Made by a program: the position numbers and the translations under genes. The notes beneath the pieces were generated by a model. The model was not told the DNA's origin. It did not search any database and saw nothing but the letters and a program-made list of their open reading frames with translations. Shown in pieces: positions 1 through 64,000 of a stretch of DNA of 64,000 nt. Every line of letters begins with the position of its first letter. Position 1 is the stretch's first letter. The stretch comes from Ancylobacter mangrovi (GTDB taxonomy: Bacteria > Pseudomonadota > Alphaproteobacteria > Rhizobiales > Xanthobacteraceae): NCBI RefSeq assembly GCF_024752355.1, contig NZ_JANTHZ010000002.1, forward strand, positions 62,001-126,000. The letters are read 5' to 3'.

Positions 1-210
1 CCATCGCAGGCGATGCGGCCAGCCTTCGGGGGGTGATGCCGGGGCGCTTCGCCACGCCGGAAAGGCGCGGGTGAGCAGGATATCCGCCGCCGAATCCACC
101 TCCCAGGGACGGCTGGAGCCATCATGCTCGATGATGACGGGCCGCGACGGATGGTCGGCCAGACGCGCGCCGATCTCCGGCCCGAGCTGATTGACGATCA
201 CCGCCGGCAT
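1..210 (-). CDS. D-2-hydroxyacid dehydrogenase-like protein, N-terminal 70 residues only (runs off the window)
   Basis: Reading from an ATG at 210 toward base 1 gives 70 uninterrupted codons beginning MPAVIVNQLG and ending at the window edge, so the 3' part of the gene is missing. The layout (short beta strand, an E-I-G-A-R-L helix, then ADILLTR) resembles the N-terminal substrate domain of D-isomer-specific 2-hydroxyacid dehydrogenases; the NAD-binding domain that would prove this lies outside. A GGAG ribosome site sits nine bases before the ATG, and a GTG at 225 directly abuts the aldehyde dehydrogenase stop codon. It is therefore the second gene of an operon with that dehydrogenase. The family call is an inference from the fold pattern; only the open frame is certain. 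Confidence 0.5.
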   Translation of the reverse strand, partial: MPAVIVNQLGPEIGARLADHPSRPVIIEHDGSSRPWEVDSAADILLTRAFPAWRSAPASPPEGWPHRLRW

Positions 211-225
211 CGGCCGCTCCAGCAC

Positions 226-1701
226 CTAGAGATCGAAGGGGGACACATATTTGCCCGACAGGTTCACCAGCACGCTCTTGGTCTGGAGGTATTCGTGTAT
301 CATGTCCGCACCTCCCTCGCGCCCGAGCCCGGACATCTTGTATCCGCCGAAGGGCGTGATGTTGGAGCTCGCGCGGTAGGTATTCACCCAGACCGTGCCG
401 GCCTGAAGCTTCGCCGCCACGCGGTGGACCCGGTTGACGTCCTGCGTCCAGAGGCCGGCACCGAGGCCGAAGCGGATGTCGTTGGCGATCCGCAGCGCAT
501 CGGCCTCGTCCTCGAAGGGAATGACGCAAAGCGCCGGCCCGAAGATCTCCTCCTGCGCGATGCGCATGCCGTTTTCCACGCCGGTGAAGATCGTCGGCTC
601 GATGAACAGCCCCTTTCCAAGCCCGGGGCGCGTGGCGGGCCCGCCGCCACAGGCGACCACCGCACCTTCGCCCCTGCCCATCTCGATGCGCTGGAGAATG
701 CGATCGAACTGCGGCCTGTTGGCAACCGGCCCGATGTGGGTCGCCGGGTCCATCGGATCACCGAGCCGGATCCGGCCCGCGAGATCGACCACCCGCGGGA
801 CGAAGGTGTCATAGATCGAGCGCTGCACCAGCAGTCGGGAGCCGGCGATGCAGCTCTGACCACCCGACGCGAAGATGCCCGCGACCGCGCCCTGCGCGGC
901 ATTGTCGAGATTGGCATCCTCGAACACGATGTTGGGCGACTTGCCGCCCAGTTCGAGGATGACCGGCTTCAGCCGCTTGGCCGCGCCCGCATAGACGGCG
1001 AGCCCGCCATCGACCCCGCCCGTGAAGGCCAGCTTCACGACGTCCGGATGATCCACCAGCGCCTTGCCGGCCTCGCCGCCGAGACCTGTGACGACATTGA
1101 CGACACCGTCGGGGAATCCTGCCTCTCCCACCAGCGCAGCGAAGCGCAATGCCGAGGCAGAGGTGAACTCCGAAGGCTTGATGACCGCCGTGTTGCCTGT
1201 CGCCAGGGCCGGCGCCAGCTTCCAGGCCAGCAGATTCAGAGGCGAATTCCAGGGCGTGATCATGCCGATCACGCCCAACGGCTCGCGGCGAGTATAGCTC
1301 AGATGTTCCGGGCGATCGGTCGGCAGCACCTCGCCCGTGATCTTGTCGGCAAGGCCCGCATAGAAGTAGTACCACTCGGGGATACGGCCGACCTGCGCCT
1401 TCATCTCGCGATAGGTCTTGCCGTTGTCGCGCACCTCGATGGCGGCGAGCTCGTCGACATGCGCCGCGACGAGATCCCCGAGCCGCCGCATCAGCGCCGC
1501 CCGCGCGGGCTGGGTCATCGTGCTCCAGGGCCCTTCCCGGAAGGCACGCGAGGCGGCCGCCACCGCAGCCTCCACATCCTCGGGCGAGGAGCGGGGCACC
1601 CGGCCCCAGACCTCGCCGGTGAAGGGATTGTCGCAGTCGAGATAGGCACCGGATCGCGGCGGGACATAGGCGCCATTGATGTAGTTGTTCCAGATTTCCA
1701 T
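226..1701 (-). CDS. NAD(P)-dependent aldehyde dehydrogenase
   Basis: A 491-residue protein of normal length for the aldehyde dehydrogenase superfamily, which oxidises aldehydes to carboxylic acids in the cytoplasm. Family features visible are MITPWNSPL, the FTGG cofactor loop, the general-base motif LELGGKSP and the nucleophile motif GGQSCIAG with cysteine at about residue 284. The ATG at 1701 has a GGGAGA site upstream and begins MEIWNNYING, a typical start; the longer frame would need a GTG. It is transcribed away from the class III aminotransferase at 1866, so a transaminase product aldehyde (for example from an omega-amino acid or amine) is a plausible substrate. That pairing is inferred, and the exact substrate cannot be read from the sequence. 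Confidence 0.9.
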   Translation of the reverse strand: MEIWNNYINGAYVPPRSGAYLDCDNPFTGEVWGRVPRSSPEDVEAAVAAASRAFREGPWSTMTQPARAALMRRLGDLVAAHVDELAAIEVRDNGKTYREMKAQVGRIPEWYYFYAGLADKITGEVLPTDRPEHLSYTRREPLGVIGMITPWNSPLNLLAWKLAPALATGNTAVIKPSEFTSASALRFAALVGEAGFPDGVVNVVTGLGGEAGKALVDHPDVVKLAFTGGVDGGLAVYAGAAKRLKPVILELGGKSPNIVFEDANLDNAAQGAVAGIFASGGQSCIAGSRLLVQRSIYDTFVPRVVDLAGRIRLGDPMDPATHIGPVANRPQFDRILQRIEMGRGEGAVVACGGGPATRPGLGKGLFIEPTIFTGVENGMRIAQEEIFGPALCVIPFEDEADALRIANDIRFGLGAGLWTQDVNRVHRVAAKLQAGTVWVNTYRASSNITPFGGYKMSGLGREGGADMIHEYLQTKSVLVNLSGKYVSPFDL

Positions 1702-1763
1702 TGCGCGCTCTCCCACTTCAAGCCCGGACGCTCGGCTTCGGCTTGACGACGTTAGCCGAAGCC

Positions 1764-1806
1764 TTCATTCTATTCAATGAATTTTCATTCTATTGTATGG
1801 AATGAA
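1764..1806. promoter_or_regulatory. Operator-like repeats in the divergent dehydrogenase/aminotransferase promoter
   Basis: An AT-rich island holds two direct copies of TTCATTCTATT (1764-1774 and 1784-1794), exactly 20 bp apart. Each copy is also the left arm of an inverted repeat: TTCATT-N6-AATGAA (1764-1781) and TTCATT-N11-AATGAA (1784-1806). The island lies between two divergent starts, which fits a binding site for a dimeric regulator controlling both genes. No regulator gene is adjacent. Confidence 0.55.
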
Positions 1807-1865
1807 CGTTTGCCATGAAACTTTCACCTCGCCGGTTGCGCTGCTCTCACACCTCGGGAACCACG

Positions 1866-3236
1866 ATGAAGCACTTCGAGGCCAACAGTCCCTATGCCCG
1901 CGACATCGGCGCGGTCGTGCATCCTCACACCAATCTGCGCGTTCATCTGGAGAAGGGCCCGGAAATCTTCACCCGGGGCCGCGGGCTGTTCGTCTATGAC
2001 GAGGAAGGGCGCGAATTCTTCGACGCCGCCGCCGGCCTGTGGTGCGCCTCGCTCGGCTTCGGCAATGAGCGCCTCGCCCGCGTCGCCTACGACGCGATGA
2101 AGAACCTCGGCTACTACCAGATCTTCCGCGGCGCCTCGAACGGGGCCGCGATCGAGCTCTCCGAGCGGCTGCTGGCGCTGGCGCCCTGCCCGATGTCGAA
2201 AGTCCTGCTGCAGTGTTCCGGCTCGGAAGCCAACGACACGGCCGTCAAGCTGGTCTGGTACTTCTGGAACGCCCTCGACAAGCCGGAGAAGCGCAAGATC
2301 ATCTCGCGCAAGGGCTCCTATCACGGCTCGACCACCATCGACGTCTGCCTCACCGGCAAGCCGGAATTCCATGCCGGCTTCGGACTGCCGTTCCCCGGCT
2401 TCCTCCATACGGACATGCCCTATTATTACCGCCACCATGTCGACGGAGAGAGCGAGGAAGAGTTCTCCCAGCGCCTCGCCGACAATCTGGAGCGGCTGAT
2501 CCTCGAGGAAGGCCCCGAGACGATCGCCGCCTTCTGGGCCGATCCGGTGGTCGGCGGCGCCGGCGCGGTGCTTCCGCCGAAGGGCTATTTCGAGAAGGTG
2601 CAGGCCGTCCTTCGCAAGTACGACATCCTGTTCGTCGCCGACGAGGTGATCTGCGGCTTTGGCCGCACAGGCAATATGTGGGGCTCGCAGACCTTCTCCA
2701 TCACGCCCGACATCATCACCTGCGCCAAGGCTCTTTCCGCTGCCATGCAGCCGATCTCGGCGGTCCTGATCAACGAGCGCATCTTCGAGGGGATGAAGAT
2801 CCAGAGCGATCGGAACGGCCGCTTCGTGCACGGCTACACCTATGCGGGCCACCCGGTCGCCGCAGCGGTCGCGCTGGAGACGCTCAAGATCTACGACGAG
2901 ACGGACATGATCGGCCATGTGAAGGCCATGGAGCCGATCTTCCTCGGCGGCCTTGCCGCATTGAACGATCATCCGCTGGTGGGCGATGTCGCCGGTTGCG
3001 GCCTGATCGCCGGCATCGAGGTGGTCGCTGACAAGAAGACGCGCGAGATGTTCCCCGCAAGCGTCGGCCTTCCGGCCAAACTGGAGGCCAACGCCCTCAA
3101 GCACGACCTGATCCTGCGACATGTAGGCAACCGCCTGGCCTTCTCCCCGGCGCTGATCATCACGGAAGCCGAGATTCACGATCTCGTCGGACGCGTGAAG
3201 GCATCGCTCGACGACACGCTCGCCGAACTCGGCTGA
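1866..3236 (+). CDS. Class III (omega) aminotransferase, PLP-dependent
   Basis: A 456-residue cytoplasmic transaminase of the class III fold, which moves an amino group, often from an omega-amino acid or amine, to pyruvate or another keto acid. Visible features: LYDAAAGLWC-type substrate loop (FFDAAAGLWCASLGFGN), SGSEANDTAVKL, the YHGST motif, the metal-face aspartate in VADEVICGFGRTG, and the PLP lysine at about residue 288 in CAKALSAAMQPISAV. The open frame extends to 1815, but that part (RRLRCSHTSGTT) is not family-like and has no ribosome site, so the ATG at 1866 is preferred. It is divergent from an aldehyde dehydrogenase and followed by a membrane protein 56 bp downstream. Confidence 0.9.
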   Translation: MKHFEANSPYARDIGAVVHPHTNLRVHLEKGPEIFTRGRGLFVYDEEGREFFDAAAGLWCASLGFGNERLARVAYDAMKNLGYYQIFRGASNGAAIELSERLLALAPCPMSKVLLQCSGSEANDTAVKLVWYFWNALDKPEKRKIISRKGSYHGSTTIDVCLTGKPEFHAGFGLPFPGFLHTDMPYYYRHHVDGESEEEFSQRLADNLERLILEEGPETIAAFWADPVVGGAGAVLPPKGYFEKVQAVLRKYDILFVADEVICGFGRTGNMWGSQTFSITPDIITCAKALSAAMQPISAVLINERIFEGMKIQSDRNGRFVHGYTYAGHPVAAAVALETLKIYDETDMIGHVKAMEPIFLGGLAALNDHPLVGDVAGCGLIAGIEVVADKKTREMFPASVGLPAKLEANALKHDLILRHVGNRLAFSPALIITEAEIHDLVGRVKASLDDTLAELG

Positions 3237-3292
3237 TCCACGGCTAGACGATTTTCAGGCGGCGCGGGCGCTGCGGTGCCCGCGCGCGGGAG

Positions 3293-4417
3293 ATGTGCGT
3301 GACCCATTCTCTTGGCGAGGATTCTCTTGGCGAGGATATCGTCGCTTCTCCCGGCGATGACCGACGCAAGCAGATGATCGCGAACGGCGCGCGCGGCGCA
3401 CTCACGCTCGCGGTTGGCGGCTTCGGGGGCTATCTCGCCAGTCTCATTCATCTGCCGCTGCCCTGGATGATCGGCGCCATGATCTCCTGCGCCGTGCAGG
3501 TATGGATCACGCCCGGATTCCTCTGGCCCGGCGCACGTCCCCTCGCGCTCATCGTCCTGGGGCTCGGCCTCGGGCAGAGCTTCACCTCCACCATCCTCTC
3601 GGCCGTCGCCTCGGCCCTGCCCATCGTGGTCCTCGCCGGAGTCTCGACGATCTGCGTCGGGGTGGTCTTTAGCCGGCTCTTCGCCAAGCTGGCCGGCACC
3701 GACACCAAGACCGGCTATTACTGCGCCGTGCCGGGCGGCGTCATCGTGATGGCGATTCAGGCGGAGCGCATCGGCGCCGATGTCGCCACCGTCACCTTCA
3801 CCCAGTCGATCCGGCTCGTCGTGGTGGTGCTTACCATTCCGCCGCTCCTCGCCTTGTCGGGCATCTCCCACCACGGCGACTTTCCGATGAACTCGGCCGC
3901 TCCACCTGTCCATGCTCTCGCGCTTGCAGGCATGCTGGTGGCCGGCTTCTTCTGCGCACGGATCGGCAATCGCCTGCACCTCACCAATCCGTGGATGATC
4001 ATGCCATGCTTCATGGCCGTGACCCTCTGCTCGTTCGACGCGCTGCCCTCGGGCGTGCCGGTGCCCATGATCGACGCGGCCCAGGCGGTCCTCGGGACCG
4101 CGCTCGGCATACGGCTCACCCGCGAATTCCTGCTACGTTCGTGGCATCTCCTCGTCGCCTCCGTCATATCGACACTGGCACTCGCCGCGACCCTTGCCAC
4201 GCTCGCGGTCGTCCTCGCCTGGCTTTCCGGATTGCCGACGGCGGCGGTCATCCTTGGCATGGCGCCGGGCGGCATGCCGGAAATGTCGCTGACCGCCCGG
4301 GCTCTCGACGCTCCGGTGGCACTGGTGCTCGGCTTCCATTTGGTGCGGGTGGTGCTTTCCAACCTGCTCATCGAGCCGATCTGGAGCCTTGCGTCCCGCC
4401 TGGGTATGGCGCGGTGA
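3293..4417 (+). CDS. AbrB-type membrane protein (duplicated AbrB domain, putative transporter)
   Basis: A hydrophobic protein of about 374 residues with roughly nine to ten membrane segments in two halves, each starting with a G-x-L-A-S-L-x-H-x-P-L-P-W-M-type signature. This is the AbrB family (once called ammonia monooxygenase-like regulators), whose members sit beside organic-acid uptake genes and are thought to be transporters. Residues GYYCAVPGGVIVMA and ILGMAPGGMPEMSLTARALD are the paired family motifs in the two halves. The N-terminal start is uncertain: codons 5-14 are encoded by a perfect 15-bp tandem repeat (3306-3335), and an internal ATG at 3374 would give a more standard 347-residue protein. 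A paralogue lies at 10912. Confidence 0.8.
   Translation: MCVTHSLGEDSLGEDIVASPGDDRRKQMIANGARGALTLAVGGFGGYLASLIHLPLPWMIGAMISCAVQVWITPGFLWPGARPLALIVLGLGLGQSFTSTILSAVASALPIVVLAGVSTICVGVVFSRLFAKLAGTDTKTGYYCAVPGGVIVMAIQAERIGADVATVTFTQSIRLVVVVLTIPPLLALSGISHHGDFPMNSAAPPVHALALAGMLVAGFFCARIGNRLHLTNPWMIMPCFMAVTLCSFDALPSGVPVPMIDAAQAVLGTALGIRLTREFLLRSWHLLVASVISTLALAATLATLAVVLAWLSGLPTAAVILGMAPGGMPEMSLTARALDAPVALVLGFHLVRVVLSNLLIEPIWSLASRLGMAR
3306..3335. repeat. Perfect 15-bp tandem duplication
   Basis: ATTCTCTTGGCGAGG occurs twice head to tail with no mismatch. It falls at the very start of the longest possible frame of the AbrB-type gene and would encode a repeated S-L-G-E-D. It is in frame, so it does not break the gene if the early start is used. 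It looks like a recent slippage duplication in a non-conserved leader. Confidence 0.8.
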
Positions 4418-4573
4418 GATCGGACCCACGGATGCCGGCGAGTGCGGCAGGTGAGGGACGTTCGATCTGGGAACGGGCTCGGCATTCGCAGGTCACGATA
4501 TCGTAAGCCCGGTTCGTGGAGGCTTCGGCGACCTCCCCTCGCGCTTCAAACCACCACGCAGTCCATTCGAACA

Positions 4574-4587
4574 AATTGTTGACAGTT
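4574..4587 (+). promoter_or_regulatory. Putative GntR/FCD operator AATTGTTGACAGTT
   Basis: The TTGT-N2-ACA core is shared with sites at 10580, 10729, 16396, 19007 and 19194. It lies 52 bp before the hydrolase ATG and contains a TTGACA that could also be a -35 element, although the -10 region is poor. The downstream GGCAA makes it a partial palindrome with the TTGACA half. Confidence 0.5.
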
Positions 4588-4639
4588 GGCAAAAAGGGGA
4601 TAGAGAGGTTTCACTGCATTGGTAGGGAGGAAAAAGCCC

Positions 4640-5569
4640 ATGTCGACTCTGGAGGCCGTGCCCGAGCTCGCCCCGTCCACCCGGTTGATGGAAGGGTTCA
4701 CCCGCCAGCGGATCAAGACGCGCGGCGCCGAGATCAACGTGGCCATTGCCGGCGAAGGCCCTCCCCTGCTGCTGATCCACGGCAACCCGCTGACGCTGGT
4801 GAGCTGGCACAAGGTCGCCCCGTCGCTGGCGCGGGATTTCACCGTGGTCGCCATCGACATGCGTGGCTATGGCGACAGCTCGAAGCCCTATGGCGGCGAG
4901 GATCATTCCGGCTATTCGTTCCGCGCCATCGGTGAGGACGCCTTCGATGTCATGGACGCGCTGGGCCACACGCGCTTCGCTGTCGCTGGCCATGACCGCG
5001 GCGCCCGGGTCGGCTTCCGGATGGCTCTCGACCAGCCCGAGCGCATCACCCGCTACGCGGCGCTCGACATCGTTCCCACGCACCATGTGCTGAACAACAT
5101 CACGCTCGGCTGGGCGCGCGAAAGCTATCACTGGTTCTTCATGGCGCAGAAGGCGCCGTTTCCTGAGAAACTTCTCGGCGCCGATCTCGACTATTACATG
5201 CGCTACAAGCTGAACAAGAAGGGCGTCGGCCTGGAAATCTTCACGCCCGAGGCGATGGAAGAGTATGTCCGCTGTGCCACGCCCGAACAGATCCATGCCG
5301 TGTGCGAGGACTATCGGGCGACCGTCACCGTCGACCTGGAGATGGACACGGCCGATTTCGGCAAGCGCCGCATCACCTGCCCGACCCTGGTGATCTGGGG
5401 CGACAACAGCCATTGCGGGCGGCACTTCAAGCCGGTCGAGGCCTGGTCGGACTGGGCCGACGATCTCGTCGGCTTCTCGGTCCCCACCGGCCATTACCCG
5501 GCCGAGCACAGGCCCGACCTCATCTACGCGGCGTTCTATCGCTTCTTCCGCGGCGAGAACGTCGGATGA
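4640..5569 (+). CDS. Alpha/beta hydrolase of the fluoroacetate (haloacetate) dehalogenase type
   Basis: A 309-residue soluble alpha/beta hydrolase. It shows the residues that define fluoroacetate dehalogenases: nucleophile aspartate D119 in GHDRGARVGFR with the two substrate-binding arginines R120 and R123, the halide pocket H164-W165 (SYHWFF) and Y225 (CEDYRA), acid D143 (LDIVPT) and base H285 (GHYPAEH). An aspartate nucleophile rather than serine means the likely reaction is hydrolytic C-halogen cleavage through an ester intermediate; related aspartate-nucleophile epoxide hydrolases are less likely because of the HW/Y halide pocket. The ATG at 4640 has a strong GGGAGGA site. Its stop overlaps the rhodanese start (ATGA), so the two are co-translated. 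Confidence 0.8.
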   Translation: MSTLEAVPELAPSTRLMEGFTRQRIKTRGAEINVAIAGEGPPLLLIHGNPLTLVSWHKVAPSLARDFTVVAIDMRGYGDSSKPYGGEDHSGYSFRAIGEDAFDVMDALGHTRFAVAGHDRGARVGFRMALDQPERITRYAALDIVPTHHVLNNITLGWARESYHWFFMAQKAPFPEKLLGADLDYYMRYKLNKKGVGLEIFTPEAMEEYVRCATPEQIHAVCEDYRATVTVDLEMDTADFGKRRITCPTLVIWGDNSHCGRHFKPVEAWSDWADDLVGFSVPTGHYPAEHRPDLIYAAFYRFFRGENVG

Positions 5570-7167
5570 CGGTGGCGTCCGTCACGGCGGAGGTGGCCAA
5601 AAGCCGCCTCCATGCCGGCGCGGAGATTGCGTTCCTCGATGTTCGAGAAGCTGCAGCCTTTGGCGACGGCCATCCGCTGTTCGCGGTTCCCTGCCCGTTC
5701 AGCCAACTGGAAGTGTCGGCAACTTCGCTCATTCCGCGCCTTGATTGTCCGATACTTCTGATCGACGACGGCGACGGGCTGGCCGAGCGGGCGGGCGAGT
5801 TGCTCGCCGCCTGCGGCTATCGCGACGTGGCGCTCGTGGCCGGCGGCCTGCCCGCGTGGAAGGCCGCCGGTTTCGGAGTGTTCGCGGGCGTCAACGTGCC
5901 CAGCAAGACGCTCGGCGAACTGCTCGAGCACAGCCACCATCCGCGCATGATCGACGCCGACACGCTCGATCGCTGGCAGCGCGAGGCGCACCCGCATCTG
6001 TTCTTCGATTCCCGCCCGCCGGCGGAATACGCCAAGATGAGGATCGCCGGAGCGCGCTGCGTTCCCAACGGCGAACTGGCGCATCGGCTGGGCGTGCTGC
6101 TGCCGGACGACGCCACCCCCATCGTCCTCACCTGTGCCGGCCGTACCCGCGGGATCGTGGGAGCGCTCGGCCTCATGGCCCTGAACGTCGCGAACCCGGT
6201 CTATGCGCTCGAGAACGGCACGCAGGGCTGGGCCCTGACCGGCCGCCCGCTCGACCGGGGCGCCGAGCCGGATCCGCTGCCGCCGCTGAGCGAGGAGGCG
6301 CGTAGCGCCGCCCGGGTGCGCGCGGCGCGGCTGATTGCCGATGCCGGCCTGCCGCGCATCACGATCGCCGAGGCCGAGACCCTTCTCGCCGATGAGCGGC
6401 GCAGCACCTTCCTGTTCGATCTGCGCAGCGCCCCGGAACGCGCCGGACGGCCGGTGCGGGCCGCCGTCCCGGTGCTCACAGGCCAGCTCGTGCAGGCGAC
6501 GGACCAGTATGTCGGCGTCCGCCACGCACGGCTGATCCTGATGGACGATGCCGGGCTGCGCGGCGCGCTCGCTGCCCTGTTCCTGCAGGCGCTGGGCTTC
6601 GAGGTTCACATCCTGGCGCTGGACGACGAGCCTGCCCGGCCGGGCCCCGTCTTCGCGCGCGTCCCGCCGCGTGTCCCGCCCCCGCTTGAGCCATGTTCGC
6701 CCGGGGACGCGGCGCGGCTCGTCGAGCAGGGCGCGTCGCTGCTCGATTTGCGGAGTTCCCAGTCCTGGGAAAAGGGGCGGCTGAGCGGAGCGCGCTGGAC
6801 GATGCGCACCGACTTGCGCGCCGACTTGCGCGCCGCGCTGCCGCCCGGCACCGGCCATGCCGTGCTCTATGGCGATGGCGCCACCGTCGCGGCGGCCGCG
6901 CTGGAGCTTTCCGGGCGGGGAATCGCGGCGCATTGGCTTGGCGCCGATCTCGATGAATGCGCGGCCGCCGGCTGGTCAATCGACGAGACGCCGCGACCGA
7001 TGAGCCGAGTGCAGGCGCTGGACCGGATCTGGTTCGTCCATGACAGGCATGACGGCAATGCCGAGGCATCGCGCCGCTATCTCGCCTGGGAGATGGGGCT
7101 GATCGATCAGCTCGATGCGGCCGAGCGCGCCTCCTTCGGCAGCGTGCCGATCACCGCCTCCGCCTGA
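5566..7167 (+). CDS. Multi-domain rhodanese-like sulfurtransferase (four rhodanese repeats)
   Basis: A 533-residue cytoplasmic protein built of about four rhodanese-like repeats: residues 1-115 (FLDVREAAAF), 120-235 (FFDSRPPAEYAKMRIAGA), 255-365 (FLFDLRSAPERAGR) and 380-480 (LLDLRSSQSWEKGRLSGA), then a tail with RYLAWEMGLIDQLD. Only repeat 2 has an active-site loop with cysteine (C190 in TCAGRTRG); the others have lost it and are probably structural. Rhodaneses carry persulfide sulfur to acceptors such as cyanide or cofactor enzymes. The ATG at 5566 overlaps the stop of the dehalogenase-like gene. The link to the dehalogenase is unexplained; a thiol-related step is possible but inferred. Confidence 0.85.
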   Translation: MTVASVTAEVAKSRLHAGAEIAFLDVREAAAFGDGHPLFAVPCPFSQLEVSATSLIPRLDCPILLIDDGDGLAERAGELLAACGYRDVALVAGGLPAWKAAGFGVFAGVNVPSKTLGELLEHSHHPRMIDADTLDRWQREAHPHLFFDSRPPAEYAKMRIAGARCVPNGELAHRLGVLLPDDATPIVLTCAGRTRGIVGALGLMALNVANPVYALENGTQGWALTGRPLDRGAEPDPLPPLSEEARSAARVRAARLIADAGLPRITIAEAETLLADERRSTFLFDLRSAPERAGRPVRAAVPVLTGQLVQATDQYVGVRHARLILMDDAGLRGALAALFLQALGFEVHILALDDEPARPGPVFARVPPRVPPPLEPCSPGDAARLVEQGASLLDLRSSQSWEKGRLSGARWTMRTDLRADLRAALPPGTGHAVLYGDGATVAAAALELSGRGIAAHWLGADLDECAAAGWSIDETPRPMSRVQALDRIWFVHDRHDGNAEASRRYLAWEMGLIDQLDAAERASFGSVPITASA

Positions 7168-7195
7168 AGGCGGCAAAAGCCGCCCTCGCTTTTGG

Positions 7196-7230
7196 CCCTC
7201 TCCCGTCTCGTACGGGAGGGGGCTTTTTCG
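7196..7230 (+). terminator. Rho-independent terminator after the rhodanese gene
   Basis: An 11-bp stem with one mismatch (7196-7206 pairs with 7212-7222), a 5-base loop, then CTTTTT. It ends the dehalogenase-rhodanese unit 28 bp after the stop codon. Confidence 0.85.
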
Positions 7231-7256
7231 TATTGGGCCGCCCCCCGGGCGCCTCG

Positions 7257-7287
7257 AAAAAAGGGGACGGGCTGCGCACCCGTCCCC
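7257..7287 (-). terminator. Rho-independent terminator of the tct operon
   Basis: On the minus strand a perfect 9-bp stem GGGGACGGG/CCCGTCCCC (7279-7287 with 7263-7271) with a 7-base loop is followed by six T residues. It closes the operon ending with tctA and sits back to back with the plus-strand terminator. Confidence 0.9.
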
Positions 7288-7331
7288 TCTCCAGTGACTG
7301 CCACGACAGGTGGAACTGCCGGCAGGTTGCC

Positions 7332-8909
7332 TCAGCCCTTAATGGCGCTGGCGCGCGGCGGAGCGGGCACCTTGTCCTGCTCGAGCTGGCGCAGCAGGGC
7401 GGCCTCCTCGGCGGCTTCGGCCCGGCGCTGCTTGCGCTTGCTCCAGGCGGTCATGCCCAGCGATGCCACCATCACCCCGACGATCGCCACCGCCCCCGGG
7501 CGCTGGAACAGGTAGAGAGGGTCGCCGCCGCTGATCTGATAGGAGCGGAGGAACTCGGTCTCCAGCATGCGCCCGAGCAGGATGCCCACCACGACGGCCG
7601 GGATCGGGTACTCGTAGCGGCTGAGCGCGAAGCCGAGCAGCGCGAAGATGAACAGCGTGATCGGCCCCGCGATCTCGCCCGTGACGGCATAGGTGCCCAG
7701 CGTCGCGACCACCAGCACCGACGGCAGCACGTAGCGGGTGCGCACCTTCACGACATTGGCGGCGACGTAGATGAAGGCGACGCCCACGGCCAGCAGCACG
7801 GTCGCCTGGACCATGTTGTTGAGGATGATCGCGTAGACCATCGGCTTCTGCGACTGGATGAGGCCGGGCCCGGGCACGATGTTGTGCATCATGAACGCGG
7901 CGATGAGGATCGCCGTGGCGCCGCCGCCGGGAATGCCGAGGGCCAGCATGGTCGCCATCGACCCGCCCTCGCCGCTCGCGACCGCGGATTCGGCGGCGAT
8001 CACCCCCTTGGGATTGCCGGTGCCGAAGGTCGCGCTGTCCTTGGCGGTGCGCTTGGTCTCGGCATAGGCGATCAGGTTGCCGATCGAGGATCCGACGCCC
8101 GGCACCGCGCCGATGACGACGCCGATGATGGAGCCGCGTAGCAGCACGCCGGGATATTTCAGCGTGCCCCAGCAGCCGGCGAGAATGCGGCGGATGCTGA
8201 CCTCGCGCGCCCCGTCGGCGTCGATGATGTAGTCGCGCCCCGCAAGGCCGAGCAGCTGGCCGGCGGCCAGCAGGCCGATCATCGCCGGGATCGGCGAGAT
8301 GCCGTCGAGCAGGACGGGGATGCCCAGCGTGCCGCGGGTGAAGCCCGCGGTGTTCATGCCGACCGTGCCGAGCAGCACGCCGAAGGCGGCGGCGAGCAGG
8401 CCGCGGCTGATATAGGTCGACCCCAGCGAGCCGAGCAGCAGCATGCCCCAGATCGCCACCGCGAACATCTCCAGCGGGCCGATGCGCAGCACGATGTCGG
8501 CCAGCGGCTCGATGAGCAGGAGCAGCAGCACATAGCCGAAGATGCCGCAGATGGTGGAGGCGAAGAGCGCGTGCCCCAGCGCCTCGTTGTGCAGCCCCTT
8601 CTGCGACATGGCGAAGCCGTCGAACGTGGTCGCGAACGAGGATGGCGTGCCCGGTATGTTCATCAGGATGGCGGGCACCGACCCGCCGAATCCGGCTCCG
8701 GTATAGACTGAGGTCAGGAAGACGATGGCCGGGAAGAAGTCCATGTAGAGCGACATGGGCAGCACGATCGCCATCGCCATGGTGATCGAGATGCCCGGGA
8801 TCGCACTGAAGATCAGGCCGATGATGAGGCCGGGAACGATCCAGCCCCAGGACCCGGCCGATGCGAACATGATGCCGAGCGCATCATGAAAGGCGGAAAC
8901 GTCGATCAT
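7332..8909 (-). CDS. tctA: Tripartite tricarboxylate transporter large permease TctA
   Basis: A 525-residue integral membrane protein with about 11-12 hydrophobic segments, the expected size for TctA, the large permease of TTT systems that import citrate-like tri- and dicarboxylates using an ion gradient and a periplasmic binding protein. The family signature near the N terminus reads LIFSAIPGISITMAMAIVLP, and the internal repeat LIGVVIGAVPGVGSSIGNLI is present too. It is the last gene of tctC-tctB-tctA, 9 bp after tctB, and is followed by a strong terminator. Substrate specificity depends on TctC and cannot be read here; the neighbouring tartrate/PrpD-type genes suggest a hydroxy-carboxylate. 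Confidence 0.93.
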   Translation of the reverse strand: MIDVSAFHDALGIMFASAGSWGWIVPGLIIGLIFSAIPGISITMAMAIVLPMSLYMDFFPAIVFLTSVYTGAGFGGSVPAILMNIPGTPSSFATTFDGFAMSQKGLHNEALGHALFASTICGIFGYVLLLLLIEPLADIVLRIGPLEMFAVAIWGMLLLGSLGSTYISRGLLAAAFGVLLGTVGMNTAGFTRGTLGIPVLLDGISPIPAMIGLLAAGQLLGLAGRDYIIDADGAREVSIRRILAGCWGTLKYPGVLLRGSIIGVVIGAVPGVGSSIGNLIAYAETKRTAKDSATFGTGNPKGVIAAESAVASGEGGSMATMLALGIPGGGATAILIAAFMMHNIVPGPGLIQSQKPMVYAIILNNMVQATVLLAVGVAFIYVAANVVKVRTRYVLPSVLVVATLGTYAVTGEIAGPITLFIFALLGFALSRYEYPIPAVVVGILLGRMLETEFLRSYQISGGDPLYLFQRPGAVAIVGVMVASLGMTAWSKRKQRRAEAAEEAALLRQLEQDKVPAPPRASAIKG

Positions 8910-8918
8910 GATCGTGGC

Positions 8919-9419
8919 TCACAGAAGAGTGGTGGGCATCGGGTAGGGGATCATGGCGCGGAAGCCGTAGATCGCCACTGCCGTGACCGCGAGCGAGAAC
9001 ACCAGCACGCGCAGGGGGCGGCGCTCGCCGCACACCACCATCGCCGCGGCGGAGAACAGGAAGACCGCGATGTCGAAGCCGATCGTCTCGAGCAGGAAGA
9101 CCATCAACCCGAGCGCCACGCTCAGCGCGCCCATCTTGATCAGGTCGGAATAGTCCGGCGCGGCGGTAGGCGACAGCGGGTCCTGGTCGGAAGCGATCGC
9201 GGCCGCTTCCGCCTCGTCGACCCTGTGGAAGCACTGGGGCACGATGAATGCGTAGAGAGCCAGCGTGAAGAGCGAGACCGGCTCCACCAGCAGAAGATTG
9301 TTGACACTCAGCGAGACGCTGCGCGCATCAAGCAGATACCAGAAGACCAGTCCGGCGATCAGCGTGATGAGGGCGAGGTGTCCGTACTCGATGACGTAGG
9401 TATGCCGTCCGATACGCAT
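8919..9419 (-). CDS. tctB: Tripartite tricarboxylate transporter small permease TctB
   Basis: A 166-residue membrane protein with four hydrophobic segments (about residues 12-30, 40-65, 85-125 and 130-155), matching TctB, the small partner of the TctA permease. The frame is open to 9464 with a GTG, but the closely spaced ATG at 9419 (MRIGRHTYVIEY) has a GGAG site six bases upstream and gives the usual length; ATG codons at 9431 and 9425 are possible. A charged cytoplasmic loop (DEAEAAAIASDQD) separates the two halves, as is common in the family. It lies between tctC and tctA, and an 11-bp hairpin precedes it. Confidence 0.82.
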   Translation of the reverse strand: MRIGRHTYVIEYGHLALITLIAGLVFWYLLDARSVSLSVNNLLLVEPVSLFTLALYAFIVPQCFHRVDEAEAAAIASDQDPLSPTAAPDYSDLIKMGALSVALGLMVFLLETIGFDIAVFLFSAAAMVVCGERRPLRVLVFSLAVTAVAIYGFRAMIPYPMPTTLL

Positions 9420-9451
9420 CACCATCTCCATTCCATGAGGGATGAGCAGAA

Positions 9452-9478
9452 GAGGCCGGCGCACCAGGCGCCGGCCTC
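9452..9478 (-). other. Intercistronic hairpin between tctC and tctB
   Basis: A perfect 11-bp inverted repeat (GAGGCCGGCGC at 9452-9462 with GCGCCGGCCTC at 9468-9478, 5-base loop) directly follows the tctC stop, without a T run. Such hairpins often protect the upstream binding-protein message or attenuate the permease genes. Confidence 0.7.
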
Positions 9479-9492
9479 GTCGCGGATGCCGG

Positions 9493-10488
9493 CTACTTCA
9501 TGAGGTCGATGTACTTGGCCATCTTGTCGGCATTGGCGAGATAGGCCTTCTCGGAGGCCTCCGGGCCGTACCAGGTGGTCGCGAGCTGCTGCAGCTTGAG
9601 GGCCTCGATCGCCTTCGGGTTCTTGCTGGCCCGCTCGAGCGCGCCGCTGAGAAACTTGAAGATCTCCGGCTGCTCCTTCTTCAGCTTGGTGGTGACCACC
9701 CATCCGCGCTGCGAGCCTTCGACGAAGTCGACCTTGAGGCCGCTCGCGCCGATGAGGGGCGCGTCGGGATACCAGTCCACCGTCTCCTCGGCGAAGATCG
9801 CCAGCGGCCGGATCTTGGAGACCAGCGGCAGGAAGCCCTCGCCGCCGACGAAGCCGACATCGACCTGGGCGCCGGCGGTCGCGTTGCGGGCCGGCCCGCC
9901 GCCGTCATAGGTCACGATGCGAAGCTTGGACGGGTCGATCTTGGCGGCCTGGAAGGCGAGAACCATGTTGGCGTAGTCCGCCGAGGCGGGCTGGACGCCG
10001 ATGCTGAGGCTGCCGGGATCGGCCTGCAGCTTTTCGATGACTTCCGCGAAGGTCTTGATCGGGCTGTCCGACGACGTCGCCGCGAGCGTGTAGTCGCGCG
10101 ACGGCAGGTTCAGCATCGAGAAGTCCTCGACTTTGTAGGGCGCGTTCTGCAGGAGCACGGTCAGCGGGATATAGGGCGCCGCCGAGGTACACAGGATGCT
10201 GTAGCCATCCGCCGGCTGGTTGAGCGCGTAGGAGTTGCCGAGCTGGGTGCCGGCGCCCGGCTTGTTGACGATGACCAGCGGCTGGCCGAGCTCCTTTTCC
10301 AGATAGGGAGCGAAGGCGCGCGAGAGGCGGTCATTGTAGCCGCCGGTGGCGAAGGGCACGATCACGTTGATCGGACGCGTGGGGTAATCCGCAGCGCGCA
10401 GGATCGAAGGCATCGCGACCAAGCCGCTGGCGACGCCGACGCTTCCGGCCACGAGTCGGAATGCTTCTCTGCGTGTAAAATCGGTCAT
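9493..10488 (-). CDS. tctC: TTT periplasmic solute-binding protein TctC (Bug family)
   Basis: A 331-residue secreted binding protein of the Bug/TctC family that delivers carboxylates to TctAB in the periplasm. The N terminus (MTDFTRREAFRLVAGSVGVA) has a twin-arginine motif followed by a hydrophobic stretch ending near LRAADYPTRP, so a Tat-type signal is likely. The mature start YPTRPINVIVPFATGGYND is the family hallmark, with the carboxylate-binding loop in FATGG. The ATG at 10488 has a GGGAGGA site; the longer frame to 10581 would put non-family sequence before the signal. It is first in its operon, with a TTGT-N2-ACA operator candidate about 90 bp upstream. Confidence 0.9.
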   Translation of the reverse strand: MTDFTRREAFRLVAGSVGVASGLVAMPSILRAADYPTRPINVIVPFATGGYNDRLSRAFAPYLEKELGQPLVIVNKPGAGTQLGNSYALNQPADGYSILCTSAAPYIPLTVLLQNAPYKVEDFSMLNLPSRDYTLAATSSDSPIKTFAEVIEKLQADPGSLSIGVQPASADYANMVLAFQAAKIDPSKLRIVTYDGGGPARNATAGAQVDVGFVGGEGFLPLVSKIRPLAIFAEETVDWYPDAPLIGASGLKVDFVEGSQRGWVVTTKLKKEQPEIFKFLSGALERASKNPKAIEALKLQQLATTWYGPEASEKAYLANADKMAKYIDLMK

Positions 10489-10579
10489 GTTTTCCTCCCG
10501 CCGTTCCATCTGGATTGCAACCGGGTGTTCGCCCCCGGCCGTGTGGACTAGGCTGAGCCAGACTGTTCCTCGATCCGTC

Positions 10580-10590
10580 AACTGTCAACA
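10580..10590 (-). promoter_or_regulatory. Putative GntR/FCD operator before tctC
   Basis: On the minus strand the site reads TGTTGACAGTT, the same 11 bases as at the dehalogenase and AbrB promoters. It also forms a direct repeat GTTGAC-A-GTTGAC, about 90 bp from the tctC ATG. Confidence 0.5.
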
Positions 10591-10730
10591 GATTTGCCGA
10601 CAGAATTGTTGGGCGAGGCAGAAGCGGCACTCTTTGCCACGGTCGGGCGTGCCAATATGTCTTCGCACACGGCGGGGAAGACGCCCGGAATAGGCCAATA
10701 TCCCCGTTGGCAGGCCCATATCGCCCCATT

Positions 10731-10750
10731 TTGTTGACAGTTGTCAATAA
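10731..10750 (+). promoter_or_regulatory. Palindromic operator TTGTTGACAGTTGTCAATAA
   Basis: Two 9-bp arms (TTGTTGACA and TGTCAATAA) pair with one mismatch around a GT centre. This is the best symmetric example of the TTGT-N2-ACA motif in the window. It precedes the AbrB-SDR-PrpD operon by about 160 bp and lies on the plus-strand side of the divergent region. Confidence 0.6.
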
Positions 10751-10911
10751 CTCTGGCTCTATCCGGGCTCGGTTTCGCCGGCCCTACCGTAACGTGCGGC
10801 CGCTGCCCTGGAGGTCGCCATGTCCTGCCTTTCGTCCCGACCCCTCCCCCGTCCGGCGACGGATGCGGTCGGCGCGGGGAAGGCGGGACGGTACGACGGG
10901 GCTATCGCGTG

Positions 10912-12018
10912 ATGGCCGACATCCCGAGGAACCCGGATACGGTGGCGCGTTCGGGGCTCCAGTCCGTTCGCTGGTGGCTGCGCATCGTCGGAACCTATTC
11001 GGTCGCCGCCATCGCCGGCTATCTCGCCTCCCTCGCCCATATGCCACTGCCCTGGATGCTCGGGCCGCTCTTTGCCTGCGGGGCGCTGATGATCGCGGGC
11101 GTGCCGCTGCAGGCCGGGCCGCACCTGCGCGAGATCGGCCAGGTCATCGTCGGCCTCGCCATCGGCATGCGCTTCACGCCGCACCTGCTGCTGGTGTCGC
11201 TGGGCCTGCTGCCGGCGATGATCGCCTCGACGCTCTACATCATCCTGGCGACCTTTCTCGGCGCGCTGCTGATGCGCCCGCTCGCGCGCATCGATCCCAC
11301 CACCGCCTTCTTCGCGACCGCGGCCGGCGGCATGGCCGACATGGCGGTGGTCGCGGCGGCGCGCGGCGGCGACACCAACACGGTGTCCGTGGTCCACGCG
11401 CTGCGCGTCACCACCGTGGTCAGCGTCGTGCCTTTCCTCGTCTTCGCCTATGGCGAACCGGGGACGGCGGCGACGGTGGAGACGGTTATGTCGCACGAGA
11501 TCCCTTCGCTGCTGCTGGCGCTGCTGGTGGCCTATCTCGGCGCGCACCTGTTGCGGCCGACCGCGATTCCCAATCCGTGGCTTCTCGGCTCGCTGCTGCC
11601 GAGCGCGGCGCTGGGGGCGTCCGGCCTTCTGCACGTGGCGGTTCCCGGCGTGATGGTCATCATCGCCCAGATCATGATCGGCGTGTGGCTCGCCATGCGG
11701 TTCCGGCGCGACCTGTTCGTGCGCCTGCCGCGCGTCGCCGCGGGCGGATTGCTGGTCGCGCTCATGCTGATCGGCGCGGCAGCGCTTGGCGCCAAGGTGC
11801 TGTCCTTCGCCACCGGCCTGCCGCTGACGACGAGCTTCCTGTCACTGGCCCCCGCCGCGATCACCGAGATGGTGCTGACAGCCAAGGCCATGCACGCCGA
11901 CGCCGAGCTGGTGACGGCGTTCCACATCGTCCGCATCGCGATGATCGCCTCGACGATTCTCCTCGTCTTCCGCGTCTACCGCTTCGTCTTGAGAGGGCAT
12001 TATGGATCTGGGATTTGA
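10912..12018 (+). CDS. AbrB-type membrane protein (second paralogue)
   Basis: A 368-residue polytopic membrane protein of the AbrB family with two homologous halves. The first carries GYLASLAHMPLPWMLGPLFAC and TAAGGMADMAVVAAARGGDT, the second AIPNPWLLGSLLPSAALGAS and LAPAAITEMVLTAKAMHAD, closely mirroring the protein at 3293. The ATG at 10912 is chosen because the upstream part of the frame is proline/arginine-rich and non-family. Members are found next to carboxylate catabolism and are presumed transporters or exporters. It heads an operon: the SDR gene starts 17 bp inside its 3' end, so the two are translationally coupled. Confidence 0.82.
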   Translation: MADIPRNPDTVARSGLQSVRWWLRIVGTYSVAAIAGYLASLAHMPLPWMLGPLFACGALMIAGVPLQAGPHLREIGQVIVGLAIGMRFTPHLLLVSLGLLPAMIASTLYIILATFLGALLMRPLARIDPTTAFFATAAGGMADMAVVAAARGGDTNTVSVVHALRVTTVVSVVPFLVFAYGEPGTAATVETVMSHEIPSLLLALLVAYLGAHLLRPTAIPNPWLLGSLLPSAALGASGLLHVAVPGVMVIIAQIMIGVWLAMRFRRDLFVRLPRVAAGGLLVALMLIGAAALGAKVLSFATGLPLTTSFLSLAPAAITEMVLTAKAMHADAELVTAFHIVRIAMIASTILLVFRVYRFVLRGHYGSGI

Positions 12019-12796
12019 CGGCCGTCGCGCCGTCATCGTCGGCGGCAGCTACGGCATCGGCGAGGCGACCGCCCGCATCCTGCTGAGCGAGGGCGCCGAC
12101 GTCATCATCGCCTCGCGCAACCGCGACAACCTCGAAGCCGCGGCGGCGCGGCTGAGCGAAGCGACCGGGCGCGCGCCGCACCTCGTCGTGGCGGACGTGG
12201 TGAAGGACGCCGAATCCGCCGCGAGGCTGGCGGACGAGGTACGCGCGCGCTGGAGCGCGCTCGACATTCTCGTCAGCGCCGTCGGCGGCAGCGTCCGCGC
12301 CGATTTCGGCGACCTCTCCGACGAGGACTGGCTCGCCAGCTACACGTTCAACGTCCTGTCCACCGTGCGCGTCATCCGCGCCGGCGCGCCACTGCTGGCG
12401 CAGGGACGCGATCCCGCCGTGGTGACGCTCGGGGCGGCGGCGGCCAAGATGCCCTATGCGCACCAGGTCATGACCAATGTTCACAAGGCCGGCCTGCTCG
12501 GCCTCGTGAAGACGCTCGCGCTGGAGCTGGGCGAACAGGGCATCCGCATCAACAGCGTCGGCCCGGGCCGCACCAAGACCCCGCTATGGATCAACCGGGC
12601 CGACCGGATGGCGACCGAGCGCGGCGTCCCGGTGGACGCGATCTTCGAGGAATTCTCGCACGAGATTCCCCTGAAGAGGTTCGCCGAGCCGGCCGAAGTC
12701 GCGGTGATGGTCGCCTGGCTCGCCAGCCCGCTCGCCAGCTACGTCACCGGCCAGGCCATCAATGTCGACGGCGGTATCGCGCGCGGCCTCGTCTAA
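12002..12796 (+). CDS. Short-chain dehydrogenase/reductase (SDR) lacking the catalytic tyrosine
   Basis: A 264-residue SDR-fold protein that should bind NAD(P) at GGSYGIG (residues 14-20) and carries the C-terminal YVTGQAINVDGG signature typical of classical SDRs. However, the active-site motif is not normal: the conserved lysine K162 is present in VHKAGLLGL, but the tyrosine expected four residues earlier is T158 (MTNVHK), and the usual catalytic serine region reads VTLGAAAAK. It may be a different kind of oxidoreductase or a catalytically weak member; it is not obviously a pseudogene because the frame is intact and uses normal codons. It overlaps the AbrB gene by 17 bp and is followed 11 bp later by a prpD-like gene. 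Confidence 0.85.
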   Translation: MDLGFDGRRAVIVGGSYGIGEATARILLSEGADVIIASRNRDNLEAAAARLSEATGRAPHLVVADVVKDAESAARLADEVRARWSALDILVSAVGGSVRADFGDLSDEDWLASYTFNVLSTVRVIRAGAPLLAQGRDPAVVTLGAAAAKMPYAHQVMTNVHKAGLLGLVKTLALELGEQGIRINSVGPGRTKTPLWINRADRMATERGVPVDAIFEEFSHEIPLKRFAEPAEVAVMVAWLASPLASYVTGQAINVDGGIARGLV

Positions 12797-12807
12797 GGGA
12801 GAGAGAA

Positions 12808-14175
12808 ATGTCCGAGACAGATATCACAAGGAAGCTCGCCGCCTGGGTCGTGAATTTCCCGGCCGACGGGATACCCCAGTCCGTGCGCGAGGAAGGCGTG
12901 CGGACGCTCTTCAACTGGATGGGCTGCGCCGTCGGCGGCGCGCGCCACGAGACCGTCGATTGCGCGCTCGCCGGCATCATGCCCTTCGCCGGCCGCTCCC
13001 AGGCCACGGTGCTCGGGCGCGGCGAAAGGCTCGACGTCCTCAACACGGCCCTCGTCAACGGCATCAGCTCGCATGTCCTCGACTATGACGACACGCATCT
13101 GAAGACCATCATCCACCCGGCCGGGCCGGTCGCCTCGGCGCTTCTGGCCGCGGCCGAGTACCAGCCGGTCTCCGGGCAGGACTTCCTGACCGCGCTGCTC
13201 ATCGGCGTCGAGGTCGAGTGCCGCATCGGCAACAGCGTCTACCCGGAGCACTATGACCGAGGCTGGCACATCACCGGCACGGCCGGCGTGTTCGGCGCGG
13301 CGGCGGCGCTCGGGCGCATGCTCGGGCTCGACGAGCAGCGGATGACCTGGGCGCTCGGCATCGCCGCCACCCAGGCCTCGGGCCTGCGCGAAATGTTCGG
13401 CACCATGTGCAAGAGCTTCCATCCGGGCAATGCCGCGAAGAACGGCGCCATGGCCGCCTATCTGGCCCAGGCCGGCTTCGACAGCTCCCTGCAGGCGATC
13501 GAGGCGCCGCGCGGCTTCGCCAACGTGCTCTCGACCCGGCACGACTACAACGAGATCCTCGGCGGGCTCGGCGAGGTCTGGGAGGCGGCGCTCAACTCCT
13601 ACAAGCCCTTCGCCTGCGGCGTCGTCATCCATCCGACCATCGACGGCTGCCAGCAGCTGCGCGAGGAACTCGGGAGCGAGGTGGAGCGGATCGCCGCCGT
13701 GCGCCTGCGCGCTCACCCGCTGGTGCTCGAGCTCACCGGCAAGCGCGAGCCGCAGACCGGGCTCGAGACCAAGTTCAGCATCTATCACGCAGCCGCCTGC
13801 GCCCTGCTGCGCGGGGACGGATCGCCCACCGCCTTCACCGACGAGGCGGCGAACGCGCCGGAGCTGGTCGCCCTGCGCCGCAAGGTGAGCGCGACGTCGG
13901 ACACCTCGATCCACGAGGCGTCGGTGGTGATCGAGGTCGAGTTCGAGGACGGGCGGCGGATCGAGCGCGTGATCGAGCGCGCCATCGGCAGCCGCGAGCG
14001 TCCGCTCAGCAACCAGCAGCTCGAAGCCAAGTTCGCCCATCAGGCGGGGCTGGTCGTCGGAGCCGAGACGACGCAGTCACTGATGGAGATGTGCTGGCGC
14101 CTGCCCGAGCTTGCCGATGTCGGCGCGCTTGCCCGCGCCTCGGTGCCCGACGGCCGGCGCGACGCGGCCGAATAG
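12808..14175 (+). CDS. MmgE/PrpD family protein (2-methylcitrate dehydratase / aconitate decarboxylase fold)
   Basis: A 455-residue protein of normal length for MmgE/PrpD, a family containing 2-methylcitrate dehydratase, cis-aconitate decarboxylase and imino-disuccinate epimerase. Conserved stretches are SSHVLDYDDTHLKTIIHP (the active-site DxxDTH region), GVEVECRIGN, YDRGWHITGTAGVFGAAAA and SGLREMFGTMCKSFHPGNAA. The ATG at 12808 has a GGGAGAGAG site; the much longer frame to 12586 is an out-of-phase overlap with the SDR. It sits between the SDR and the first of two beta-decarboxylating dehydrogenases, suggesting a pathway that dehydrates or isomerises a hydroxy-di/tricarboxylate before oxidative decarboxylation. 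A paralogue is at 20402. Confidence 0.88.
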   Translation: MSETDITRKLAAWVVNFPADGIPQSVREEGVRTLFNWMGCAVGGARHETVDCALAGIMPFAGRSQATVLGRGERLDVLNTALVNGISSHVLDYDDTHLKTIIHPAGPVASALLAAAEYQPVSGQDFLTALLIGVEVECRIGNSVYPEHYDRGWHITGTAGVFGAAAALGRMLGLDEQRMTWALGIAATQASGLREMFGTMCKSFHPGNAAKNGAMAAYLAQAGFDSSLQAIEAPRGFANVLSTRHDYNEILGGLGEVWEAALNSYKPFACGVVIHPTIDGCQQLREELGSEVERIAAVRLRAHPLVLELTGKREPQTGLETKFSIYHAAACALLRGDGSPTAFTDEAANAPELVALRRKVSATSDTSIHEASVVIEVEFEDGRRIERVIERAIGSRERPLSNQQLEAKFAHQAGLVVGAETTQSLMEMCWRLPELADVGALARASVPDGRRDAAE

Positions 14176-14184
14176 GAGACGGCG

Positions 14185-15279
14185 ATGAGTGCATCCACCC
14201 TGCGCATCGGCCTGCTGAACGGGGACGATATCGGGCACGAGATCGTCCCGGCGTCGCACCGCATCGCCGAGGCGGCGGCCCGCGCGAGCGGCCTTTCCAT
14301 CGACTGGCATCCGATCCCGATCGGGCGCAAGGCCCTCGACGAGCTCGGCCATACGATGCCGGCCGGCACGCTGGAACGGCTGGGCGAGCTCGACGGCTTC
14401 ATCCTCGGGCCCATCGGCCATCAGGCCTATCCCAAGGTGCCCGAGGCCATCAACCCGCACCCGATCCTGCGCAAGAGCTTCGACCTGTTCGCCAATGTCC
14501 GCCCGACGCGCTCCTATCCGGGGCTGGGCTGTCTTTACGACGACATCGACCTGGTGATCGTGCGCGAGAACAATGAGGGCTTCCAGCCGGACCGCAACGT
14601 GGTCGCCGGCTCGGGCGAGTTCCGGCCGACGCACGACATGACGATTTCGGTGCGCGTGATCACCCGCGAGGGCAGCCGCAAGGTGGCCCAGGCGGCGCTC
14701 GAGATCGCCCGCGCGCGCAGCAAGCGGCTGACCGTCGTGCACAAGGACACGGTGTTCAAGCTCGGCTGCGGCATGTTCGTCGAGGAGTGTCACAAGGCCG
14801 GCGAAGCGTTCCCGGACGTGACCATCGACGAGGTCATCGTCGACACCTTCGCGATGAAGCTGGTGCGCGAGCCTCAGCGCTTCGACACCGTCGTCACCAC
14901 CAACATGTTCGGCGACATCCTCACCGACGAGGCGGCCGGGCTCGTCGGCGGCCTCGGCATGGCACCGGGCCTGTGCATCGGGCGCGGCGACATCGCGATG
15001 GCGCAGGCCACCCACGGCTCGGCGCCGGACATCGCCGGCAAGGGAATCGCCAACCCCTACGCCATGATCGAATCCACCCGGATGCTGATCGAGTGGCTCG
15101 GCCGCCGGCACGGCCTTCCCGCGGCCGGCCGCGCCGCCGCGCTGATGACGACCGGCATCGAGGCCGCGCTGGCGGACCCCGCAACGCGCACACCCGACAT
15201 TCGCGGATCCGGTACCCAGGCCGACATGGTCGACGGAATCCTCGCAGCTATGGAGAGACACAGCCATGCGGCAGCATAA
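14185..15279 (+). CDS. Isocitrate/isopropylmalate dehydrogenase family beta-decarboxylating dehydrogenase
   Basis: A 364-residue NAD(P)- and metal-dependent dehydrogenase that oxidises a 2-hydroxyacid with a malate-like core and decarboxylates it. Visible motifs are [13 protein letters not shown] at the N terminus, [11 protein letters not shown] (phosphorylation-loop region), the catalytic lysine region [10 protein letters not shown], the metal aspartates in [15 protein letters not shown] and [15 protein letters not shown] (cofactor). Note GDDIG in place of the usual GDGIG. It follows prpD by 9 bp and overlaps the next paralogue by 14 bp. The substrate (isopropylmalate, tartrate, methylmalate or similar) is not readable; context speaks against leucine synthesis. 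Confidence 0.88.
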
Positions 15280-16372
15280 GATCGCCCTCATCCCCGGAGA
15301 CGGCATTGGCTCCGACGTCATCCACGCCGGCCGGCGCGTGCTCGACACGCTGGCCGCGAATGACGGGGGCTTCGGGTTCAGCTTCGAGACTTTCGACTGG
15401 GGATCCGACCGCTATCGCCGCGTCGGCCGCATGATGCCGGAGGACGGCGTCGACACGCTGCGCGCCTTCGACGCGATCTATTTCGGCGCGGTCGGCGATC
15501 CCCAGATTCCCGACCACATCACGCTGTGGGAGCTGCGCCTCGCGATCTGCCAGGGGCTCGACCAGTACGCCAATGTCCGCCCCTCCCGGCTGCTGCCGAA
15601 CATCACCGGCCCGCTCCGTCCCGAGCTCGGCCGCGAAATCGACTGGGTGATCGTGCGCGAGAACAGCGAGGGCGAATATGCCGGCGCCGGCGGGCGGGCC
15701 CATCGCGGGCTGCCGATCGAGGTCGGGCTCGACGTGTCGGTGTTCACGCGCACCGGCGTCGAGCGGATCGCGCGCTTCGCCTGCGAGCTCGCCATGTCGC
15801 GTCCGCGCCGCAAGCTGACCATCGTCACCAAGTCCAACGCCCAGCGCCACGGCATGGTGCTGTGGGACGAGGTGTGCCGCTCGGTGATCAAGGACTTCCC
15901 CGAGCTCGACGTCGACTGGATGCTCGTCGACGCGATGACGATGCGGCTGGTGCTGCGGCCGGGCACCGTCGACACTGTGCTCGCGACCAATCTCCACGCC
16001 GACGTGCTGTCCGACCTCGCTTCCGCACTCAGCGGCAGCCTCGGCATCGGCGCCACCGGAAATCTGGCGCCGGACCGCTCCACCCCGTCCATGTTCGAGC
16101 CGATCCACGGGTCGGGTTTCGACCTCATCGGCAAGGGAATCGCCAATCCGATCGGCGCGTTCTGGAGCGCCGCGCTGATGCTGGAGCATCTCGGCGAGGC
16201 AACGGCCGCGAACCGGCTGATGCGTGCCATCGAGCGAGTGACGGAGCTCGGGACGGCGTTGACGCCCGATCTCGGCGGAAGCGCGACCACCGAGGACGTG
16301 ACGAATGCCGTGATCGGCCTCATTGAAGGACAAAACGAAGCGGGAAAGCGCGACTCGCGTAGCGTCGCGTAG
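15266..16372 (+). CDS. Tartrate dehydrogenase-like beta-decarboxylating dehydrogenase with an altered metal-site motif
   Basis: A 368-residue member of the isocitrate/isopropylmalate dehydrogenase family, closest in motifs to tartrate dehydrogenase/decarboxylase (TtuC type): ALIPGDGIGSDVI, MMPEDGVDTLRAFDAIYFGAVG, IPDHITLWELRLAI, RENSEGEYAGAGGR and EPIHGSGFDLIGKGIANPIG. The usual NLFGDILSD metal-binding stretch reads NLHADVLSD, so the aromatic and glycine are H244 and A245; the metal aspartates themselves remain. It overlaps the previous paralogue by 14 bp and ends the operon begun at 10912, just before a GntR gene. An altered specificity is inferred from the substitution. Confidence 0.87.
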   Translation: MRQHKIALIPGDGIGSDVIHAGRRVLDTLAANDGGFGFSFETFDWGSDRYRRVGRMMPEDGVDTLRAFDAIYFGAVGDPQIPDHITLWELRLAICQGLDQYANVRPSRLLPNITGPLRPELGREIDWVIVRENSEGEYAGAGGRAHRGLPIEVGLDVSVFTRTGVERIARFACELAMSRPRRKLTIVTKSNAQRHGMVLWDEVCRSVIKDFPELDVDWMLVDAMTMRLVLRPGTVDTVLATNLHADVLSDLASALSGSLGIGATGNLAPDRSTPSMFEPIHGSGFDLIGKGIANPIGAFWSAALMLEHLGEATAANRLMRAIERVTELGTALTPDLGGSATTEDVTNAVIGLIEGQNEAGKRDSRSVA

Positions 16373-16395
16373 AAACTAGAAGCTATTCACCACGT

Positions 16396-16409
16396 GATTG
16401 TCTACAATC
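16396..16409 (+). promoter_or_regulatory. Perfect palindrome GATTGTCTACAATC, likely GntR autoregulatory operator
   Basis: A 6-2-6 perfect inverted repeat just six bases before the ATG of the GntR gene. It matches the TTGT-N2-ACA core found at five other promoters in the window, and the position suggests autorepression. Confidence 0.65.
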
Positions 16410-16414
16410 GACCG

Positions 16415-17119
16415 ATGACCATGAACACTGACACCGGCCCGCTGAACGACCTCTCCGTGGTGAAGAGCGTTTCCCTCACGAGCGCGCTCGAAAAGGAACT
16501 CGAGCGGCTCATCCTGACGGGCGAGCTGGAGCCCGGAGCGCGGATCAACGAGATCCACCTCTCCAACCGCTTCGGCACCAGCCGCGGCCCGATCCGCGAG
16601 GCGACGCGAAGCCTCGAGGCGAAGGGCCTGGTCGAAGTCGTCCGCAACAGGGGCGTCTTCGTCCGTCGGCTGACGGTCGAGGACGCCATCGAGATCTACG
16701 ACGTGCGCGCCGCCCTGTTCGGGCAGGCGGGGCGTTTGCTGGCGGAGCGGATGACGGATGAGCTGCTGGTCGAGCTGACCCGCCTCGTCGACCGGATGGA
16801 CATGGTCGCCGACCAGGGCAGCTTCGACGAATATTATCCGCTGAACCTGGCCTTCCATAATCTGATCGTCACCTCCTGCGGCAATCGCACGCTGGCGGCG
16901 GAGTATCATCGCTTCGTCAACAAGCTCCATCTGTTCCGCGCCCGCGCGCTGGTGCAGGGCGGCGGCCTCGCGGTGTCGAACCGCGAGCACCGCGCCATGC
17001 TCGAGGCGCTGGCCTCGGGCGATGGCGACCGGGCGCAGATGACGCACTGGCGCCACGTGGCGTTGGCCAAGCGGCGCCTGATCGCCGCGGGAAGCGGCGG
17101 CGCCTCCCGCAACGACTGA
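16415..17119 (+). CDS. GntR family transcriptional regulator (FCD/FadR subfamily)
   Basis: A 234-residue regulator. Residues about 15-75 form the GntR winged helix (LEKELERLILTGELEPGARI, then LSNRFGTSRGPIREATRSLEAKGLV) and the rest is the all-helical FCD ligand domain with the metal/ligand histidines in LAFHNLIVTSC and REHRAMLEAL. Such proteins repress catabolic operons until an organic-acid ligand binds. A GTG at 16394 could extend it by seven residues, but the ATG at 16415 is preferred. A perfect palindrome directly precedes it. It follows the hydroxy-acid operon in the same direction and resembles the regulator at 18246. Confidence 0.9.
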   Translation: MTMNTDTGPLNDLSVVKSVSLTSALEKELERLILTGELEPGARINEIHLSNRFGTSRGPIREATRSLEAKGLVEVVRNRGVFVRRLTVEDAIEIYDVRAALFGQAGRLLAERMTDELLVELTRLVDRMDMVADQGSFDEYYPLNLAFHNLIVTSCGNRTLAAEYHRFVNKLHLFRARALVQGGGLAVSNREHRAMLEALASGDGDRAQMTHWRHVALAKRRLIAAGSGGASRND

Positions 17120-17145
17120 TCCGCCCGCGATTTCCGTCATCGCTG

Positions 17146-17170
17146 GACGTGCCGGCAGGCCCGGCACGTC
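17146..17170. terminator. Hairpin between convergent genes (possible bidirectional terminator)
   Basis: A perfect 10-bp stem GACGTGCCGG/CCGGCACGTC with a 5-base loop lies between the converging GntR and PdxA2-like genes. There is no T run on either side, so termination strength is uncertain. Confidence 0.6.
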
Positions 17171-17191
17171 GCCGCTGTCGCGCGCTTGCCG

Positions 17192-18217
17192 TCAGGCCGC
17201 CGCGCGCGCTTCCATCTGGCGCGTGGCCACGCGTGCCGCCAGCCGGATCGCCGACTTGAAGGCGCCGATATCGGCGACGCCCTTGCCGACGATGTCGAAC
17301 GCCGTGCCGTGGGCGGGGGTCGTGAACACCACCTCGAGACCGGCGGTGATCGTCACGCCCTTGTTGAAGCCCTTGAGCTTCGTCGCGATCTGCCCCTGGT
17401 CGTGATACATCGCCATCACGCCGTCATAGGCGCCCGAGAACGCCTTCAGATAGACCGTGTCGGCCGGGAAGGGCCCACTGCAGTCGATGCCCTGGGCGGC
17501 CATCTCCTCGACCGCGGGACGAATGATATCGATCTCCTCGGTGCCGAACAGCCCGCCCTCGCCCGCGTGCGGATTGAGCGCGGCGACGGCGATGCGCGGG
17601 CGCTCGATGCCGGCCTTGCGCATGGTGTCGTCGGCGAGCTTGAGCGCGCGGCAGATGGATTCGAACGTCACCTGATCGAGCGCGGTCCGCAGGGAGACGT
17701 GCGAGGTGACCCGCGTCATCCACTGGTTCTCAAGCACGTTCATCTCGCTGAACGGGCCCTCATGGGCGAGAAGGTGGGCGAACATCTTGTGCTCGTCGGG
17801 AAAGCGCCAGCCGCCCTTGAACATCGCCTGCTTGTTCAGCGGCGCGAAGGACACCCCGTCCACCTCGCCGGCCTTGGCGAAGTCGATGGCGCGCGCCAGC
17901 GTGTCGCCGGTCAGCCGGCCGGAATCGGGCGAGGCGACGCCGAGCTCGAAGGCAGAGGGGTCGATATTGCCGAGATCGACCAGCGGCACCTCCGTCCGGC
18001 TCCAGTCGACCGCCGCCGGTGACTCGTAGCGCCGGTAGGTCAGGGGCACGCCGGCCTGCCGGGCGCCCATGTCGAGCACGCGCGCATCGCCGACGACGAC
18101 GAGCCGCGCGACCTTGTCCATTTCGCCTTCGTGGAGCAGCCGCGCCGTCTGCTCGGGCCCGATTCCGGTGCAGTCACCGGGAACCAGAGCCAGTACGGGA
18201 AGAGTGTCGCGCATCAT
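17192..18217 (-). CDS. PdxA family dehydrogenase (PdxA2-like; 4-hydroxythreonine-4-phosphate / four-carbon acid phosphate dehydrogenase)
   Basis: A 341-residue member of the PdxA family: NAD-dependent, metal-dependent oxidative decarboxylation of a phosphorylated 3-hydroxy acid. Family marks are LVPGDCTGIGPE, metal histidines in TSHVSLRTAL, MAMYHDQGQIATKLKGF and TTPAHGTAFDIVGKG, and NPHAGEGGLFG. Stand-alone PdxA2 proteins in catabolic clusters act on D-threonate or D-erythronate 4-phosphate made by DUF1537 kinases, and such a kinase is at 58631 in this window. Absence of other vitamin B6 genes nearby argues against a biosynthetic role; this is an inference. A GntR gene follows it on the same strand on its upstream side (18246-18980), only 28 bp away. 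Confidence 0.85.
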   Translation of the reverse strand: MMRDTLPVLALVPGDCTGIGPEQTARLLHEGEMDKVARLVVVGDARVLDMGARQAGVPLTYRRYESPAAVDWSRTEVPLVDLGNIDPSAFELGVASPDSGRLTGDTLARAIDFAKAGEVDGVSFAPLNKQAMFKGGWRFPDEHKMFAHLLAHEGPFSEMNVLENQWMTRVTSHVSLRTALDQVTFESICRALKLADDTMRKAGIERPRIAVAALNPHAGEGGLFGTEEIDIIRPAVEEMAAQGIDCSGPFPADTVYLKAFSGAYDGVMAMYHDQGQIATKLKGFNKGVTITAGLEVVFTTPAHGTAFDIVGKGVADIGAFKSAIRLAARVATRQMEARAAA

Positions 18218-18245
18218 CGAATTACCTGTGTTGAACCGGGATCTG

Positions 18246-18980
18246 TCATGAATCGGCCGGCACGCGCTTCAGCGAGGGAGCCGGCCGCGCGTCTATGGCG
18301 GCGCTGCAGCCGAGCGTGCGCAGGAAGCGCGCCTTGCCGGCGAGGATGTGCCGTTCCAGCAGGCGCGCGGCGGTGGTGGAATCGCCGTTGCTCAGCGCTT
18401 CGACGATGGCCTTGTGCTCGTCATTGGAGACGCGCATCGAGCCCGGCAGCACGAGGCCGCGGCGCCGGAACAGGTGAAGTTCGGCCTCCAGCAGCGGGTA
18501 CATCTCGATCAGCTTGGCGTTGTCCGAGGCGACCACCACCTGGCGGTGGATCTCGTTGTTGAGCGTGTAGAAGGTCGCGAGATCCGATGCCTCGATCGCC
18601 TCGTCCATCCGGCGGATCAGGTCTTTCATCTCCCGCAACTGGGCGGTGGTGATGATCGCGGCAGCAAGGCGCCCGGCGGTGCCGAACAGCCCCGCGCGGA
18701 TGTCGTACAGGTCGAGGGCTTCCTTGGTGCCGATCTCGCGCACGAAGAAGCCCCGGTTGAGCTCGCTGCGCAGCAGCCCGATCTGCTCCAGCGCGCGACA
18801 GGCCTCGCGCACCGGACCGCGGCTGATGCCGAGCCGCAGGGCCAGTGCGCTCTCGTTGATGCGGGTCCCGCCGACCAGCTCGCCGGCCCCGATCATGCGC
18901 TCGATCTCGCGCTGGATCGGCGGCACGAAGGAGGCGGTGCGCGGGATGCGGGTGGGAGGGATGTCGTCGCGACGGGACAT
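18246..18980 (-). CDS. GntR family transcriptional regulator (FCD subfamily)
   Basis: A 244-residue GntR/FCD regulator. The winged-helix DNA-binding domain spans about residues 15-80 (IQREIERMIGAGELVGGTRI, then LALRLGISRGPVREACRALEQ) and the FCD ligand-binding domain follows, with conserved polar residues in LNNEIHRQVVVASDN and NDEHKAIVEAL. It is the first gene of a two-gene minus-strand unit with the PdxA2-like enzyme and is divergent from the tartrate dehydrogenase at 19277. A TTGT-N2-ACA site lies 27 bp before its start and another is in front of the tartrate dehydrogenase, so it probably represses both directions until a substrate-derived acid binds. Confidence 0.9.
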   Translation of the reverse strand: MSRRDDIPPTRIPRTASFVPPIQREIERMIGAGELVGGTRINESALALRLGISRGPVREACRALEQIGLLRSELNRGFFVREIGTKEALDLYDIRAGLFGTAGRLAAAIITTAQLREMKDLIRRMDEAIEASDLATFYTLNNEIHRQVVVASDNAKLIEMYPLLEAELHLFRRRGLVLPGSMRVSNDEHKAIVEALSNGDSTTAARLLERHILAGKARFLRTLGCSAAIDARPAPSLKRVPADS

Positions 18981-19006
18981 GTCGAAGTCTGGCGCCCCGG
19001 ATCGCA

Positions 19007-19020
19007 GATTGTCAACATTT
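19007..19020 (-). promoter_or_regulatory. Putative GntR operator GATTGTCAACATTT
   Basis: A TTGT-N2-ACA core 27 bp upstream of the GntR gene at 18246-18980 and on the same divergent region as the tartrate dehydrogenase promoter. It is closely similar to the perfect palindrome at 16396. Confidence 0.55.
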
Positions 19021-19193
19021 ATGCCGCGTTATTCTCTTACGCAGGTCAATTCGCGATTCCCGACACACCCGATTCCGCCCGACCCGCACCGCTGCGCATC
19101 GCCGATTGTTCGCCAATAAATTACGTATAATCAATCAATTAACGAATAGATGGCGATCGCCGCCCCGACCGACCCCAATCTCGCGTCATCGAA

Positions 19194-19207
19194 AATTGTT
19201 GACACTT
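19194..19207 (+). promoter_or_regulatory. Putative GntR operator AATTGTTGACACTT
   Basis: A second core site in the same divergent region, 70 bp before the tartrate dehydrogenase ATG. Its first eleven bases equal those of the dehalogenase site at 4574. The included TTGACA could double as a -35 hexamer, but no good -10 follows. Confidence 0.5.
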
Positions 19208-19276
19208 TGGCGCGAGGCGAACAACGTGCGGACCGTAAGGCCGGCCGTTGCCGCGGGCAGAGATGCAGGAGTTTCC

Positions 19277-20362
19277 ATGACGACATATTCGATAGCGGTC
19301 ATCCCCGGCGACGGGATCGGCAACGAGGTGGTGCCCGAGGCGCAGCGCGTGCTGGAGGCGGCGGCCCGCGCCGGCGGCTTCGAGCTGGACTGGACCCATT
19401 ATGACTGGAGCTGCGAGCGTTTCGCCAAGACCGGCTCCATGATGCCCGCCGACGGGCTCGACCGAATCCGCGACAAGGACGCGATCTTCCTCGGCGCGGT
19501 CGGCTTTCCGGGCGTGCCGGACCATGTGTCGCTGTGGGGACTGCTGATCCCCATCCGCCGCGGCTTCCATCAATATGTGAACCTGCGCCCCGTGAAGCTG
19601 ATGAAGGGCGTGGAAAGCCCGCTCAAGGGCCGCGAGCCGGGCGACATCGACTTCTACGTCGTGCGCGAGAACAACGAGGGCGAATATTCCTCGATCGGCG
19701 GGCGGCTCTATGAGGGGCAGCCGGACGAGCTGGTGATGCAGCAGTCCGTCTTCACCCGGCGCGGCTGCGACCGGGTGATGCGCTACGCGTTCGATCTCGC
19801 CGCCGGGCGGAAGAAGCACGTCACCTCGGCGACCAAGTCGAACGGCATCAGCCACACCATGCCCTATTGGGACGAGCGCTTCGCCGCCGTCGCGAAGGAC
19901 TATCCGGGCTTCACCACCGACCAGTTCCATATCGACATCCTGACCGCGCATTTCGTGCGCAACCCGGACTGGTTCGACGTCGTGGTGGCCTCGAACCTGT
20001 TCGGCGACATCCTGTCCGATCTCGGCCCGGCCGTGGTCGGCTCGATCGGCATCGCGCCGGGCGCCAACATCAACCCCGAGAAGGACTATCCCTCCATGTT
20101 CGAGCCGGTGCACGGCTCGGCGCCGGACATCGCCGGCAAGGGCATCGCCAACCCCATCGGCCAGGTCTGGTCGGGCGCGATGATGCTGCGCCATCTCGGC
20201 GAGGAGGCGGCCGCGCGCGCCATCGAGGACGCCATCGAGGACGTGCTCGCCCGCCGTGACAGCCTCACGCGCGACCTCGGCGGCACCGCCGGCACCCGCG
20301 AACTGACCGACGCCATCATCGGCGCGCTGCCCGCGAGCCGCGTGCACTCGCCGGCCGCCTGA
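19277..20362 (+). CDS. ttuC: Tartrate dehydrogenase / decarboxylase
   Basis: A 361-residue NAD- and Mn/Mg-dependent enzyme of the TtuC type, which oxidises tartrate and can also decarboxylate it or D-malate. Typical features are SIAVIPGDGIGNEVVPEA, MMPADGLDRIRDKDAIFLGAVG, VPDHVSLWGLLIPIRRGF, VRENNEGEYSSIGGR, the metal motif SNLFGDILSDLGPAVVG and [20 protein letters not shown]. The ATG at 19277 has an AGGAG site; upstream codons to 19106 are AT-rich promoter sequence. It is followed 39 bp later by a prpD-like gene in the same operon and is divergent from a GntR gene. Of the four family members in this window it is the clearest functional assignment. Confidence 0.9.
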   Translation: MTTYSIAVIPGDGIGNEVVPEAQRVLEAAARAGGFELDWTHYDWSCERFAKTGSMMPADGLDRIRDKDAIFLGAVGFPGVPDHVSLWGLLIPIRRGFHQYVNLRPVKLMKGVESPLKGREPGDIDFYVVRENNEGEYSSIGGRLYEGQPDELVMQQSVFTRRGCDRVMRYAFDLAAGRKKHVTSATKSNGISHTMPYWDERFAAVAKDYPGFTTDQFHIDILTAHFVRNPDWFDVVVASNLFGDILSDLGPAVVGSIGIAPGANINPEKDYPSMFEPVHGSAPDIAGKGIANPIGQVWSGAMMLRHLGEEAAARAIEDAIEDVLARRDSLTRDLGGTAGTRELTDAIIGALPASRVHSPAA

Positions 20363-20401
20363 GCGCCATTGCCTGAACCAGACAACAGCGGGAAACGCCA
20401 C

Positions 20402-21829
20402 ATGACACAGCATCAGACGAACCCGGCTCAGGGGCGGCCGATCATCGAGGGCCTCACCCATCAGGTGGCCGAATTCGTCATCGACACCGACTATGCCGAC
20501 GTGCCCGAGGAGGTGATCGAGCTCGGCAAGAAGTCGATCCTCGACGGGATCGGGCTCGCCCTCTCGGGATCGGTGGCGAAGAGCGGCGAATATATCCAGG
20601 CCTATCTCGCCGGCCTCGGCATCCAGCAAGGCCCCGCGACGGTGATCGGCACCTCGCTGAAGGTGCCGCCGCGCTTCGCCGCCTTCGCCAACGGCGTCGG
20701 CATCCATGCCGACGACTATGACGACACCCAGCTCGCCGTCGCCAAGGATCGCGTCTACGGGCTGCTCACGCACCCCACCGCCCCGGCGCTGCCGGCTGCG
20801 CTCGCCATAGCGGAAGCGGGCGGCCGCTCGGGCGCCGACATGATGCTCGCCTACCATCTCGGCGTGGAGGTGGAGTGCAAGATCGCCGAGGCGATCAACC
20901 CGCGCCATTACCAGCACGGGTTCCACGCCACCGCGACCTGCGGCACCTATGCGGCGGCGGCGGCGGCCTCCAAGCTGAAGGGGCTCTCCGCCGAGCAGGT
21001 CGTGCGGGCGCTGGGATGCGCGGGCAGCCAGTCGGCCGGCCTTCGCGAGAATTTCGGCACCATGATGAAGCCGTTCCACGCCGGGCGCTCGTCCGAAAGC
21101 GGCGTGGTGGCGGCGGACTTCGCCGAGCTGGGGTGGACCACCACCGACAAGATCCTGGAAGCCCCGCGCGGCTTCTTCCAGGCGGCGGGCGGCGGCTACG
21201 ATCCCGACGCGATCGTCGGAAAGCTCGCGCGGCCGTGGACGTTCGCCTTCCCGGGCGTCTCCATCAAGCCGCATCCCTCGGGCTCGCTCACCCATCCGGG
21301 CATGACCGAGATGCTGCGCCTCATCCACGAGCACGCCATCAAGGCGGAGGATGTCGAACGGGTCGATGTCGGCACCAACCAGAACATGCCGAACGCGCTG
21401 ATCCATCATCGTCCGAAGAACGAGCTTCAGGCCAAGTTCTCCATGGAATTCTGCATGGCGATCCTGCTGCTCGACGGGCGCGGCAGCCTGCCCGAATTCA
21501 CCGACGAGACGGTCGAGCGCCCGGATGTGAAGGCGATGATCGAGCGGGTCAACTTCCACGTCCATCCGGAGGCGGAAGCGGCCGGCTACGACAAGATGAC
21601 GACCATCATCGACATCCACATGAAGGACGGGCGCACCTTCTCGGGCCGCGCCGACTTCGGCAAGGGAAGCCCGGCGAACCCGATGAGCTATGACGAATGC
21701 GCCGACAAGTTCCGCGGCTGCGCGGAGTTCGCGCGCTGGGACGGCGCCAAGACCGAGGCGATCGTCGAGATGGTGCGCCGTCTCGACGACGTGGCGGATA
21801 TCCGCGAGCTCACCCGGCTCTGCGCCTGA
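20402..21829 (+). CDS. MmgE/PrpD family protein (second paralogue)
   Basis: A 475-residue MmgE/PrpD protein. It matches the paralogue at 12808 in the main motifs (GIHADDYDDTQ, GVEVECKIAEAINP, YQHGFHATATCGTYAAAAAA, AGLRENFGTMMKPFHAGRS) but carries a short insertion after the DDYDDT motif (AVAKDRVYGLLTHP), so the two are not simple duplicates. Known reactions in the family are dehydration of 2-methylcitrate, decarboxylation of cis-aconitate and epimerisation of imino-disuccinate. It is the last gene of the tartrate dehydrogenase operon and is followed by a terminator, so action on a tartrate-like or tricarboxylate substrate is likely but not proven. The ATG at 20402 replaces a TTG at 20369. Confidence 0.87.
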   Translation: MTQHQTNPAQGRPIIEGLTHQVAEFVIDTDYADVPEEVIELGKKSILDGIGLALSGSVAKSGEYIQAYLAGLGIQQGPATVIGTSLKVPPRFAAFANGVGIHADDYDDTQLAVAKDRVYGLLTHPTAPALPAALAIAEAGGRSGADMMLAYHLGVEVECKIAEAINPRHYQHGFHATATCGTYAAAAAASKLKGLSAEQVVRALGCAGSQSAGLRENFGTMMKPFHAGRSSESGVVAADFAELGWTTTDKILEAPRGFFQAAGGGYDPDAIVGKLARPWTFAFPGVSIKPHPSGSLTHPGMTEMLRLIHEHAIKAEDVERVDVGTNQNMPNALIHHRPKNELQAKFSMEFCMAILLLDGRGSLPEFTDETVERPDVKAMIERVNFHVHPEAEAAGYDKMTTIIDIHMKDGRTFSGRADFGKGSPANPMSYDECADKFRGCAEFARWDGAKTEAIVEMVRRLDDVADIRELTRLCA

Positions 21830-21850
21830 CATCGGGCTCGATAAGACGGA

Positions 21851-21880
21851 ACGGGCGCCCTCGCGGCGCCCGTTTCATTT
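21851..21880 (+). terminator. Rho-independent terminator after the ttuC-prpD unit
   Basis: A perfect 9-bp stem ACGGGCGCC/GGCGCCCGT (21851-21859 with 21865-21873) with a 5-base loop is followed by TTCATTT. It lies 22 bp after the stop codon. Confidence 0.85.
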
Positions 21881-22312
21881 GGCGGGGCCGTGTGCCGTTA
21901 TCAGGCATGTGTGCCGATCCGAACTTGGCTTGAGGCGACGTCACCGAGGCTCCCGGCGGCCGATGGCCGTCGACACCACTTCGCCGTTGCCGATCCGCCC
22001 GACGCCATCCAACCCAATTTCATCCCTAGTTTCGGGCGCACCGCTCTCTCCGATGGCGGCCGCAACGTCGGCGGCGGGGCGCGCCATCGCCTCCCGTGCG
22101 CGCCGCGGCGCGGTCTCTCCATGAGACAGAACCGCCGCCGAACGCATCATGATTTCATATAGTTAAAATATTTCGCTCGCATTATTAGGCATTGCGCTCA
22201 AATATTGTTCACGGCGACAATTCATTTTGACATGAAATCGCTCAGATATAGGCTTTTCGCCAACGATCTTCCCTGCGACCCGTTATTTTACAATATTAAA
22301 TCAGGAGGCATG
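21881..22312 (+). other. Gene-free leader of the ABC operon
   Basis: About 430 bp between the terminator and the binding-protein gene. The first half (to about 22140) is GC-rich with no recognised gene. From 22150 it turns AT-rich, with TATTGTTCAC at 22204 (weakly like the GntR core) and TTGACA at 22227-22232, but no properly spaced -10. A strong AGGAGG lies at 22303-22308. Confidence 0.5.
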
Positions 22313-23329
22313 ATGCAGTTCGCTCCTCCCCGCTCAACCCGCCGCCAGTTCGCTGCCCTTTGCGGGGCCGCGATGATCGCCGCTTCGACGCTTGCCATGG
22401 TTCAGAACGCCTCCGCCGACCCTGCCCTCTCGCTTCGGCTCAACTGGAAGATGAAGGGCGAGTTCGCGCCCTTCATCGTCGCGGCCGAGAAGGGGTTCTT
22501 CAAGGATGAGGGACTCGACCTCGACGTGAAGGAGGGCAGCGGCGCCACGCTCGCCATACAGTCGGTGGCGACCGGCAAGGACGCCTTCGCCTATGTGCCC
22601 TCGGTCCAGCTCATCCAGGCGGTGAACAAGGGCGTGCCGATCAAGGCCGTCGCCACCGTGTCCAAGGTGGATTCCATGGGCTTCGTGGCCCGGCCGGGCG
22701 TGACGCTGGCGACGCCGAAGGACCTTGAGGGCAAGAAGGTGGAGATCGCCGCCTCCTCGACCTTCCACAACATCTGGGACGCCTTCGCCAGGAAGAACGG
22801 CATCGATGCGAGCAAGGTGGACGTGGTGAGCGTCAATCCGGGCGCGCGCTTCGGCCTGCTGCTCTCCGGCAAGGTCGACATCCTCGCCGACATCTTCATC
22901 ACCAACGAGTTGCCGGTGCTCGCCTCCCAGACGCCCGAGAAGCTCCAGAGCCTCGCGGTCGGCGATTTCGGCTTCCCGATCATCGGCTACACGCTCATCA
23001 CCACGAACGAGATGATCGAGAAGCATCCCGACGAGGTGAAGAAGTTCGTCGCCGCCGCGCGCAAAGGCTTCGAGTTCACCCGGGAGCATCCCGAGGAGGC
23101 CGCCAAGATCGCCTCCGCGGCCTATCCCGCCCAGCTTCCGGACGGCCCCACGCGCGGCCAGGTGGACGCGCTCGACAGCTTCCTCTCCCAGGGCAGCCCG
23201 AAGGCGCTGTTCGTGGGCAGCGACGAAGGCTGGCAGAACACCCTCGACATCCTCGCGGCGGCCGGCGTCATCGACGAGAAGAAGGCCCCGTCCGACTACT
23301 ACACCAACGCGTTCGTCTCCGAAAAATGA
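22313..23329 (+). CDS. ABC transporter substrate-binding protein (NMT1/SsuA/ThiY-like)
   Basis: A 338-residue periplasmic binding protein of the NMT1/SsuA class that captures nitrogen or sulfur compounds such as pyrimidines, taurine/sulfonates or hydroxymethylpyrimidine. The N terminus has a twin-arginine motif (STRRQFAAL) and hydrophobic core ending near NASADP, so export by Tat is likely. The mature part opens LRLNWKMKGEFAPFIVAAEKGFF, a family hallmark. Two ATGs occur (22310 and 22313); the second has better spacing to AGGAGG and is used. It starts a tightly packed operon: RidA (4-bp overlap), permease (4-bp overlap) and ATPase (4-bp overlap). Confidence 0.88.
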   Translation: MQFAPPRSTRRQFAALCGAAMIAASTLAMVQNASADPALSLRLNWKMKGEFAPFIVAAEKGFFKDEGLDLDVKEGSGATLAIQSVATGKDAFAYVPSVQLIQAVNKGVPIKAVATVSKVDSMGFVARPGVTLATPKDLEGKKVEIAASSTFHNIWDAFARKNGIDASKVDVVSVNPGARFGLLLSGKVDILADIFITNELPVLASQTPEKLQSLAVGDFGFPIIGYTLITTNEMIEKHPDEVKKFVAAARKGFEFTREHPEEAAKIASAAYPAQLPDGPTRGQVDALDSFLSQGSPKALFVGSDEGWQNTLDILAAAGVIDEKKAPSDYYTNAFVSEK

Positions 23330-23730
23330 CCGACATACTGAGATCCTTCGAGGTCGCCGGTGTCCCGCCGGCGACCGGGCCCTGGGCACGGGCGGTGGAG
23401 TGGAACGGCCTGATCTTCCTTTCCGGCCTGCGCGGGCTGGAGCTCGAGACCGGCGCGCCCGCCGCCACGCTGGAGCGCCGCCTCGAGCTCATCCACACCC
23501 ACCTCGCCCTGACCTTGGAGCAGCACGGCAGCGACCTCGCCTCCGTCATCGCCTCGCGCGCCTATGTCACCGACATGGCCGGGCTGCGTCCGGCGGTGAA
23601 CGGTTTCTATGAGCGCGCCTTCGGGCCGAACCTGCCCACCCGCACCATCCTCGAGGTCTCCGGCCTGAACCAGGACGACGACGTCGAGATCGAATTCGTG
23701 GCGGTGCGCCGCCGGCCGGCCGCCCCATGA
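23326..23730 (+). CDS. RidA family (YjgF/YER057c/UK114) protein
   Basis: A 134-residue protein of the RidA family, small cytoplasmic trimers that hydrolyse reactive imines and enamines released by PLP enzymes or flavin oxidases. The family-typical pieces are PPATGPWARAVEWNGLIFLSG near the N terminus and PTRTILEVSGLNQDDDVEIEFVAV near the C terminus, including the arginine that binds carboxylates. It overlaps the binding-protein stop and the permease start by 4 bp each (ATGA), so it is an integral part of the ABC operon. This suggests that the imported compound is an amine or N-heterocycle whose breakdown gives an imine, or that the protein acts as a hydrolase in that pathway, as some RidA relatives do. 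Confidence 0.88.
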   Translation: MTDILRSFEVAGVPPATGPWARAVEWNGLIFLSGLRGLELETGAPAATLERRLELIHTHLALTLEQHGSDLASVIASRAYVTDMAGLRPAVNGFYERAFGPNLPTRTILEVSGLNQDDDVEIEFVAVRRRPAAP

Positions 23731-24509
23731 AGGCGGCCACGCTCGGCACCGTCCTGCCGCCCCTCGCCGCCCTGCTGGTGCTGGTCGCGCTGTGGCAGGC
23801 GAGCACGGACGTGTTCGCGATTCCGGACTACATCCTGCCGTCCCCACTCGCCATCGCCGAGGCGGTGGTCGCCAACTGGCCGCTGCTGCTGAAGCAGAGC
23901 TGGGCGACCTTCGTGGAATCGATGCTGGGCTTCGGCCTCGGCATCGTCGTCGGCATCCCGCTCGCGGTGCTCATCGCCTGCTCGCCGGCCGCCGAGAAGA
24001 CCTTCTATCCGCTGCTGGTGGCGAGCCAGTCGGTGCCCAAGGTGGCGCTCGCGCCGATCTTCGTGGTGTGGTTCGGCTTCGGCCTGCTGCCCAAGGTGCT
24101 CATCGCCTTCTCCATCGCCTTCTTCCCGGTGGTGGTGAACACGGTGGTGGGGCTCCAGCGCACCCCGCCGGACATGATCCGGCTGATGCGCGCGCTCGGC
24201 AGCTCGCCGCTCGAGACCTTCTGGCGGGTGCGCATTCCCATGGCCTCGCCCTTCATCTTCGCCGGCATCAAGATCTCGTCCGCTTTCGCCGTGGTGGGCG
24301 CCATCGTCGGCGAGTTCATCGCCGCGGAGCAGGGGCTCGGCTATCTGCAACTGGTCGCCAACAACAACCTGCAGATCCCGCTGCTCTTCGCCTGCCTGCT
24401 CATGCTCTCCGTGCTCGGGGCGGTGATCTACTATCTCGTCGTGCTGGTCGAGCGGCTCATCCTGCCCGCGCCGCTGCGCGCCCTGCAGAACGGGGAGCCC
24501 GGTCAATGA
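23727..24509 (+). CDS. ABC transporter permease (SsuC/ThiX-like)
   Basis: A 260-residue inner-membrane permease with about six segments. The conserved ATPase-contact loop (EAA motif) reads RALGSSPLETFWRVRIPMASPFIFAGIKI, and the class-specific start includes IPDYILPSPLAIAEAVV. Together with the binding protein and ATPase it forms a nitrate/sulfonate/pyrimidine-type importer. Its ATG overlaps the RidA stop and its stop overlaps the ATPase start. The substrate is not determined by this subunit. Confidence 0.9.
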   Translation: MKAATLGTVLPPLAALLVLVALWQASTDVFAIPDYILPSPLAIAEAVVANWPLLLKQSWATFVESMLGFGLGIVVGIPLAVLIACSPAAEKTFYPLLVASQSVPKVALAPIFVVWFGFGLLPKVLIAFSIAFFPVVVNTVVGLQRTPPDMIRLMRALGSSPLETFWRVRIPMASPFIFAGIKISSAFAVVGAIVGEFIAAEQGLGYLQLVANNNLQIPLLFACLLMLSVLGAVIYYLVVLVERLILPAPLRALQNGEPGQ

Positions 24510-25306
24510 CACACGCGAAGGAAGCCAGCACGACACCCCGCGGCACGGCGATCTCCATCCGCGACGTCGGCATGGAGTTCTCGCGACGGGGACAGAGCGT
24601 CACCGCGCTCGACGGCGTCTCGCTCGACATCGCCGCCGGCACCTTCTGCTCGGTGCTGGGGCCGAGCGGCTGCGGCAAGAGCACCCTTCTTTCCCTCATC
24701 TCCGGCCTCGCCAGGCCCACGCGCGGCGAGGTGCGGGTGGGCGGGCGCCCGCTCGCCGGGCCCTATCACGACGTCGGCATCGTCTTCCAGAGCGACGTAC
24801 TCCTGCCGTGGATGACCATCCTCGACAACATCCTGCTGCCGGCCAGGGTCAAGAAGCAGGACATGGGCGCGGCCCGCGCGCGGGGGCTCAGGCTGCTGGA
24901 GAATGTCGGGCTCATCGACTTCCGCGACCACTATCCCAGCGAGCTGTCCGGCGGGATGCGCCAGCGCGCCTCAATCTGCCGGGCGCTGCTGACGGAGCCT
25001 TCGGTGCTGCTGATGGACGAGCCGTTCGGCGCGCTCGACGCGCTGACGCGCGAGAAGATGCAGCTCGACCTCAACCGGATCTGGGCCGAGGACGCCAAGA
25101 CCGTGATGTTCATTACCCACGACATAGAGGAAGCCGTCGCGCTGGCCGACCAGGTGATCGTCATGGGGCCGCGCCCCGGCAAGGTCATCCGGCGATACGA
25201 GATCGACTTCGCCCAGCCGCGGACCCTCGGCATACGCCGCGAGCCCCGCTTTCAGGATATCGTCGACGACATCCGAAACGTCTTCCATTCCGCCGGCGTG
25301 CTCTGA
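24506..25306 (+). CDS. ABC transporter ATP-binding protein (SsuB/TauB-like)
   Basis: A 266-residue ATPase subunit. Walker A is GPSGCGKST at residues 52-60, the Q-loop is FQSD, the signature is LSGGMRQR, Walker B is VLLMDEPFGALD and the switch histidine is in FITHDIEEAV. These features and the length match the SsuB/TauB/NrtD class that energises import of taurine, sulfonates, nitrate or pyrimidines. It is the last gene of the four-gene import operon, with a 4-bp overlap to the permease. An MFS permease gene follows 90 bp downstream in the same direction and may be cotranscribed. Confidence 0.93.
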   Translation: MTHAKEASTTPRGTAISIRDVGMEFSRRGQSVTALDGVSLDIAAGTFCSVLGPSGCGKSTLLSLISGLARPTRGEVRVGGRPLAGPYHDVGIVFQSDVLLPWMTILDNILLPARVKKQDMGAARARGLRLLENVGLIDFRDHYPSELSGGMRQRASICRALLTEPSVLLMDEPFGALDALTREKMQLDLNRIWAEDAKTVMFITHDIEEAVALADQVIVMGPRPGKVIRRYEIDFAQPRTLGIRREPRFQDIVDDIRNVFHSAGVL

Positions 25307-25396
25307 TAGCCCATCCCTCCGCACCGTCGGCACCCGCCAGAACGCCGCCACCGGGCGCCGCTACACGATGCGCCGCCCCACACCCGGACCCCCGTC

Positions 25397-26578
25397 ATGG
25401 ATGACCAGCCGTCCGCCGTTCCCGCACGCACCATCTGGCTGATGGCGGCGACGGCCGGCATCGTCGTCGCCAACAACTATTACAACCAGCCCCTGCTCAA
25501 CGACCTCGCCGGGACCTTCGCGGTCACCGACGACGCCGCTTCGTGGATCTCCAGCCTGACGCAGACGGGCTATGCGCTCGGTCTGCTCTTCATCCTGCCG
25601 CTGGGCGACCAGGTGGACCGGCGCAAGCTGATCTCGGTCATGCTGGTGCTCTCGGCCGCCATGCTGCTGCTGTTCAGCCAGGCGCGTAATTTCCCGCTTC
25701 TGCTCGCCGCCGGGTTCTCGATCGGCCTGACCAGCATCGTGCCGCAGATCCTGCCGCCCATCGTCAGCCAGATCGTGCCGCCCTCCTCCGCGCCGCAGGC
25801 GGTGGGGCACGTCATGGGCGGGCTGCTGCTCGGCATCGTGCTGTCGCGCTTCGTGGGCGGATGGCTCGGCGCGCTGATCGGCTGGCGGCTGGTCTTCGCG
25901 CTGGCGGCGCTGGTGATGCTCGCCCTCATGGTAGTGCTGCGCCGGGCGCTGCCCGCCCTCAAGCCGGCCCATGGCGGTTCCTATCTGAACCTGCTCTCGA
26001 GCCTGCCGAAGCTGCTGCACCGCTACGCGCGGCTGCGCTTGCTGTCGCTGGCCGCGGCGCTCCAGTTCGGCGCCTTCAGCCTGTTCTGGTCCACCCTCAC
26101 CTTCCACCTCGCCGACATGCCGGGCCACTATTCGTCGAAGATGGCGGGCTCCTTCGCCCTGGTCGGGGCGATCGGCGTGATCGGCGCCATGTCGGCGGCG
26201 CGCATCACCAAGCGCTTCTCGCTGCGGACGGTGCTGGTGCTGAGCGGCGCCCTGATGGCGGCTGCCTTCCCGCTGTTCGCTGCCGCGCACGAATCCCTGT
26301 TCTGGATGGTCCCCGCGGTGGTCATCCTCGATCTCGGCATGCAGATGAGCCACGTCTCCAGCATGGCGAACATACTGGTCCTCGACCGCGGTGCGGCGAG
26401 CCGGCTCAACACGGTCTACATGGTGACCCGCTTCGCCGGCGGCGCGCTGGGGACGGTGATCGGCGGCCTCGCCTGGGCCCATGGCGGATGGCTCGCGGTG
26501 TGTGCGGCGGGCGGGCTGCTGTGCCTAGTCGCCCTCGTCGTCAACGGGCGCACCGGCGTTGCACCGGCGGGTGGGTGA
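25397..26578 (+). CDS. MFS transporter
   Basis: A 393-residue permease with about twelve membrane segments of the major facilitator superfamily. The start NNYYNQPLLNDLA and the loop DQVDRRKLISVML (the family's D-x-x-x-R-R motif between helices 2 and 3) are visible, as is the central cytoplasmic loop around residues 185-205. The NYYNQPLL start is typical of small-molecule or drug exporters (YnfM/AraJ-like branch). It sits after an ABC importer operon and before an IclR regulator, so it may export an intermediate or toxic analogue; direction and substrate cannot be told. Confidence 0.88.
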   Translation: MDDQPSAVPARTIWLMAATAGIVVANNYYNQPLLNDLAGTFAVTDDAASWISSLTQTGYALGLLFILPLGDQVDRRKLISVMLVLSAAMLLLFSQARNFPLLLAAGFSIGLTSIVPQILPPIVSQIVPPSSAPQAVGHVMGGLLLGIVLSRFVGGWLGALIGWRLVFALAALVMLALMVVLRRALPALKPAHGGSYLNLLSSLPKLLHRYARLRLLSLAAALQFGAFSLFWSTLTFHLADMPGHYSSKMAGSFALVGAIGVIGAMSAARITKRFSLRTVLVLSGALMAAAFPLFAAAHESLFWMVPAVVILDLGMQMSHVSSMANILVLDRGAASRLNTVYMVTRFAGGALGTVIGGLAWAHGGWLAVCAAGGLLCLVALVVNGRTGVAPAGG

Positions 26579-26588
26579 AACTAGAGAC

Positions 26589-26645
26589 GTGACACGGCGA
26601 ATGTGACACGGCGGACGTGTCACGGGCAGACGTGGCACGTGCCAC
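26589..26645. promoter_or_regulatory. Cluster of palindromes and direct repeats before the IclR gene
   Basis: GTGACACGGCG occurs twice (26589-26599 and 26603-26613, 14 bp apart). The second copy is part of an inverted repeat GTGACAC-N7-GTGTCAC (26603-26623). A perfect 14-bp palindrome GTGGCACGTGCCAC follows (26632-26645). The cluster lies 26 bp before the IclR start and probably includes its own operator. Confidence 0.65.
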
Positions 26646-26671
26646 CGTCGCGAGCTGGAGAGATCGTGCCC

Positions 26672-27574
26672 ATGCCGAGCCGGCCTTCCTCTCATGCCGC
26701 CCGGGAGCCACGCATCGAGCCGTCCGACGTGACGAGCGAGATGGCGCAGGTAGTCGTGCAGGACAGCGTGCCCGCCCACGGGCCGGCCTCGCCCCCCGGC
26801 GCGCCCCGCGAGAAGGAGGATGCGAGCGTCACCATCCAGTCGGTGGACCGGGCGCTCTCCATCCTCGAATACATCGCCTCCGCGCGCGAGCCGCGCCGGC
26901 TGCAGGATGTGGCGGCCGCCGTCGGACTGAAGACGCCGACCTGCTACCACCTGCTCAACTCGCTGGTGAAGCGCGACTTCGTCCGGCGCAACGCCCACCC
27001 GAAATTCTACTATCTCGGCCCCAAGCTCGCCGAGCTCGCCCATCGCGAGAGCGCTGCCTTCGACATCCGGCGCGGCGTGCGCAGCGTGCTCAAGGACCTT
27101 GCGCGCGACAGCCAAGCGAGCGCGGCCATGGCGAGCCTCACGCGTACCCATCTCGAGCTGTCGGTGGAGGTGGAGGCGCCCGGCGGCCTGTCCTTCGACG
27201 GCTATCGCGACGACATCCGGCGCGCCTGCCACGCGACCGCGCTCGGCAAGGCGATCCTCGCCTGGCTGCCCGAGGCGGAAATCGCCCGCGTGGTGGCCGA
27301 ACACGGGCTGCCGGTCTTCACCGAGCGGACCATCGATTCCCTCGGCGAGCTGATCGAGAGCCTGCGGCTGGTGCGGCGGCACGGATTTGCGGTCGAGGAC
27401 GGCGAATACCGGCCGGGGGTGAGCGCGCTGGCGCTCGCGATCCGCGACCCGTGGGGCGCCGTGGTCGGCTCCATCGGCTGCCTCATTCCGCGCGACTCGG
27501 ACGAGATGGCGAGGCTGCGCGACCTGCACCGGCAGGTCGACGCTGCCGCCAGATCCGTCTCGGCCATGTTCTAG
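26672..27574 (+). CDS. IclR family transcriptional regulator
   Basis: A 300-residue regulator. After an unusual N-terminal extension of about 50 residues rich in P, S and E come the IclR winged helix (QSVDRALSILEYIAS, then LQDVAAAVGLKTPTCYHLLNSLVKRDFV) and the C-terminal ligand domain with the typical HATALGKAILAWLPE and GFAVEDGEYRPGVSALALAI stretches. The ATG at 26672 has a GGAGAG site; an inner start near residue 51 (a GCG-rich stretch, GAGCGTC) would give the usual 250-residue length but has no ATG. IclR proteins control catabolic operons for aromatic and organic acids. The palindromic region just upstream is its probable target. Confidence 0.87.
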   Translation: MPSRPSSHAAREPRIEPSDVTSEMAQVVVQDSVPAHGPASPPGAPREKEDASVTIQSVDRALSILEYIASAREPRRLQDVAAAVGLKTPTCYHLLNSLVKRDFVRRNAHPKFYYLGPKLAELAHRESAAFDIRRGVRSVLKDLARDSQASAAMASLTRTHLELSVEVEAPGGLSFDGYRDDIRRACHATALGKAILAWLPEAEIARVVAEHGLPVFTERTIDSLGELIESLRLVRRHGFAVEDGEYRPGVSALALAIRDPWGAVVGSIGCLIPRDSDEMARLRDLHRQVDAAARSVSAMF

Positions 27575-27607
27575 GATCGTGACGCGGCCTCACCGGCCAG
27601 AGCCGCA

Positions 27608-28285
27608 TCAGTCGATCTTGGCGCCAAGTTCTCTCGCGTAATTCTCCAGTATGGGAACCGCCCGGGTGCGGATTTCCTCGGTGAAGCGCGCGTTGAGCCC
27701 GGAGATTGTCAGCGCCCCCCTAAAGTGCCCCGACGCCGAGAAGACCGGCGTCGAGATCGAGGCGATGTTGGGGTTGCGCGTCGCGTCCAGGCTGACCGTG
27801 CCGTGCGCGTTGAAGACGGACAGGTCCGGCAGTTCCTCGCCGGTGTTCCGGCGCAGCACGAGACCCGACGCCCCGGTTCCCAACCGCAGGCGCACGCCCT
27901 CCTCCACCCCGTATTTCTCGAGGCTCGGGCTGTTCTCGCGGAACAGGCAGACACGGTCGTTTCCCGCCCGCACGAAATAGGAGGCGGTCTCGCCCGTGGC
28001 GTCGACGAGGCGGCGCAGGACGGGGCGGATCAGCTCGGCGGAATCGAACTCCTGCCGGAAGATAAGGCCGAGATGCCAGACACTTGCGCCGATCGAGAAG
28101 CGGCCTTCGGCGTCGCGGTCGATGAAGCCGTAGATCGCCATCGACCGGGTGAGGCGAAGGATCGTGCTCTTGTGCAGGCCGGTCTCCGCGGCCAGCTCGG
28201 CGAGCGACATCTTCGGCCTGCGGATTCCGAACGCCGACAGGATGGACAGGGCCCTCTCCACCGACTCGGTGCGCAGCGCTCCCAT
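27608..28285 (-). CDS. IclR family transcriptional regulator
   Basis: A 225-residue IclR protein, shorter than usual (about 250). The winged helix (ESVERALSILSAFG, then LAELAAETGLHKSTILRLTRSMAIYGFI) and the ligand domain (FIRPVLRRLVDATGETASYFV, TGASGLVLRRNTGE) are visible. It is divergent from the TRAP operon at 28400, with only 114 bp between the starts, so it probably controls that operon in response to its substrate or an intermediate. It is convergent with the IclR gene at 26672; the two coding ends are 33 bp apart without a clear terminator. Confidence 0.9.
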   Translation of the reverse strand: MGALRTESVERALSILSAFGIRRPKMSLAELAAETGLHKSTILRLTRSMAIYGFIDRDAEGRFSIGASVWHLGLIFRQEFDSAELIRPVLRRLVDATGETASYFVRAGNDRVCLFRENSPSLEKYGVEEGVRLRLGTGASGLVLRRNTGEELPDLSVFNAHGTVSLDATRNPNIASISTPVFSASGHFRGALTISGLNARFTEEIRTRAVPILENYARELGAKID

Positions 28286-28399
28286 GCGTTCTCCCAGGTG
28301 AAACGGGCCTGTTCTGCGATTGCCACGAACTTGGCCGTTTGTCTAGAAAACAGGCGAACATCATCAAGAATTCTAATCTTACTCCTGGGAGGAGACAGA

Positions 28400-29377
28400 A
28401 TGACTTTGTTCACGTCCAAGTTCCTTGCGCCGATTGCCGTGACTTGCCTGCTGGCATTGCCGGCGCACGCCGCAACCGTCAATTTCACGCTGGGCACCGA
28501 GAACAACAGCTCGGATTTCAGCGTCCAGGCGATGCAGCACTGGAAGAAGCTGCTGGCCGACCGGTCGAACGGCGAGCTGCAGATGACCATCGTCGACGGC
28601 GGCGCGCTCGGCTCGGGCGTCGAGGTGCTTCAGCAGCTCTCCAACGACGAGATCCAGGTCAGCATCTCGGGGCCGACCCTCGTCCATTCCATGGCCAAGC
28701 CCTACCAGTGCATGGAGGCGGAGTTCGTCTATGACGACGCCGACCATGGCTACCGCGTGTGGACCGGCAAGCTCGGCAAGGAGCTGTCGGACTACATGAC
28801 CAAGAACTACGACATCACCATCAGCGGTGTCGGCTATCGCGGCGCGCGCGTGGTGACGGCGAACAAGCCGATCCGCGAGCCCTCGGACCTGCAGGGCCTG
28901 AAGATCCGCGTGACCAACCCGCTGCGCAGCAAGGTGTTCGCCGCGTTCGGCGCGCTGCCCGGCCCGCTGCCCTATTCTGAGCTCTACGGCGCGCTGCGCC
29001 AGGGCGTGTTCGACTCGCAGGAGAACCCGATCTCCGCGATCTTCGCCCAGAAGTTCTACGAAGTGCAGAAGACGGTCGACCTGACCGACCACGTCCAGAG
29101 CTACTACATCGTCACCACCAACACCGAGTTCCTGGACGGCCTGAGCAACGAGCAGCGCAAGATCTTCAACGAGACCGCGGCCGAGACGATGACCTGGCTG
29201 AACGCGCTCGTGAAGAAGCAGGAAGGCGAGCTGCTCGACGAGATCAAGAAGTCGGGCGTCGAGGTCGTGAAATCCGACGTCCCGGCCTTCAAGAAGATCG
29301 CCGAGCCGATCGTGCGGGATTTCGCGGCCAAGAACTGCCGTCCCGGCATTCTCGACGACATCGCTGCCGCCAAGTGA
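28400..29377 (+). CDS. dctP: TRAP transporter substrate-binding protein (DctP family)
   Basis: A 325-residue periplasmic binding protein of a TRAP system. Residues 1-24 are a Sec signal (MTLFTSKFLAPIAVTCLLAL, cleavage near AHA-A). Conserved features are the MQCMEAEFVYDD-like hinge (YQCMEAEFVYDDADHG), the arginine that binds substrate carboxylates in LKIRVTNPLRSKVF, and GALRQGVFDSQENP. The strong GGGAGGAG site supports the ATG at 28400. It is the first gene of a seven-gene operon (binding protein, small and large permease, amidohydrolase, dehydrogenase, aldehyde dehydrogenase, cupin). Relatives bind C4-dicarboxylates, sugar acids or other organic acids. Confidence 0.93.
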   Translation: MTLFTSKFLAPIAVTCLLALPAHAATVNFTLGTENNSSDFSVQAMQHWKKLLADRSNGELQMTIVDGGALGSGVEVLQQLSNDEIQVSISGPTLVHSMAKPYQCMEAEFVYDDADHGYRVWTGKLGKELSDYMTKNYDITISGVGYRGARVVTANKPIREPSDLQGLKIRVTNPLRSKVFAAFGALPGPLPYSELYGALRQGVFDSQENPISAIFAQKFYEVQKTVDLTDHVQSYYIVTTNTEFLDGLSNEQRKIFNETAAETMTWLNALVKKQEGELLDEIKKSGVEVVKSDVPAFKKIAEPIVRDFAAKNCRPGILDDIAAAK

Positions 29378-29384
29378 TGTCGGG

Positions 29385-29409
29385 GACGCGCGCCGGGAAG
29401 GCGCGCGTC
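29385..29409 (+). other. Intercistronic hairpin between dctP and dctQ
   Basis: A perfect 10-bp stem GACGCGCGCC/GGCGCGCGTC with a GGGAA loop lies just after the dctP stop, with no T run. This placement is typical of RNA structures that keep binding-protein message in excess over permease message. Confidence 0.7.
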
Positions 29410-29426
29410 GCCCCAGGGAGACACCC

Positions 29427-29930
29427 ATGAAACTTCTCAACGCCGTGGATCGCCTGGTCCAGGTGGTCGCCTTCGCCATGTTCGCCGGCATGTTCGTGCT
29501 GACGCTGGCGCAGGTGCTGTTCCGCTATTTCCTGCAGATCCCGGTTCCCTGGACCGAGGAAGCCGCGCGCGCCCTGTTCGCCCTGTCGGTGCTGAGCGGC
29601 ATCACGCTCGCCTACCGCCAGCGCGAGCACGTCATGGTCGACTTCCTGTTCGCGCAGTTCAGCCCGGCGGTGAAGCGCGGCTTCTCGATCGCCTTCGCCC
29701 TGTCGATCCTGTTCTTCCTCGCGCTGTGGGCGAGCGGCGCGGTCCACATGGCCGAGCGCAACTGGTCGATCACGCTGATCACGATCGGCTGGTTCCGCAT
29801 CAGCTATTACTACCTGTGGGAGCTGGCGATGATCACGCTGCTGGCCGTCTACGTGCTCATCGACCTCAAGAACCTCGTCACGGGCCAGACCGTCAGCCTC
29901 CAGGACGGCGAGCAGGAGATCGACCTGTGA
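29427..29930 (+). CDS. dctQ: TRAP transporter small permease (DctQ family)
   Basis: A 167-residue membrane protein with four hydrophobic segments, normal for DctQ. The conserved P-W-T-E-E motif appears as VPWTEEAARALFALSV after the first helix, and the conserved H/V-V-D-F motif as EHVMVDFLFAQ. It pairs with the large permease downstream, whose GTG start overlaps its stop by 4 bp (GTGA). It follows dctP by 49 bp, with a hairpin in between. Confidence 0.92.
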   Translation: MKLLNAVDRLVQVVAFAMFAGMFVLTLAQVLFRYFLQIPVPWTEEAARALFALSVLSGITLAYRQREHVMVDFLFAQFSPAVKRGFSIAFALSILFFLALWASGAVHMAERNWSITLITIGWFRISYYYLWELAMITLLAVYVLIDLKNLVTGQTVSLQDGEQEIDL

Positions 29931-31222
29931 TCCTGTTCACCCTCGTCGTCGTCCTCTTCCTCGTCCTGCTGATGATCGGCTACCCGGTCGGCTTCGCCGC
30001 CGGCCTGTCCTCCTTCATCGGCGCCGGCCTCGTCTTCGGCGGGCTGTTCGACATCCGCGCCAGCGCGATGATCGCGCGCCTCGCGCTCAGCAGCATGGAC
30101 AGCTTCCTGCTGCTCGCCATTCCCTTCTTCATCCTCGCCGGGCGGCTGATGAACTTCGGCGGCATCACCGAACGCATGTTCGCGTTCGTGGCGCTGCTGG
30201 TCCGTCCGATCCGCGGCGGCCTCGGCCATGCCAACGTGATGGCGAGCGTGATCTTCGCCGGCATGTCCGGCTCGGCGACGGCCGATGCGGTCGGCCTCGG
30301 CCAGATCGAGATGAAGGCGATGCTGAGCCAGGGCTACCAGCGCGAGTTCAGCGCCGGCGTCACGGCCGCCTCGTCCCTGATCGGCCCGATCCTGCCACCC
30401 TCGATCGCGCTCGTCGCCTATTCGGTGCAGGCGGAAGTCTCGGTCGCGCGCATGTTCTTCGCCGCGATCGTGCCGGCGCTGATGATGGCGGTGGTCTATA
30501 TGGGCTATGTCGCCTGGCGCGCCCGCAAGGACGGGATGCCGATCGGCACCCGCGCCACGATGGCCGAGATCTGGCCGGCGTTCCGCGTCGCGATCCTGCC
30601 GATCCTGACGCCGTTCATCATCATGGGCGGCATCTACACCGGCATCTTCACCCCGACCGAAGCCGCCGCCGTCGCCGCGCTCTACGCCCTGTGCCTCGGC
30701 CTGTTCGTCTACCGCGCCTACGGCCCCACACGGCTGGCACGCGAGCTGATGGGCACGCTGATCGACACCGCGGTCATCATGGTCATCATCATCTTCACCT
30801 CGGCCTTCGGGGTGGTGATGATCCGGGCCGGCATTCCCGGCGCGCTGGCCGAGTTCTTCGCCAGCCTGACCAGCAACGCGACCGTGCTGCTGTTCCTGAT
30901 GGTCGTCCTGTGGATGGTCGTCGGCTGCTTCATGGCGCAGACCCCGGCGATCCTGATCCTGACGCCGATCCTGATGCCGATCATCAAGAGCTACGGCATC
31001 GACCCGATCCAGTTCGGCATCCTGATGACGCTGACCCTGACGCTCGGGCTGCTGACGCCGCCCGTGGGCATGGTGCTCTACGCCCTGACCCGCGTCACCG
31101 GGCTCAGCTTCCGCGAGCTGGTCAGGGTGTCTGTCCCCTATGTCTGGCTGACGCTCGGCGTGATCGTGATCCTGATCCTGCTGCCGGGCCTCATCACCTT
31201 CCTGCCGGATCTGCTGCTATGA
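29927..31222 (+). CDS. dctM: TRAP transporter large permease (DctM family)
   Basis: A 431-residue polytopic permease with about twelve segments. Features of DctM are IPFFILAGRLMNFGG, ANVMASVIFAGMSGSATADA, TAASSLIGPILPPSIALVAY and the C-terminal LTPPVGMVLYALTRVTG. It imports the substrate held by DctP using the sodium or proton gradient. The start is a GTG at 29927 overlapping the dctQ stop, which fits MILFTLVVVLFLVLLMIGYPVG as a normal N terminus. The stop overlaps the next ATG (ATGA), so permease and amidohydrolase are coupled. Confidence 0.92.
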   Translation: MILFTLVVVLFLVLLMIGYPVGFAAGLSSFIGAGLVFGGLFDIRASAMIARLALSSMDSFLLLAIPFFILAGRLMNFGGITERMFAFVALLVRPIRGGLGHANVMASVIFAGMSGSATADAVGLGQIEMKAMLSQGYQREFSAGVTAASSLIGPILPPSIALVAYSVQAEVSVARMFFAAIVPALMMAVVYMGYVAWRARKDGMPIGTRATMAEIWPAFRVAILPILTPFIIMGGIYTGIFTPTEAAAVAALYALCLGLFVYRAYGPTRLARELMGTLIDTAVIMVIIIFTSAFGVVMIRAGIPGALAEFFASLTSNATVLLFLMVVLWMVVGCFMAQTPAILILTPILMPIIKSYGIDPIQFGILMTLTLTLGLLTPPVGMVLYALTRVTGLSFRELVRVSVPYVWLTLGVIVILILLPGLITFLPDLLL

Positions 31223-32142
31223 CCGCCCTGTCCCTCCCTCCCGGGACATGGGACACCCATGTCCACGTCTTCGAGCCCGACCGCTTCCCCTATGCGGCGG
31301 TGCGCAGCTACACGCCGGGCACCGCCTCGCTGGAGACGTTGCAGCAGCGCCACCGGCAATGGGGCGTCGCCCATGCCGTGCTGGTCCAGCCGAGCGTCTA
31401 CGGCGCCGACAATGCCTGCCTCATCGACGCGCTGCGGCGGCTCGGGCCGTCGGCCCGGGGCGTGGCGGTCGCCGATGTCGCGACGCTCGACGACAACCGG
31501 CTGGCCGAGTTCGCCGGCGCCGGGATCCGCGGCTTCCGCGTCAACCTGATGGCGGGAAGCGCGCTCGATGCGGACGAGGCGTTCTTCGGCATGGCCGGGC
31601 GCCTGCGTGGGACCGGCCTGTTCCTGCAGCTCTACGCGCCGCTCGCGACCATCCTCGCACGCGCCTCGACCCTCGAGAAGGCCGGCATCCCGGTGGTGCT
31701 GGACCATTTCGCCGGGGCCGGCGCGGAGGACGACGCGCAGAGCATGGAGCAGCTCGCCGCGCTCGCCGGTTCCGCGCCGATCTGGATCAAGCTTTCCGCC
31801 GACTACCGCATCGGCCAGTCCTCGGAGGCACCGGAGACACGCGCGCTCGACCTGATCCGCCGGTTCGAGGCGATGGTACCTGACCGGCTGATCTGGGGCT
31901 CGGACTGGCCCCACACCGGCGGCGGCGCGGCGCGCAAGGCGCGGGGGCCCGACGAGGTCGAGCCCTTCCGCAAGGTCTACGCGCTCTCGGTGCCCCAGCT
32001 CATGGCCGATGCCGGGCTCGACGCGGAGGCCCGCCACCGGATCCTCGTCGACAACCCCACCACGCTCTTCGGGGCGGCTCCCCATTCTCCCTCTCTCGCG
32101 CAGCATGCGGCTTCTGTCTCCGGGACAGGCCAAAGGAACTGA
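31219..32142 (+). CDS. Amidohydrolase-2 family metal-dependent hydrolase (PDC lactonase-like)
   Basis: A 307-residue TIM-barrel protein of the amidohydrolase 2 family, the group of 2-pyrone-4,6-dicarboxylate lactonase and sugar-acid lactonases. The metal motif DTHVHVF is at residues 12-18 (H14, H16), a barrel histidine in VVLDHFAGAG, and the catalytic aspartate in RLIWGSDWPHTG. It is translationally coupled to the TRAP permease and followed 4 bp later by a beta-decarboxylating dehydrogenase. Lactone opening of an imported sugar-acid or pyrone-like compound is a reasonable role but only inferred. Confidence 0.85.
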   Translation: MTALSLPPGTWDTHVHVFEPDRFPYAAVRSYTPGTASLETLQQRHRQWGVAHAVLVQPSVYGADNACLIDALRRLGPSARGVAVADVATLDDNRLAEFAGAGIRGFRVNLMAGSALDADEAFFGMAGRLRGTGLFLQLYAPLATILARASTLEKAGIPVVLDHFAGAGAEDDAQSMEQLAALAGSAPIWIKLSADYRIGQSSEAPETRALDLIRRFEAMVPDRLIWGSDWPHTGGGAARKARGPDEVEPFRKVYALSVPQLMADAGLDAEARHRILVDNPTTLFGAAPHSPSLAQHAASVSGTGQRN

Positions 32143-32146
32143 TGGC

Positions 32147-33226
32147 ATGAAGATCGCCCTTCTTCCCGGCGACGGGATCGGCCCCGAAATCACCGCCGCC
32201 ACCCGTCTGGTCATGGAGGCCGCGGACCGGCAGCACCGGATCGGCTTCGACTTCGAGGAAATCGACATCGGCTTCGCGGCGCTGAAGGCGCACGGCTCGA
32301 CCCTGCCCGACAGCGCCTTCGAGGCGGCGCGGGCGGCGGACGGGCTGATCCTCGGGCCGGTCTCCCATCTCGACTATCCCCCGCGCGACAGGGGCGGGCT
32401 GAACCCCTCCGGCGAGCTGCGCAAGCGGCTCGACCTGTTCGCCAACATCCGCCCCGCCGTCACCCGGCCCGAGCTGCCCTCGGCGACGGGCGCCAGCTTC
32501 GACATGGTGATCTATCGCGAGAACACGGAAGGCTTCTACGCCGACCGCTGCATGTATGCCGGCCCGGGCGAGCTCCAGGTCACGGCCGACGTGACCCTGT
32601 CGATGCGGCGCATCACGCGGCAGGCCTCGCTGCGGATCGCCGAGGCGGCGTTCGAGGGCGCCCGCGCGCGCCGCAAGCACGTCACCGCCGTGCACAAGCA
32701 GAACGTCCTCAAGATCACCGACGGCCTGTTCCTCGGCTGCTGCCGCGAAGTCGCCGCGCGCTATCCCGACATCGCCTATGACGAGCTGATCATCGATGCG
32801 GCCTGCGCCCATCTCGTGCGCCGGCCCGAAGCCTTCGACGTGATCGTCACCACCAACATGTTCGGCGACATCCTGTCCGACCTCGCCTCCGAATTGTCGG
32901 GCAGCCTCGGCCTCGCGGCGTCGGTCAATGCCGGCGAGACCATTGCGATGGCGCAGGCGCAGCACGGCTCGGCCCCGGACATCGCCGGGCAGGGCATCGC
33001 CAACCCGTCCTCACTGATCGGCTCGGCCGGGATGCTGCTCGAATGGCTCGGCCTGCACCGCCAGCGCCCCGAGCTCTCGGCGGCGGGCCGCTCGATCCTG
33101 ACCGCGCTGGACATGGCGCTGAAAGATCCCTCGACCCGGACCCGCGACCTCGGCGGGCAGCTCGGAACGCAGGCCTTCGCGCAGGCGGTAGCCGACCGGG
33201 TCGGCTCCACCGTCCCCAGCCACTGA
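32147..33226 (+). CDS. Isocitrate/isopropylmalate dehydrogenase family enzyme (fourth paralogue)
   Basis: A 359-residue beta-decarboxylating dehydrogenase. The ATG at 32147 gives MKIALLPGDGIGPEITA; the frame upstream overlaps the amidohydrolase. Motifs are RENTEGFYADRCM, the catalytic lysine region AVHKQNVLKITDGLF, the metal motif [18 protein letters not shown] and [16 protein letters not shown]. It is more like the enzyme at 14185 than like TtuC (19277), with SLIGSAGMLLEWLG matching [12 protein letters not shown]. In this operon it likely oxidises and decarboxylates a hydroxy-diacid made by the upstream hydrolase, with the product aldehyde or acid handled by the next gene, an aldehyde dehydrogenase. 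Confidence 0.88.
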   Translation: MKIALLPGDGIGPEITAATRLVMEAADRQHRIGFDFEEIDIGFAALKAHGSTLPDSAFEAARAADGLILGPVSHLDYPPRDRGGLNPSGELRKRLDLFANIRPAVTRPELPSATGASFDMVIYRENTEGFYADRCMYAGPGELQVTADVTLSMRRITRQASLRIAEAAFEGARARRKHVTAVHKQNVLKITDGLFLGCCREVAARYPDIAYDELIIDAACAHLVRRPEAFDVIVTTNMFGDILSDLASELSGSLGLAASVNAGETIAMAQAQHGSAPDIAGQGIANPSSLIGSAGMLLEWLGLHRQRPELSAAGRSILTALDMALKDPSTRTRDLGGQLGTQAFAQAVADRVGSTVPSH

Positions 33227-33260
33227 GTGGCGACCTTACGGAATCTTCTGGAGACCACCG

Positions 33261-34631
33261 ATGATCAAGTCGATCAATCCGGCGACCGGCGACGTTATTG
33301 ACAGCTTCGAGGCGCACAGCGCGGGCGAGGTCGATGCGATCCTCGCGGCGGCCGATCGTGCGCAGCGCTCCTGGCGCCGGGTGCCGATCGAGAAGCGGGT
33401 CCTGCTGCTGACCGCGATGGCCAAGGTGCTGCGCGCGAACAAGGAGGACTACGCCCGCCTCATCACCGAGGAGATCGGCAAGCCAATCACCGAGTCGCGC
33501 GGCGAGATCGAGAAGTGCGCCGTCACCTGCGATTTCTACGCCTCCCACGCGCAGGGCTTCCTCGCCGACGAGACGATCGAGTCCAACGCGAGGGAATCGG
33601 GCGTGGTGTTCGACCCGCTCGGCGTGGTGCTCGCCATCATGCCGTGGAACTACCCGTTCTGGCAGTTCGTGCGCTTCGCCGCCCCGGCCCTCGCCGCCGG
33701 CAACGGGGCGATCCTGAAGCACGCCAACAACGTGCCGCGCAGCGCGCTCGCGATCGAGGCGATGATGCGCGAGGCGGGCTGCCCCGACGGGCTGATGCGC
33801 ACGCTGCTGGTCGAGGCCTCGGAGGTCGCGGGCATCATCGCCGACGACCGGATCGCGGCGGTGACGCTGACCGGCTCCACCGAGGTCGGCGCCATCGTCG
33901 CCTCGCAGGCGGGCAAGGCGCTGAAGAAGCAGGTGCTCGAGCTGGGCGGGTCCGACCCGTTCATCGTGCTGCCCGACGCCGACATCGCGACGGCGGCCGC
34001 CACCGCGGTGAAGGCGCGCTTCGTCAATGTCGGCCAGTCCTGCGTCAACGCCAAGCGCTTCATCGTCCATGAGGACGTCGCGGACGCGTTCAACGAGGCC
34101 TTCATCGCCGGCATCCGTGCGCTCAAGATCGGCGATCCGATGGACGAGGCCACCCAGATCGGCCCGATGGCGCGCGCCAATCTGCGCGACGGCCTCCACG
34201 ACCAGGTGACGCGCTCCATCGCCGACGGGGCGGTGCTGGTGCTCGGCGGCGAGCCGATCGAGGGGCCCGGCTGCTACTACGCGCCGACGCTGCTCGACCG
34301 GGTGACGCCCGACCACACCTCCTTCAAGGAGGAGCTCTTCGGCCCGGTCGCCTCGGTCATCCGCTTCAGCTCGACCGAGGAGGCGATCGCGCTCGCCAAC
34401 GACACCGAGTTCGGCCTTGGCGCCGCGGTGTGGACCGCCGACCTCGACCTTGCCCGCCGCATGGCGCGCGAGATCGACGCCGGCGCGGTGTTCATCAACG
34501 GCATGGTGGCCTCGGACGCGCGCCTGCCCTTCGGCGGCATCAAGAGGTCGGGCTACGGGCGCGAGCTCGGCAGCTACGGCATCCGCGAGTTCACCAACAT
34601 CAAGACCGTCTGGATCGGCCCGGCCAGGTGA
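33261..34631 (+). CDS. Aldehyde dehydrogenase, succinate-semialdehyde dehydrogenase-like (short, Sad type)
   Basis: A 456-residue aldehyde dehydrogenase, shorter than the typical 490 and starting directly with INPATGDVI, like the succinate-semialdehyde dehydrogenase Sad/YneI. The general base is E227 (LELGGSDP) and the nucleophile is C261 (VNVGQSCVNAKR); MPWNYPFWQ and TGSTEVG are also present. It oxidises a semialdehyde to the acid with NAD(P). It lies 34 bp after the fourth beta-decarboxylating dehydrogenase, whose decarboxylated product could be the semialdehyde. A cupin gene follows 39 bp later. Confidence 0.9.
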   Translation: MIKSINPATGDVIDSFEAHSAGEVDAILAAADRAQRSWRRVPIEKRVLLLTAMAKVLRANKEDYARLITEEIGKPITESRGEIEKCAVTCDFYASHAQGFLADETIESNARESGVVFDPLGVVLAIMPWNYPFWQFVRFAAPALAAGNGAILKHANNVPRSALAIEAMMREAGCPDGLMRTLLVEASEVAGIIADDRIAAVTLTGSTEVGAIVASQAGKALKKQVLELGGSDPFIVLPDADIATAAATAVKARFVNVGQSCVNAKRFIVHEDVADAFNEAFIAGIRALKIGDPMDEATQIGPMARANLRDGLHDQVTRSIADGAVLVLGGEPIEGPGCYYAPTLLDRVTPDHTSFKEELFGPVASVIRFSSTEEAIALANDTEFGLGAAVWTADLDLARRMAREIDAGAVFINGMVASDARLPFGGIKRSGYGRELGSYGIREFTNIKTVWIGPAR

Positions 34632-34670
34632 GCCCGGCGAACTGAACCCCGCGACGTGAAGGAGACTTCC

Positions 34671-35099
34671 ATGTCCGACAAGAGCGCCGCCATCCTGCGG
34701 CCCGACCAGCTTCCGGTGAACGACCGCGGCAATGGCGCCCGGACCATCCCGCTGGTGACCCGCACCTGCGGCTCGACCAGCCTGATCAACGGCATCACCG
34801 CCTTCGATCCGGGCGCGAAGATCGGCCTGCACTTCCACAATTGCGAGGAGAGCGTGATGATCCTCGAGGGCGAGGCGATCGCCGAGATCGACGGCGAGCG
34901 CATCCCGCTCAAGACCGGCGACACGACCTGGATCCCGGCCAACGTGCCCCACCGCTTCCTCAACGAGAGCGATGGGCCGATGCGCATCTTCTGGACCTAC
35001 GCCACGGTGGACGCCACACGCACCATGGTCGAGAGCGGCGTCGAGCAGTCGATCGACGAGGAGCACGAGAAGGCGAAGCGGGCACGCGCGGCGACGTAG
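34671..35099 (+). CDS. Cupin domain protein
   Basis: A 142-residue single-domain cupin. The metal-binding motif 1 is seen as GLHFHNCEESVMILEGEA (two histidines and a glutamate) and motif 2 as DTTWIPANVPHRFLN. Small cupins of this kind act as isomerases, lyases or ligand-binding proteins; the role here is unknown. The ATG at 34671 has a GAAGGAG site. It is the last gene of the TRAP/dehydrogenase operon and is followed at once by a perfect hairpin. Confidence 0.85.
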   Translation: MSDKSAAILRPDQLPVNDRGNGARTIPLVTRTCGSTSLINGITAFDPGAKIGLHFHNCEESVMILEGEAIAEIDGERIPLKTGDTTWIPANVPHRFLNESDGPMRIFWTYATVDATRTMVESGVEQSIDEEHEKAKRARAAT

Positions 35100-35100
35100 C

Positions 35101-35123
35101 GCGCGGAGGCGAGACCTCCGCGC
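35101..35123 (+). terminator. Hairpin at the end of the cupin gene
   Basis: A perfect 9-bp stem GCGCGGAGG/CCTCCGCGC with a 5-base loop begins at the base after the neighbouring stop codon. It has no T run, so it may be a weak terminator or RNA-protecting structure. Confidence 0.6.
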
Positions 35124-35146
35124 TTGCGTCAGCAAGGATTCGTCTG

Positions 35147-35169
35147 GCCGGGCGGCGTTCCCGCCCGGC
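35147..35169 (-). terminator. Hairpin at the end of the second TRAP operon
   Basis: A perfect 9-bp stem GCCGGGCGG/CCGCCCGGC with a 5-base loop touches the stop codon of the minus-strand dctM at 35169. Together with the hairpin at 35101 it separates two convergent operons. Confidence 0.6.
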
Positions 35170-36473
35170 TAGAACAGCCGTCCCGGCAGCCACAGCACCA
35201 GGCCGGGAAAGACCGCCAGCAGGGCACCGACCAGGCAGGTGATGACGAAGAAGGGAAAGGCAGCGGCGGAGAGCCGCGACAGCCCGATGCCCGTCATCCC
35301 CTGCAGCACGAACAGGTTGAAGCCGATGGGCGGGGTGAGCTGGCCGAGCTCGGCCATCACCACCAGGAACACCCCGAACCAGATCGGATCGTAGCCGGCC
35401 GCGACCACCAGCGGCAGCACGATCGGCACGCTCATCACCATCATCGACACGCCGTCCAGCGCGCAGCCGAGCGCGACATAGACGAGGCCGAGCACCAGGA
35501 TCAGCGCGAACGGGTGCAGGTGCAGGCTCGAAATGGCGGTCGAGACGTCCTGCGGCACGTGCATGTAGCCCATGGCCGCCGACATGAAGCTTGCAGCTGC
35601 CATCAGCGAGAGCAGCATGGACGAGGTCTTGACCGTGTTCATCAGCGCGGTCGCGAAGATGCACAGCGTGAGCTGCCGGCTTGCGAGCGTCATCACCACG
35701 GTGGCGAGGAGGCCCATCACCGCCGATTCCGACGGCGTGGCGACGCCCGTATAGATGCTGCCGAGCACCACGACGATCAGCAGCACGATGGGGCCGAGGT
35801 CGCGTAGCGCGGCGAAGCGGTCCCTCCAGTCCGCGCGCTGCGCTCCCGGCGCGAGCGACGGGTTCAGAAGGCAGCGCAGCATGATGTAGCCGCTGTAGGA
35901 GAGCGCGAGGATCGCTCCGGGAATGACGCCGGCGGCGAACATCTTGGCGATCGAGACCTCGGCCAGCACGCCGTAGATGATCATGTTGATCGACGGCGGG
36001 ATCATCAGGCCGAAGGTGCCCGCCCCGGCGAGCGAGCCGAGCGCGAGGTTCTGGTCGTAGCCGCGCTGGCGCAGCTCGCCGACCGTGATCTTGGCGATCG
36101 TCGCCGTGGTCGCGACGCTCGAGCCGCAGATGGCCGCGAACAGGGTGCAGCCGCCGATATTGGCGTGGATCAGCCGGCCGGGAATGCGGTCGACCCAGGG
36201 CGACAGGCCCCGGAACAGCCGGCTGGCCATGTCGGTATGGAAGATGATGTCCCCCATCAGGATGAACAGGGGAATGGCCGAGAGCTCCCAGGCCGACGCG
36301 CTGCGCCACATGACCTGGGACATGATGGCGCCGACGCGGCCGAGATCCATGCCCACGGTCACGATGAGTCCGACCACGCTGAGCAGCAGGAAGCTCGCGA
36401 ACAGCCACAGGCCCGCCCCGAGCAGGAAGAACAGCAGCAGGAAGACCGTCAGCGCGCTGGCATAGATGTCCAT
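35169..36473 (-). CDS. dctM: TRAP transporter large permease (DctM family)
   Basis: A 434-residue permease with about twelve membrane segments. The ATG at 36473 gives MDIYASALTVFLLLFFLLGAG, a normal DctM start; the frame upstream to 36701 overlaps the small permease gene. Family features are SAIPLFILMGDIIFHTD, NIGGCTLFAAICGSSVATTA, GTFGLMIPPSINMIIYG and LGQLTPPIGFNLFVLQGMTG. It is the distal gene of a dctP-dctQ-dctM operon. The LGQLTPPIGFNLFVLQ form is typical of the branch that transports carboxylates other than classic C4-dicarboxylates; the substrate is unknown. Confidence 0.92.
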   Translation of the reverse strand: MDIYASALTVFLLLFFLLGAGLWLFASFLLLSVVGLIVTVGMDLGRVGAIMSQVMWRSASAWELSAIPLFILMGDIIFHTDMASRLFRGLSPWVDRIPGRLIHANIGGCTLFAAICGSSVATTATIAKITVGELRQRGYDQNLALGSLAGAGTFGLMIPPSINMIIYGVLAEVSIAKMFAAGVIPGAILALSYSGYIMLRCLLNPSLAPGAQRADWRDRFAALRDLGPIVLLIVVVLGSIYTGVATPSESAVMGLLATVVMTLASRQLTLCIFATALMNTVKTSSMLLSLMAAASFMSAAMGYMHVPQDVSTAISSLHLHPFALILVLGLVYVALGCALDGVSMMVMSVPIVLPLVVAAGYDPIWFGVFLVVMAELGQLTPPIGFNLFVLQGMTGIGLSRLSAAAFPFFVITCLVGALLAVFPGLVLWLPGRLF

Positions 36474-36510
36474 GGGATTCTCTTGGATTGACGGCGGCTG
36501 GCCAACGGCC

Positions 36511-37050
36511 TCACCCCACCGCCGTCTCGTCCTGCTCCTCGGCGAGGACGGGCTCGCGCCCGCTCGCCACGCCGAGGCCGTAGGCGAACACCTGGAACCA
36601 GAAGATCGCCAGACCGGCCAGCATGGTGCCGGTCGGGATCCATTGCGGGATGCCCGACATGGTGCCGCTGGTGTAGCCGCGGCTGTACTGGCGGGAGACA
36701 TTGCCCCAGAAGTGCCAGATCAGCAGGCCGAGCACCGCGAGCGTGGCCGCCACGCAGACGAGCTCGACGAGCACCCGCAGGCGGGGTGTCCGGTCGAGCC
36801 TCCCCAGCAGCAGGTTGACGCGCAGGATGCCGCCTTCGGCGAAGGTGTAGCCGAGCGGCAGGAAGCCGGTCGCCGCCACGAGGTAGCCTACCAGTTCGTC
36901 GCTCATGAAGGTCGAGGTCGCGAAGAAGGTGCGCAGCACGATCTCCAGCAGGATGACTGCGGCGATCAGCACGATGCCGATCGCCGCCGCCACGCCGCCG
37001 GCGATCGAGAGAGCGCGGGCGAGCCGGCGCAGGACGTCGATCAGCCACAT
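36511..37050 (-). CDS. dctQ: TRAP transporter small permease (DctQ family)
   Basis: A 179-residue protein with four hydrophobic segments. After an N-terminal helix (VAAAIGIVLIAAVILLEIVL) comes a conserved FMSDELVGYLVAATGFLPLGYTFAEGG region corresponding to the W-T-E-E region of other DctQ proteins, and then two further helices. The ATG at 37050 (MWLIDVLRRLARAL) is preferred; the longer frame upstream overlaps the binding-protein gene in another phase. It lies between dctP (26 bp) and dctM (37 bp). Confidence 0.88.
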   Translation of the reverse strand: MWLIDVLRRLARALSIAGGVAAAIGIVLIAAVILLEIVLRTFFATSTFMSDELVGYLVAATGFLPLGYTFAEGGILRVNLLLGRLDRTPRLRVLVELVCVAATLAVLGLLIWHFWGNVSRQYSRGYTSGTMSGIPQWIPTGTMLAGLAIFWFQVFAYGLGVASGREPVLAEEQDETAVG

Positions 37051-37076
37051 CGGGTCGGGTTCCGTGCGCGGCGCGG

Positions 37077-38078
37077 TCAGTTCGCCTTCATGGCCGCGGT
37101 GGCGAAGTCGAACACCATGTCCGCCTGCGGCCCGAAGCGCTTCTTCCAGGCGTCGATGGCCGGGGCCGCCGATTCCTTGAGGTACGCCTTGAACTCCGGC
37201 GTGATCTCGCCGACCGTCACGCCCAGCTCCTTCATCTTCTGGAGGTTGTCGGCGACGGTCTTGCGCGACAGCGCCCAGCCGTATTTCTCCGCCTCGCCGG
37301 CCGCTACCAGCAGCACGGTCTGCATCTCCGGCGGCAGGTCGTCGAACGCCTTCTGGTTCACGTGAACCATCTCGACGCCGACGGTGAAGCCCACCGGGGT
37401 GAAGGCCGTCAGCCCCGCTTCCGGGAACTTGGCCGAGAGCCCGCCATCGTCGGAAGTCAGCACGCCGTTGATGGCGCCGGTCGAGATCGCGGGAAGCGTG
37501 TCGGCCCAGGAGAGCTGGATGGCGTCGGCCCCGGCCTTCTTCATCGTCTGCACCGCGGCGAGGTCGACCACGCGCACCCGGAAGCCTTCGAGATCGGCCT
37601 TGGAAACGATCGGCTTCTTGGCCCAGAAGCCCTGCGGCGTCCACGGCATGGTGAACAGCAGGAACTGTCCGTTGGCCTGCATGGCGTGGTTGTAGAGCGG
37701 CCGCAGCGCGCTATCGAGATTCTCCGCCTCGTCGAGCGTGGTCTGCAGGAAGGGCAGCGACTGAAGCTCGAAGATCGGATAGATGCCGTTCATACGGTTG
37801 AAGGGCGTGCTGGCGATCATCAGCGCGCCGTCCTCCACCGCCGTGTAGTGGTCCGCGGCCTTGAAGCCCAGCGCGCCGCCATAATGGATGGTGATGTCGA
37901 ACTCCCCCTTGGAGAGCTCCTTCACCTTGTCGGCGAAATAGGCGTTGACCCGGCCCGGCAGCGAAGCGGGGGCGTACTCCGTCGACAGGTCCCATTTGAC
38001 TGGAGCGGCCCACGCCGCCGAAGCGAACATCGACGCCGAGACCGCCATTCCCAGGACGGCACCACGAATTGCACGCAT
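37077..38078 (-). CDS. dctP: TRAP transporter substrate-binding protein (DctP family)
   Basis: A 333-residue secreted binding protein. Residues 1-24 are a Sec signal ending at AWAA-PVKWD. The mature protein begins WDLSTEYAPASLPGRVNAYFAD, with the carboxylate-binding arginine in FRVRVVDLAAVQTM and a family-like QLSWADTLPAISTGAINGVLT. It heads the second TRAP operon and is preceded, 80 bp upstream, by an AT-rich operator-like region shared in sequence with two other promoters nearby. The XRE-cupin regulator gene at 38185-38835 is immediately upstream in the same direction. Confidence 0.92.
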   Translation of the reverse strand: MRAIRGAVLGMAVSASMFASAAWAAPVKWDLSTEYAPASLPGRVNAYFADKVKELSKGEFDITIHYGGALGFKAADHYTAVEDGALMIASTPFNRMNGIYPIFELQSLPFLQTTLDEAENLDSALRPLYNHAMQANGQFLLFTMPWTPQGFWAKKPIVSKADLEGFRVRVVDLAAVQTMKKAGADAIQLSWADTLPAISTGAINGVLTSDDGGLSAKFPEAGLTAFTPVGFTVGVEMVHVNQKAFDDLPPEMQTVLLVAAGEAEKYGWALSRKTVADNLQKMKELGVTVGEITPEFKAYLKESAAPAIDAWKKRFGPQADMVFDFATAAMKAN

Positions 38079-38127
38079 GAAAGTCCTCCGCTGACCGATA
38101 GCGTGGCCAGCGTAGGCGGTGTTTCCT

Positions 38128-38166
38128 ATTCGCGCAAATATTTCTTTTGAGCGAAAATTATTCGCG
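38128..38166. promoter_or_regulatory. AT-rich operator region of the second TRAP operon
   Basis: TTCGC at 38129 and 38161 flanks CAAATATTTCTTTTGAG (38135-38151) and GCGAA (38151-38155). GCGAA-N5-TTCGC forms an inverted repeat. The CAAA-ATTTCTTTT core recurs at 40579 and TTTT-AGCGAAA recurs at 38942, so one regulator, probably the adjacent XRE-cupin protein, may bind all three. Confidence 0.5.
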
Positions 38167-38184
38167 ATGCTGGAAAAAGCGGCA

Positions 38185-38835
38185 TCACTCCGCCCGGACC
38201 ACCGTAAGGCGGCCGGAAGAGAAGAACTCGCTGACGTCCTGCTGCTGATGGGCGCGGGGATCGTAGCACACCGACACCATCTTCGCCGGCTCCTCGCTCG
38301 ACGAGCAGCACATATGACCCATGCTGCTGTCGAAATAGACGCTATCGCCGCGCTTCAGCTTCACCGGAGCATAGAACTCGCTGTAGAAATCGATCTCGCC
38401 GTCGAGAACGAGGATGAATTCCTCGCCGTCATGCCGGTTCCAGTCCTCGAAATCATCCGGCGTGCGCGCGAGCACCGTCATGATGAGGGGGATCATCTCC
38501 TTGCGGGAGAGCTCGGTCGAGTGGGTCTCGTAGACATACTGGCTGCAGCGGAAAACAGTGCCTTCATTGGCGCGCGTGACGGCCCGGCGGCCTGGCGCGA
38601 AGGTCTTGTGATCCGGGTTGATGATCTCCTCGATCGGGATGTCGAGGCCGTCGCAGATCCGCTTCAGCGTATAGTACGAGACCGATACGAGCTCGTTCTC
38701 GATCTTGGACAGGGTCGAGCTGGCGACGCCGGTGCGGGCGCTGACGGCCGCGAGCGTCATCCCCTTCTCGCTGCGCCACTCGCGCAGCCGGGCGCCGATG
38801 GCGTTGTCGGATGACTGTCTTTTTGATTGCGACAT
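38185..38835 (-). CDS. XRE family regulator with C-terminal cupin domain
   Basis: A 216-residue regulator. An N-terminal XRE helix-turn-helix (about residues 12-66: LREWRSEKGMTLAAVSARTG, then VASSTLSKIENELVSVSYYTL) is joined to a cupin sensor (about 130-200, with RHDGEEFILVLDGEIDFYSE and KRGDSVYFDSSMGHMC). Such XRE-cupin proteins (PuuR/SutR type) sense small metabolites such as amines or sulfur compounds and repress neighbouring catabolic genes. The ATG at 38835 has a very strong GGGGAGGGG site. It is flanked by the TRAP operon downstream and, divergently, by the gamma-glutamyltransferase operon, both with related AT-rich motifs. Confidence 0.9.
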   Translation of the reverse strand: MSQSKRQSSDNAIGARLREWRSEKGMTLAAVSARTGVASSTLSKIENELVSVSYYTLKRICDGLDIPIEEIINPDHKTFAPGRRAVTRANEGTVFRCSQYVYETHSTELSRKEMIPLIMTVLARTPDDFEDWNRHDGEEFILVLDGEIDFYSEFYAPVKLKRGDSVYFDSSMGHMCCSSSEEPAKMVSVCYDPRAHQQQDVSEFFSSGRLTVVRAE

Positions 38836-38941
38836 GCTTCCCCTCCCCGCAGGCACGCTGTTCGATCCCGCCCGCGTTGATGTAGTCGGCCGGCGTCCAA
38901 TGCCAATACGCGCCTTTCAGATTGACGGGGATCATCTACTA

Positions 38942-38968
38942 TTTTAGCGAAATGGCCAGTTTTTGTCG
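38942..38968. promoter_or_regulatory. Operator-like motif in the divergent XRE-cupin / GGT region
   Basis: TTTTAGCGAAA (38942-38952) is followed by TTTTTGTCGC; the GCGA and TCGC halves are inversely oriented. TTTT-AGCGAAA also occurs before the second TRAP operon at 38145. It is 18 bp before the gamma-glutamyltransferase start. Confidence 0.4.
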
Positions 38969-38985
38969 CATAGGAAACAACCGCG

Positions 38986-40575
38986 TTGCGCGACTTCCAC
39001 CGCCCCGGTCGAAGCGAGGTCATGGCGACGTCCGCCATGGCGGCCACCTCCATGCCCGCGGCGAGCCTGGTCGCGATCGAGACCCTGAAGGCGGGAGGCA
39101 ACGCCGCCGACGCGGCGGTGGCTGCGGCCGCCGTGCTCGCAGTGATCGAGCCGCAGTCGACCGGCATCGGCGGGGACTGCTTCTGCCTCTACGCGCCGGC
39201 GGGCGGCGAGGTGGTCGCCCTGAACGGGGCGGGCCGCGCGCCCGGTGCCGCGACGATCGACTATTTCGAGGCGCACGGCATCGACCGCCTCGACGAGGAA
39301 TCCGCCCATGCCGTGACCGTGCCCGGCGCGGTCTCCGCCTGGGAAAAGCTGCTCGAGGCTCAAGGCACCATGGGCTTCGACGAGGTGCTCGCCCCGGCAA
39401 TCCGCATGGCCGAGGACGGCTTTCCCGTCCACGCCCGGGTGGCCAGCGACTGGGCCGAGATGGCGGAGAAGCTGGCGCGCAATGGAGCACACGCCCTGCT
39501 TCCCGGCGGCACCTCTCCCGCCACTGGCGATATCGTGCGCCATCCGGCGCTGGCGGCGACCCTGCGGGCGATCGCGAAGGGAGGCGCAGCCGCCTTCTAC
39601 GAGGGGGCTATCGCCGACGACATGGCCGCGACGCTGCGCGCCCGGGGCGGCCTGCACACGGCAGAGGACTTCCATGACGGCCGGCACGCGGCGGCGTTCG
39701 TCGCGCCGATCTCGCTCGGCTGGAACGGCTACCGGGCCTGGGAATGCCCGCCGCCCGGCGTCGGCCTCACCGCCCTGACCATGCTCGGAATCCTGGAGCG
39801 CCGGGGCGTGGCGAAAGGCGGCCCGCTGGACCCGCTTCGTCTCCATCGCGTCGCCGAGGCGGCCAAGCTCGCCTTCCGGAACCGCGACGCCCTGATAGGC
39901 GACGATCCCGCGCAGCCCGTCCCGGTCGCAGAGCTTACAAGCGACGCGCATCTCGATGCGCTGGCGGCGATGATGGACGACGCCTCGGTGTTGCCGCTCC
40001 CGCCTTTCGAGGCGGAACTGCCGCTGCACCGCGACACCGCCTACCTCGCCGTCACCGACCGCGACGGCAACTGGTGCAGCTTCATCAACTCGCTGTTCGA
40101 CGATTTCGGCGGGGGCCTCTATGCGGAACGCTCGGGTGTCGTGTTCCACAATCGCGGCGCGGGTTTCCGGGTCGAGCGCGGGCATCCGAACTGCATCGGC
40201 CCGCGCAAGCGGCCCATGCACACCATCATTCCCGGGCTGCTCACCGAAGGCGGCGTGCCGATGATGGCGTTCGGCGTGACGGGCGGGCATTTCCAGCCCA
40301 CCGGCCAGAGCCTGCTGCTAGGCAATGTGTTCGACTACGGGCTCGACCTTCAGGCCGCGCTCGATCTGCCCCGCGTCTTCGCCCATGAGGGCCTGCTCAA
40401 GCTCGAGCAGGGCATTCCCGACGAGGCCGCGCGGGCGCTCGCCGCCAAGGGGCATCGGCTGTCCTACCCGGCGCGCCCGCATGGCGGCGGCCAGGCGATC
40501 CGGCTCGACCGGGCGCGCGGCGTGCTGATCGGCGCCTCGGATCCGCGCCGCGACGGCGCGGCCATAGGATATTAG
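38986..40575 (+). CDS. Gamma-glutamyltransferase family protein
   Basis: A 529-residue member of the gamma-glutamyltransferase (GGT) family, proenzymes that cut themselves before a nucleophilic threonine and hydrolyse or transfer gamma-glutamyl groups. The predicted nucleophile is T351 (LHRDTAYLAV), and GFDEVLAPAIRMAEDGFPVHARV, the glycine-rich GGGLYAER and RKRPMHTIIPGLL are conserved. No signal peptide is present, so it is a cytoplasmic GGT-like enzyme. The start is a TTG at 38986, chosen because MRDFHRPGRSEV is the conserved N terminus of this subgroup; the first in-frame ATG (39022) would remove it. It starts an operon with a PLP lyase, hydantoinase subunits and a flavin oxidase. Confidence 0.87.
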   Translation: MRDFHRPGRSEVMATSAMAATSMPAASLVAIETLKAGGNAADAAVAAAAVLAVIEPQSTGIGGDCFCLYAPAGGEVVALNGAGRAPGAATIDYFEAHGIDRLDEESAHAVTVPGAVSAWEKLLEAQGTMGFDEVLAPAIRMAEDGFPVHARVASDWAEMAEKLARNGAHALLPGGTSPATGDIVRHPALAATLRAIAKGGAAAFYEGAIADDMAATLRARGGLHTAEDFHDGRHAAAFVAPISLGWNGYRAWECPPPGVGLTALTMLGILERRGVAKGGPLDPLRLHRVAEAAKLAFRNRDALIGDDPAQPVPVAELTSDAHLDALAAMMDDASVLPLPPFEAELPLHRDTAYLAVTDRDGNWCSFINSLFDDFGGGLYAERSGVVFHNRGAGFRVERGHPNCIGPRKRPMHTIIPGLLTEGGVPMMAFGVTGGHFQPTGQSLLLGNVFDYGLDLQAALDLPRVFAHEGLLKLEQGIPDEAARALAAKGHRLSYPARPHGGGQAIRLDRARGVLIGASDPRRDGAAIGY

Positions 40576-40578
40576 AAA

Positions 40579-40600
40579 CAAAATTTCTTTTAAGAAATTT
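40579..40600. promoter_or_regulatory. Near-perfect palindrome AAATTTCTTTTAAGAAATTT
   Basis: Two 9-bp arms (40581-40589 and 40592-40600) pair perfectly around TT, in an AT-rich gap of 78 bp between the GGT gene and the PLP lyase gene. The left half equals the core of the TRAP operon operator at 38135. No GC-rich stem is present, so it is an operator rather than a terminator. Confidence 0.6.
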
Positions 40601-40653
40601 ATTCCCATCAGGAAATCTCGGTGCTAAGCAATGGAGCCCATCAAGGATGCTCC

Positions 40654-41787
40654 ATGCCACCCGCGCCCACCGAATTGTCGTTCTTCCCCAATCCCCGGCG
40701 CGCGAGCGGCTATCCCGAGCACCTCGAACGGTTCGTGAGCTGGGCGCTGGCCGAGGAAGCCCACGCCGAGATCAGCGCATGGCTGGGCTATGCGCCCACC
40801 CCTCTGGTGGCGCTGGACGGCATGGCCCGTCACCTCGGCCTGCGCTCGATCTTCTGCAAATATGAAGGCGGCCGGTTCGGCATCGGCAGCTTCAAGGCGC
40901 TTGGCGGCGCCTATGCGGTCCGGCTAGCGGCCCGCGAGGCGGCGTCGATGCCCGTCTTCGCGACCGCGTCGGACGGCAATCACGGCCTCTCGGTCGCCTG
41001 GGGCGCGCGCGAAGTCGGAGCCCGCTGCGTCGTCTTCCTGCACCGGCATGTGAGCGAGGGCCGCGAACGGCTGATCCGCGACATGGGCGCGGAGGTGGTA
41101 CGGGTCGACGGCACCTATGACGATTCGGTGCACATGGCGCTCGCCGAGGCAGCCGCGAAGGGCTGGCGGCTGGTGCCCGACACGGCGTCTTCCTACGACC
41201 CGCAGCCGGTCCGGGTCATGGCCGGCTACGGCACCATGGTGCGCGAGATGTACGACGCCTTCGCGCCGGGCGAGGAACCGACCCACTACTTCGTCCAGGG
41301 CGGCTGCGGCGGCCTCGCCGCGGCGGTGTGCGGCCTGCTGCGCCAGCACCCGCCCGGCGGCGCGCCCTTCCGCTTCGTCGTGGTCGAGCCGGACAAGGCC
41401 GACTGCCTCTACGCCTCGGCCCGCGCTGGCCACCCGGTCGCCATCGGCGGTGATCTCGACACGGTGATGAGCGGCCTGTCGGTCGGAGAGGTGTCCGCCC
41501 TCGCCTGGCCGGTGCTCGATCGTGGCACCGATGCCTTCATGACCGTCGACGACGCGGATGCGGTTGCGATGATGCGCCAGCTCGCGGCCGGCGCTCATGG
41601 CGACGCGCCGATCGAGGTCGGCGACAGCGGCGTCGCCGGGCTTGCCGGCCTCGCGGCCGCCTGCGCCGACGAGGGAGTGCGGCAGGCGATCGGGCTCGAG
41701 CCGTCGAGCCGCGTCGCCGTCATTGCCACGGAGGGTCCGGTCGACCGGGCGAGCTACGACCGCCTGGTCGGGAGAGCGGCGGCATGA
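40654..41787 (+). CDS. Diaminopropionate ammonia-lyase-like PLP enzyme
   Basis: A 377-residue fold-type II PLP enzyme. The PLP lysine is K81 in FGIGSFKALGGAYAV, and TASDGNHGLSVAWGAR, VDGTYDDSVHMALAEA and FVQGGCGGLAAAVCG (phosphate-binding glycines) are typical of diaminopropionate ammonia-lyase and the threonine-synthase/dehydratase relatives. It probably beta-eliminates ammonia from a 2-amino acid such as 2,3-diaminopropionate or a related alkyl-amino acid. The ATG at 40654 has an AAGGA site. Its stop overlaps the hydantoinase A start (ATGA). In this operon the substrate could instead be an aminoacyl product released by the GGT-like enzyme. Confidence 0.85.
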   Translation: MPPAPTELSFFPNPRRASGYPEHLERFVSWALAEEAHAEISAWLGYAPTPLVALDGMARHLGLRSIFCKYEGGRFGIGSFKALGGAYAVRLAAREAASMPVFATASDGNHGLSVAWGAREVGARCVVFLHRHVSEGRERLIRDMGAEVVRVDGTYDDSVHMALAEAAAKGWRLVPDTASSYDPQPVRVMAGYGTMVREMYDAFAPGEEPTHYFVQGGCGGLAAAVCGLLRQHPPGGAPFRFVVVEPDKADCLYASARAGHPVAIGGDLDTVMSGLSVGEVSALAWPVLDRGTDAFMTVDDADAVAMMRQLAAGAHGDAPIEVGDSGVAGLAGLAAACADEGVRQAIGLEPSSRVAVIATEGPVDRASYDRLVGRAAA

Positions 41788-43838
41788 GCGCGGCCCTGTC
41801 CTGGTCCGTCGGCGTGGATGTCGGCGGCACCTTCACCGACCTCGTCGCCCGCGAGGAAACCAGCGGACGCTTCGTGCGCCACAAGCGCCCCTCGACGCCG
41901 CACGATCCGGCGGAGGCGATCCTTTCCGGCCTGTCCGAGTTGTGCGCACTCGCCGACATCAATCCGCGCACCATCGCGTCGCTGTCCCACGGCACCACGG
42001 TCGCCACCAACGCGCTGATCGAGAAGCGGGGCGGCACGGTCGCCCTGATCGTTACCGAGGGCTTCCGCGACCTGCTCGAGATCGGCCGCCAGACGCGCCC
42101 GAAGATCTACGATTTCCAGACCGACCACCCCGAGCCGCTGGTGCCGCGCCATCTGCGCTTCGAGGCGCGCGAGCGGATCACCGTCGGCGGGCGGATCATC
42201 ACGCCGCTCGATGACGGGGAAATCGCGCGGCTGGTCGCGGCCGTGCAGGCCGCGCGAGCGGATTCCTGCGCCATCTGCCTGCTGTTCTCCTTCGCCGAGC
42301 CGGACCACGAGCGCCGCATCGCCGACGCGTTGCGCGCCGTGATGCCGGATCTGCACCTGTCGCTGTCGAGCGAGGTTCAGCCTGAGTTCCGCGAGTATGA
42401 GCGACTCTCCACCACGGTGCTCAACGCCTATCTCCAGCCCGTGATGACCTCCTACCTCGCCCGTCTCGAACGCGAGGCGGAGCGCCTCTCGCCCGGCGTC
42501 CGGCTCGGCATCAACCAGTCGAGCGGCGGCCTCATCTCCGGCGGGCGGGCGCGCATGTTTCCCATCCGCACCGCGCTGTCGGGTCCGGCGGCCGGGGTGG
42601 CGGGGACGATCGACATCGCCTCGCACCTCGCCCGGCGCGACCTCATCACGCTCGACATCGGCGGCACCAGCTCCGACATCGCGCTGATCCGCGGTGCCCG
42701 TGCGGCGATGATCCACGAGCGGTGGATCGAGGGCTATCCCGCCCGCCTCGCCAGCGTCGACATCAACGCCGTCGGCGCGGGCGGCGGGTCCATCGCCTGG
42801 ATCGATGCCGACGGCCTGCTCAAGGTCGGGCCACGCAGCGCAGGGGCCTATCCCGGCCCGGCCTGCTACGGCCGCGGCGGCGACCAGCCCACGGTGAGCG
42901 ACGCCAACATGGTGCTCGGCCGCCTGTCCGACCGGGGTCTTCTGGGCGGAGCGATGCCGCTCGACCGCGCAGCGGCGGAACGTGTCGTCGGGCGGCTGGC
43001 CGACGAGCTCGGCCTGCCGATCGAGCGCACCGCGCTCGGCATCATCGACGTGGCGGTCGCCAACATGGCCCGCGGCATACGATCGGTATCGATCGAGCGC
43101 GGCCACAACCCGGCGGAGTTCAGCCTGTTCGCCTTTGGCGGCGCCGGGCCGCTGCATGCGAGCGCGGTCGCCCGCCAGCTCGGCATTTCGCACATCGTCG
43201 TTCCGCCGGAGCCGGGCCTGCTCTGCGCCCAGGGGCTGATCGTCGCCGACCGGCGGGAGGACTTCGTGCGCACCGCTCCGGTCGCGCTGGCCAGGGGCGA
43301 CCTCGCCCGCCTCGGCCAGGCGGCGGCCGAGCTGCGCGAACTCGCCCGCGACTGGTTCGCCGCGGAGCAGGTGGCGCCGGAGGACCAGGCGACCGAGATG
43401 CGCCTCGACATGCGCTATGTCGGGCAGAACTTCGAACTCGGCGTCGCCGTCGCCGACGACCCGGCCACGATCGGCCGGGACGAACTGGCCGAGCGATTCC
43501 ACGAAGCCCATGCCCTCGCCTACGGCTTCATGAACCCGCAGGCGCCGGTGGAGGTGGTCAGCGTGCGGCTGGCGGCGGTCGGGCGACGCCCGCGCAGCCG
43601 GGTCGCACGCGCCCGCGAGCAGGGGCGGGACCACGAGCCGGCGCGTCTCCGCCCGGTCTGGTACGCGGCCGACGCGCCCGCCGAGGCGCTCCTCCACGAC
43701 CGCGCCCATCTCGTGCCCGGCGACGTCGTCGCCGGCCCGGCGATCATCGAGCAGCTCGATACGACGACGGTGCTGTTTCCTGGCGACCAGGCGCTGGTCG
43801 ACGACGGCTTCAACCTCCTGATCACGGTGCAGGCATGA
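41784..43838 (+). CDS. hyuA: Hydantoinase/oxoprolinase subunit A (HyuA family)
   Basis: A 684-residue HyuA-type subunit with the ASKHA-fold ATPase domain. The phosphate-binding start VGVDVGGTFTDLVAREE, the second motif ITLDIGGTSSDIALIRGA and a C-terminal beta-barrel-like region (MRYVGQNFELGV, AFHEAHALAYGFMNPQAPVE) are as in N-methylhydantoinase and 5-oxoprolinase. ATP hydrolysis drives ring opening of a cyclic amide such as N-methylhydantoin, hydantoin or 5-oxoproline. It overlaps the PLP-lyase stop by 4 bp and its own stop overlaps the B subunit start. Which ring is the substrate cannot be decided here. Confidence 0.9.
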   Translation: MSAALSWSVGVDVGGTFTDLVAREETSGRFVRHKRPSTPHDPAEAILSGLSELCALADINPRTIASLSHGTTVATNALIEKRGGTVALIVTEGFRDLLEIGRQTRPKIYDFQTDHPEPLVPRHLRFEARERITVGGRIITPLDDGEIARLVAAVQAARADSCAICLLFSFAEPDHERRIADALRAVMPDLHLSLSSEVQPEFREYERLSTTVLNAYLQPVMTSYLARLEREAERLSPGVRLGINQSSGGLISGGRARMFPIRTALSGPAAGVAGTIDIASHLARRDLITLDIGGTSSDIALIRGARAAMIHERWIEGYPARLASVDINAVGAGGGSIAWIDADGLLKVGPRSAGAYPGPACYGRGGDQPTVSDANMVLGRLSDRGLLGGAMPLDRAAAERVVGRLADELGLPIERTALGIIDVAVANMARGIRSVSIERGHNPAEFSLFAFGGAGPLHASAVARQLGISHIVVPPEPGLLCAQGLIVADRREDFVRTAPVALARGDLARLGQAAAELRELARDWFAAEQVAPEDQATEMRLDMRYVGQNFELGVAVADDPATIGRDELAERFHEAHALAYGFMNPQAPVEVVSVRLAAVGRRPRSRVARAREQGRDHEPARLRPVWYAADAPAEALLHDRAHLVPGDVVAGPAIIEQLDTTTVLFPGDQALVDDGFNLLITVQA

Positions 43839-45556
43839 CAGCGCCCGGCCCCATGCTCGACCCGATCACGCTCGAGCTCGTCCTCAACGCGCTGAGGTCG
43901 GTCACCGACGAGACCTATATCGCACTGATGCGCAGCGCCTATTCGACCAACATCAAGGAGCGCAACGACCATTCCACCGCGCTCATCGATCCGCGCGGGC
44001 GGATGATCGCGCTGTGCGAGCGCTCGCAGCCCATCCATCTGAGCTCCATGCTCGGGCTGACCAACGCGCTGCTCGCCAAGTACCGGATCGAGGACATCGC
44101 GCCCGGCGACATCTTCGCCGCCAACGACCCCTACGCCGCCGGCGGCTCGCACCTGCCGGACGTGAACCTCTCGATGCCGGTCTTCGCCGACGGGAGGCTC
44201 ATCTGCTTCGTCTGCAACATCGCCCATCACGCGGATATCGGCGGCATGTCGCCGGGCAGCATGTCTGGGGGGACCGAGATCTACCAGGAGGGTCTGCGAA
44301 TCCCTCCCGTCCGCCTGTTCTCGCGGGGCGAGCTCAATACCGACATGCTCGACCTGTTCCTGCTCAATGCGCGCGTGCCCGACGAGCGGCGCGGCGACTA
44401 TGTCGCCCAGATCGCCGCCTGCCGGCTCGGCGAGCGGCGCATGCTCGACCTCGTCGCGACCTATGGCGCGCCGCAGCTCACCCTCGCCTTCGACGCGCTG
44501 ATCGAGCGGACCTATGAGCGCAGCAAGCGCGCCATCGCCCGCATCCCGGCCGGCCGCTACACGTTCGAGGACGTGATGGACGACGATGGCTGGGGGGCGG
44601 TCGACATTCCGATCCGCCTCGCCATCACCGTCGGCGATCCCGCGACCGAGGGGCGCATACGCTGCGACTTCACCGGCAGCGCGCCGGCCGTGCGCGGCAA
44701 CATCAACGTTCCGTTCCGCGCCACCCAGTCCTCGGTGGTCTATGCGCTGCGGGCGATGCTCGACCCCGACGTGCCGAGCAACCAGGGCATGCTCGACGCG
44801 ATCGAGATCGTCGCGCCGGAAGGCTCGCTGCTGAACGCGGCCTTTCCGGCGGCTGTCGCCGGCCGGGCCAATACCTGCCAGCGCATCATCGACGTCGTCA
44901 TCGGCGCCCTCGCCCCGGCACTCCCCACGGAGGCGGTCGGCGCCGCGAACGGCGCCAACACCGCCGTCATCTTCTCGGGCACCGACCCCCGCACGGGCGG
45001 CGGCTATGTCTATCTCGAGACCGTGGGCGGCGGCTTCGGCGGGCGCGCCCTCAAGGACGGCACGGACGGGGTGCAGGTGCACCTGATCAACACCTCGAAC
45101 CTGCCGGTCGAGGCGATCGAGAGCGAGTACCCGCTGCTCGTGGAGAGCTACGGCTTCGTCGCCGATTCCGGCGGCGCCGGGAGGCGGCGCGGAGGGCTCG
45201 GGCTACGCCGCGTCATCCGCCCGGTCGACCACGTCACGACCTTCACCGGACAGGGCGAGCGTTTCATCAACCCACCCTGGGGCGTGTTCGGCGGCGAGCC
45301 CGGTGGTACCGGCGGCTTTCGCATGCGCGAGGCGGACGGTGCCGAACGCGCGCTGCCCACCAAGCCGGGCGCCACCGAGGTCCGCCCCGACCAGGCACTG
45401 GTCGTCGAGACCGCCGGCGCGGGCGGCTACGGGCCGCCGGCCGAACGCACGGGAAACGACCTCGCGCGCGACCTCGTCTCCGGCAAGTTCACCCCAGACT
45501 TCCTTCGGTCCCACTACCCGCAGGCCGACCGACCGCCTGACAACGACAAGGTCTGA
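43835..45556 (+). CDS. hyuB: Hydantoinase/oxoprolinase subunit B (HyuB family)
   Basis: A 573-residue partner of HyuA that contributes the ring-opening active site. Typical family elements are LDPITLELVLNALRSVTDE at the N terminus, NIAHHADIGGMSPGSMSGG (two histidines and an aspartate near the metal), IYQEGLRIPP and GGAGRRRGGLGLRRVIRPV. The ATG at 43835 overlaps the HyuA stop (ATGA), which is the normal arrangement of the two subunits. The longer frame to 42722 lies inside hyuA and is not used. With HyuA it forms the ATP-dependent cyclic-amide hydrolase. Confidence 0.92.
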   Translation: MTAPGPMLDPITLELVLNALRSVTDETYIALMRSAYSTNIKERNDHSTALIDPRGRMIALCERSQPIHLSSMLGLTNALLAKYRIEDIAPGDIFAANDPYAAGGSHLPDVNLSMPVFADGRLICFVCNIAHHADIGGMSPGSMSGGTEIYQEGLRIPPVRLFSRGELNTDMLDLFLLNARVPDERRGDYVAQIAACRLGERRMLDLVATYGAPQLTLAFDALIERTYERSKRAIARIPAGRYTFEDVMDDDGWGAVDIPIRLAITVGDPATEGRIRCDFTGSAPAVRGNINVPFRATQSSVVYALRAMLDPDVPSNQGMLDAIEIVAPEGSLLNAAFPAAVAGRANTCQRIIDVVIGALAPALPTEAVGAANGANTAVIFSGTDPRTGGGYVYLETVGGGFGGRALKDGTDGVQVHLINTSNLPVEAIESEYPLLVESYGFVADSGGAGRRRGGLGLRRVIRPVDHVTTFTGQGERFINPPWGVFGGEPGGTGGFRMREADGAERALPTKPGATEVRPDQALVVETAGAGGYGPPAERTGNDLARDLVSGKFTPDFLRSHYPQADRPPDNDKV

Positions 45557-45560
45557 GACC

Positions 45561-46712
45561 ATGCAAGCGACTCATTCGAACGCCGACGCTGCGGTGCCGG
45601 CGAAGAGCGGCGTGCGCCGCGTGATCGTCGTCGGCGCCGGCATCGCCGGGCTTTCGATCGCCTGGTCGCTGGCGCGGCGCGGCATCGAGGTCGACCTGTT
45701 CGAGCAGGGCTCGATCCCCAATCCGAAGAGCTCATCCTTCGACGAGCACCGCATCAACCGCCACGCCTATGGCCGCCTGCAGGGCTATGCGCGGCTAATG
45801 CCGGAATCCTTCCGCCTGTGGGACGCGATGTGGAGCGATCTCGGCGTGCGCCACTATGAGAGCACGGGCGGCATCTATGTCCTGCGCACGGATGACGACT
45901 GGTACGAGACGACGGCCGCCTCGCTCGACGAGGTCGGCGTCGACTATCACGACATCCCGCTCGACCAGCTCGAGCGTCTCGTCCCGATGATCGAGTCCGA
46001 GGGCGTGCTGCGCGCGGTCCATGTGGGCGGATCGGGCTTGCTCTACCCGAACCGGATCCTCACTGACCTCGTCGTCCACCTCGCGGCGCGCGGCGTCCGG
46101 TTCCACGCCATGTCTGCGGTCACCGAGGTCGACCCGGAGCGGGGAGAGGTGACGGCGGGCGGCAAGGTCCACGCGGCCGACATGGTCGTGGTCGCCGCGG
46201 GGGCCTGGATCGACCGGCTGGTGCCGAGCTTCAGGGGACAGGCCGTTCCCTCCCGTCAGGCGGTGCTTTTCCTCGCGCCTCCGCCGGACCTCGCGGCGCT
46301 GTGGGCCTCGGCGCCGGTCATCGTGGTCAAGGACGACGAGGCGGGCCTCTACACGCTGCCGCCGCGCAACGGCACGCGGCTGAAGATCGGCGACCATCGC
46401 TTCTCGCGCATCGGCGACGCCGACGAGGACCGGCTCGCCACCGAGGCCGACGTCGAAAGCCTGTGGCACGGCCTCCGGAAATGCTACCGCGACATCGATC
46501 GCTACGGCGTGCTGGAGCAGAAGGCCTGCTACTACACCGTCACCGAGGACGAGAATTTCCTGGTACGCGCGATCGGGCCGCAGGGCTGGGCGGTGAGCGC
46601 CTGCTCGGGGCACGGCTTCAAGCTGGCGCCGCTGGTCGCCGATTCCGTGGCCAGGGCGATCGCCGGCGAGGCGGGCGCCGCCGAGATCGAGCGCAAGCTG
46701 GAAGGCCGCTAG
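45561..46712 (+). CDS. FAD-dependent oxidoreductase, monomeric sarcosine oxidase-like
   Basis: A 383-residue flavoenzyme of the DAO/sarcosine-oxidase family that oxidises an N-methyl or secondary amino acid. The dinucleotide fold VIVVGAGIAGLSIAWSLARRG is at the N terminus, the family SSSFDEHRINRHAYG loop follows, and the residue that holds FAD covalently in monomeric sarcosine oxidase is kept as C323 (QKACYYTVTEDENFLV). The C-terminal SACSGHGFKLAPLVAD is also typical. The ATG at 45561 follows hyuB by 4 bp. As last gene of the operon it may oxidise the N-alkyl amino acid freed by the hydantoinase, giving glyoxylate-type or keto-acid products. Confidence 0.87.
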   Translation: MQATHSNADAAVPAKSGVRRVIVVGAGIAGLSIAWSLARRGIEVDLFEQGSIPNPKSSSFDEHRINRHAYGRLQGYARLMPESFRLWDAMWSDLGVRHYESTGGIYVLRTDDDWYETTAASLDEVGVDYHDIPLDQLERLVPMIESEGVLRAVHVGGSGLLYPNRILTDLVVHLAARGVRFHAMSAVTEVDPERGEVTAGGKVHAADMVVVAAGAWIDRLVPSFRGQAVPSRQAVLFLAPPPDLAALWASAPVIVVKDDEAGLYTLPPRNGTRLKIGDHRFSRIGDADEDRLATEADVESLWHGLRKCYRDIDRYGVLEQKACYYTVTEDENFLVRAIGPQGWAVSACSGHGFKLAPLVADSVARAIAGEAGAAEIERKLEGR

Positions 46713-46785
46713 CCGCGGGCGCCCCCTGCAATTCGGTGCGACGGCCCGGGCGTCACCGCCGAGCCGTCGCTTCCGGTCGTACCGC

Positions 46786-48417
46786 CTAGAACAGCGCGGC
46801 GCCCTTGGCGATCGCGATCCAGACGCCGATGAGGAACGGCACGCCGACGCCAAGCCAGGCCAGCGCGCCGCCGATGCCGAACGAGCCGCGCGCGGCGCCC
46901 GCCGCGTCGGCCTTGGAGAGCGTCTCCCGTTGCAGGGCCCGCTCACTCGCCAGTTCCTCGTCCGACATCAGGTGATGGTCCGCGATGGGACGGACGAGGA
47001 AGTTGCAGATCAGGCCGACAAACAGCAGCCCGGCCATGATGTAGAGCGTGCGGTTGTAGACCAGCGCCTGCGCGACGCCATGGTCGAGCTGGTACTGACG
47101 CATATAGGCGATCAGCGACGGCCCGATCACGCCGGCCGCCGACCAGGCGGTGATCAGGCGGCCATGGATCGCCCCCACCATCTGGGTGCCGAAGATGTCG
47201 GCCAGATAGGCCGGCACGGTGGCGAAGCCGCCGCCATACATCGACAGGATCACGCAGATCGACAGCACGAACAGGCCGGGGATCACCAATTGGCCCCAGG
47301 TCGGCAGCAGGACGTAGAGCACGATGCCGAGCACGAAGAAGCAGTAATAGGTGTTCTTGCGACCGATCCTGTCGGACAGCGAGGCCCAGAAGATGCGCCC
47401 CAGGCTGTTGAACAGGCTGATGAGGCCGACGAGGCCGGCCGCCGCGGCGACGATGGCCGCCTTCTGCGCCCCCGGGTCCATGCCGGCGCCGTCACCCGAG
47501 AGCAGATGCGTGCCGAACATGTCCTGCAGCATCGGGCTCGCCATCGAGATGACGCTGATGCCGGCCGTCACGTTCAGGAACAGCACCATCCAGATCAGCC
47601 AGAACTGCGGGGTCTTGAGCACGCGGTCGAGATGGACGTGACCGGTGGTGATCATCGCCTTGCCGTCGTCGACGGGCGGCGTCCAGCCGGTGGGCTTCCA
47701 GCCCGTGGGCGCGACCCGGAACCCGAAGGCGCCGACCGACATGACGACGAAGTAGACCACGCCGAGGATGATGAGCGCCATGGCGGCGTTCTGCATGCCG
47801 TCGGTCGCGAAGCGGGCCATCAGCCAGACCGCGAGCGGGGCGCCGATCATCGCGCCGCCGCCATAGCCCATGATCGCGAGGCCGGTCGCCAGCCCGCGCC
47901 GGTCGGGGAACCACTTGATCAGGGTGGAGACCGGCGTGATGTAGCCCAGCCCCTGGCCGACGCCGCAGATGACGGCGATGACGTAGAGCAGCCAGAGCTG
48001 GTGGACCATGACGGCGACACCCGCCAGCACCAGCCCGCCGCCCCAGCACAGGGCGGCGATGAAGCCGGCCTTGCGCGGCCCCGCATGCTCCAGCCAGCCG
48101 CCCCAGATGGCGGCGGAAATGCCGAGCACGGCGATGAAGATCTCGAAGATCGGCGTGACGCTCGGCACGGTCCAATTGCAGCTCGTGGTGAAGAGCGCCG
48201 CGACGAAGCCCTGCTGCGCGCAGGAGGCATCCGGGTTGGCGACCAGCTTGGTCATCGGCAGCCAGAACACCGAGAAGCCGTAGGCCATGCCGATGCACAG
48301 ATGGATGCACAGCGCCGCGGGCGGCACGAACCAGCGATTGAAATTCGGACCGGCAATGGTGCGGTCGCGGTCGAGCAGTCTGGCGCCGGTGGGCGCTTCG
48401 GCGTAGGTCGAAACCAT
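46786..48417 (-). CDS. Oxalate/formate antiporter (OFA) family MFS transporter
   Basis: A 543-residue permease with about twelve segments of the OFA branch of the major facilitator superfamily (OxlT-like), which exchange or import carboxylates such as oxalate, lactate, acetate or pyruvate. Visible features are NRWFVPPAALCIHLCIGMAYGFSVF at the start, GGGAMIGAPLAVWLM in the centre, and a long loop with VPAYLADIFGTQMVGAIHGR. The ATG at 48417 has a GGGAGG site; the frame upstream of it overlaps the promoter region. The upstream 376-bp gap holds a sigma54-like promoter and twin palindromes, and the adjacent NtrC-type system is the likely activator. Confidence 0.88.
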   Translation of the reverse strand: MVSTYAEAPTGARLLDRDRTIAGPNFNRWFVPPAALCIHLCIGMAYGFSVFWLPMTKLVANPDASCAQQGFVAALFTTSCNWTVPSVTPIFEIFIAVLGISAAIWGGWLEHAGPRKAGFIAALCWGGGLVLAGVAVMVHQLWLLYVIAVICGVGQGLGYITPVSTLIKWFPDRRGLATGLAIMGYGGGAMIGAPLAVWLMARFATDGMQNAAMALIILGVVYFVVMSVGAFGFRVAPTGWKPTGWTPPVDDGKAMITTGHVHLDRVLKTPQFWLIWMVLFLNVTAGISVISMASPMLQDMFGTHLLSGDGAGMDPGAQKAAIVAAAAGLVGLISLFNSLGRIFWASLSDRIGRKNTYYCFFVLGIVLYVLLPTWGQLVIPGLFVLSICVILSMYGGGFATVPAYLADIFGTQMVGAIHGRLITAWSAAGVIGPSLIAYMRQYQLDHGVAQALVYNRTLYIMAGLLFVGLICNFLVRPIADHHLMSDEELASERALQRETLSKADAAGAARGSFGIGGALAWLGVGVPFLIGVWIAIAKGAALF

Positions 48418-48624
48418 CACATCGCCTCCCGACCGCTGAAGAAGAGCCCGTCGTGGACGGCGCGAGGCGTCCTGCACGCAAGGGTCGTTTGCTGTCTCAT
48501 GTCCGATATTCCTCCCGGTTGATCTTTCGTTGAACGCGGCAGCAAAGATGTCGCGAGGAAGAACCGGCCCCTTCCCGAAGCGCCGGTGCGGCGCCGTCCT
48601 TCGCGCGCGACGGTCCGGGCGGTA

Positions 48625-48640
48625 ATCAAGTGGCGTGCCA
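48625..48640 (-). promoter_or_regulatory. Sigma54-like promoter for the OFA-family MFS gene
   Basis: On the minus strand the site reads TGGCACG-N4-TTGAT, against the consensus TGGCACG-N4-TTGCW. The -24 half is perfect and the -12 half has one mismatch, at the C of the GC dinucleotide. It points at the MFS gene, whose ATG lies about 200 bp downstream. Confidence 0.6.
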
Positions 48641-48694
48641 CTCGAACAAACCGTTCAAAATCAAACAGTTAAATGAGGTGAGCCAAGGCGGGCC

Positions 48695-48740
48695 GGACAA
48701 AATGTCCAGGTCAAGTCGCGCCTTCCCGGACAAAATGTCT
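48695..48740. promoter_or_regulatory. Twin palindromic enhancer sites for the NtrC-type regulator
   Basis: GGACA-AAA-TGTCC (48695-48707) is perfect and GGACA-AAA-TGTCT (48728-48740) has one mismatch. Their centres are 33 bp apart, three helical turns, so both face one side of the DNA. They lie about 60 and 95 bp upstream of the -24 element of the sigma54-like promoter, the normal position for enhancer-binding protein sites. Confidence 0.65.
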
Positions 48741-48793
48741 GTGCGGAAGGAGGATCAGCCTTGGACGGGCCCGAGGGCACCCGCGCGAGCGGG

Positions 48794-50811
<2,018 letters not shown>

Positions 50812-50833
<22 letters not shown>

Positions 50834-52197
50834 TTGCGGTCGATGGTCTTGCGCGAGATGCCGAGGCGCCGGGCCGCTTCCTCGCGGTTGTCGTGCACCT
50901 CGCGGAGCACTGACAGGATATGCCGGCGCTCCACCTCGGCGAGGCTGTCGCTCGCCTCGCTGGCATCGACATGCGCGTCTTCCCTGAACTCGTCCGGGAA
51001 CTGGCCGAGGATCAGCGTCCGTTCGATCAGGTTGCGCAGCTCGCGGATATTGCCCGGCCAGTCGTAGCGCAGCAGGCTGGCGCGCACCGCGTCGTCGATC
51101 GGCACCGGGGACATGCCGAGCTGCTGCGAGAGCTTGCGCATGTAGAGCGCGGCGAGGTCCAGCACGTCGTTGCCGCGGTCCTTCAGCGGGGGCAGGTGGA
51201 TCTGCATCACGTTGATGCGGAAGAACAGGTCGGAGCGGAACAGGCCCTTCCTCACGCTCTCGCGCAGATCGGCATTGGTGGCGAAAACGAAGCGCAGGTC
51301 GACCGGGATCTCGCGCTCCGAGCCGACCGGGCGCACGCGAAGATCCTCCAGCACGCGCAGCAGCTTGCTTTGCAGGGACAGCGGCAGCTCGCCGATCTCG
51401 TCGAGGAACAGGGTTCCGCCCTGCGCGTGCATGAACAGGCCCTCGCGGGCCCGGTCGGCCCCGGTGAACGCGCCCTTGAGGTGGCCGAACAGCTCGCTCT
51501 CGATGATCTCCGGCGGGATGGCGCTACAATTGACCGGCACGAACGGCTTGTCGGCGCGGTCCGAGAGCAGGTGCAGCGAGCGCGAGGCCACCTCCTTGCC
51601 GGTCCCCGACTGGCCGGTGAACAGCACCGGCGTCGGCAGCCGGGCGACGCGCGAGATGGTCTCGCGCACCTGCCGGATCGCGTCCGAGTCGCCGACCAGC
51701 TTGTCGCGCAGGAGGATGTGGTTGGAGGAGGAGCGGAGCTCGTGGCGCAGCACGAGGTTCTCGCGCTGCAGCCGCACCCGGTCGAGGCAGCGCGCCACCG
51801 CGTTGAGAAGCTGGTTGGAGCGGAAGGGCTTCAGCAGGAAATCGACCGCCCCGGCTCGCAGGGCCTGGATCGCGGTCTCGAGGTCGGCATAGGCCGTCAT
51901 CAGGATGGCGTCGGCGAAGAAGCCGAGCGCGAGCTGCTCGGTCAGCCAGTCGACCCCGTTCTTGCCGGGCATGATGTTGTCGAGGATGACGATGTCGAAA
52001 TGCTGCTCGTCGAGCAGCCGCGAGGCCTCGTCGGCATTCGCCGCCTCCTCCAGCCGCTTGCAGCGCGGGCCGAGCGTGCGCGACAGGAAGTTGCGCATGC
52101 CCGGTTCGTCGTCGACCACGAGGATCGAGGCCTGCGCCAGCCACGGTCCGAATTCCGGATCGGCCACGCGCGCTCTTCTGGCAACCTCCGTGCGCAT
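50812..52197 (-). CDS. Sigma54-dependent response regulator (NtrC/DctD family)
   Basis: A 461-residue enhancer-binding protein with three domains: receiver (about 24-140, acidic D29-D30 and phosphoacceptor D73 in ILDNIMPG), AAA+ sigma54 activator (about 165-395; Walker A GQSGTGKE, the sigma54-contact loop GAFTGA, Walker B TLFLDEIGE) and C-terminal Fis-type helix (REEAARRLGISRKTIDRK). The GAFTGA loop is intact, so it should activate sigma54 promoters. A GGAGG site precedes the ATG at 52197. The cognate kinase follows with a 22-bp overlap and the probable target promoter is at 48625. Confidence 0.94.
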
Positions 52198-52208
52198 CTC
52201 GATCCTCC

Positions 52209-52233
52209 CGGTACGCTCGCTCGAAGCGTACCG
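52209..52233. promoter_or_regulatory. Perfect inverted repeat upstream of the response regulator gene
   Basis: A 9-bp inverted repeat CGGTACGCT/AGCGTACCG with a 7-base centre starts 12 bp before the ATG. It could be an operator or an RNA hairpin over the ribosome site; its position fits autoregulation. Confidence 0.5.
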
Positions 52234-52375
52234 CGCTCATGGACAACCCGGGAGCCTGACCCATGATTAACCCACGGCCGGGCCTTCCGCCACCACCCCT
52301 TACCGCGGAGGAAGCGGGACCCGCAGGATCATGGCGCGGGCCGCGGGCGCGGCGGCCCGGATGCGGATCGCTGCT

Positions 52376-53539
52376 CTACTGGTCGACCACGCCGCCGTCG
52401 AGGTGCCGGCGCATCGACACCTTGCGGCTGATCGGCGGGCGCAGGACCTCGGCGTCGTCGCGCAGGCGCACGCCCAGCCCCGGCGCCTCGGAGCGCAGCA
52501 GGAAGCCCTTCTCCACCGTAAGGTCGCCGTCGACCACGTTGCGGCCCAGCAGTTGCGGCGTGCTCTCCAGCACGTAGCCGTCATAGCCGGTGGGGTATTC
52601 CTGGATCGCGACGCAGGAGCGCGAGAAGCCGAGCGCGGCGCAGGCGGCGACGCCGATCGGCGAGATCGGGTTGTGCGGGGCGACCTGCACGTCGTTCGCC
52701 TCGGCGATGGCGGCGATCTTGAGCGCCGCGGTCAGTCCGCCGCAGATGCCGACCGAGACGCGGGCGAAGGAGAGCGCGCGGCGCTCGATCGCCATCTTGA
52801 ACTGGTAGATGCTGTGGTAGCGCTCGCCGGTGGCTATCGGCACCGGCGACTTGCTGGCGACTTCCGCCATGGCGTCGATGTTTTCCGGGCGGATCGGGTC
52901 TTCAAGCCAGCCGGGATGATACTCCGCCGCCGCCTGCGCGAAGCTGATCGCCTCCGCGGGGGTCAGGCGGCGATGCAGTTCCAGCAGCAGGTCGACATCC
53001 GGCCCGACCGCCTCGCGCACCCGCGCCACGGTGTTGATGCCCATGCGCACGAGGCCGGCATGGCCGAGGAAGTAGGGCTGATCCTCGGGCTCGTCGAGGA
53101 ACGGGTTGAAATGGCCGATCGCGGTGTAGCCCTCGCGCGCCTTGTCGGTGGCGAAGCTCACCACCTCGTCGACGGTCTTGGAATAGACGTGGGCATAGAG
53201 GCGAAGCTTGTCGCGCACCGAGCCGCCGAACAGCTCGTAGAGCGGCACGCCGTAGGACTGGGCCTTGATGTCCCAGAGCGCGATGTCCACCGCCGAGATG
53301 GCGCCGCCCACCGCCGTGCCGTTGAAATGCGCGAAGCGGTGCATGATCTGCCAGTGGCGCTCGATGCGTCGCGGGTCCTCGCCGACCAGATAGTCGCAAT
53401 ACTTGGCGAGCGCCGCCTCGGAGGCTTCCAGATGTCCCCAGGCCCCGCTCTCGCCGAAGCCGACGATGTCGTTGTCGGTCGTTATCTCGACAAAGAGAAA
53501 CTGGCCGACCCGACGGGGGCGCGCGCGCTTAATCTTCAT
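52376..53539 (-). CDS. Mandelate racemase/muconate lactonizing (enolase superfamily) acid-sugar dehydratase
   Basis: A 387-residue enolase-superfamily enzyme. The N-terminal capping domain (to about 125) is followed by the barrel, whose metal ligands and acid/base residues are visible as LLELHRRLTP (E and H), WLEDPIRPEN and ATGERYHS (E, E), with a late histidine in APHNPISPIG. The pattern (late HNP) resembles dehydratases of aldonic or aldaric acids such as galactonate- and mannonate-dehydratase-like enzymes, which convert the sugar acid to a 2-keto-3-deoxy acid. It lies 17 bp after the third TRAP operon and probably acts on the imported sugar acid. Exact specificity cannot be read. Confidence 0.85.
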   Translation of the reverse strand: MKIKRARPRRVGQFLFVEITTDNDIVGFGESGAWGHLEASEAALAKYCDYLVGEDPRRIERHWQIMHRFAHFNGTAVGGAISAVDIALWDIKAQSYGVPLYELFGGSVRDKLRLYAHVYSKTVDEVVSFATDKAREGYTAIGHFNPFLDEPEDQPYFLGHAGLVRMGINTVARVREAVGPDVDLLLELHRRLTPAEAISFAQAAAEYHPGWLEDPIRPENIDAMAEVASKSPVPIATGERYHSIYQFKMAIERRALSFARVSVGICGGLTAALKIAAIAEANDVQVAPHNPISPIGVAACAALGFSRSCVAIQEYPTGYDGYVLESTPQLLGRNVVDGDLTVEKGFLLRSEAPGLGVRLRDDAEVLRPPISRKVSMRRHLDGGVVDQ

Positions 53540-53555
53540 TGTGGGAACTCCAGCT

Positions 53556-54854
53556 TCAGTGCAGACCGAACGCGTACGGCAGTGCCGTCACGAGCCCGGG
53601 AACGAGGATCAGCAGGCACAGCACGGCGATGGCGATGACGACATAGGGGACGCTGACCCGGAACAGCGTGCCGAGCGGGACGTCGGCCACCTTCTTCAGC
53701 GCGTAGAGCACCATGCCGACCGGCGGCGTCAGCAGGCCGACGGTGAGGGCGAGCGCCATGACCACCCCGAAATGGACCATGTCGAGCCCGATCTGCGAGG
53801 CGATCGGCATGAGGATCGGGGTGAGGATGATGATGGCCGGCGTCTGCGCCATGAAGCAGCCGACCAGCAGCCAGACGATCAGCAGCAGGAACATGACGAT
53901 CGTCGGGTTGGAGGAGATGCCCACAACGAGGCCCACCAGCGCCTGCGGCAGGCCGAGGCGCAGCATGATGACGCCGAAGGCCGAGGTCATGGCGATGATG
54001 AACATCAGCGTCGCGGTATCGAGCGCCGTGCCCTTGAGCTGCTCGAGGAGATCGCGCCAGGTGAGCTCGCGATAGACCAGCGTGGTGAGCAGGAGGGCGT
54101 AGAGCACCGCCACCGCGGCGGCCTCGGTCGGCGTGAACACGCCGCCATAGATGCCGGTGAGGATGATCCCCGGGGTGAGCATCGGCAGCAGGGCGTGGAC
54201 CGCCTTGCGACCCACCTCGGAGGCGGACGGCCAGCTTCCCTCGGGCATCTTCTGCACATGGGCCTGGTAGGCGACCCACGACATGAAGGCGAGCGCCAGC
54301 AGGATGCCCGGCACGATGGCGGCGAGGAACAGCGTCGCCACCGACTGCTCGGCCTGCACCGCATAGGCGATCAGCACGATCGAGGGTGGGATGACCGGCC
54401 CGAGCAGCGAGGAGGCGGCGGTGACGCCGGCGCTGAAGGCGTCGGGGTAGTTCTTCGCCCGCATCGCCTTCATCTCGACCGCGCCGAGGCCGACCACGTC
54501 GGCGGTCGCCGATCCCGACATGCCGGCGAAGACGAAGCTCGCCAGCACGTTGGCGTGCCCGAGCCCGCCGCGCAGCGGCTGCACCAGCGCGGCAACGAAG
54601 TCGAACAGGCGGACGGTGACGCCGCCGGTGTTCATGAGCCGCCCCGCCAGGATGAAGAACGGGATCGCCAGCAGCAGGAAGTTGTCGATCCGGTCGATGG
54701 AGAAGCGGCTGATCATCATCGGCACGCGCGCGCCCAGCGGATCGCCGAACAGGGCCAGCCCGCCGACGATCGAGGCGAGGCCGGCGGCGACGGCGATCAT
54801 CAGGCCGGACATGATCAGGCCGATGAGCGCCAGCGTCAGGATAACGGGCAGCAT
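53556..54854 (-). CDS. dctM: TRAP transporter large permease (DctM family)
   Basis: A 432-residue permease with about twelve segments. Characteristic stretches are IPFFILAGRLMNTGG, ANVLASFVFAGMSGSATADVVG, TAASSLLGPVIPPSIVLIAY and LTPPVGMVLYALKKVAD. It is very similar in these motifs to the permease at 29927, so the two belong to the same branch, while the permease at 35169 belongs to another. The ATG at 54854 overlaps the dctQ stop (ATGA). The enolase-superfamily gene follows 16 bp later. Confidence 0.92.
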   Translation of the reverse strand: MLPVILTLALIGLIMSGLMIAVAAGLASIVGGLALFGDPLGARVPMMISRFSIDRIDNFLLLAIPFFILAGRLMNTGGVTVRLFDFVAALVQPLRGGLGHANVLASFVFAGMSGSATADVVGLGAVEMKAMRAKNYPDAFSAGVTAASSLLGPVIPPSIVLIAYAVQAEQSVATLFLAAIVPGILLALAFMSWVAYQAHVQKMPEGSWPSASEVGRKAVHALLPMLTPGIILTGIYGGVFTPTEAAAVAVLYALLLTTLVYRELTWRDLLEQLKGTALDTATLMFIIAMTSAFGVIMLRLGLPQALVGLVVGISSNPTIVMFLLLIVWLLVGCFMAQTPAIIILTPILMPIASQIGLDMVHFGVVMALALTVGLLTPPVGMVLYALKKVADVPLGTLFRVSVPYVVIAIAVLCLLILVPGLVTALPYAFGLH

Positions 54855-55345
54855 CAGACGTCCATTTCCTGCTCGTGCGAGACGTAGGTCTCCGGAGCGC
54901 CGAGAGTGAGGAGGATGACGACGGCAAAGGAGGCGAGCGAGGCCGCTTGAAGGGCATAGACCACCGCGATCGAGACGCTCGGTATGGCGATCAGCGTCAT
55001 GTGGCGGGTCGCCTCGGCCTGCAGCCCCGCGCCGAGGGCGAGATAGGCGATCACCACGGCGCAGATGAGCTTCATCAGGATCACGTAGGGAACGAAGATC
55101 ACCTTCGGCAGCAGCCCGACGAAGAAGTCGACGACGATGTGCTCGCCCCGCAGATAGGCCGGCGGCAGGCCCGCATAGACCGCGCAGACCAGCGCCAGCC
55201 GCGAGACCTCCTCGGTCCAGGCCAGCGGGAAGGCAAGCACGTAGCGGAAGGCGACCTGGCAGAGCACCGTCACGATGGTGACGACGATGAGGCCCACCGA
55301 CACGGCCAACCAGGCCGTGCCGATGCCGTTTGCGAGGCGGCGCAT
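54854..55345 (-). CDS. dctQ: TRAP transporter small permease (DctQ family)
   Basis: A 163-residue membrane protein with four segments, opening LANGIGTAWLAVSVGLIVVTI. The conserved tryptophan-threonine-glutamate motif is present as FPLAWTEEVSRLALVCAVY, followed by EHIVVDFFVGLLP. It lies 5 bp after dctP and its stop overlaps the dctM start. The ATG at 55345 is the only good start. Confidence 0.9.
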   Translation of the reverse strand: MRRLANGIGTAWLAVSVGLIVVTIVTVLCQVAFRYVLAFPLAWTEEVSRLALVCAVYAGLPPAYLRGEHIVVDFFVGLLPKVIFVPYVILMKLICAVVIAYLALGAGLQAEATRHMTLIAIPSVSIAVVYALQAASLASFAVVILLTLGAPETYVSHEQEMDV

Positions 55346-55350
55346 GATGA

Positions 55351-56349
55351 TCAGTTCGCGCTCGAGATCTGATCGACCTGATCGATCAGGCCCGGCTTGC
55401 AGTTCTTGTCCGCATACGCCTTGAGCACCGGGCGCGCCTTGGCGCGGAAGGCGGCGACGTCGGGCTCGACGATCTCGGTCTTCCCGCTCTTCTTGATCTC
55501 GGCGATGATGCGCGCATCGTCCTTCGCCACCGCGTCGTAGAGCCAGTCGAGCGCCTGCGAGAGGGTCTCGTCGAACGCCTTCCGGTCGTCGCCGAGGCCG
55601 TCATAGAAGGCGCTGTTCACCAGCACCAGATTGTACGTCCACACGTGGTAGGTGAGGCTGATGAAGGGCTGCACCTCGTGGAAGCGCAGGCTGTAGATGG
55701 TCGAGAGCGGGTTCTCCTCGCCGTCGAACACGCCCTGGCGCAGCGCCCCGTAGAGCTCGGAGAGCGGCAGCGGCGCGGGCTGGGCGCCATAGGCGGCGAA
55801 CACCTGCGCGCGCAGGTCGTTGGTGACGCGGAACTTGAGGCCCGTCATGTCCTGCGGCTCGATGATCTTCTTGTTCGCGGTGACCACGCGCCCGCCGCGG
55901 CGGCCGACGGCGGCGATCTCGATGCCGTACTGCTTCTGCATGGCGGCGGAAGCTTCCTTGCCGATCTCGCCGCGCCAGACCTTGAAGCCCTGGTTCTCGT
56001 TCTCGTAGATGTATTCCGCCTCGAGGCACTGATATTGCGGGGCCACGTACTGCATCACCACCGGCGAGGAGAGGTCGACGTCGATCTCGCCCGAGGAGAG
56101 CTGCTGGAGCAGCTCGCGGTCACCGCCCAGCGTGCCGCCGGGAATGATGTTGATGGTTAGCCGGCCATCGGTCTTCTTGGCGAGCAGCTCACCCCATTTT
56201 TCCATCGCCTGCGTGCTCACGTCGCGCGCACCGTAGACAGTGGCGACGGTGACCGTGCGGGCCTCGGCAGCGGGGATCGCGGTGGTGAAGGCGAGCGCGG
56301 CCGCCGTCGCCGCGAGCGCGTGGGCCGCGAGCGCGTGTCTCCAGAACAT
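55351..56349 (-). CDS. dctP: TRAP transporter substrate-binding protein (DctP family)
   Basis: A 332-residue periplasmic binding protein. The ATG at 56349 (MFWRHALAAHALAATAAALA) gives a Sec signal ending near AEARTVTVA and has a GGAGG site. The mature part has the YQCLEAEYIYENENQGF loop, the carboxylate-binding arginine in LKFRVTNDLRAQVFAAYGAQ, and GALRQGVFDGEENP, matching closely the TRAP binding protein at 28400. Both are therefore likely to bind similar sugar-acid or aldaric-acid substrates. It heads the operon dctP-dctQ-dctM-dehydratase, controlled by the GntR gene just upstream. Confidence 0.93.
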   Translation of the reverse strand: MFWRHALAAHALAATAAALAFTTAIPAAEARTVTVATVYGARDVSTQAMEKWGELLAKKTDGRLTINIIPGGTLGGDRELLQQLSSGEIDVDLSSPVVMQYVAPQYQCLEAEYIYENENQGFKVWRGEIGKEASAAMQKQYGIEIAAVGRRGGRVVTANKKIIEPQDMTGLKFRVTNDLRAQVFAAYGAQPAPLPLSELYGALRQGVFDGEENPLSTIYSLRFHEVQPFISLTYHVWTYNLVLVNSAFYDGLGDDRKAFDETLSQALDWLYDAVAKDDARIIAEIKKSGKTEIVEPDVAAFRAKARPVLKAYADKNCKPGLIDQVDQISSAN

Positions 56350-56416
56350 TGCTGTTTCCTCCAAAAAACATCTGATGATTTTCTTTTTGTCAGTTCCGGC
56401 GCGGTGCGCCGGTCGT

Positions 56417-57136
56417 TCAGGCGGTCTCGTCCCTGTCGAGCGCCTGCAGATCGAAATGCTCTTCCATCCGTGCTCGCGCCTCCTGCGGATCGCGCCGCTC
56501 CAACGCGTGCAGGATCGCCCAGTGCTGGGCGCTGCGGTCGGCCGCCGGGCGGGGCATGAAGCCCTGCTGTTCCCAGGCGGCGCGGAAGTAGCGGTGGGCC
56601 TCCGCCTGCACCGCCTCGAGATAAGGGTTGCCGCCCGCGCGGCCGATCATCGCCTCGAAGGTGAGGTCGATGGCGTGGGCGAGCTTGGTGCGCAGCGGCT
56701 CGCTCTCGGCCCGCTCCAGATAGGCGCTGATCTCGGCGAGGTCCTCGGGACGGGCGGCGGTGGCGGCGAGCTCGACCGCCGCGCAGTCGATGAGGCGGCG
56801 CACGGCGGTCGCCTGCTTGAGCAGGCGCAGCCCCTCGCTCGACCCGACAAGCGAAGGGTCGAGCAGCACGATGCGCTGCGATTCCCGCACATAGGTGCCC
56901 GAGCCCTGCCGCACCTCGACGATGCCGAGCCCGGCGAGCAGCTTCACGCCCTCGCGCACCGCGCCGCGCCCGACGCCGAGCGCGGCGGCGAGCTCGCGCT
57001 CGGTCGGCAGCCGGTCGCCGGCCTTCATGCGCCGCGTGGCGATGAGGTGCTGGATCTGCCGCGCCACCTCCCCCGATACCTGGCGGCGGGAGATGGGCTG
57101 GAAGCCTTCGAGCTGATTGATTGGAAGATCGGTCAT
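56417..57136 (-). CDS. GntR family transcriptional regulator (FadR subfamily, FCD domain)
   Basis: A 239-residue regulator. The winged helix (VSGEVARQIQHLIATRRMKAG, then LAAALGVGRGAVREGVKLLAG) occupies residues about 15-80 and the FCD domain the rest, with AHAIDLTFEAMIGRAGG and the HFDLQALD tail. The ATG at 57136 gives MTDLPINQLEG; the frame extends to 57160 but through the operator. A perfect TGGT-N3-ACCA palindrome, the FadR-type operator core, lies at 57149-57159 just before it, so autorepression is likely. It is the first gene of the sugar-acid TRAP operon. Confidence 0.9.
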   Translation of the reverse strand: MTDLPINQLEGFQPISRRQVSGEVARQIQHLIATRRMKAGDRLPTERELAAALGVGRGAVREGVKLLAGLGIVEVRQGSGTYVRESQRIVLLDPSLVGSSEGLRLLKQATAVRRLIDCAAVELAATAARPEDLAEISAYLERAESEPLRTKLAHAIDLTFEAMIGRAGGNPYLEAVQAEAHRYFRAAWEQQGFMPRPAADRSAQHWAILHALERRDPQEARARMEEHFDLQALDRDETA

Positions 57137-57148
57137 AAGCTCATCCGA

Positions 57149-57159
57149 TGGTCGGACCA
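57149..57159 (-). promoter_or_regulatory. FadR-type operator TGGTCGGACCA
   Basis: A perfect TGGT-N3-ACCA palindrome 12 bp before the GntR ATG at 57136. This matches the operator core used by FadR-type GntR proteins and differs from the TTGT-N2-ACA motif at 4.5-19.2 kb. Confidence 0.65.
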
Positions 57160-57160
57160 A

Positions 57161-57675
57161 TTATAAGCGCCAGCGGGCGCACCCTGTCAACCGGCTGGAG
57201 CGGAGGCCATGTGGAGAGGCGGCGGCGGGGCTGAGGGCGAGGCGGTGGCCGGGGGACGCCAGCGCTTGGGTGGCGGGTTGCCCGGAAGCGGGCTCCGCCG
57301 TCGCACAAACAGGCGGGAGGTAGAGAAGCCCATGCCCACTCGGGCAGAGGCGGGCGGCCCTTCGCCGGATAAATCTCGGCGACGCGGCAAGGGGTTTGCT
57401 GTTGGGTCCGCCGAAATAGGCACGGCGGCAGACGACGATGAACGGCGTGCCGGCCGGCATCGCAGGCGCCGCCGCCTCTCGGCATGAGGGGGCGCGAGAT
57501 AGCCGTCCTCTCAGACCAGTTGGCCGGCCGGTTCCTGCGCGAGGCCGACAGAACGACGGCGCCGCGCTCGCCCCGAAGGTCGTCCGTGCGGACGAGCACC
57601 CGCGTGCGGACCGCCATGCCGGCAGCGCGGGCGCGGGCGGCGCGCCGCCATTCCGCGCCTGCGCCAACGGCGCCC
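57161..57675. other. Gene-free GC-rich stretch
   Basis: About 515 bp between the GntR gene and the hydroxyacyl-CoA-dehydrogenase-like gene. Several frames are open on both strands, but their products are arginine-, alanine- and proline-rich and match no family I recognise, and none has a good ribosome site. No RNA gene or mobile element is visible. Confidence 0.5.
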
Positions 57676-58617
57676 TTAGGTCTCGGACAGGGCGCGCTTT
57701 GCCTGCGCCAGCCGGGCGAGATAGCGGTCGCGCCACGCCTTGCGCTCGTCGAGCCCTTCCATCGGCGTCGCGGCGCGGCGCTGGCGCTCGACCTCGGACA
57801 CGAGCCCGGCATGCCATTTGCGCGGATCCGCCTGCTCGCGGGCGAGGTCGTGATACATCGGCCCCAGCTTCTCGCAATAATCGTAGATGCCGCCCTGCGC
57901 GTTCAGGTCGATGGTCTCGAACGGGCCCATGAAGAACCAGCGCATGCCGAGCCCTTCAGCCATGGCGAGGTCGACCTCGGCGGCCGAGACGATGCCGTCC
58001 TCCACCAGCCGGAAGGCTTCGCCGAGGACCGCGCTCTGGATGCGGTTGACGACGAAGCCGGCGATCTCGCGGTTCAGCCGGATCGTCACCTGCCCGGCCT
58101 GCGCCATCACCGCCTCGGTGCGGGCGACGACGTCCGGGTCGGTCCAGGGCGCCGGGACGATCTCGACCAGCGGCACGAGGTGCGGCGGGTTGATCGGGTG
58201 GGCGACGAGGCAGCGCTGGCGCCCCTCCATGCCCTCGGAGAAGGAGGAGGCGGGCAGCCCCGAGGTCGAGCTGGCGAGCACGGTGTCCGGCCCTGCCAGC
58301 CGGCCGAGCTCCCGGTAGAGCTCGACCTTCACCGGCAGCCGCTCCGGCCCGCTCTCCTGCACATAGGCCGCGCCGTCCAGCGCCTCGGCCAGCGAGCCGG
58401 CGGGCCTGAGGCGCGCCATGACCTCGGCGGGCTCGTGGCCGTTCAGCAGGCCGAGCTCGGCCAGCGGGGGCAGCGCGCCGCGCACGAAGTCCAGCGCCGT
58501 ATCGAGCGAGGCCGGCGTCGGGTCGTACATGGCGACGTCGAACCCGGCGCGGGCGAAGACGATCGCCCATGACCGCCCCACCAGGCCGCATCCAACCAGC
58601 GCAATCTTGGTCGTCAT
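57676..58617 (-). CDS. 3-hydroxyacyl-CoA dehydrogenase family protein (L-gulonate/3-hydroxy acid dehydrogenase-like)
   Basis: A 313-residue NAD-dependent dehydrogenase with the 3-hydroxyacyl-CoA dehydrogenase fold: Rossmann motif LVGCGLVGRSWA, ASSTSGLPAS, the catalytic histidine region CLVAHPINPPHLVPLVEIV, and FVVNRIQSAVLGEAFRLVEDG. The length and lack of a thiolase/hydratase partner resemble single-domain L-gulonate 3-dehydrogenase (lambda-crystallin-like) or carnitine/3-hydroxybutyrate dehydrogenases rather than the fatty-acid enzyme. The ATG at 58617 has an AGGAGAGGA site. It lies 13 bp downstream of the DUF1537 kinase gene in the same operon, so oxidation of a sugar acid is the best guess. 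Confidence 0.82.
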   Translation of the reverse strand: MTTKIALVGCGLVGRSWAIVFARAGFDVAMYDPTPASLDTALDFVRGALPPLAELGLLNGHEPAEVMARLRPAGSLAEALDGAAYVQESGPERLPVKVELYRELGRLAGPDTVLASSTSGLPASSFSEGMEGRQRCLVAHPINPPHLVPLVEIVPAPWTDPDVVARTEAVMAQAGQVTIRLNREIAGFVVNRIQSAVLGEAFRLVEDGIVSAAEVDLAMAEGLGMRWFFMGPFETIDLNAQGGIYDYCEKLGPMYHDLAREQADPRKWHAGLVSEVERQRRAATPMEGLDERKAWRDRYLARLAQAKRALSET

Positions 58618-58630
58618 TCCGTTTCCTCTC

Positions 58631-59923
58631 CTAGGCGGGCGACGCGACCGGGCCCGCGCAGGGTCGGGAGGCGCTGCCGGCATTGTTGCGGGACCGGGCG
58701 GCGAGCGCGGTCACGAGGCGCACCAGGCAGCCGGCATCGCCATGGGCGCCGGGCTTGGTGACGAGGGTCATGCCGTCGAGCGGGGTGCCGCGGACGGCGC
58801 AGAGCGCGATACCCGGCTCCAGCAGCGTCTGCGGCTCGATCCTGTCGACGCCGAGGCGGTGCAGCAGGGCGATGGTGGTGTCGCCCCCGGTGGCGATGAT
58901 CCCGCGGACCGGTCGGCTGGCGATGATGTCGGCGGCGGCGGCGGCGAGCAGGCCGGCGACGGCGGCGGCATCGGCGGGATCGCCTCCCTCCACAGGTGCG
59001 GCGCTGGCGACGACTATGGCCGGGCGCCCCTGCGCGGCCTCGAGCGCGTCGCGCACCAGCCCTTCATGGTCGCCCGCTCGCAGCGCTGCCTCGCCGAGCC
59101 ACGCCACGCGGCCGAGGCCGGCCTCTTCGAGCGTGGCAAGTTGGGCGTGCGAGGTGGCGCTCGCCGAGCCCGCCACCACCAGCACCTGTCCCTCATCCGC
59201 GCGCTGCGCGGCGAGGACCTCGGCCACCGCGGCGGCGAAGTCGGAAGTGCCGGCGAAAATGGTGATGCCCGCACGGAGGCCGGCACACGCCAGGACGTGC
59301 AGATGCTCGGCGCGCTCGGCGTCGCACACGATCACGCGCCCCTGCGCATCCTCGAGCGTGCGCAGCAGAGCGTTGGGATCGGCGAGTTCGTCGAGCGCGA
59401 CGGTGGCGATCTGCGCGTCCATCGCCGCGTGCAGCAGGGTGGGGATATGCGCCGATTCCGGCCGGGCGCGGATGAAGGCCCCTGCGTCGACGCCGCCCGA
59501 ATCCGCGTCCGCGAGCCGCGTCTGCACGCCGTCGCGCGTGATCCGGCCGTTGCTCGGCGTCGCCGGCACCACCATGATCGAGCGGCCCGGCATCGCGTCG
59601 AGCATCGCCTGCAGTTCGAGCCCGACCTGGCCGCGCAGCAGGGAATCGATCTTCTTGTAGAACAGCGTGCAGCCCGCCGCGACGAGATGGCGGGTCGCCG
59701 ACGCCACCACGCGGCGCGCCTCGGGTGCGGGCATGTGGCGGCTCTCCGTCATCAGCGCGAGCAGATCGGCCGGGGCGCCCTGGCCGGCACTGTGATCCGG
59801 GGTACGCGCGGTCGCGTCAGCGGTCTCGAGGACGCAGCGGAATCCGCGCTGGGCGAACGCGCCGGATACCGCGGCCGCGCCGGTCAGGTCGTCGCCGACG
59901 ATGCCGATCCGTTTCCACATCAT
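58631..59923 (-). CDS. Four-carbon acid sugar kinase family protein (DUF1537; OtnK/DtnK-like)
   Basis: A 430-residue kinase of the DUF1537 family. The N-terminal substrate domain has GIVGDDLTGAAAVSGAF and FYKKIDSLLRGQVGLEL, the C-terminal nucleotide domain has LVVAGSASATSHAQL, RPVRGIIATGGDTTIALL and GTPLDGMTLVTKPGAHG. Known members phosphorylate D-threonate, L-threonate or D-erythronate at the 4-position, whose product is oxidised by PdxA2 or OtnH-type enzymes. The PdxA2-like protein at 17192 might be the partner although 40 kb away. Two ATGs (59923 and 59920) are possible. It opens a two-gene unit with the dehydrogenase at 57676. Confidence 0.85.
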   Translation of the reverse strand: MMWKRIGIVGDDLTGAAAVSGAFAQRGFRCVLETADATARTPDHSAGQGAPADLLALMTESRHMPAPEARRVVASATRHLVAAGCTLFYKKIDSLLRGQVGLELQAMLDAMPGRSIMVVPATPSNGRITRDGVQTRLADADSGGVDAGAFIRARPESAHIPTLLHAAMDAQIATVALDELADPNALLRTLEDAQGRVIVCDAERAEHLHVLACAGLRAGITIFAGTSDFAAAVAEVLAAQRADEGQVLVVAGSASATSHAQLATLEEAGLGRVAWLGEAALRAGDHEGLVRDALEAAQGRPAIVVASAAPVEGGDPADAAAVAGLLAAAAADIIASRPVRGIIATGGDTTIALLHRLGVDRIEPQTLLEPGIALCAVRGTPLDGMTLVTKPGAHGDAGCLVRLVTALAARSRNNAGSASRPCAGPVASPA

Positions 59924-60066
59924 CGCCGCCCCCCTCGCGACGCACCCCGCGCAGACGAAGCCCGCCGGCCGGCAGGGGCGATGCATAGCCGGCAAGGCAG
60001 CCGGGCCGCTCGCGCTTTCATGATTTCCTCCCGCCGTTTCCCTTCGAGTATAACCCGAGCACCGAA

Positions 60067-60076
60067 CGGTATACCG
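60067..60076 (-). promoter_or_regulatory. Palindrome CGGTATACCG before the kinase operon
   Basis: A perfect 10-bp palindrome 144 bp upstream of the kinase start, nested in a longer imperfect one (GAACGGTA/TACCGGTT). It is a plausible operator, but the binding protein is unknown. Confidence 0.4.
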
Positions 60077-60192
60077 GTTTGTATCCTTGCATGTCGCGCG
60101 TTCTTGGTGTCAACTCGCCTGCATGGGATGGTTAGCGCATTTTGTGCGGTTTTGAAAAATCCTGTGAGAAAATGTTTACATTCGGGAGGGCC

Positions 60193-60375
60193 ATGCTAGA
60201 AACGACGCTGCGGGATGGTGCCGGCGCCGCCAGCAATGCAGGTGTCGCGGGGACGCCCGGACGCGCTTCTTGGCCCGAGGGCCGAAGCAACTCGTCGACG
60301 TCGCATCACCGTGGACACGCCAAAACCCAAATCCACAAGATGTCGTGCATGCCGCAACTGGATGTAACCAAATAA
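60193..60375 (+). CDS. Possible small ORF, 60 residues, unknown
   Basis: An ATG at 60193 lies three to nine bases after a GGGAGGG sequence (60184-60190), and the frame runs 60 codons to a TAA. The predicted product (starting MLETTLRDGAGAASN) has no membrane segment, signal or family motif that I recognise, and is rich in S, T, H and G. The reading frame lies in a leader region with operator-like palindromes on both sides, so it may be chance or a leader peptide. Low certainty. Confidence 0.2.
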   Translation: MLETTLRDGAGAASNAGVAGTPGRASWPEGRSNSSTSHHRGHAKTQIHKMSCMPQLDVTK

Positions 60376-60390
60376 GAAAATCCTGAAAAA

Positions 60391-60406
60391 CGTGCCGAAT
60401 GGCACG
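60391..60406 (+). promoter_or_regulatory. Inverted repeat CGTGCC-N4-GGCACG before the amidohydrolase operon
   Basis: A perfect 6-4-6 inverted repeat 14 bp upstream of the amidohydrolase ATG, next to its GGGGAGCGAG ribosome site. Binding there would block translation start or polymerase, so an operator role is plausible. Confidence 0.45.
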
Positions 60407-60420
60407 AATTGGGGAGCGAG

Positions 60421-61485
60421 ATGACTCTGGATGGCCCGATCGACTGCGATATTCATCCCATCGTACCTTCGTCGGAGGCTTTGCTGCCGTACCTGCCCGG
60501 CCACTGGGCCGAGGTCGTAGTCCAGCGCGGCATCACCGATCTCGACAGCGCGAGCTACCCCCAGTCGACGCCGCTGGCCAGCCGCCCGGACTGGCGCTCG
60601 GACCATGCGCGGCCGGGCGCCGACCTGACGCTGCTGCAGGCCCACGCGCTCGACCGCTGGGGCCTGAGCGCGGCGATCTGCAACTGCGTCTACGGCGTGT
60701 GGCCGGTATTCAGCGCCGATATGGCGGCCGCCTTCTCGCACGGGCTCAACGCCTGGATCGCCGCCGAATGGCTCGACCGCGACCCGCGGCTGCGCAGCTC
60801 CATCATCGTGCCGCTGCAGTCGCCCCAGCTCGCCGCCGAGGAGATCGACCGCTGGGCCGGCGACAAGCGTTTCGTGCAGGTGCTGCTGCCGGTGTTCGCC
60901 GACATGCCGCTCGGCAATCGCTACTACTGGCCGATCTTCGAGGCCGCCGCGCGCCACGGGCTGCCGGTCGGCATCCATGCGGGGAGCACCTACCGCAACC
61001 CCGTCACGCCGTCGGGCTGGCCGTCCTACTACGTCGAGGACTACGTGGCGCAGTCGCAGGGCTTCCACTCGCAGCTCGCCAGCCTGATCTGCGAAGGCAC
61101 CTTCGTGAAGTTCCCCGAGCTGAAGGTGGTCTTCATCGAATCGGGCTTCACCTGGATGCCCTCGGCGCTGTGGCGCCTGAACAAGTACTGGCAGGGCCTG
61201 CGCATGGAGGTGCCCTGGGTCGACCGCTCGCCCTCCGAGATCGCCCGCGAGCATATCCGGCTCACGCTCCAGCCCGTCGACGCGCCGCCCGATCCCGAGC
61301 TTCTCAACCGCTTCATGACGCACATGGAATCGGAGGACATGCTCCTCTTTTCCAGCGACTACCCGCACTGGCAGTTCGACCGGGACGAGGTGGTGCCGCC
61401 GGGGCTGAGCCCCTCGCTGCTGCGCAAGATCCAGTACGACAATCCGCGTGCAACCTACTCACGATTGACGGAGCGTGCACAATGA
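60421..61485 (+). CDS. Amidohydrolase-2 family protein (ACMSD-like)
   Basis: A 354-residue TIM-barrel metal-dependent hydrolase or decarboxylase of the amidohydrolase 2 family. The metal motif is DCDIHP (residues 8-13; D-x-H rather than H-x-H), an LPVGIHAGSTYRNPV strand carries a histidine, and FSSDYPHWQFD near the C terminus has the catalytic aspartate. The ATG at 60421 has a GGGGAGCGAG site. Its stop overlaps the start of a paralogue (ATGA), so the two are made together, as with heteromeric amidohydrolases. Substrate unknown; decarboxylation of an acid or hydrolysis of an amide are both possible for this family. Confidence 0.83.
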   Translation: MTLDGPIDCDIHPIVPSSEALLPYLPGHWAEVVVQRGITDLDSASYPQSTPLASRPDWRSDHARPGADLTLLQAHALDRWGLSAAICNCVYGVWPVFSADMAAAFSHGLNAWIAAEWLDRDPRLRSSIIVPLQSPQLAAEEIDRWAGDKRFVQVLLPVFADMPLGNRYYWPIFEAAARHGLPVGIHAGSTYRNPVTPSGWPSYYVEDYVAQSQGFHSQLASLICEGTFVKFPELKVVFIESGFTWMPSALWRLNKYWQGLRMEVPWVDRSPSEIAREHIRLTLQPVDAPPDPELLNRFMTHMESEDMLLFSSDYPHWQFDRDEVVPPGLSPSLLRKIQYDNPRATYSRLTERAQ

Positions 61486-62594
61486 ACGTTGTCGGCAAGA
61501 TTGACGCCACCAAGGGCAAGGGCGTCGGAAACCGTCTGGCGGTTGCCGATTGCGATATCCATCCCACGGTGAACGGCTATCGCGATCTCTACCCCTATCT
61601 CGAGAAGCGCTGGCAGACCCATCTCCAGACCTACGGCGCCAAGGTGCGCCACGGCTACCAGCGCGGCGCCGCCTACCCGAAGGGCCAGCCCGACGCCAAG
61701 CGCCGCGACGCGTGGCCGGAAGGCGGCGGGCTCGCGGGAAGCGACCTGCGCCTGCTGCAGACCCAGCATCTCGACGCCAACAATGTCGAGCTGGGCGTGC
61801 TCAACCCGCTCACCTTCTGCGGCTACGGCCTGCTCAACTCCGACCTCAGCGCCGCGCTCGCGACCGCCGCGAACGAGTGGCAGAAGAACGACTTCACCCG
61901 GCGCGACCCGCGGCTGAAGGCGTCGATCGTGGTCCCCTACGAGGACGGGCCGGCCGCGGCGCGGGAGATCGAGCGCTGCGCGGCCGAGGACGACTTCGTG
62001 CAGGTGCTGCTGCTGAGCCGCACCGCCGAGCCGCTCGGCAAGCGCAACTACTGGCCGATCTTCGAGGCCGCCGCCGCCGCCAACCTGCCCGTCGGCGTGC
62101 ACGCCTTCGGCTATGGGGGCGCGCCGGTCACCGGCTCGGGCTGGCCCTCCTACTACATCGAGGAGATGTTCGGCCATTCGCCCTCGTGCCAGGCGCTGCT
62201 CGCCAGCATGATCTTCGAGGGCGTGTTCGAGCGCTACCCGAACTTCAAGCTGGTGCTGATCGAGGCCGGCTGCGCGTGGCTGCCCGCCTTCACCTGGCGC
62301 CTCGACAAGCACTGGGAGCGGCTGCGCAGCGAGGTGCCCCACGTCAAGCGCCCGCCGTCCGAATACATCCGCCAGCAGGTGTGGATCACCACACAGCCGA
62401 TCGAGGAGCCCGAGCCGCGCAGCCATCTGGTCGACGTCATCGACTGGATCGGCTGGGACCGGCTGCTGTTCGCCTCCGACTATCCGCACTGGGATTTCGA
62501 CGATCCGGCGGTGGCCTTCCCGATCGATATCCCGCTCGACCTGCGCCAGCAGTTCCTGCTGACCAACGCCAAGGCGCTCTACGGGGTGCAGTGA
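61482..62594 (+). CDS. Amidohydrolase-2 family protein (paralogue of the preceding gene)
   Basis: A 370-residue protein of the same family. It shares with the preceding gene product VADCDIHPTV, RRDPRLKASIVVPYE, FVQVLLLSRTAEPLGKRNYWPIFEAA, LPVGVHAFGYGG, SGWPSYYIEEMFG, FKLVLIEAGCAWLPAFTWRLDKHW and FASDYPHWDFDD. The two are co-translated and probably form a heteromer, or act on successive substrates. The next gene is an ABC binding protein of the sugar type, so an imported compound may be the substrate. A partial 19-20 bp duplication of its 3' end lies immediately after it. Confidence 0.85.
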   Translation: MNVVGKIDATKGKGVGNRLAVADCDIHPTVNGYRDLYPYLEKRWQTHLQTYGAKVRHGYQRGAAYPKGQPDAKRRDAWPEGGGLAGSDLRLLQTQHLDANNVELGVLNPLTFCGYGLLNSDLSAALATAANEWQKNDFTRRDPRLKASIVVPYEDGPAAAREIERCAAEDDFVQVLLLSRTAEPLGKRNYWPIFEAAAAANLPVGVHAFGYGGAPVTGSGWPSYYIEEMFGHSPSCQALLASMIFEGVFERYPNFKLVLIEAGCAWLPAFTWRLDKHWERLRSEVPHVKRPPSEYIRQQVWITTQPIEEPEPRSHLVDVIDWIGWDRLLFASDYPHWDFDDPAVAFPIDIPLDLRQQFLLTNAKALYGVQ

Positions 62595-62618
62595 TCCCGC
62601 TCTACGGGGGTGCAGTGA
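62576..62618 (+). repeat. Tandem near-duplicate of the end of the amidohydrolase gene
   Basis: GCTCTACGGGGTGCAGTGA (62576-62594, including the stop) is repeated after a 4-base gap as GCTCTACGGGGGTGCAGTGA (62599-62618), with one inserted G. The second copy is untranslated. It looks like a small slippage duplication. Confidence 0.8.
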
Positions 62619-62762
62619 CCCCTGGCGCCGAACCGGGGCACGCCGAACGCGGCCCCGCGTGAAGCCCGGCGCCTCGCGTCGCCGGGCCGTTCCGGGGTGT
62701 CGGGAAGGAGCCGAAAGAAGCTCGCCCGGCCCCGCCGATCAAGAACAACCAGGAGGAAACCG

Positions 62763-64000
62763 ATGACGTCCGACGGCAAGGGAATTTCACGACGAACCGC
62801 CATGAAGGCCGCCGGCGCGGCGGGCGGCCTGTTCCTGATGGGCAAGGCCCCGGCGCTGGCGCAGGGCACGCAGGAACTCACCTTCCTCACCGGCGAGGAC
62901 GGCAAGGACACGCAGGCGGTCTGGGCCAAGATGTTCAAGGAGTTCACCGACAAGAACAAGTCGGTGAGCGCCGTGGTGCCCGAATATCTCAACCCCGACG
63001 AGGCGCTGTCGCGCCTGTCGATCCTGCTCAACACCGGGCAGGCGCCCGATGTCGGCAAGTTCGACGACGTCGAGCTGACCGCCCTCGCCTATAACGGCAT
63101 GCTCGAGCCGGTGACCGACATCGTCGAGGCGATCGGCGTGCCGGAAGGCGCGCGGCTGCGCTACAAGGGCGAGGACTATTTCGTCCCCTCCGACATCGGC
63201 ATCCCGATGATGTTCTATCGGAAGGACTGGTTCGACAAGGCGGGCCTGCAGGCGCCCAAGGGCTGGGACGACTACCTGAAGGCGGCCGAGACCCTGACCG
63301 ACAAGTCGCAGCGGCGGTATGGCGACCTGCTGGTGACCAATCCGAGCTCGGGCTACACTACCAATGTCGCGCTCAACCAGGCGTGGTCCAATGGCGGCCT
63401 GTTCTTCGACTGGATCGACGGCAAGTGGCAGGTCGTGGTCGACCAGCATAAGGACGAGCTGACCCAGACCATCGAGTGGTTCAAGAAGCGCACCGCCTTC
63501 TCGCCGGTCTCCGCCAACTACGCCTATGCGCAGGTGAACCAGGCGTTCGCGGCCGGCAACGTCGCCATGATCGAGTACCCGGGCGCGCGCACGCTGAACT
63601 ACCTGCATTCCGACTTTCCCGATATCGAGAAGGTGACGGGCGTGGCGCCAGTACCGGCCAACAAGAAGCCGGCGGTGAAGCTCTCCAATGGCGGCCTGTG
63701 CATCTTCAAGAAGCAGGGGCGCGATCCCGCCGCCGCCAAGGCGCTGGTGCGCAGTATGGTAGAGAGCCCGCTCTATCTCGAATGGCTGTGGACCGTGCCG
63801 GGCCATCTGGTGCCGACCAACAAGGCGCTGTTCCTCGGCAAGTGGCGCGAGCACGAGTTCTTCAAGGCGCATCCGGACCTGCTGGCGACCATCGATGCGG
63901 CCTATCCGAGCGGCTACAGCGCCGTCACGGGGCCGGTCGCGACCAAGGGCCCGGACCTCAATCCGGCCGCCAGCAGCGTGTTCCGCGCCGGCGTCTATGC
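62763..64000 (+). CDS. ABC transporter extracellular solute-binding protein, family 1 (sugar type; truncated by window end)
   Basis: The frame from the ATG at 62763 is open to the last base (412 full codons), so the C terminus is missing. The start MTSDGKGISRRTAMKAAG has a twin-arginine motif and a hydrophobic segment, then ALAQGTQELTFLTGEDGKD, so a Tat-exported periplasmic protein is predicted. The body (LSILLNTGQAPDVGKFD, DIGIPMMFYRKDWFDKAG, SNGGLCIFKK) is typical of sugar/oligosaccharide or polyol binding proteins. The ATG has an AGGAGG site. Permease and ATPase genes would be expected just beyond the window. Confidence 0.85.
   Translation, partial: MTSDGKGISRRTAMKAAGAAGGLFLMGKAPALAQGTQELTFLTGEDGKDTQAVWAKMFKEFTDKNKSVSAVVPEYLNPDEALSRLSILLNTGQAPDVGKFDDVELTALAYNGMLEPVTDIVEAIGVPEGARLRYKGEDYFVPSDIGIPMMFYRKDWFDKAGLQAPKGWDDYLKAAETLTDKSQRRYGDLLVTNPSSGYTTNVALNQAWSNGGLFFDWIDGKWQVVVDQHKDELTQTIEWFKKRTAFSPVSANYAYAQVNQAFAAGNVAMIEYPGARTLNYLHSDFPDIEKVTGVAPVPANKKPAVKLSNGGLCIFKKQGRDPAAAKALVRSMVESPLYLEWLWTVPGHLVPTNKALFLGKWREHEFFKAHPDLLATIDAAYPSGYSAVTGPVATKGPDLNPAASSVFRAGVY

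What the first reader, a model, noticed from the sequence alone, without database searches (positions are those of the whole stretch)
38986..46712. Operon linking a gamma-glutamyltransferase-like enzyme, a diaminopropionate-lyase-like PLP enzyme, HyuA/HyuB and a sarcosine-oxidase-like flavoenzyme
Seen directly: five genes in one direction; lyase, hyuA and hyuB overlap by 4 bp each and the oxidase follows hyuB by 4 bp. Known: HyuAB opens hydantoins or 5-oxoproline with ATP, GGT acts on gamma-glutamyl amides, sarcosine-type oxidases act on N-alkyl amino acids. Inference: together they could degrade an N-alkylated gamma-glutamyl or hydantoin-like compound, for example gamma-glutamyl-alkylamides or N-alkylhydantoins. 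I know no described pathway with exactly this set.
Basis: partly seen in the sequence, partly recalled or inferred. Interest (0 to 1): 0.72.

Follow-up and report, generated by a model that had tools for sequence, protein, structure and literature searches.

The report
Conserved ring-opening catabolic gene cluster
A rare, co-inherited set of bacterial genes looks like a small import-and-degrade kit for a ring-shaped, acid-bearing nitrogen compound whose identity is still unknown.

Summary
The five-gene block is real. It is part of a larger locus: upstream and divergent lie a cupin-XRE regulator and a TRAP transporter, and a 13-bp word that occurs only twice in the 4.9-Mb genome precedes both units. 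The core lya-hyuA-hyuB-dao, with TRAP genes, recurs in 3 of the 16 other order genomes with the closest oxidase homologues. The GGT-like protein keeps its catalytic Thr but lacks most glutamate-binding residues of E. coli GGT (roles recalled), so gamma-glutamyl amides are unlikely. The lyase keeps the diaminopropionate-lyase Lys and both Asp, but DGNHGL and GDSG occur in the four operon lyases and none of 42 other aligned rows. The oxidase keeps the catalytic residues of monomeric sarcosine oxidase. Best reading: TRAP imports a carboxylated, N-substituted lactam or cyclic ureide; HyuAB opens it with ATP; the oxidase removes the N-substituent; the lyase splits a diaminopropionate-like product; the GGT-like hydrolase cuts another amide. 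Substrate and order of steps are inference. It is a new variant of known kinds: HyuAB plus oxidase (N-methylpyrrolidone type), and ring opening plus diaminopropionate lyase (reductive uric-acid type).

The parts
35169..36701 (-). dctM, TRAP large permease (true start probably nearer 36510)
   Evidence: Pfam DctM; homologues of 66-74% in L079-L081
36511..37050 (-). dctQ, TRAP small permease (start approximate)
   Evidence: Pfam DctQ in ORF 36511-37644(-)
37077..38078 (-). dctP, TRAP solute-binding protein
   Evidence: Pfam DctP; nearest solved chains 2pfz and 2pfy; 69-72% homologues in L079 and L080
38120..38132 (-). candidate operator copy 1 (CGAATAGGAAACA), upstream of dctP
   Evidence: one of two exact matches of CGNATAGGAAACA in the genome
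38185..38856 (-). XRE helix-turn-helix plus cupin regulator
   Evidence: Pfam HTH and Cupin_2; 64-67% homologues in L079 and L080
38967..38979 (+). candidate operator copy 2 (CGCATAGGAAACA), just upstream of ggt; its AGGAAA could also be a ribosome-binding site
   Evidence: second exact match in the genome
38986..40575 (+). GGT-like Ntn hydrolase; TTG start fits the N-termini of relatives, ATG 39022 is the alternative
   Evidence: Pfam; residue 351 aligns with residue 1 of GGT small chains; N-termini
40581..40600 (.). AT-rich perfect palindrome in the ggt-lya gap
40621..41787 (+). lya, PLP lyase of the diaminopropionate ammonia-lyase type
41784..43838 (+). hyuA, ATP-binding subunit of an ATP-dependent lactamase or hydantoinase
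   Evidence: ATP-site motifs
43835..45556 (+). hyuB, hydrolytic subunit
   Evidence: operon clade
45561..46712 (+). dao, monomeric-sarcosine-oxidase-type FAD oxidase

Best explanation
A regulated uptake-and-catabolism locus for one small carboxylated, N-substituted lactam or cyclic ureide. The TRAP transporter brings it in. HyuAB spends ATP to open the ring (class of reaction from family membership). Ring opening exposes a secondary amine that the FAD oxidase oxidises, releasing the N-substituent as an aldehyde or oxo acid plus hydrogen peroxide (class of reaction from conserved residues; substrate inferred). The remaining 2,3-diamino-acid-like product is split by the PLP lyase to a 2-oxo acid and ammonia or an amine (inferred). 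The GGT-like enzyme hydrolyses an amide or ureido group other than gamma-glutamyl (inferred). The XRE-cupin protein controls both divergent units through the shared word (inferred). Shown: gene content, conservation, catalytic residues, the shared word. Not shown: substrate, order of steps, transcription.
For: Same four genes in the same order in three other genera, each with TRAP genes. Operon lyases one clade (SH-aLRT 100), operon HyuBs one clade (100), three operon oxidases one clade (97). TRAP dctP and dctM relatives beside hyuAB in 9 of 34 other long hyuAB loci, and an Arg common to 13 of 13 aligned DctPs; Arg-carboxylate binding is general in TRAP receptors (PMC4646407, abstract start in listing). 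HyuB directly followed by another DAO type in 4 loci. Lyase Lys92, Asp118 and Asp187 kept. Oxidase keeps the six MSOX residues compared. DAP-lyase relatives lie beside amide-cleaving hydrolases in several loci, and ring opening, ureido removal and a DAP lyase make up the end of the reductive uric-acid pathway (PMC12507026, abstract and passages). Shared word flanking the regulator.
Against: No substrate is known for any of the five enzymes. The lyase's changed motifs may mean another beta-substituted amino acid, not a diaminopropionate. ggt is not fixed in the operon. The shared word was defined from its two copies, so its genome count shows specificity, not significance; an unguided comparison of the two gaps gave 19 of 300 shuffles at least as good, and L081 has no near copy. 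A DAP-lyase relative stands without such neighbours in L131. The relatives carry different extra oxidases: copper amine oxidase in L080, GMC oxidoreductase in L081.
Confidence: 0.42

Rival explanations
1. Lyase first: the PLP enzyme eliminates a heterocycle from a beta-substituted alanine, HyuAB opens the released ring, and the oxidase works on the opened chain.
For: The lyase differs from the 42 other aligned rows near catalytic residues (DGNHGL, GDSG) and lacks the aromatic-x-G-Y motif of nearly all of them, as a new leaving group might require.
Against: No direct evidence for such a substrate; the lyase passes one curated DAP-lyase cut-off (PRK08206, 386.3 against 276 bits; the other two are not met).
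Confidence: 0.2
2. A pathway of the N-methylpyrrolidone kind: HyuAB opens an N-alkyl lactam to an N-alkyl omega-amino acid, the oxidase makes a semialdehyde, and lya and ggt serve side products.
For: HyuAB plus amino-acid oxidase plus succinate-semialdehyde dehydrogenase is the listed nmp gene set (PMC6987047, passages); an aldehyde dehydrogenase nearest to SSDH models lies at 33261-34631.
Against: The aldehyde dehydrogenase was not found in the fetched stretches of L079, L080 or L081. TRAP import suggests a carboxylated substrate. lya is in all four operons, which a side role does not explain.
Confidence: 0.18
3. Salvage of gamma-glutamyl compounds and 5-oxoproline, near the first reader's reading.
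For: The nearest solved DctPs are 2pfz and 2pfy, reported as 5-oxoproline receptors encoded near a 5-oxoprolinase gene (PMC13274462, passage); two relatives, G201 and G246, have no PF03746 gene.
Against: Glutamate-site residues of GGT are lost; the own genome has two PF03746 genes and G261 three; the window DctP groups by motif with hyuAB-linked DctPs, not with the Bordetella pair; no role for lyase or oxidase.
Confidence: 0.1
4. A loose cluster of unrelated catabolic genes.
For: ggt moves between relatives; the window is rich in other catabolic genes.
Against: Four-gene order kept in four genera with hyuA-hyuB overlapping 4 bp each time; clades in lyase, HyuB and oxidase trees.
Confidence: 0.05

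Closest known systems
N-methylpyrrolidone gene set nmpA, nmpB, nmpC, nmpF (Alicycliphilus sp. BQ1)
   Same: ATP-dependent lactamase pair of the HyuAB family next to an amino-acid oxidase (PMC6987047, passages; original paper not held)
   Different: No lyase, GGT-like gene or TRAP is named in the passages seen; the window oxidase is of MSOX type; no nmpC sequence was compared here
Reductive uric-acid pathway (ygfK, ssnA, hyuA, ygeW, ygeY, ygeX)
   Same: Ring opening and amide removal feeding a PLP lyase of the DAP-lyase family (PMC12507026, abstract and passages)
   Different: Its HyuA is an amidohydrolase (PF01979), unrelated to the ATP-dependent HyuA here; no oxidase in the list given; the window lyase has changed motifs
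ATP-dependent lactamase family (CapAB, N-methylhydantoinase, 5-oxoprolinase)
   Same: Both subunits and the ATP motifs present (motifs from PMC8453981, passages)
   Different: Below the caprolactamase cut-offs (531.6 and 267.3 bits against 1000); substrate unknown
Monomeric sarcosine oxidase / N-methyltryptophan oxidase
   Same: Residues equivalent to R52, K265, H269, C315, Y317, K348 (roles recalled)
   Different: Below the NCBIfam cut-offs (173.6 against 257 and 123.1 against 479.65 bits)
Bordetella DctP6/DctP7 5-oxoproline receptors
   Same: Nearest solved structures; conserved Arg
   Different: 10 of 11 non-Bordetella rows, the window included, carry Q[LIM]SWAD, absent from 2pfz and 2pfy

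Membership tests
gamma-glutamyltransferase | N-terminal nucleophile Thr of the small subunit | tested here: met
   residue 351 aligns with residue 1 of solved small chains
gamma-glutamyltransferase | glutamate-binding residues (E. coli R114, N411, Q430, D433, S462, S463; recalled) | tested here: not met
   Ala, Phe, Arg, Gly, His and Thr in their places; below the TIGR00066 cut-off
diaminopropionate ammonia-lyase | PLP Lys and two catalytic Asp (YgeX K77, D120, D189; recalled) | tested here: met
   K92, D118, D187
diaminopropionate ammonia-lyase | curated family score | tested here: inconclusive
   passes PRK08206 (386.3/276), fails TIGR03528 (267.8/532.25) and TIGR01747 (246/274)
diaminopropionate ammonia-lyase | activity on 2,3-diaminopropionate | not testable with these tools
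   needs an enzyme assay
ATP-dependent lactamase (HyuAB) | two ATP phosphate motifs and an adenosine motif in subunit A | tested here: met
   DVGGTFTD at 12, DIGGT at 291, GAYPGP at 354
[quoted passage not shown]
   NDPY, SHLPD and AHHADIGG motifs present; no aligned CapB structure examined
monomeric sarcosine oxidase | covalent-FAD Cys and catalytic Arg, Lys, His, Tyr, Lys | tested here: met
   C323, R67, K275, H279, Y325, K354, kept in the four operon proteins
monomeric sarcosine oxidase | oxidation of sarcosine | not testable with these tools
   needs an enzyme assay
N-methylpyrrolidone pathway | semialdehyde dehydrogenase in the same cluster | tested here: inconclusive
   SSDH-like gene at 33261-34631 beyond the TRAP genes; not found in the fetched L079-L081 stretches
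reductive uric-acid pathway | PF01979 hydantoinase and M20 YgeY-type partners | tested here: not met
   not among the window ORFs scanned with Pfam; not every window ORF was scanned

The most novel reading that the evidence does not exclude
An undescribed aerobic pathway for cyclic (lactam or cyclic-ureide) derivatives of N-substituted 2,3-diaminopropionate, for example 1-alkyl-2-oxoimidazolidine-4-carboxylates or the lactam forms of fungal aminopolycarboxylates of the aspergillomarasmine type (structures recalled). HyuAB opens the ring, an MSOX-type oxidase strips the N-substituent, and a repurposed diaminopropionate lyase finishes the core.
Probability: 0.1. Interest if true: 0.75.

Novelty: new variant of a known kind. 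Interest (0 to 1): 0.5.

Why it matters
HyuAB, DAP-lyase-like and DAO proteins are mostly named from distant relatives. A compact, co-inherited set with its own importer and a candidate operator is a good handle for giving several such families a real substrate. It also contains a lyase clade and a GGT-like enzyme whose residues speak against their automatic names.

Tried and rejected
Gamma-glutamyl or 5-oxoproline salvage: set back to 0.1 (GGT site, PF03746 genes), not dropped, because two relatives lack PF03746.

Beta-N-methylaminoalanine as substrate: considered because a copper amine oxidase follows the oxidase in L080. None of the 20 listed of 124 papers held the words diaminopropionate ammonia-lyase; not pursued.

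N-oxalyl-diaminopropionate: considered because a GGT-like gene and a lyase share a locus in L001, L002 and L026, 3 of the 28 loci. In L026 the lyase is outside the operon clade, two M20 genes follow it and the ggt is about 5 kb away: weak.

Neighbours of other oxidase homologues: 10 ORFs from five of the 13 loci without hyuAB gave a second DAO in three loci, and Cys/Met PLP, Pyr_redox_2, Rieske, ABC, desaturase and peptidase genes. No single substrate emerged. A second scan failed on a frame error and was not repeated.

HyuB neighbour ORFs were chosen partly for their length, so 4 DAO among 10 is not a frequency.

Aspergillomarasmine degradation: one search listed 8 of 108 papers, none about it by title.

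The same gene set in print: 20 listed of 32; 5 of 5; 10 of 13; no listed title or abstract start describes it. Only open-licence PMC papers are searched.

Promoter and terminator scan was near shuffle level; no tRNA in the window. Structure prediction and fold search were not used.

Rows dropped: trees used at most 45 rows within set lengths and without near-duplicate ends. L080's oxidase fell out through an ORF-start error in my script, so that clade has three operon rows. Its HyuB entered under L051.

Not fetched at length: 7 of the 21 other class genomes with HyuB hits and one of the 14 other order genomes (G149).
Full report
Anatomy. The five ORFs are present with the stated overlaps and match the expected Pfam families. 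Upstream and divergent lie a cupin-XRE regulator and a three-part TRAP transporter. The window is 62001-126000 of contig 15 of a 4.91-Mb genome; the organism was not identified.

Conservation. An oxidase homologue at E up to 1e-60 was found in 37 of 397 genomes of the order, the own genome included. I fetched the 16 best other genomes (47-64% identical) and 3 weaker ones. lya-hyuA-hyuB-dao in the same order occurs in 3 of the 16 (L079, L080, L081). In the other 13 and the 3 weaker ones no hyuAB or lya homologue lay in the stretch. L079 and L080 also hold the TRAP genes, a 44-45% GGT-like gene and the regulator, rearranged. L081 has dctQ and dctM, and a GMC oxidoreductase between dctM and lya; no ggt or regulator was found in its fetched stretch. 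hyuA and hyuB overlap by 4 bp in all three.

Rarity. HyuB at E up to 1e-200 was found in 5 of 248 family genomes, the own one and four of other genera, and in 22 of 385 class genomes. The 18 neighbourhoods fetched from these (14 of the 21 other class genomes, 4 of 4 family genomes) held no lya homologue. A lyase search of 378 phylum genomes at E up to 1e-85 found the own one and two others about 50% identical. The set is rare and patchy; spread by gene transfer is an inference.

Clades. In quick maximum-likelihood trees the four operon lyases are one clade (45 rows, SH-aLRT 100), as are the four operon HyuBs (45 rows, 100; G261's row entered as L051). Three operon oxidases are one clade (27 rows, 97); the fourth was lost through my script.

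The lyase. K92, D118 and D187 match the catalytic Lys and two Asp of diaminopropionate ammonia-lyase (roles recalled). It passes one of three DAP-lyase cut-offs. DGNHGL and GDSG occur in the four operon lyases and in none of the 42 other aligned rows; the aromatic-x-G-Y motif after DTS is absent from the four and, outside them, only from L034. I read this as a changed pocket (inference).

The GGT-like enzyme. Residue 351 aligns with the first residue of solved GGT small chains, the nucleophile Thr. Against E. coli GGT it has Ala, Phe, Arg, Gly, His and Thr at R114, N411, Q430, D433, S462 and S463 (roles recalled). T409 is Ser and the Gly-Gly pair is kept. Its nearest solved chain, 2nlz, named cephalosporin acylase by its depositors, shares the NRG and KR-HTIIP motifs. 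Another solved relative, 5hft, is to my recollection an oxamate amidohydrolase, so other amide substrates occur in this fold.

The oxidase. R67, K275, H279, C323, Y325 and K354 match the sarcosine-oxidase set and are kept in the four operon proteins. The DAO that follows HyuB within 4 bp in L167, L169, L175 and L176 lacks the Cys, Lys265 and His269 equivalents but keeps the other three. HyuAB has thus been joined to at least two kinds of DAO, which supports a shared logic: open the ring, then oxidise the exposed amine.

Transport and regulation. Outside this operon, 9 of 34 hyuAB loci fetched with long flanks, some cut by contig ends, have both dctP and dctM relatives. Ten of the 11 non-Bordetella DctPs aligned, the window's included, carry Q[LIM]SWAD; the Bordetella 5-oxoproline receptors do not; one Arg is common to all 13 rows. 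CGNATAGGAAACA occurs exactly twice in the genome, once in each gap beside the regulator; the reversed control pattern occurs 0 times. The word was found from those copies, so the count shows specificity, not significance. An unguided comparison of the two gaps gave 19 of 300 shuffles at least as good, and the AGGAAA of the ggt copy may be a ribosome-binding site. GCGNATAGGAAA with up to 2 mismatches: L079 8 (shuffle mean 3.06), L080 6 (2.54), L081 3 (3.40), window 10 (8.32). With at most 1 mismatch there are 3 sites in L079 (one upstream of ggt, one upstream of lya), 3 in L080 (one upstream of lya), 0 in L081 and 3 in the window (one inside hyuA). The regulator link is therefore suggestive only.

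Known pathways. HyuAB plus amino-acid oxidase is the core of the N-methylpyrrolidone gene set (PMC6987047, passages; original not held). Ring opening, removal of ureido groups and a DAP lyase end the reductive uric-acid pathway (PMC12507026, abstract and passages). Classical DAP-lyase relatives here lie beside Zn-dependent hydrolase and N-carbamoylase (L132), Zn-dependent hydrolase and M20 (L134), two M20 genes (L026), amidohydrolase (L133) or M20 with TRAP (L135), but not in L131. The window joins the two logics with an MSOX-type oxidase; the paper listings show no description of this set.

Verdict. Real, conserved and probably one pathway; substrate unknown.

Noticed in passing
L080 7148-9088 (-) and 16844-18268 (+): A copper amine oxidase gene follows the oxidase on the same strand, and urease subunit and UreF genes lie beyond the regulator.
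   Followed up: partly
L081 15492-17117 (-): A GMC oxidoreductase stands between dctM and lya; an integrase and a family-3 solute-binding protein lie nearby.
   Followed up: no
window 27725-31222, 53556-56364, 7332-10581: Two further TRAP systems (DctP/DctM; DctP/DctQ/DctM) and a TctA/TctC-type transporter: the window is crowded with organic-acid importers.
   Followed up: no
window 14185-15279, 19106-20362, 32009-33226: Three isocitrate/isopropylmalate-dehydrogenase-type genes in one window, the last followed by an SSDH-like aldehyde dehydrogenase and a cupin gene.
   Followed up: no
L120 4799-10680: In Allorhizobium ampelinum plasmid pAtS4c hyuAB follows a SIS-domain gene and a PfkB kinase, a pairing I recall from Amadori-compound breakdown; hyuAB may there open a fructosyl-oxoproline (inference).
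   Followed up: no
L116 and L117: hyuAB-TRAP clusters near heterotetrameric sarcosine oxidase genes, purU, RidA and an aminotransferase on Pseudosulfitobacter and Paracoccus plasmids.
   Followed up: no
L098 5224-11083: A Roseomonas gilardii plasmid has a GGT-family gene, a solute-binding protein gene and a 56% homologue of the window oxidase within 6 kb.
   Followed up: no
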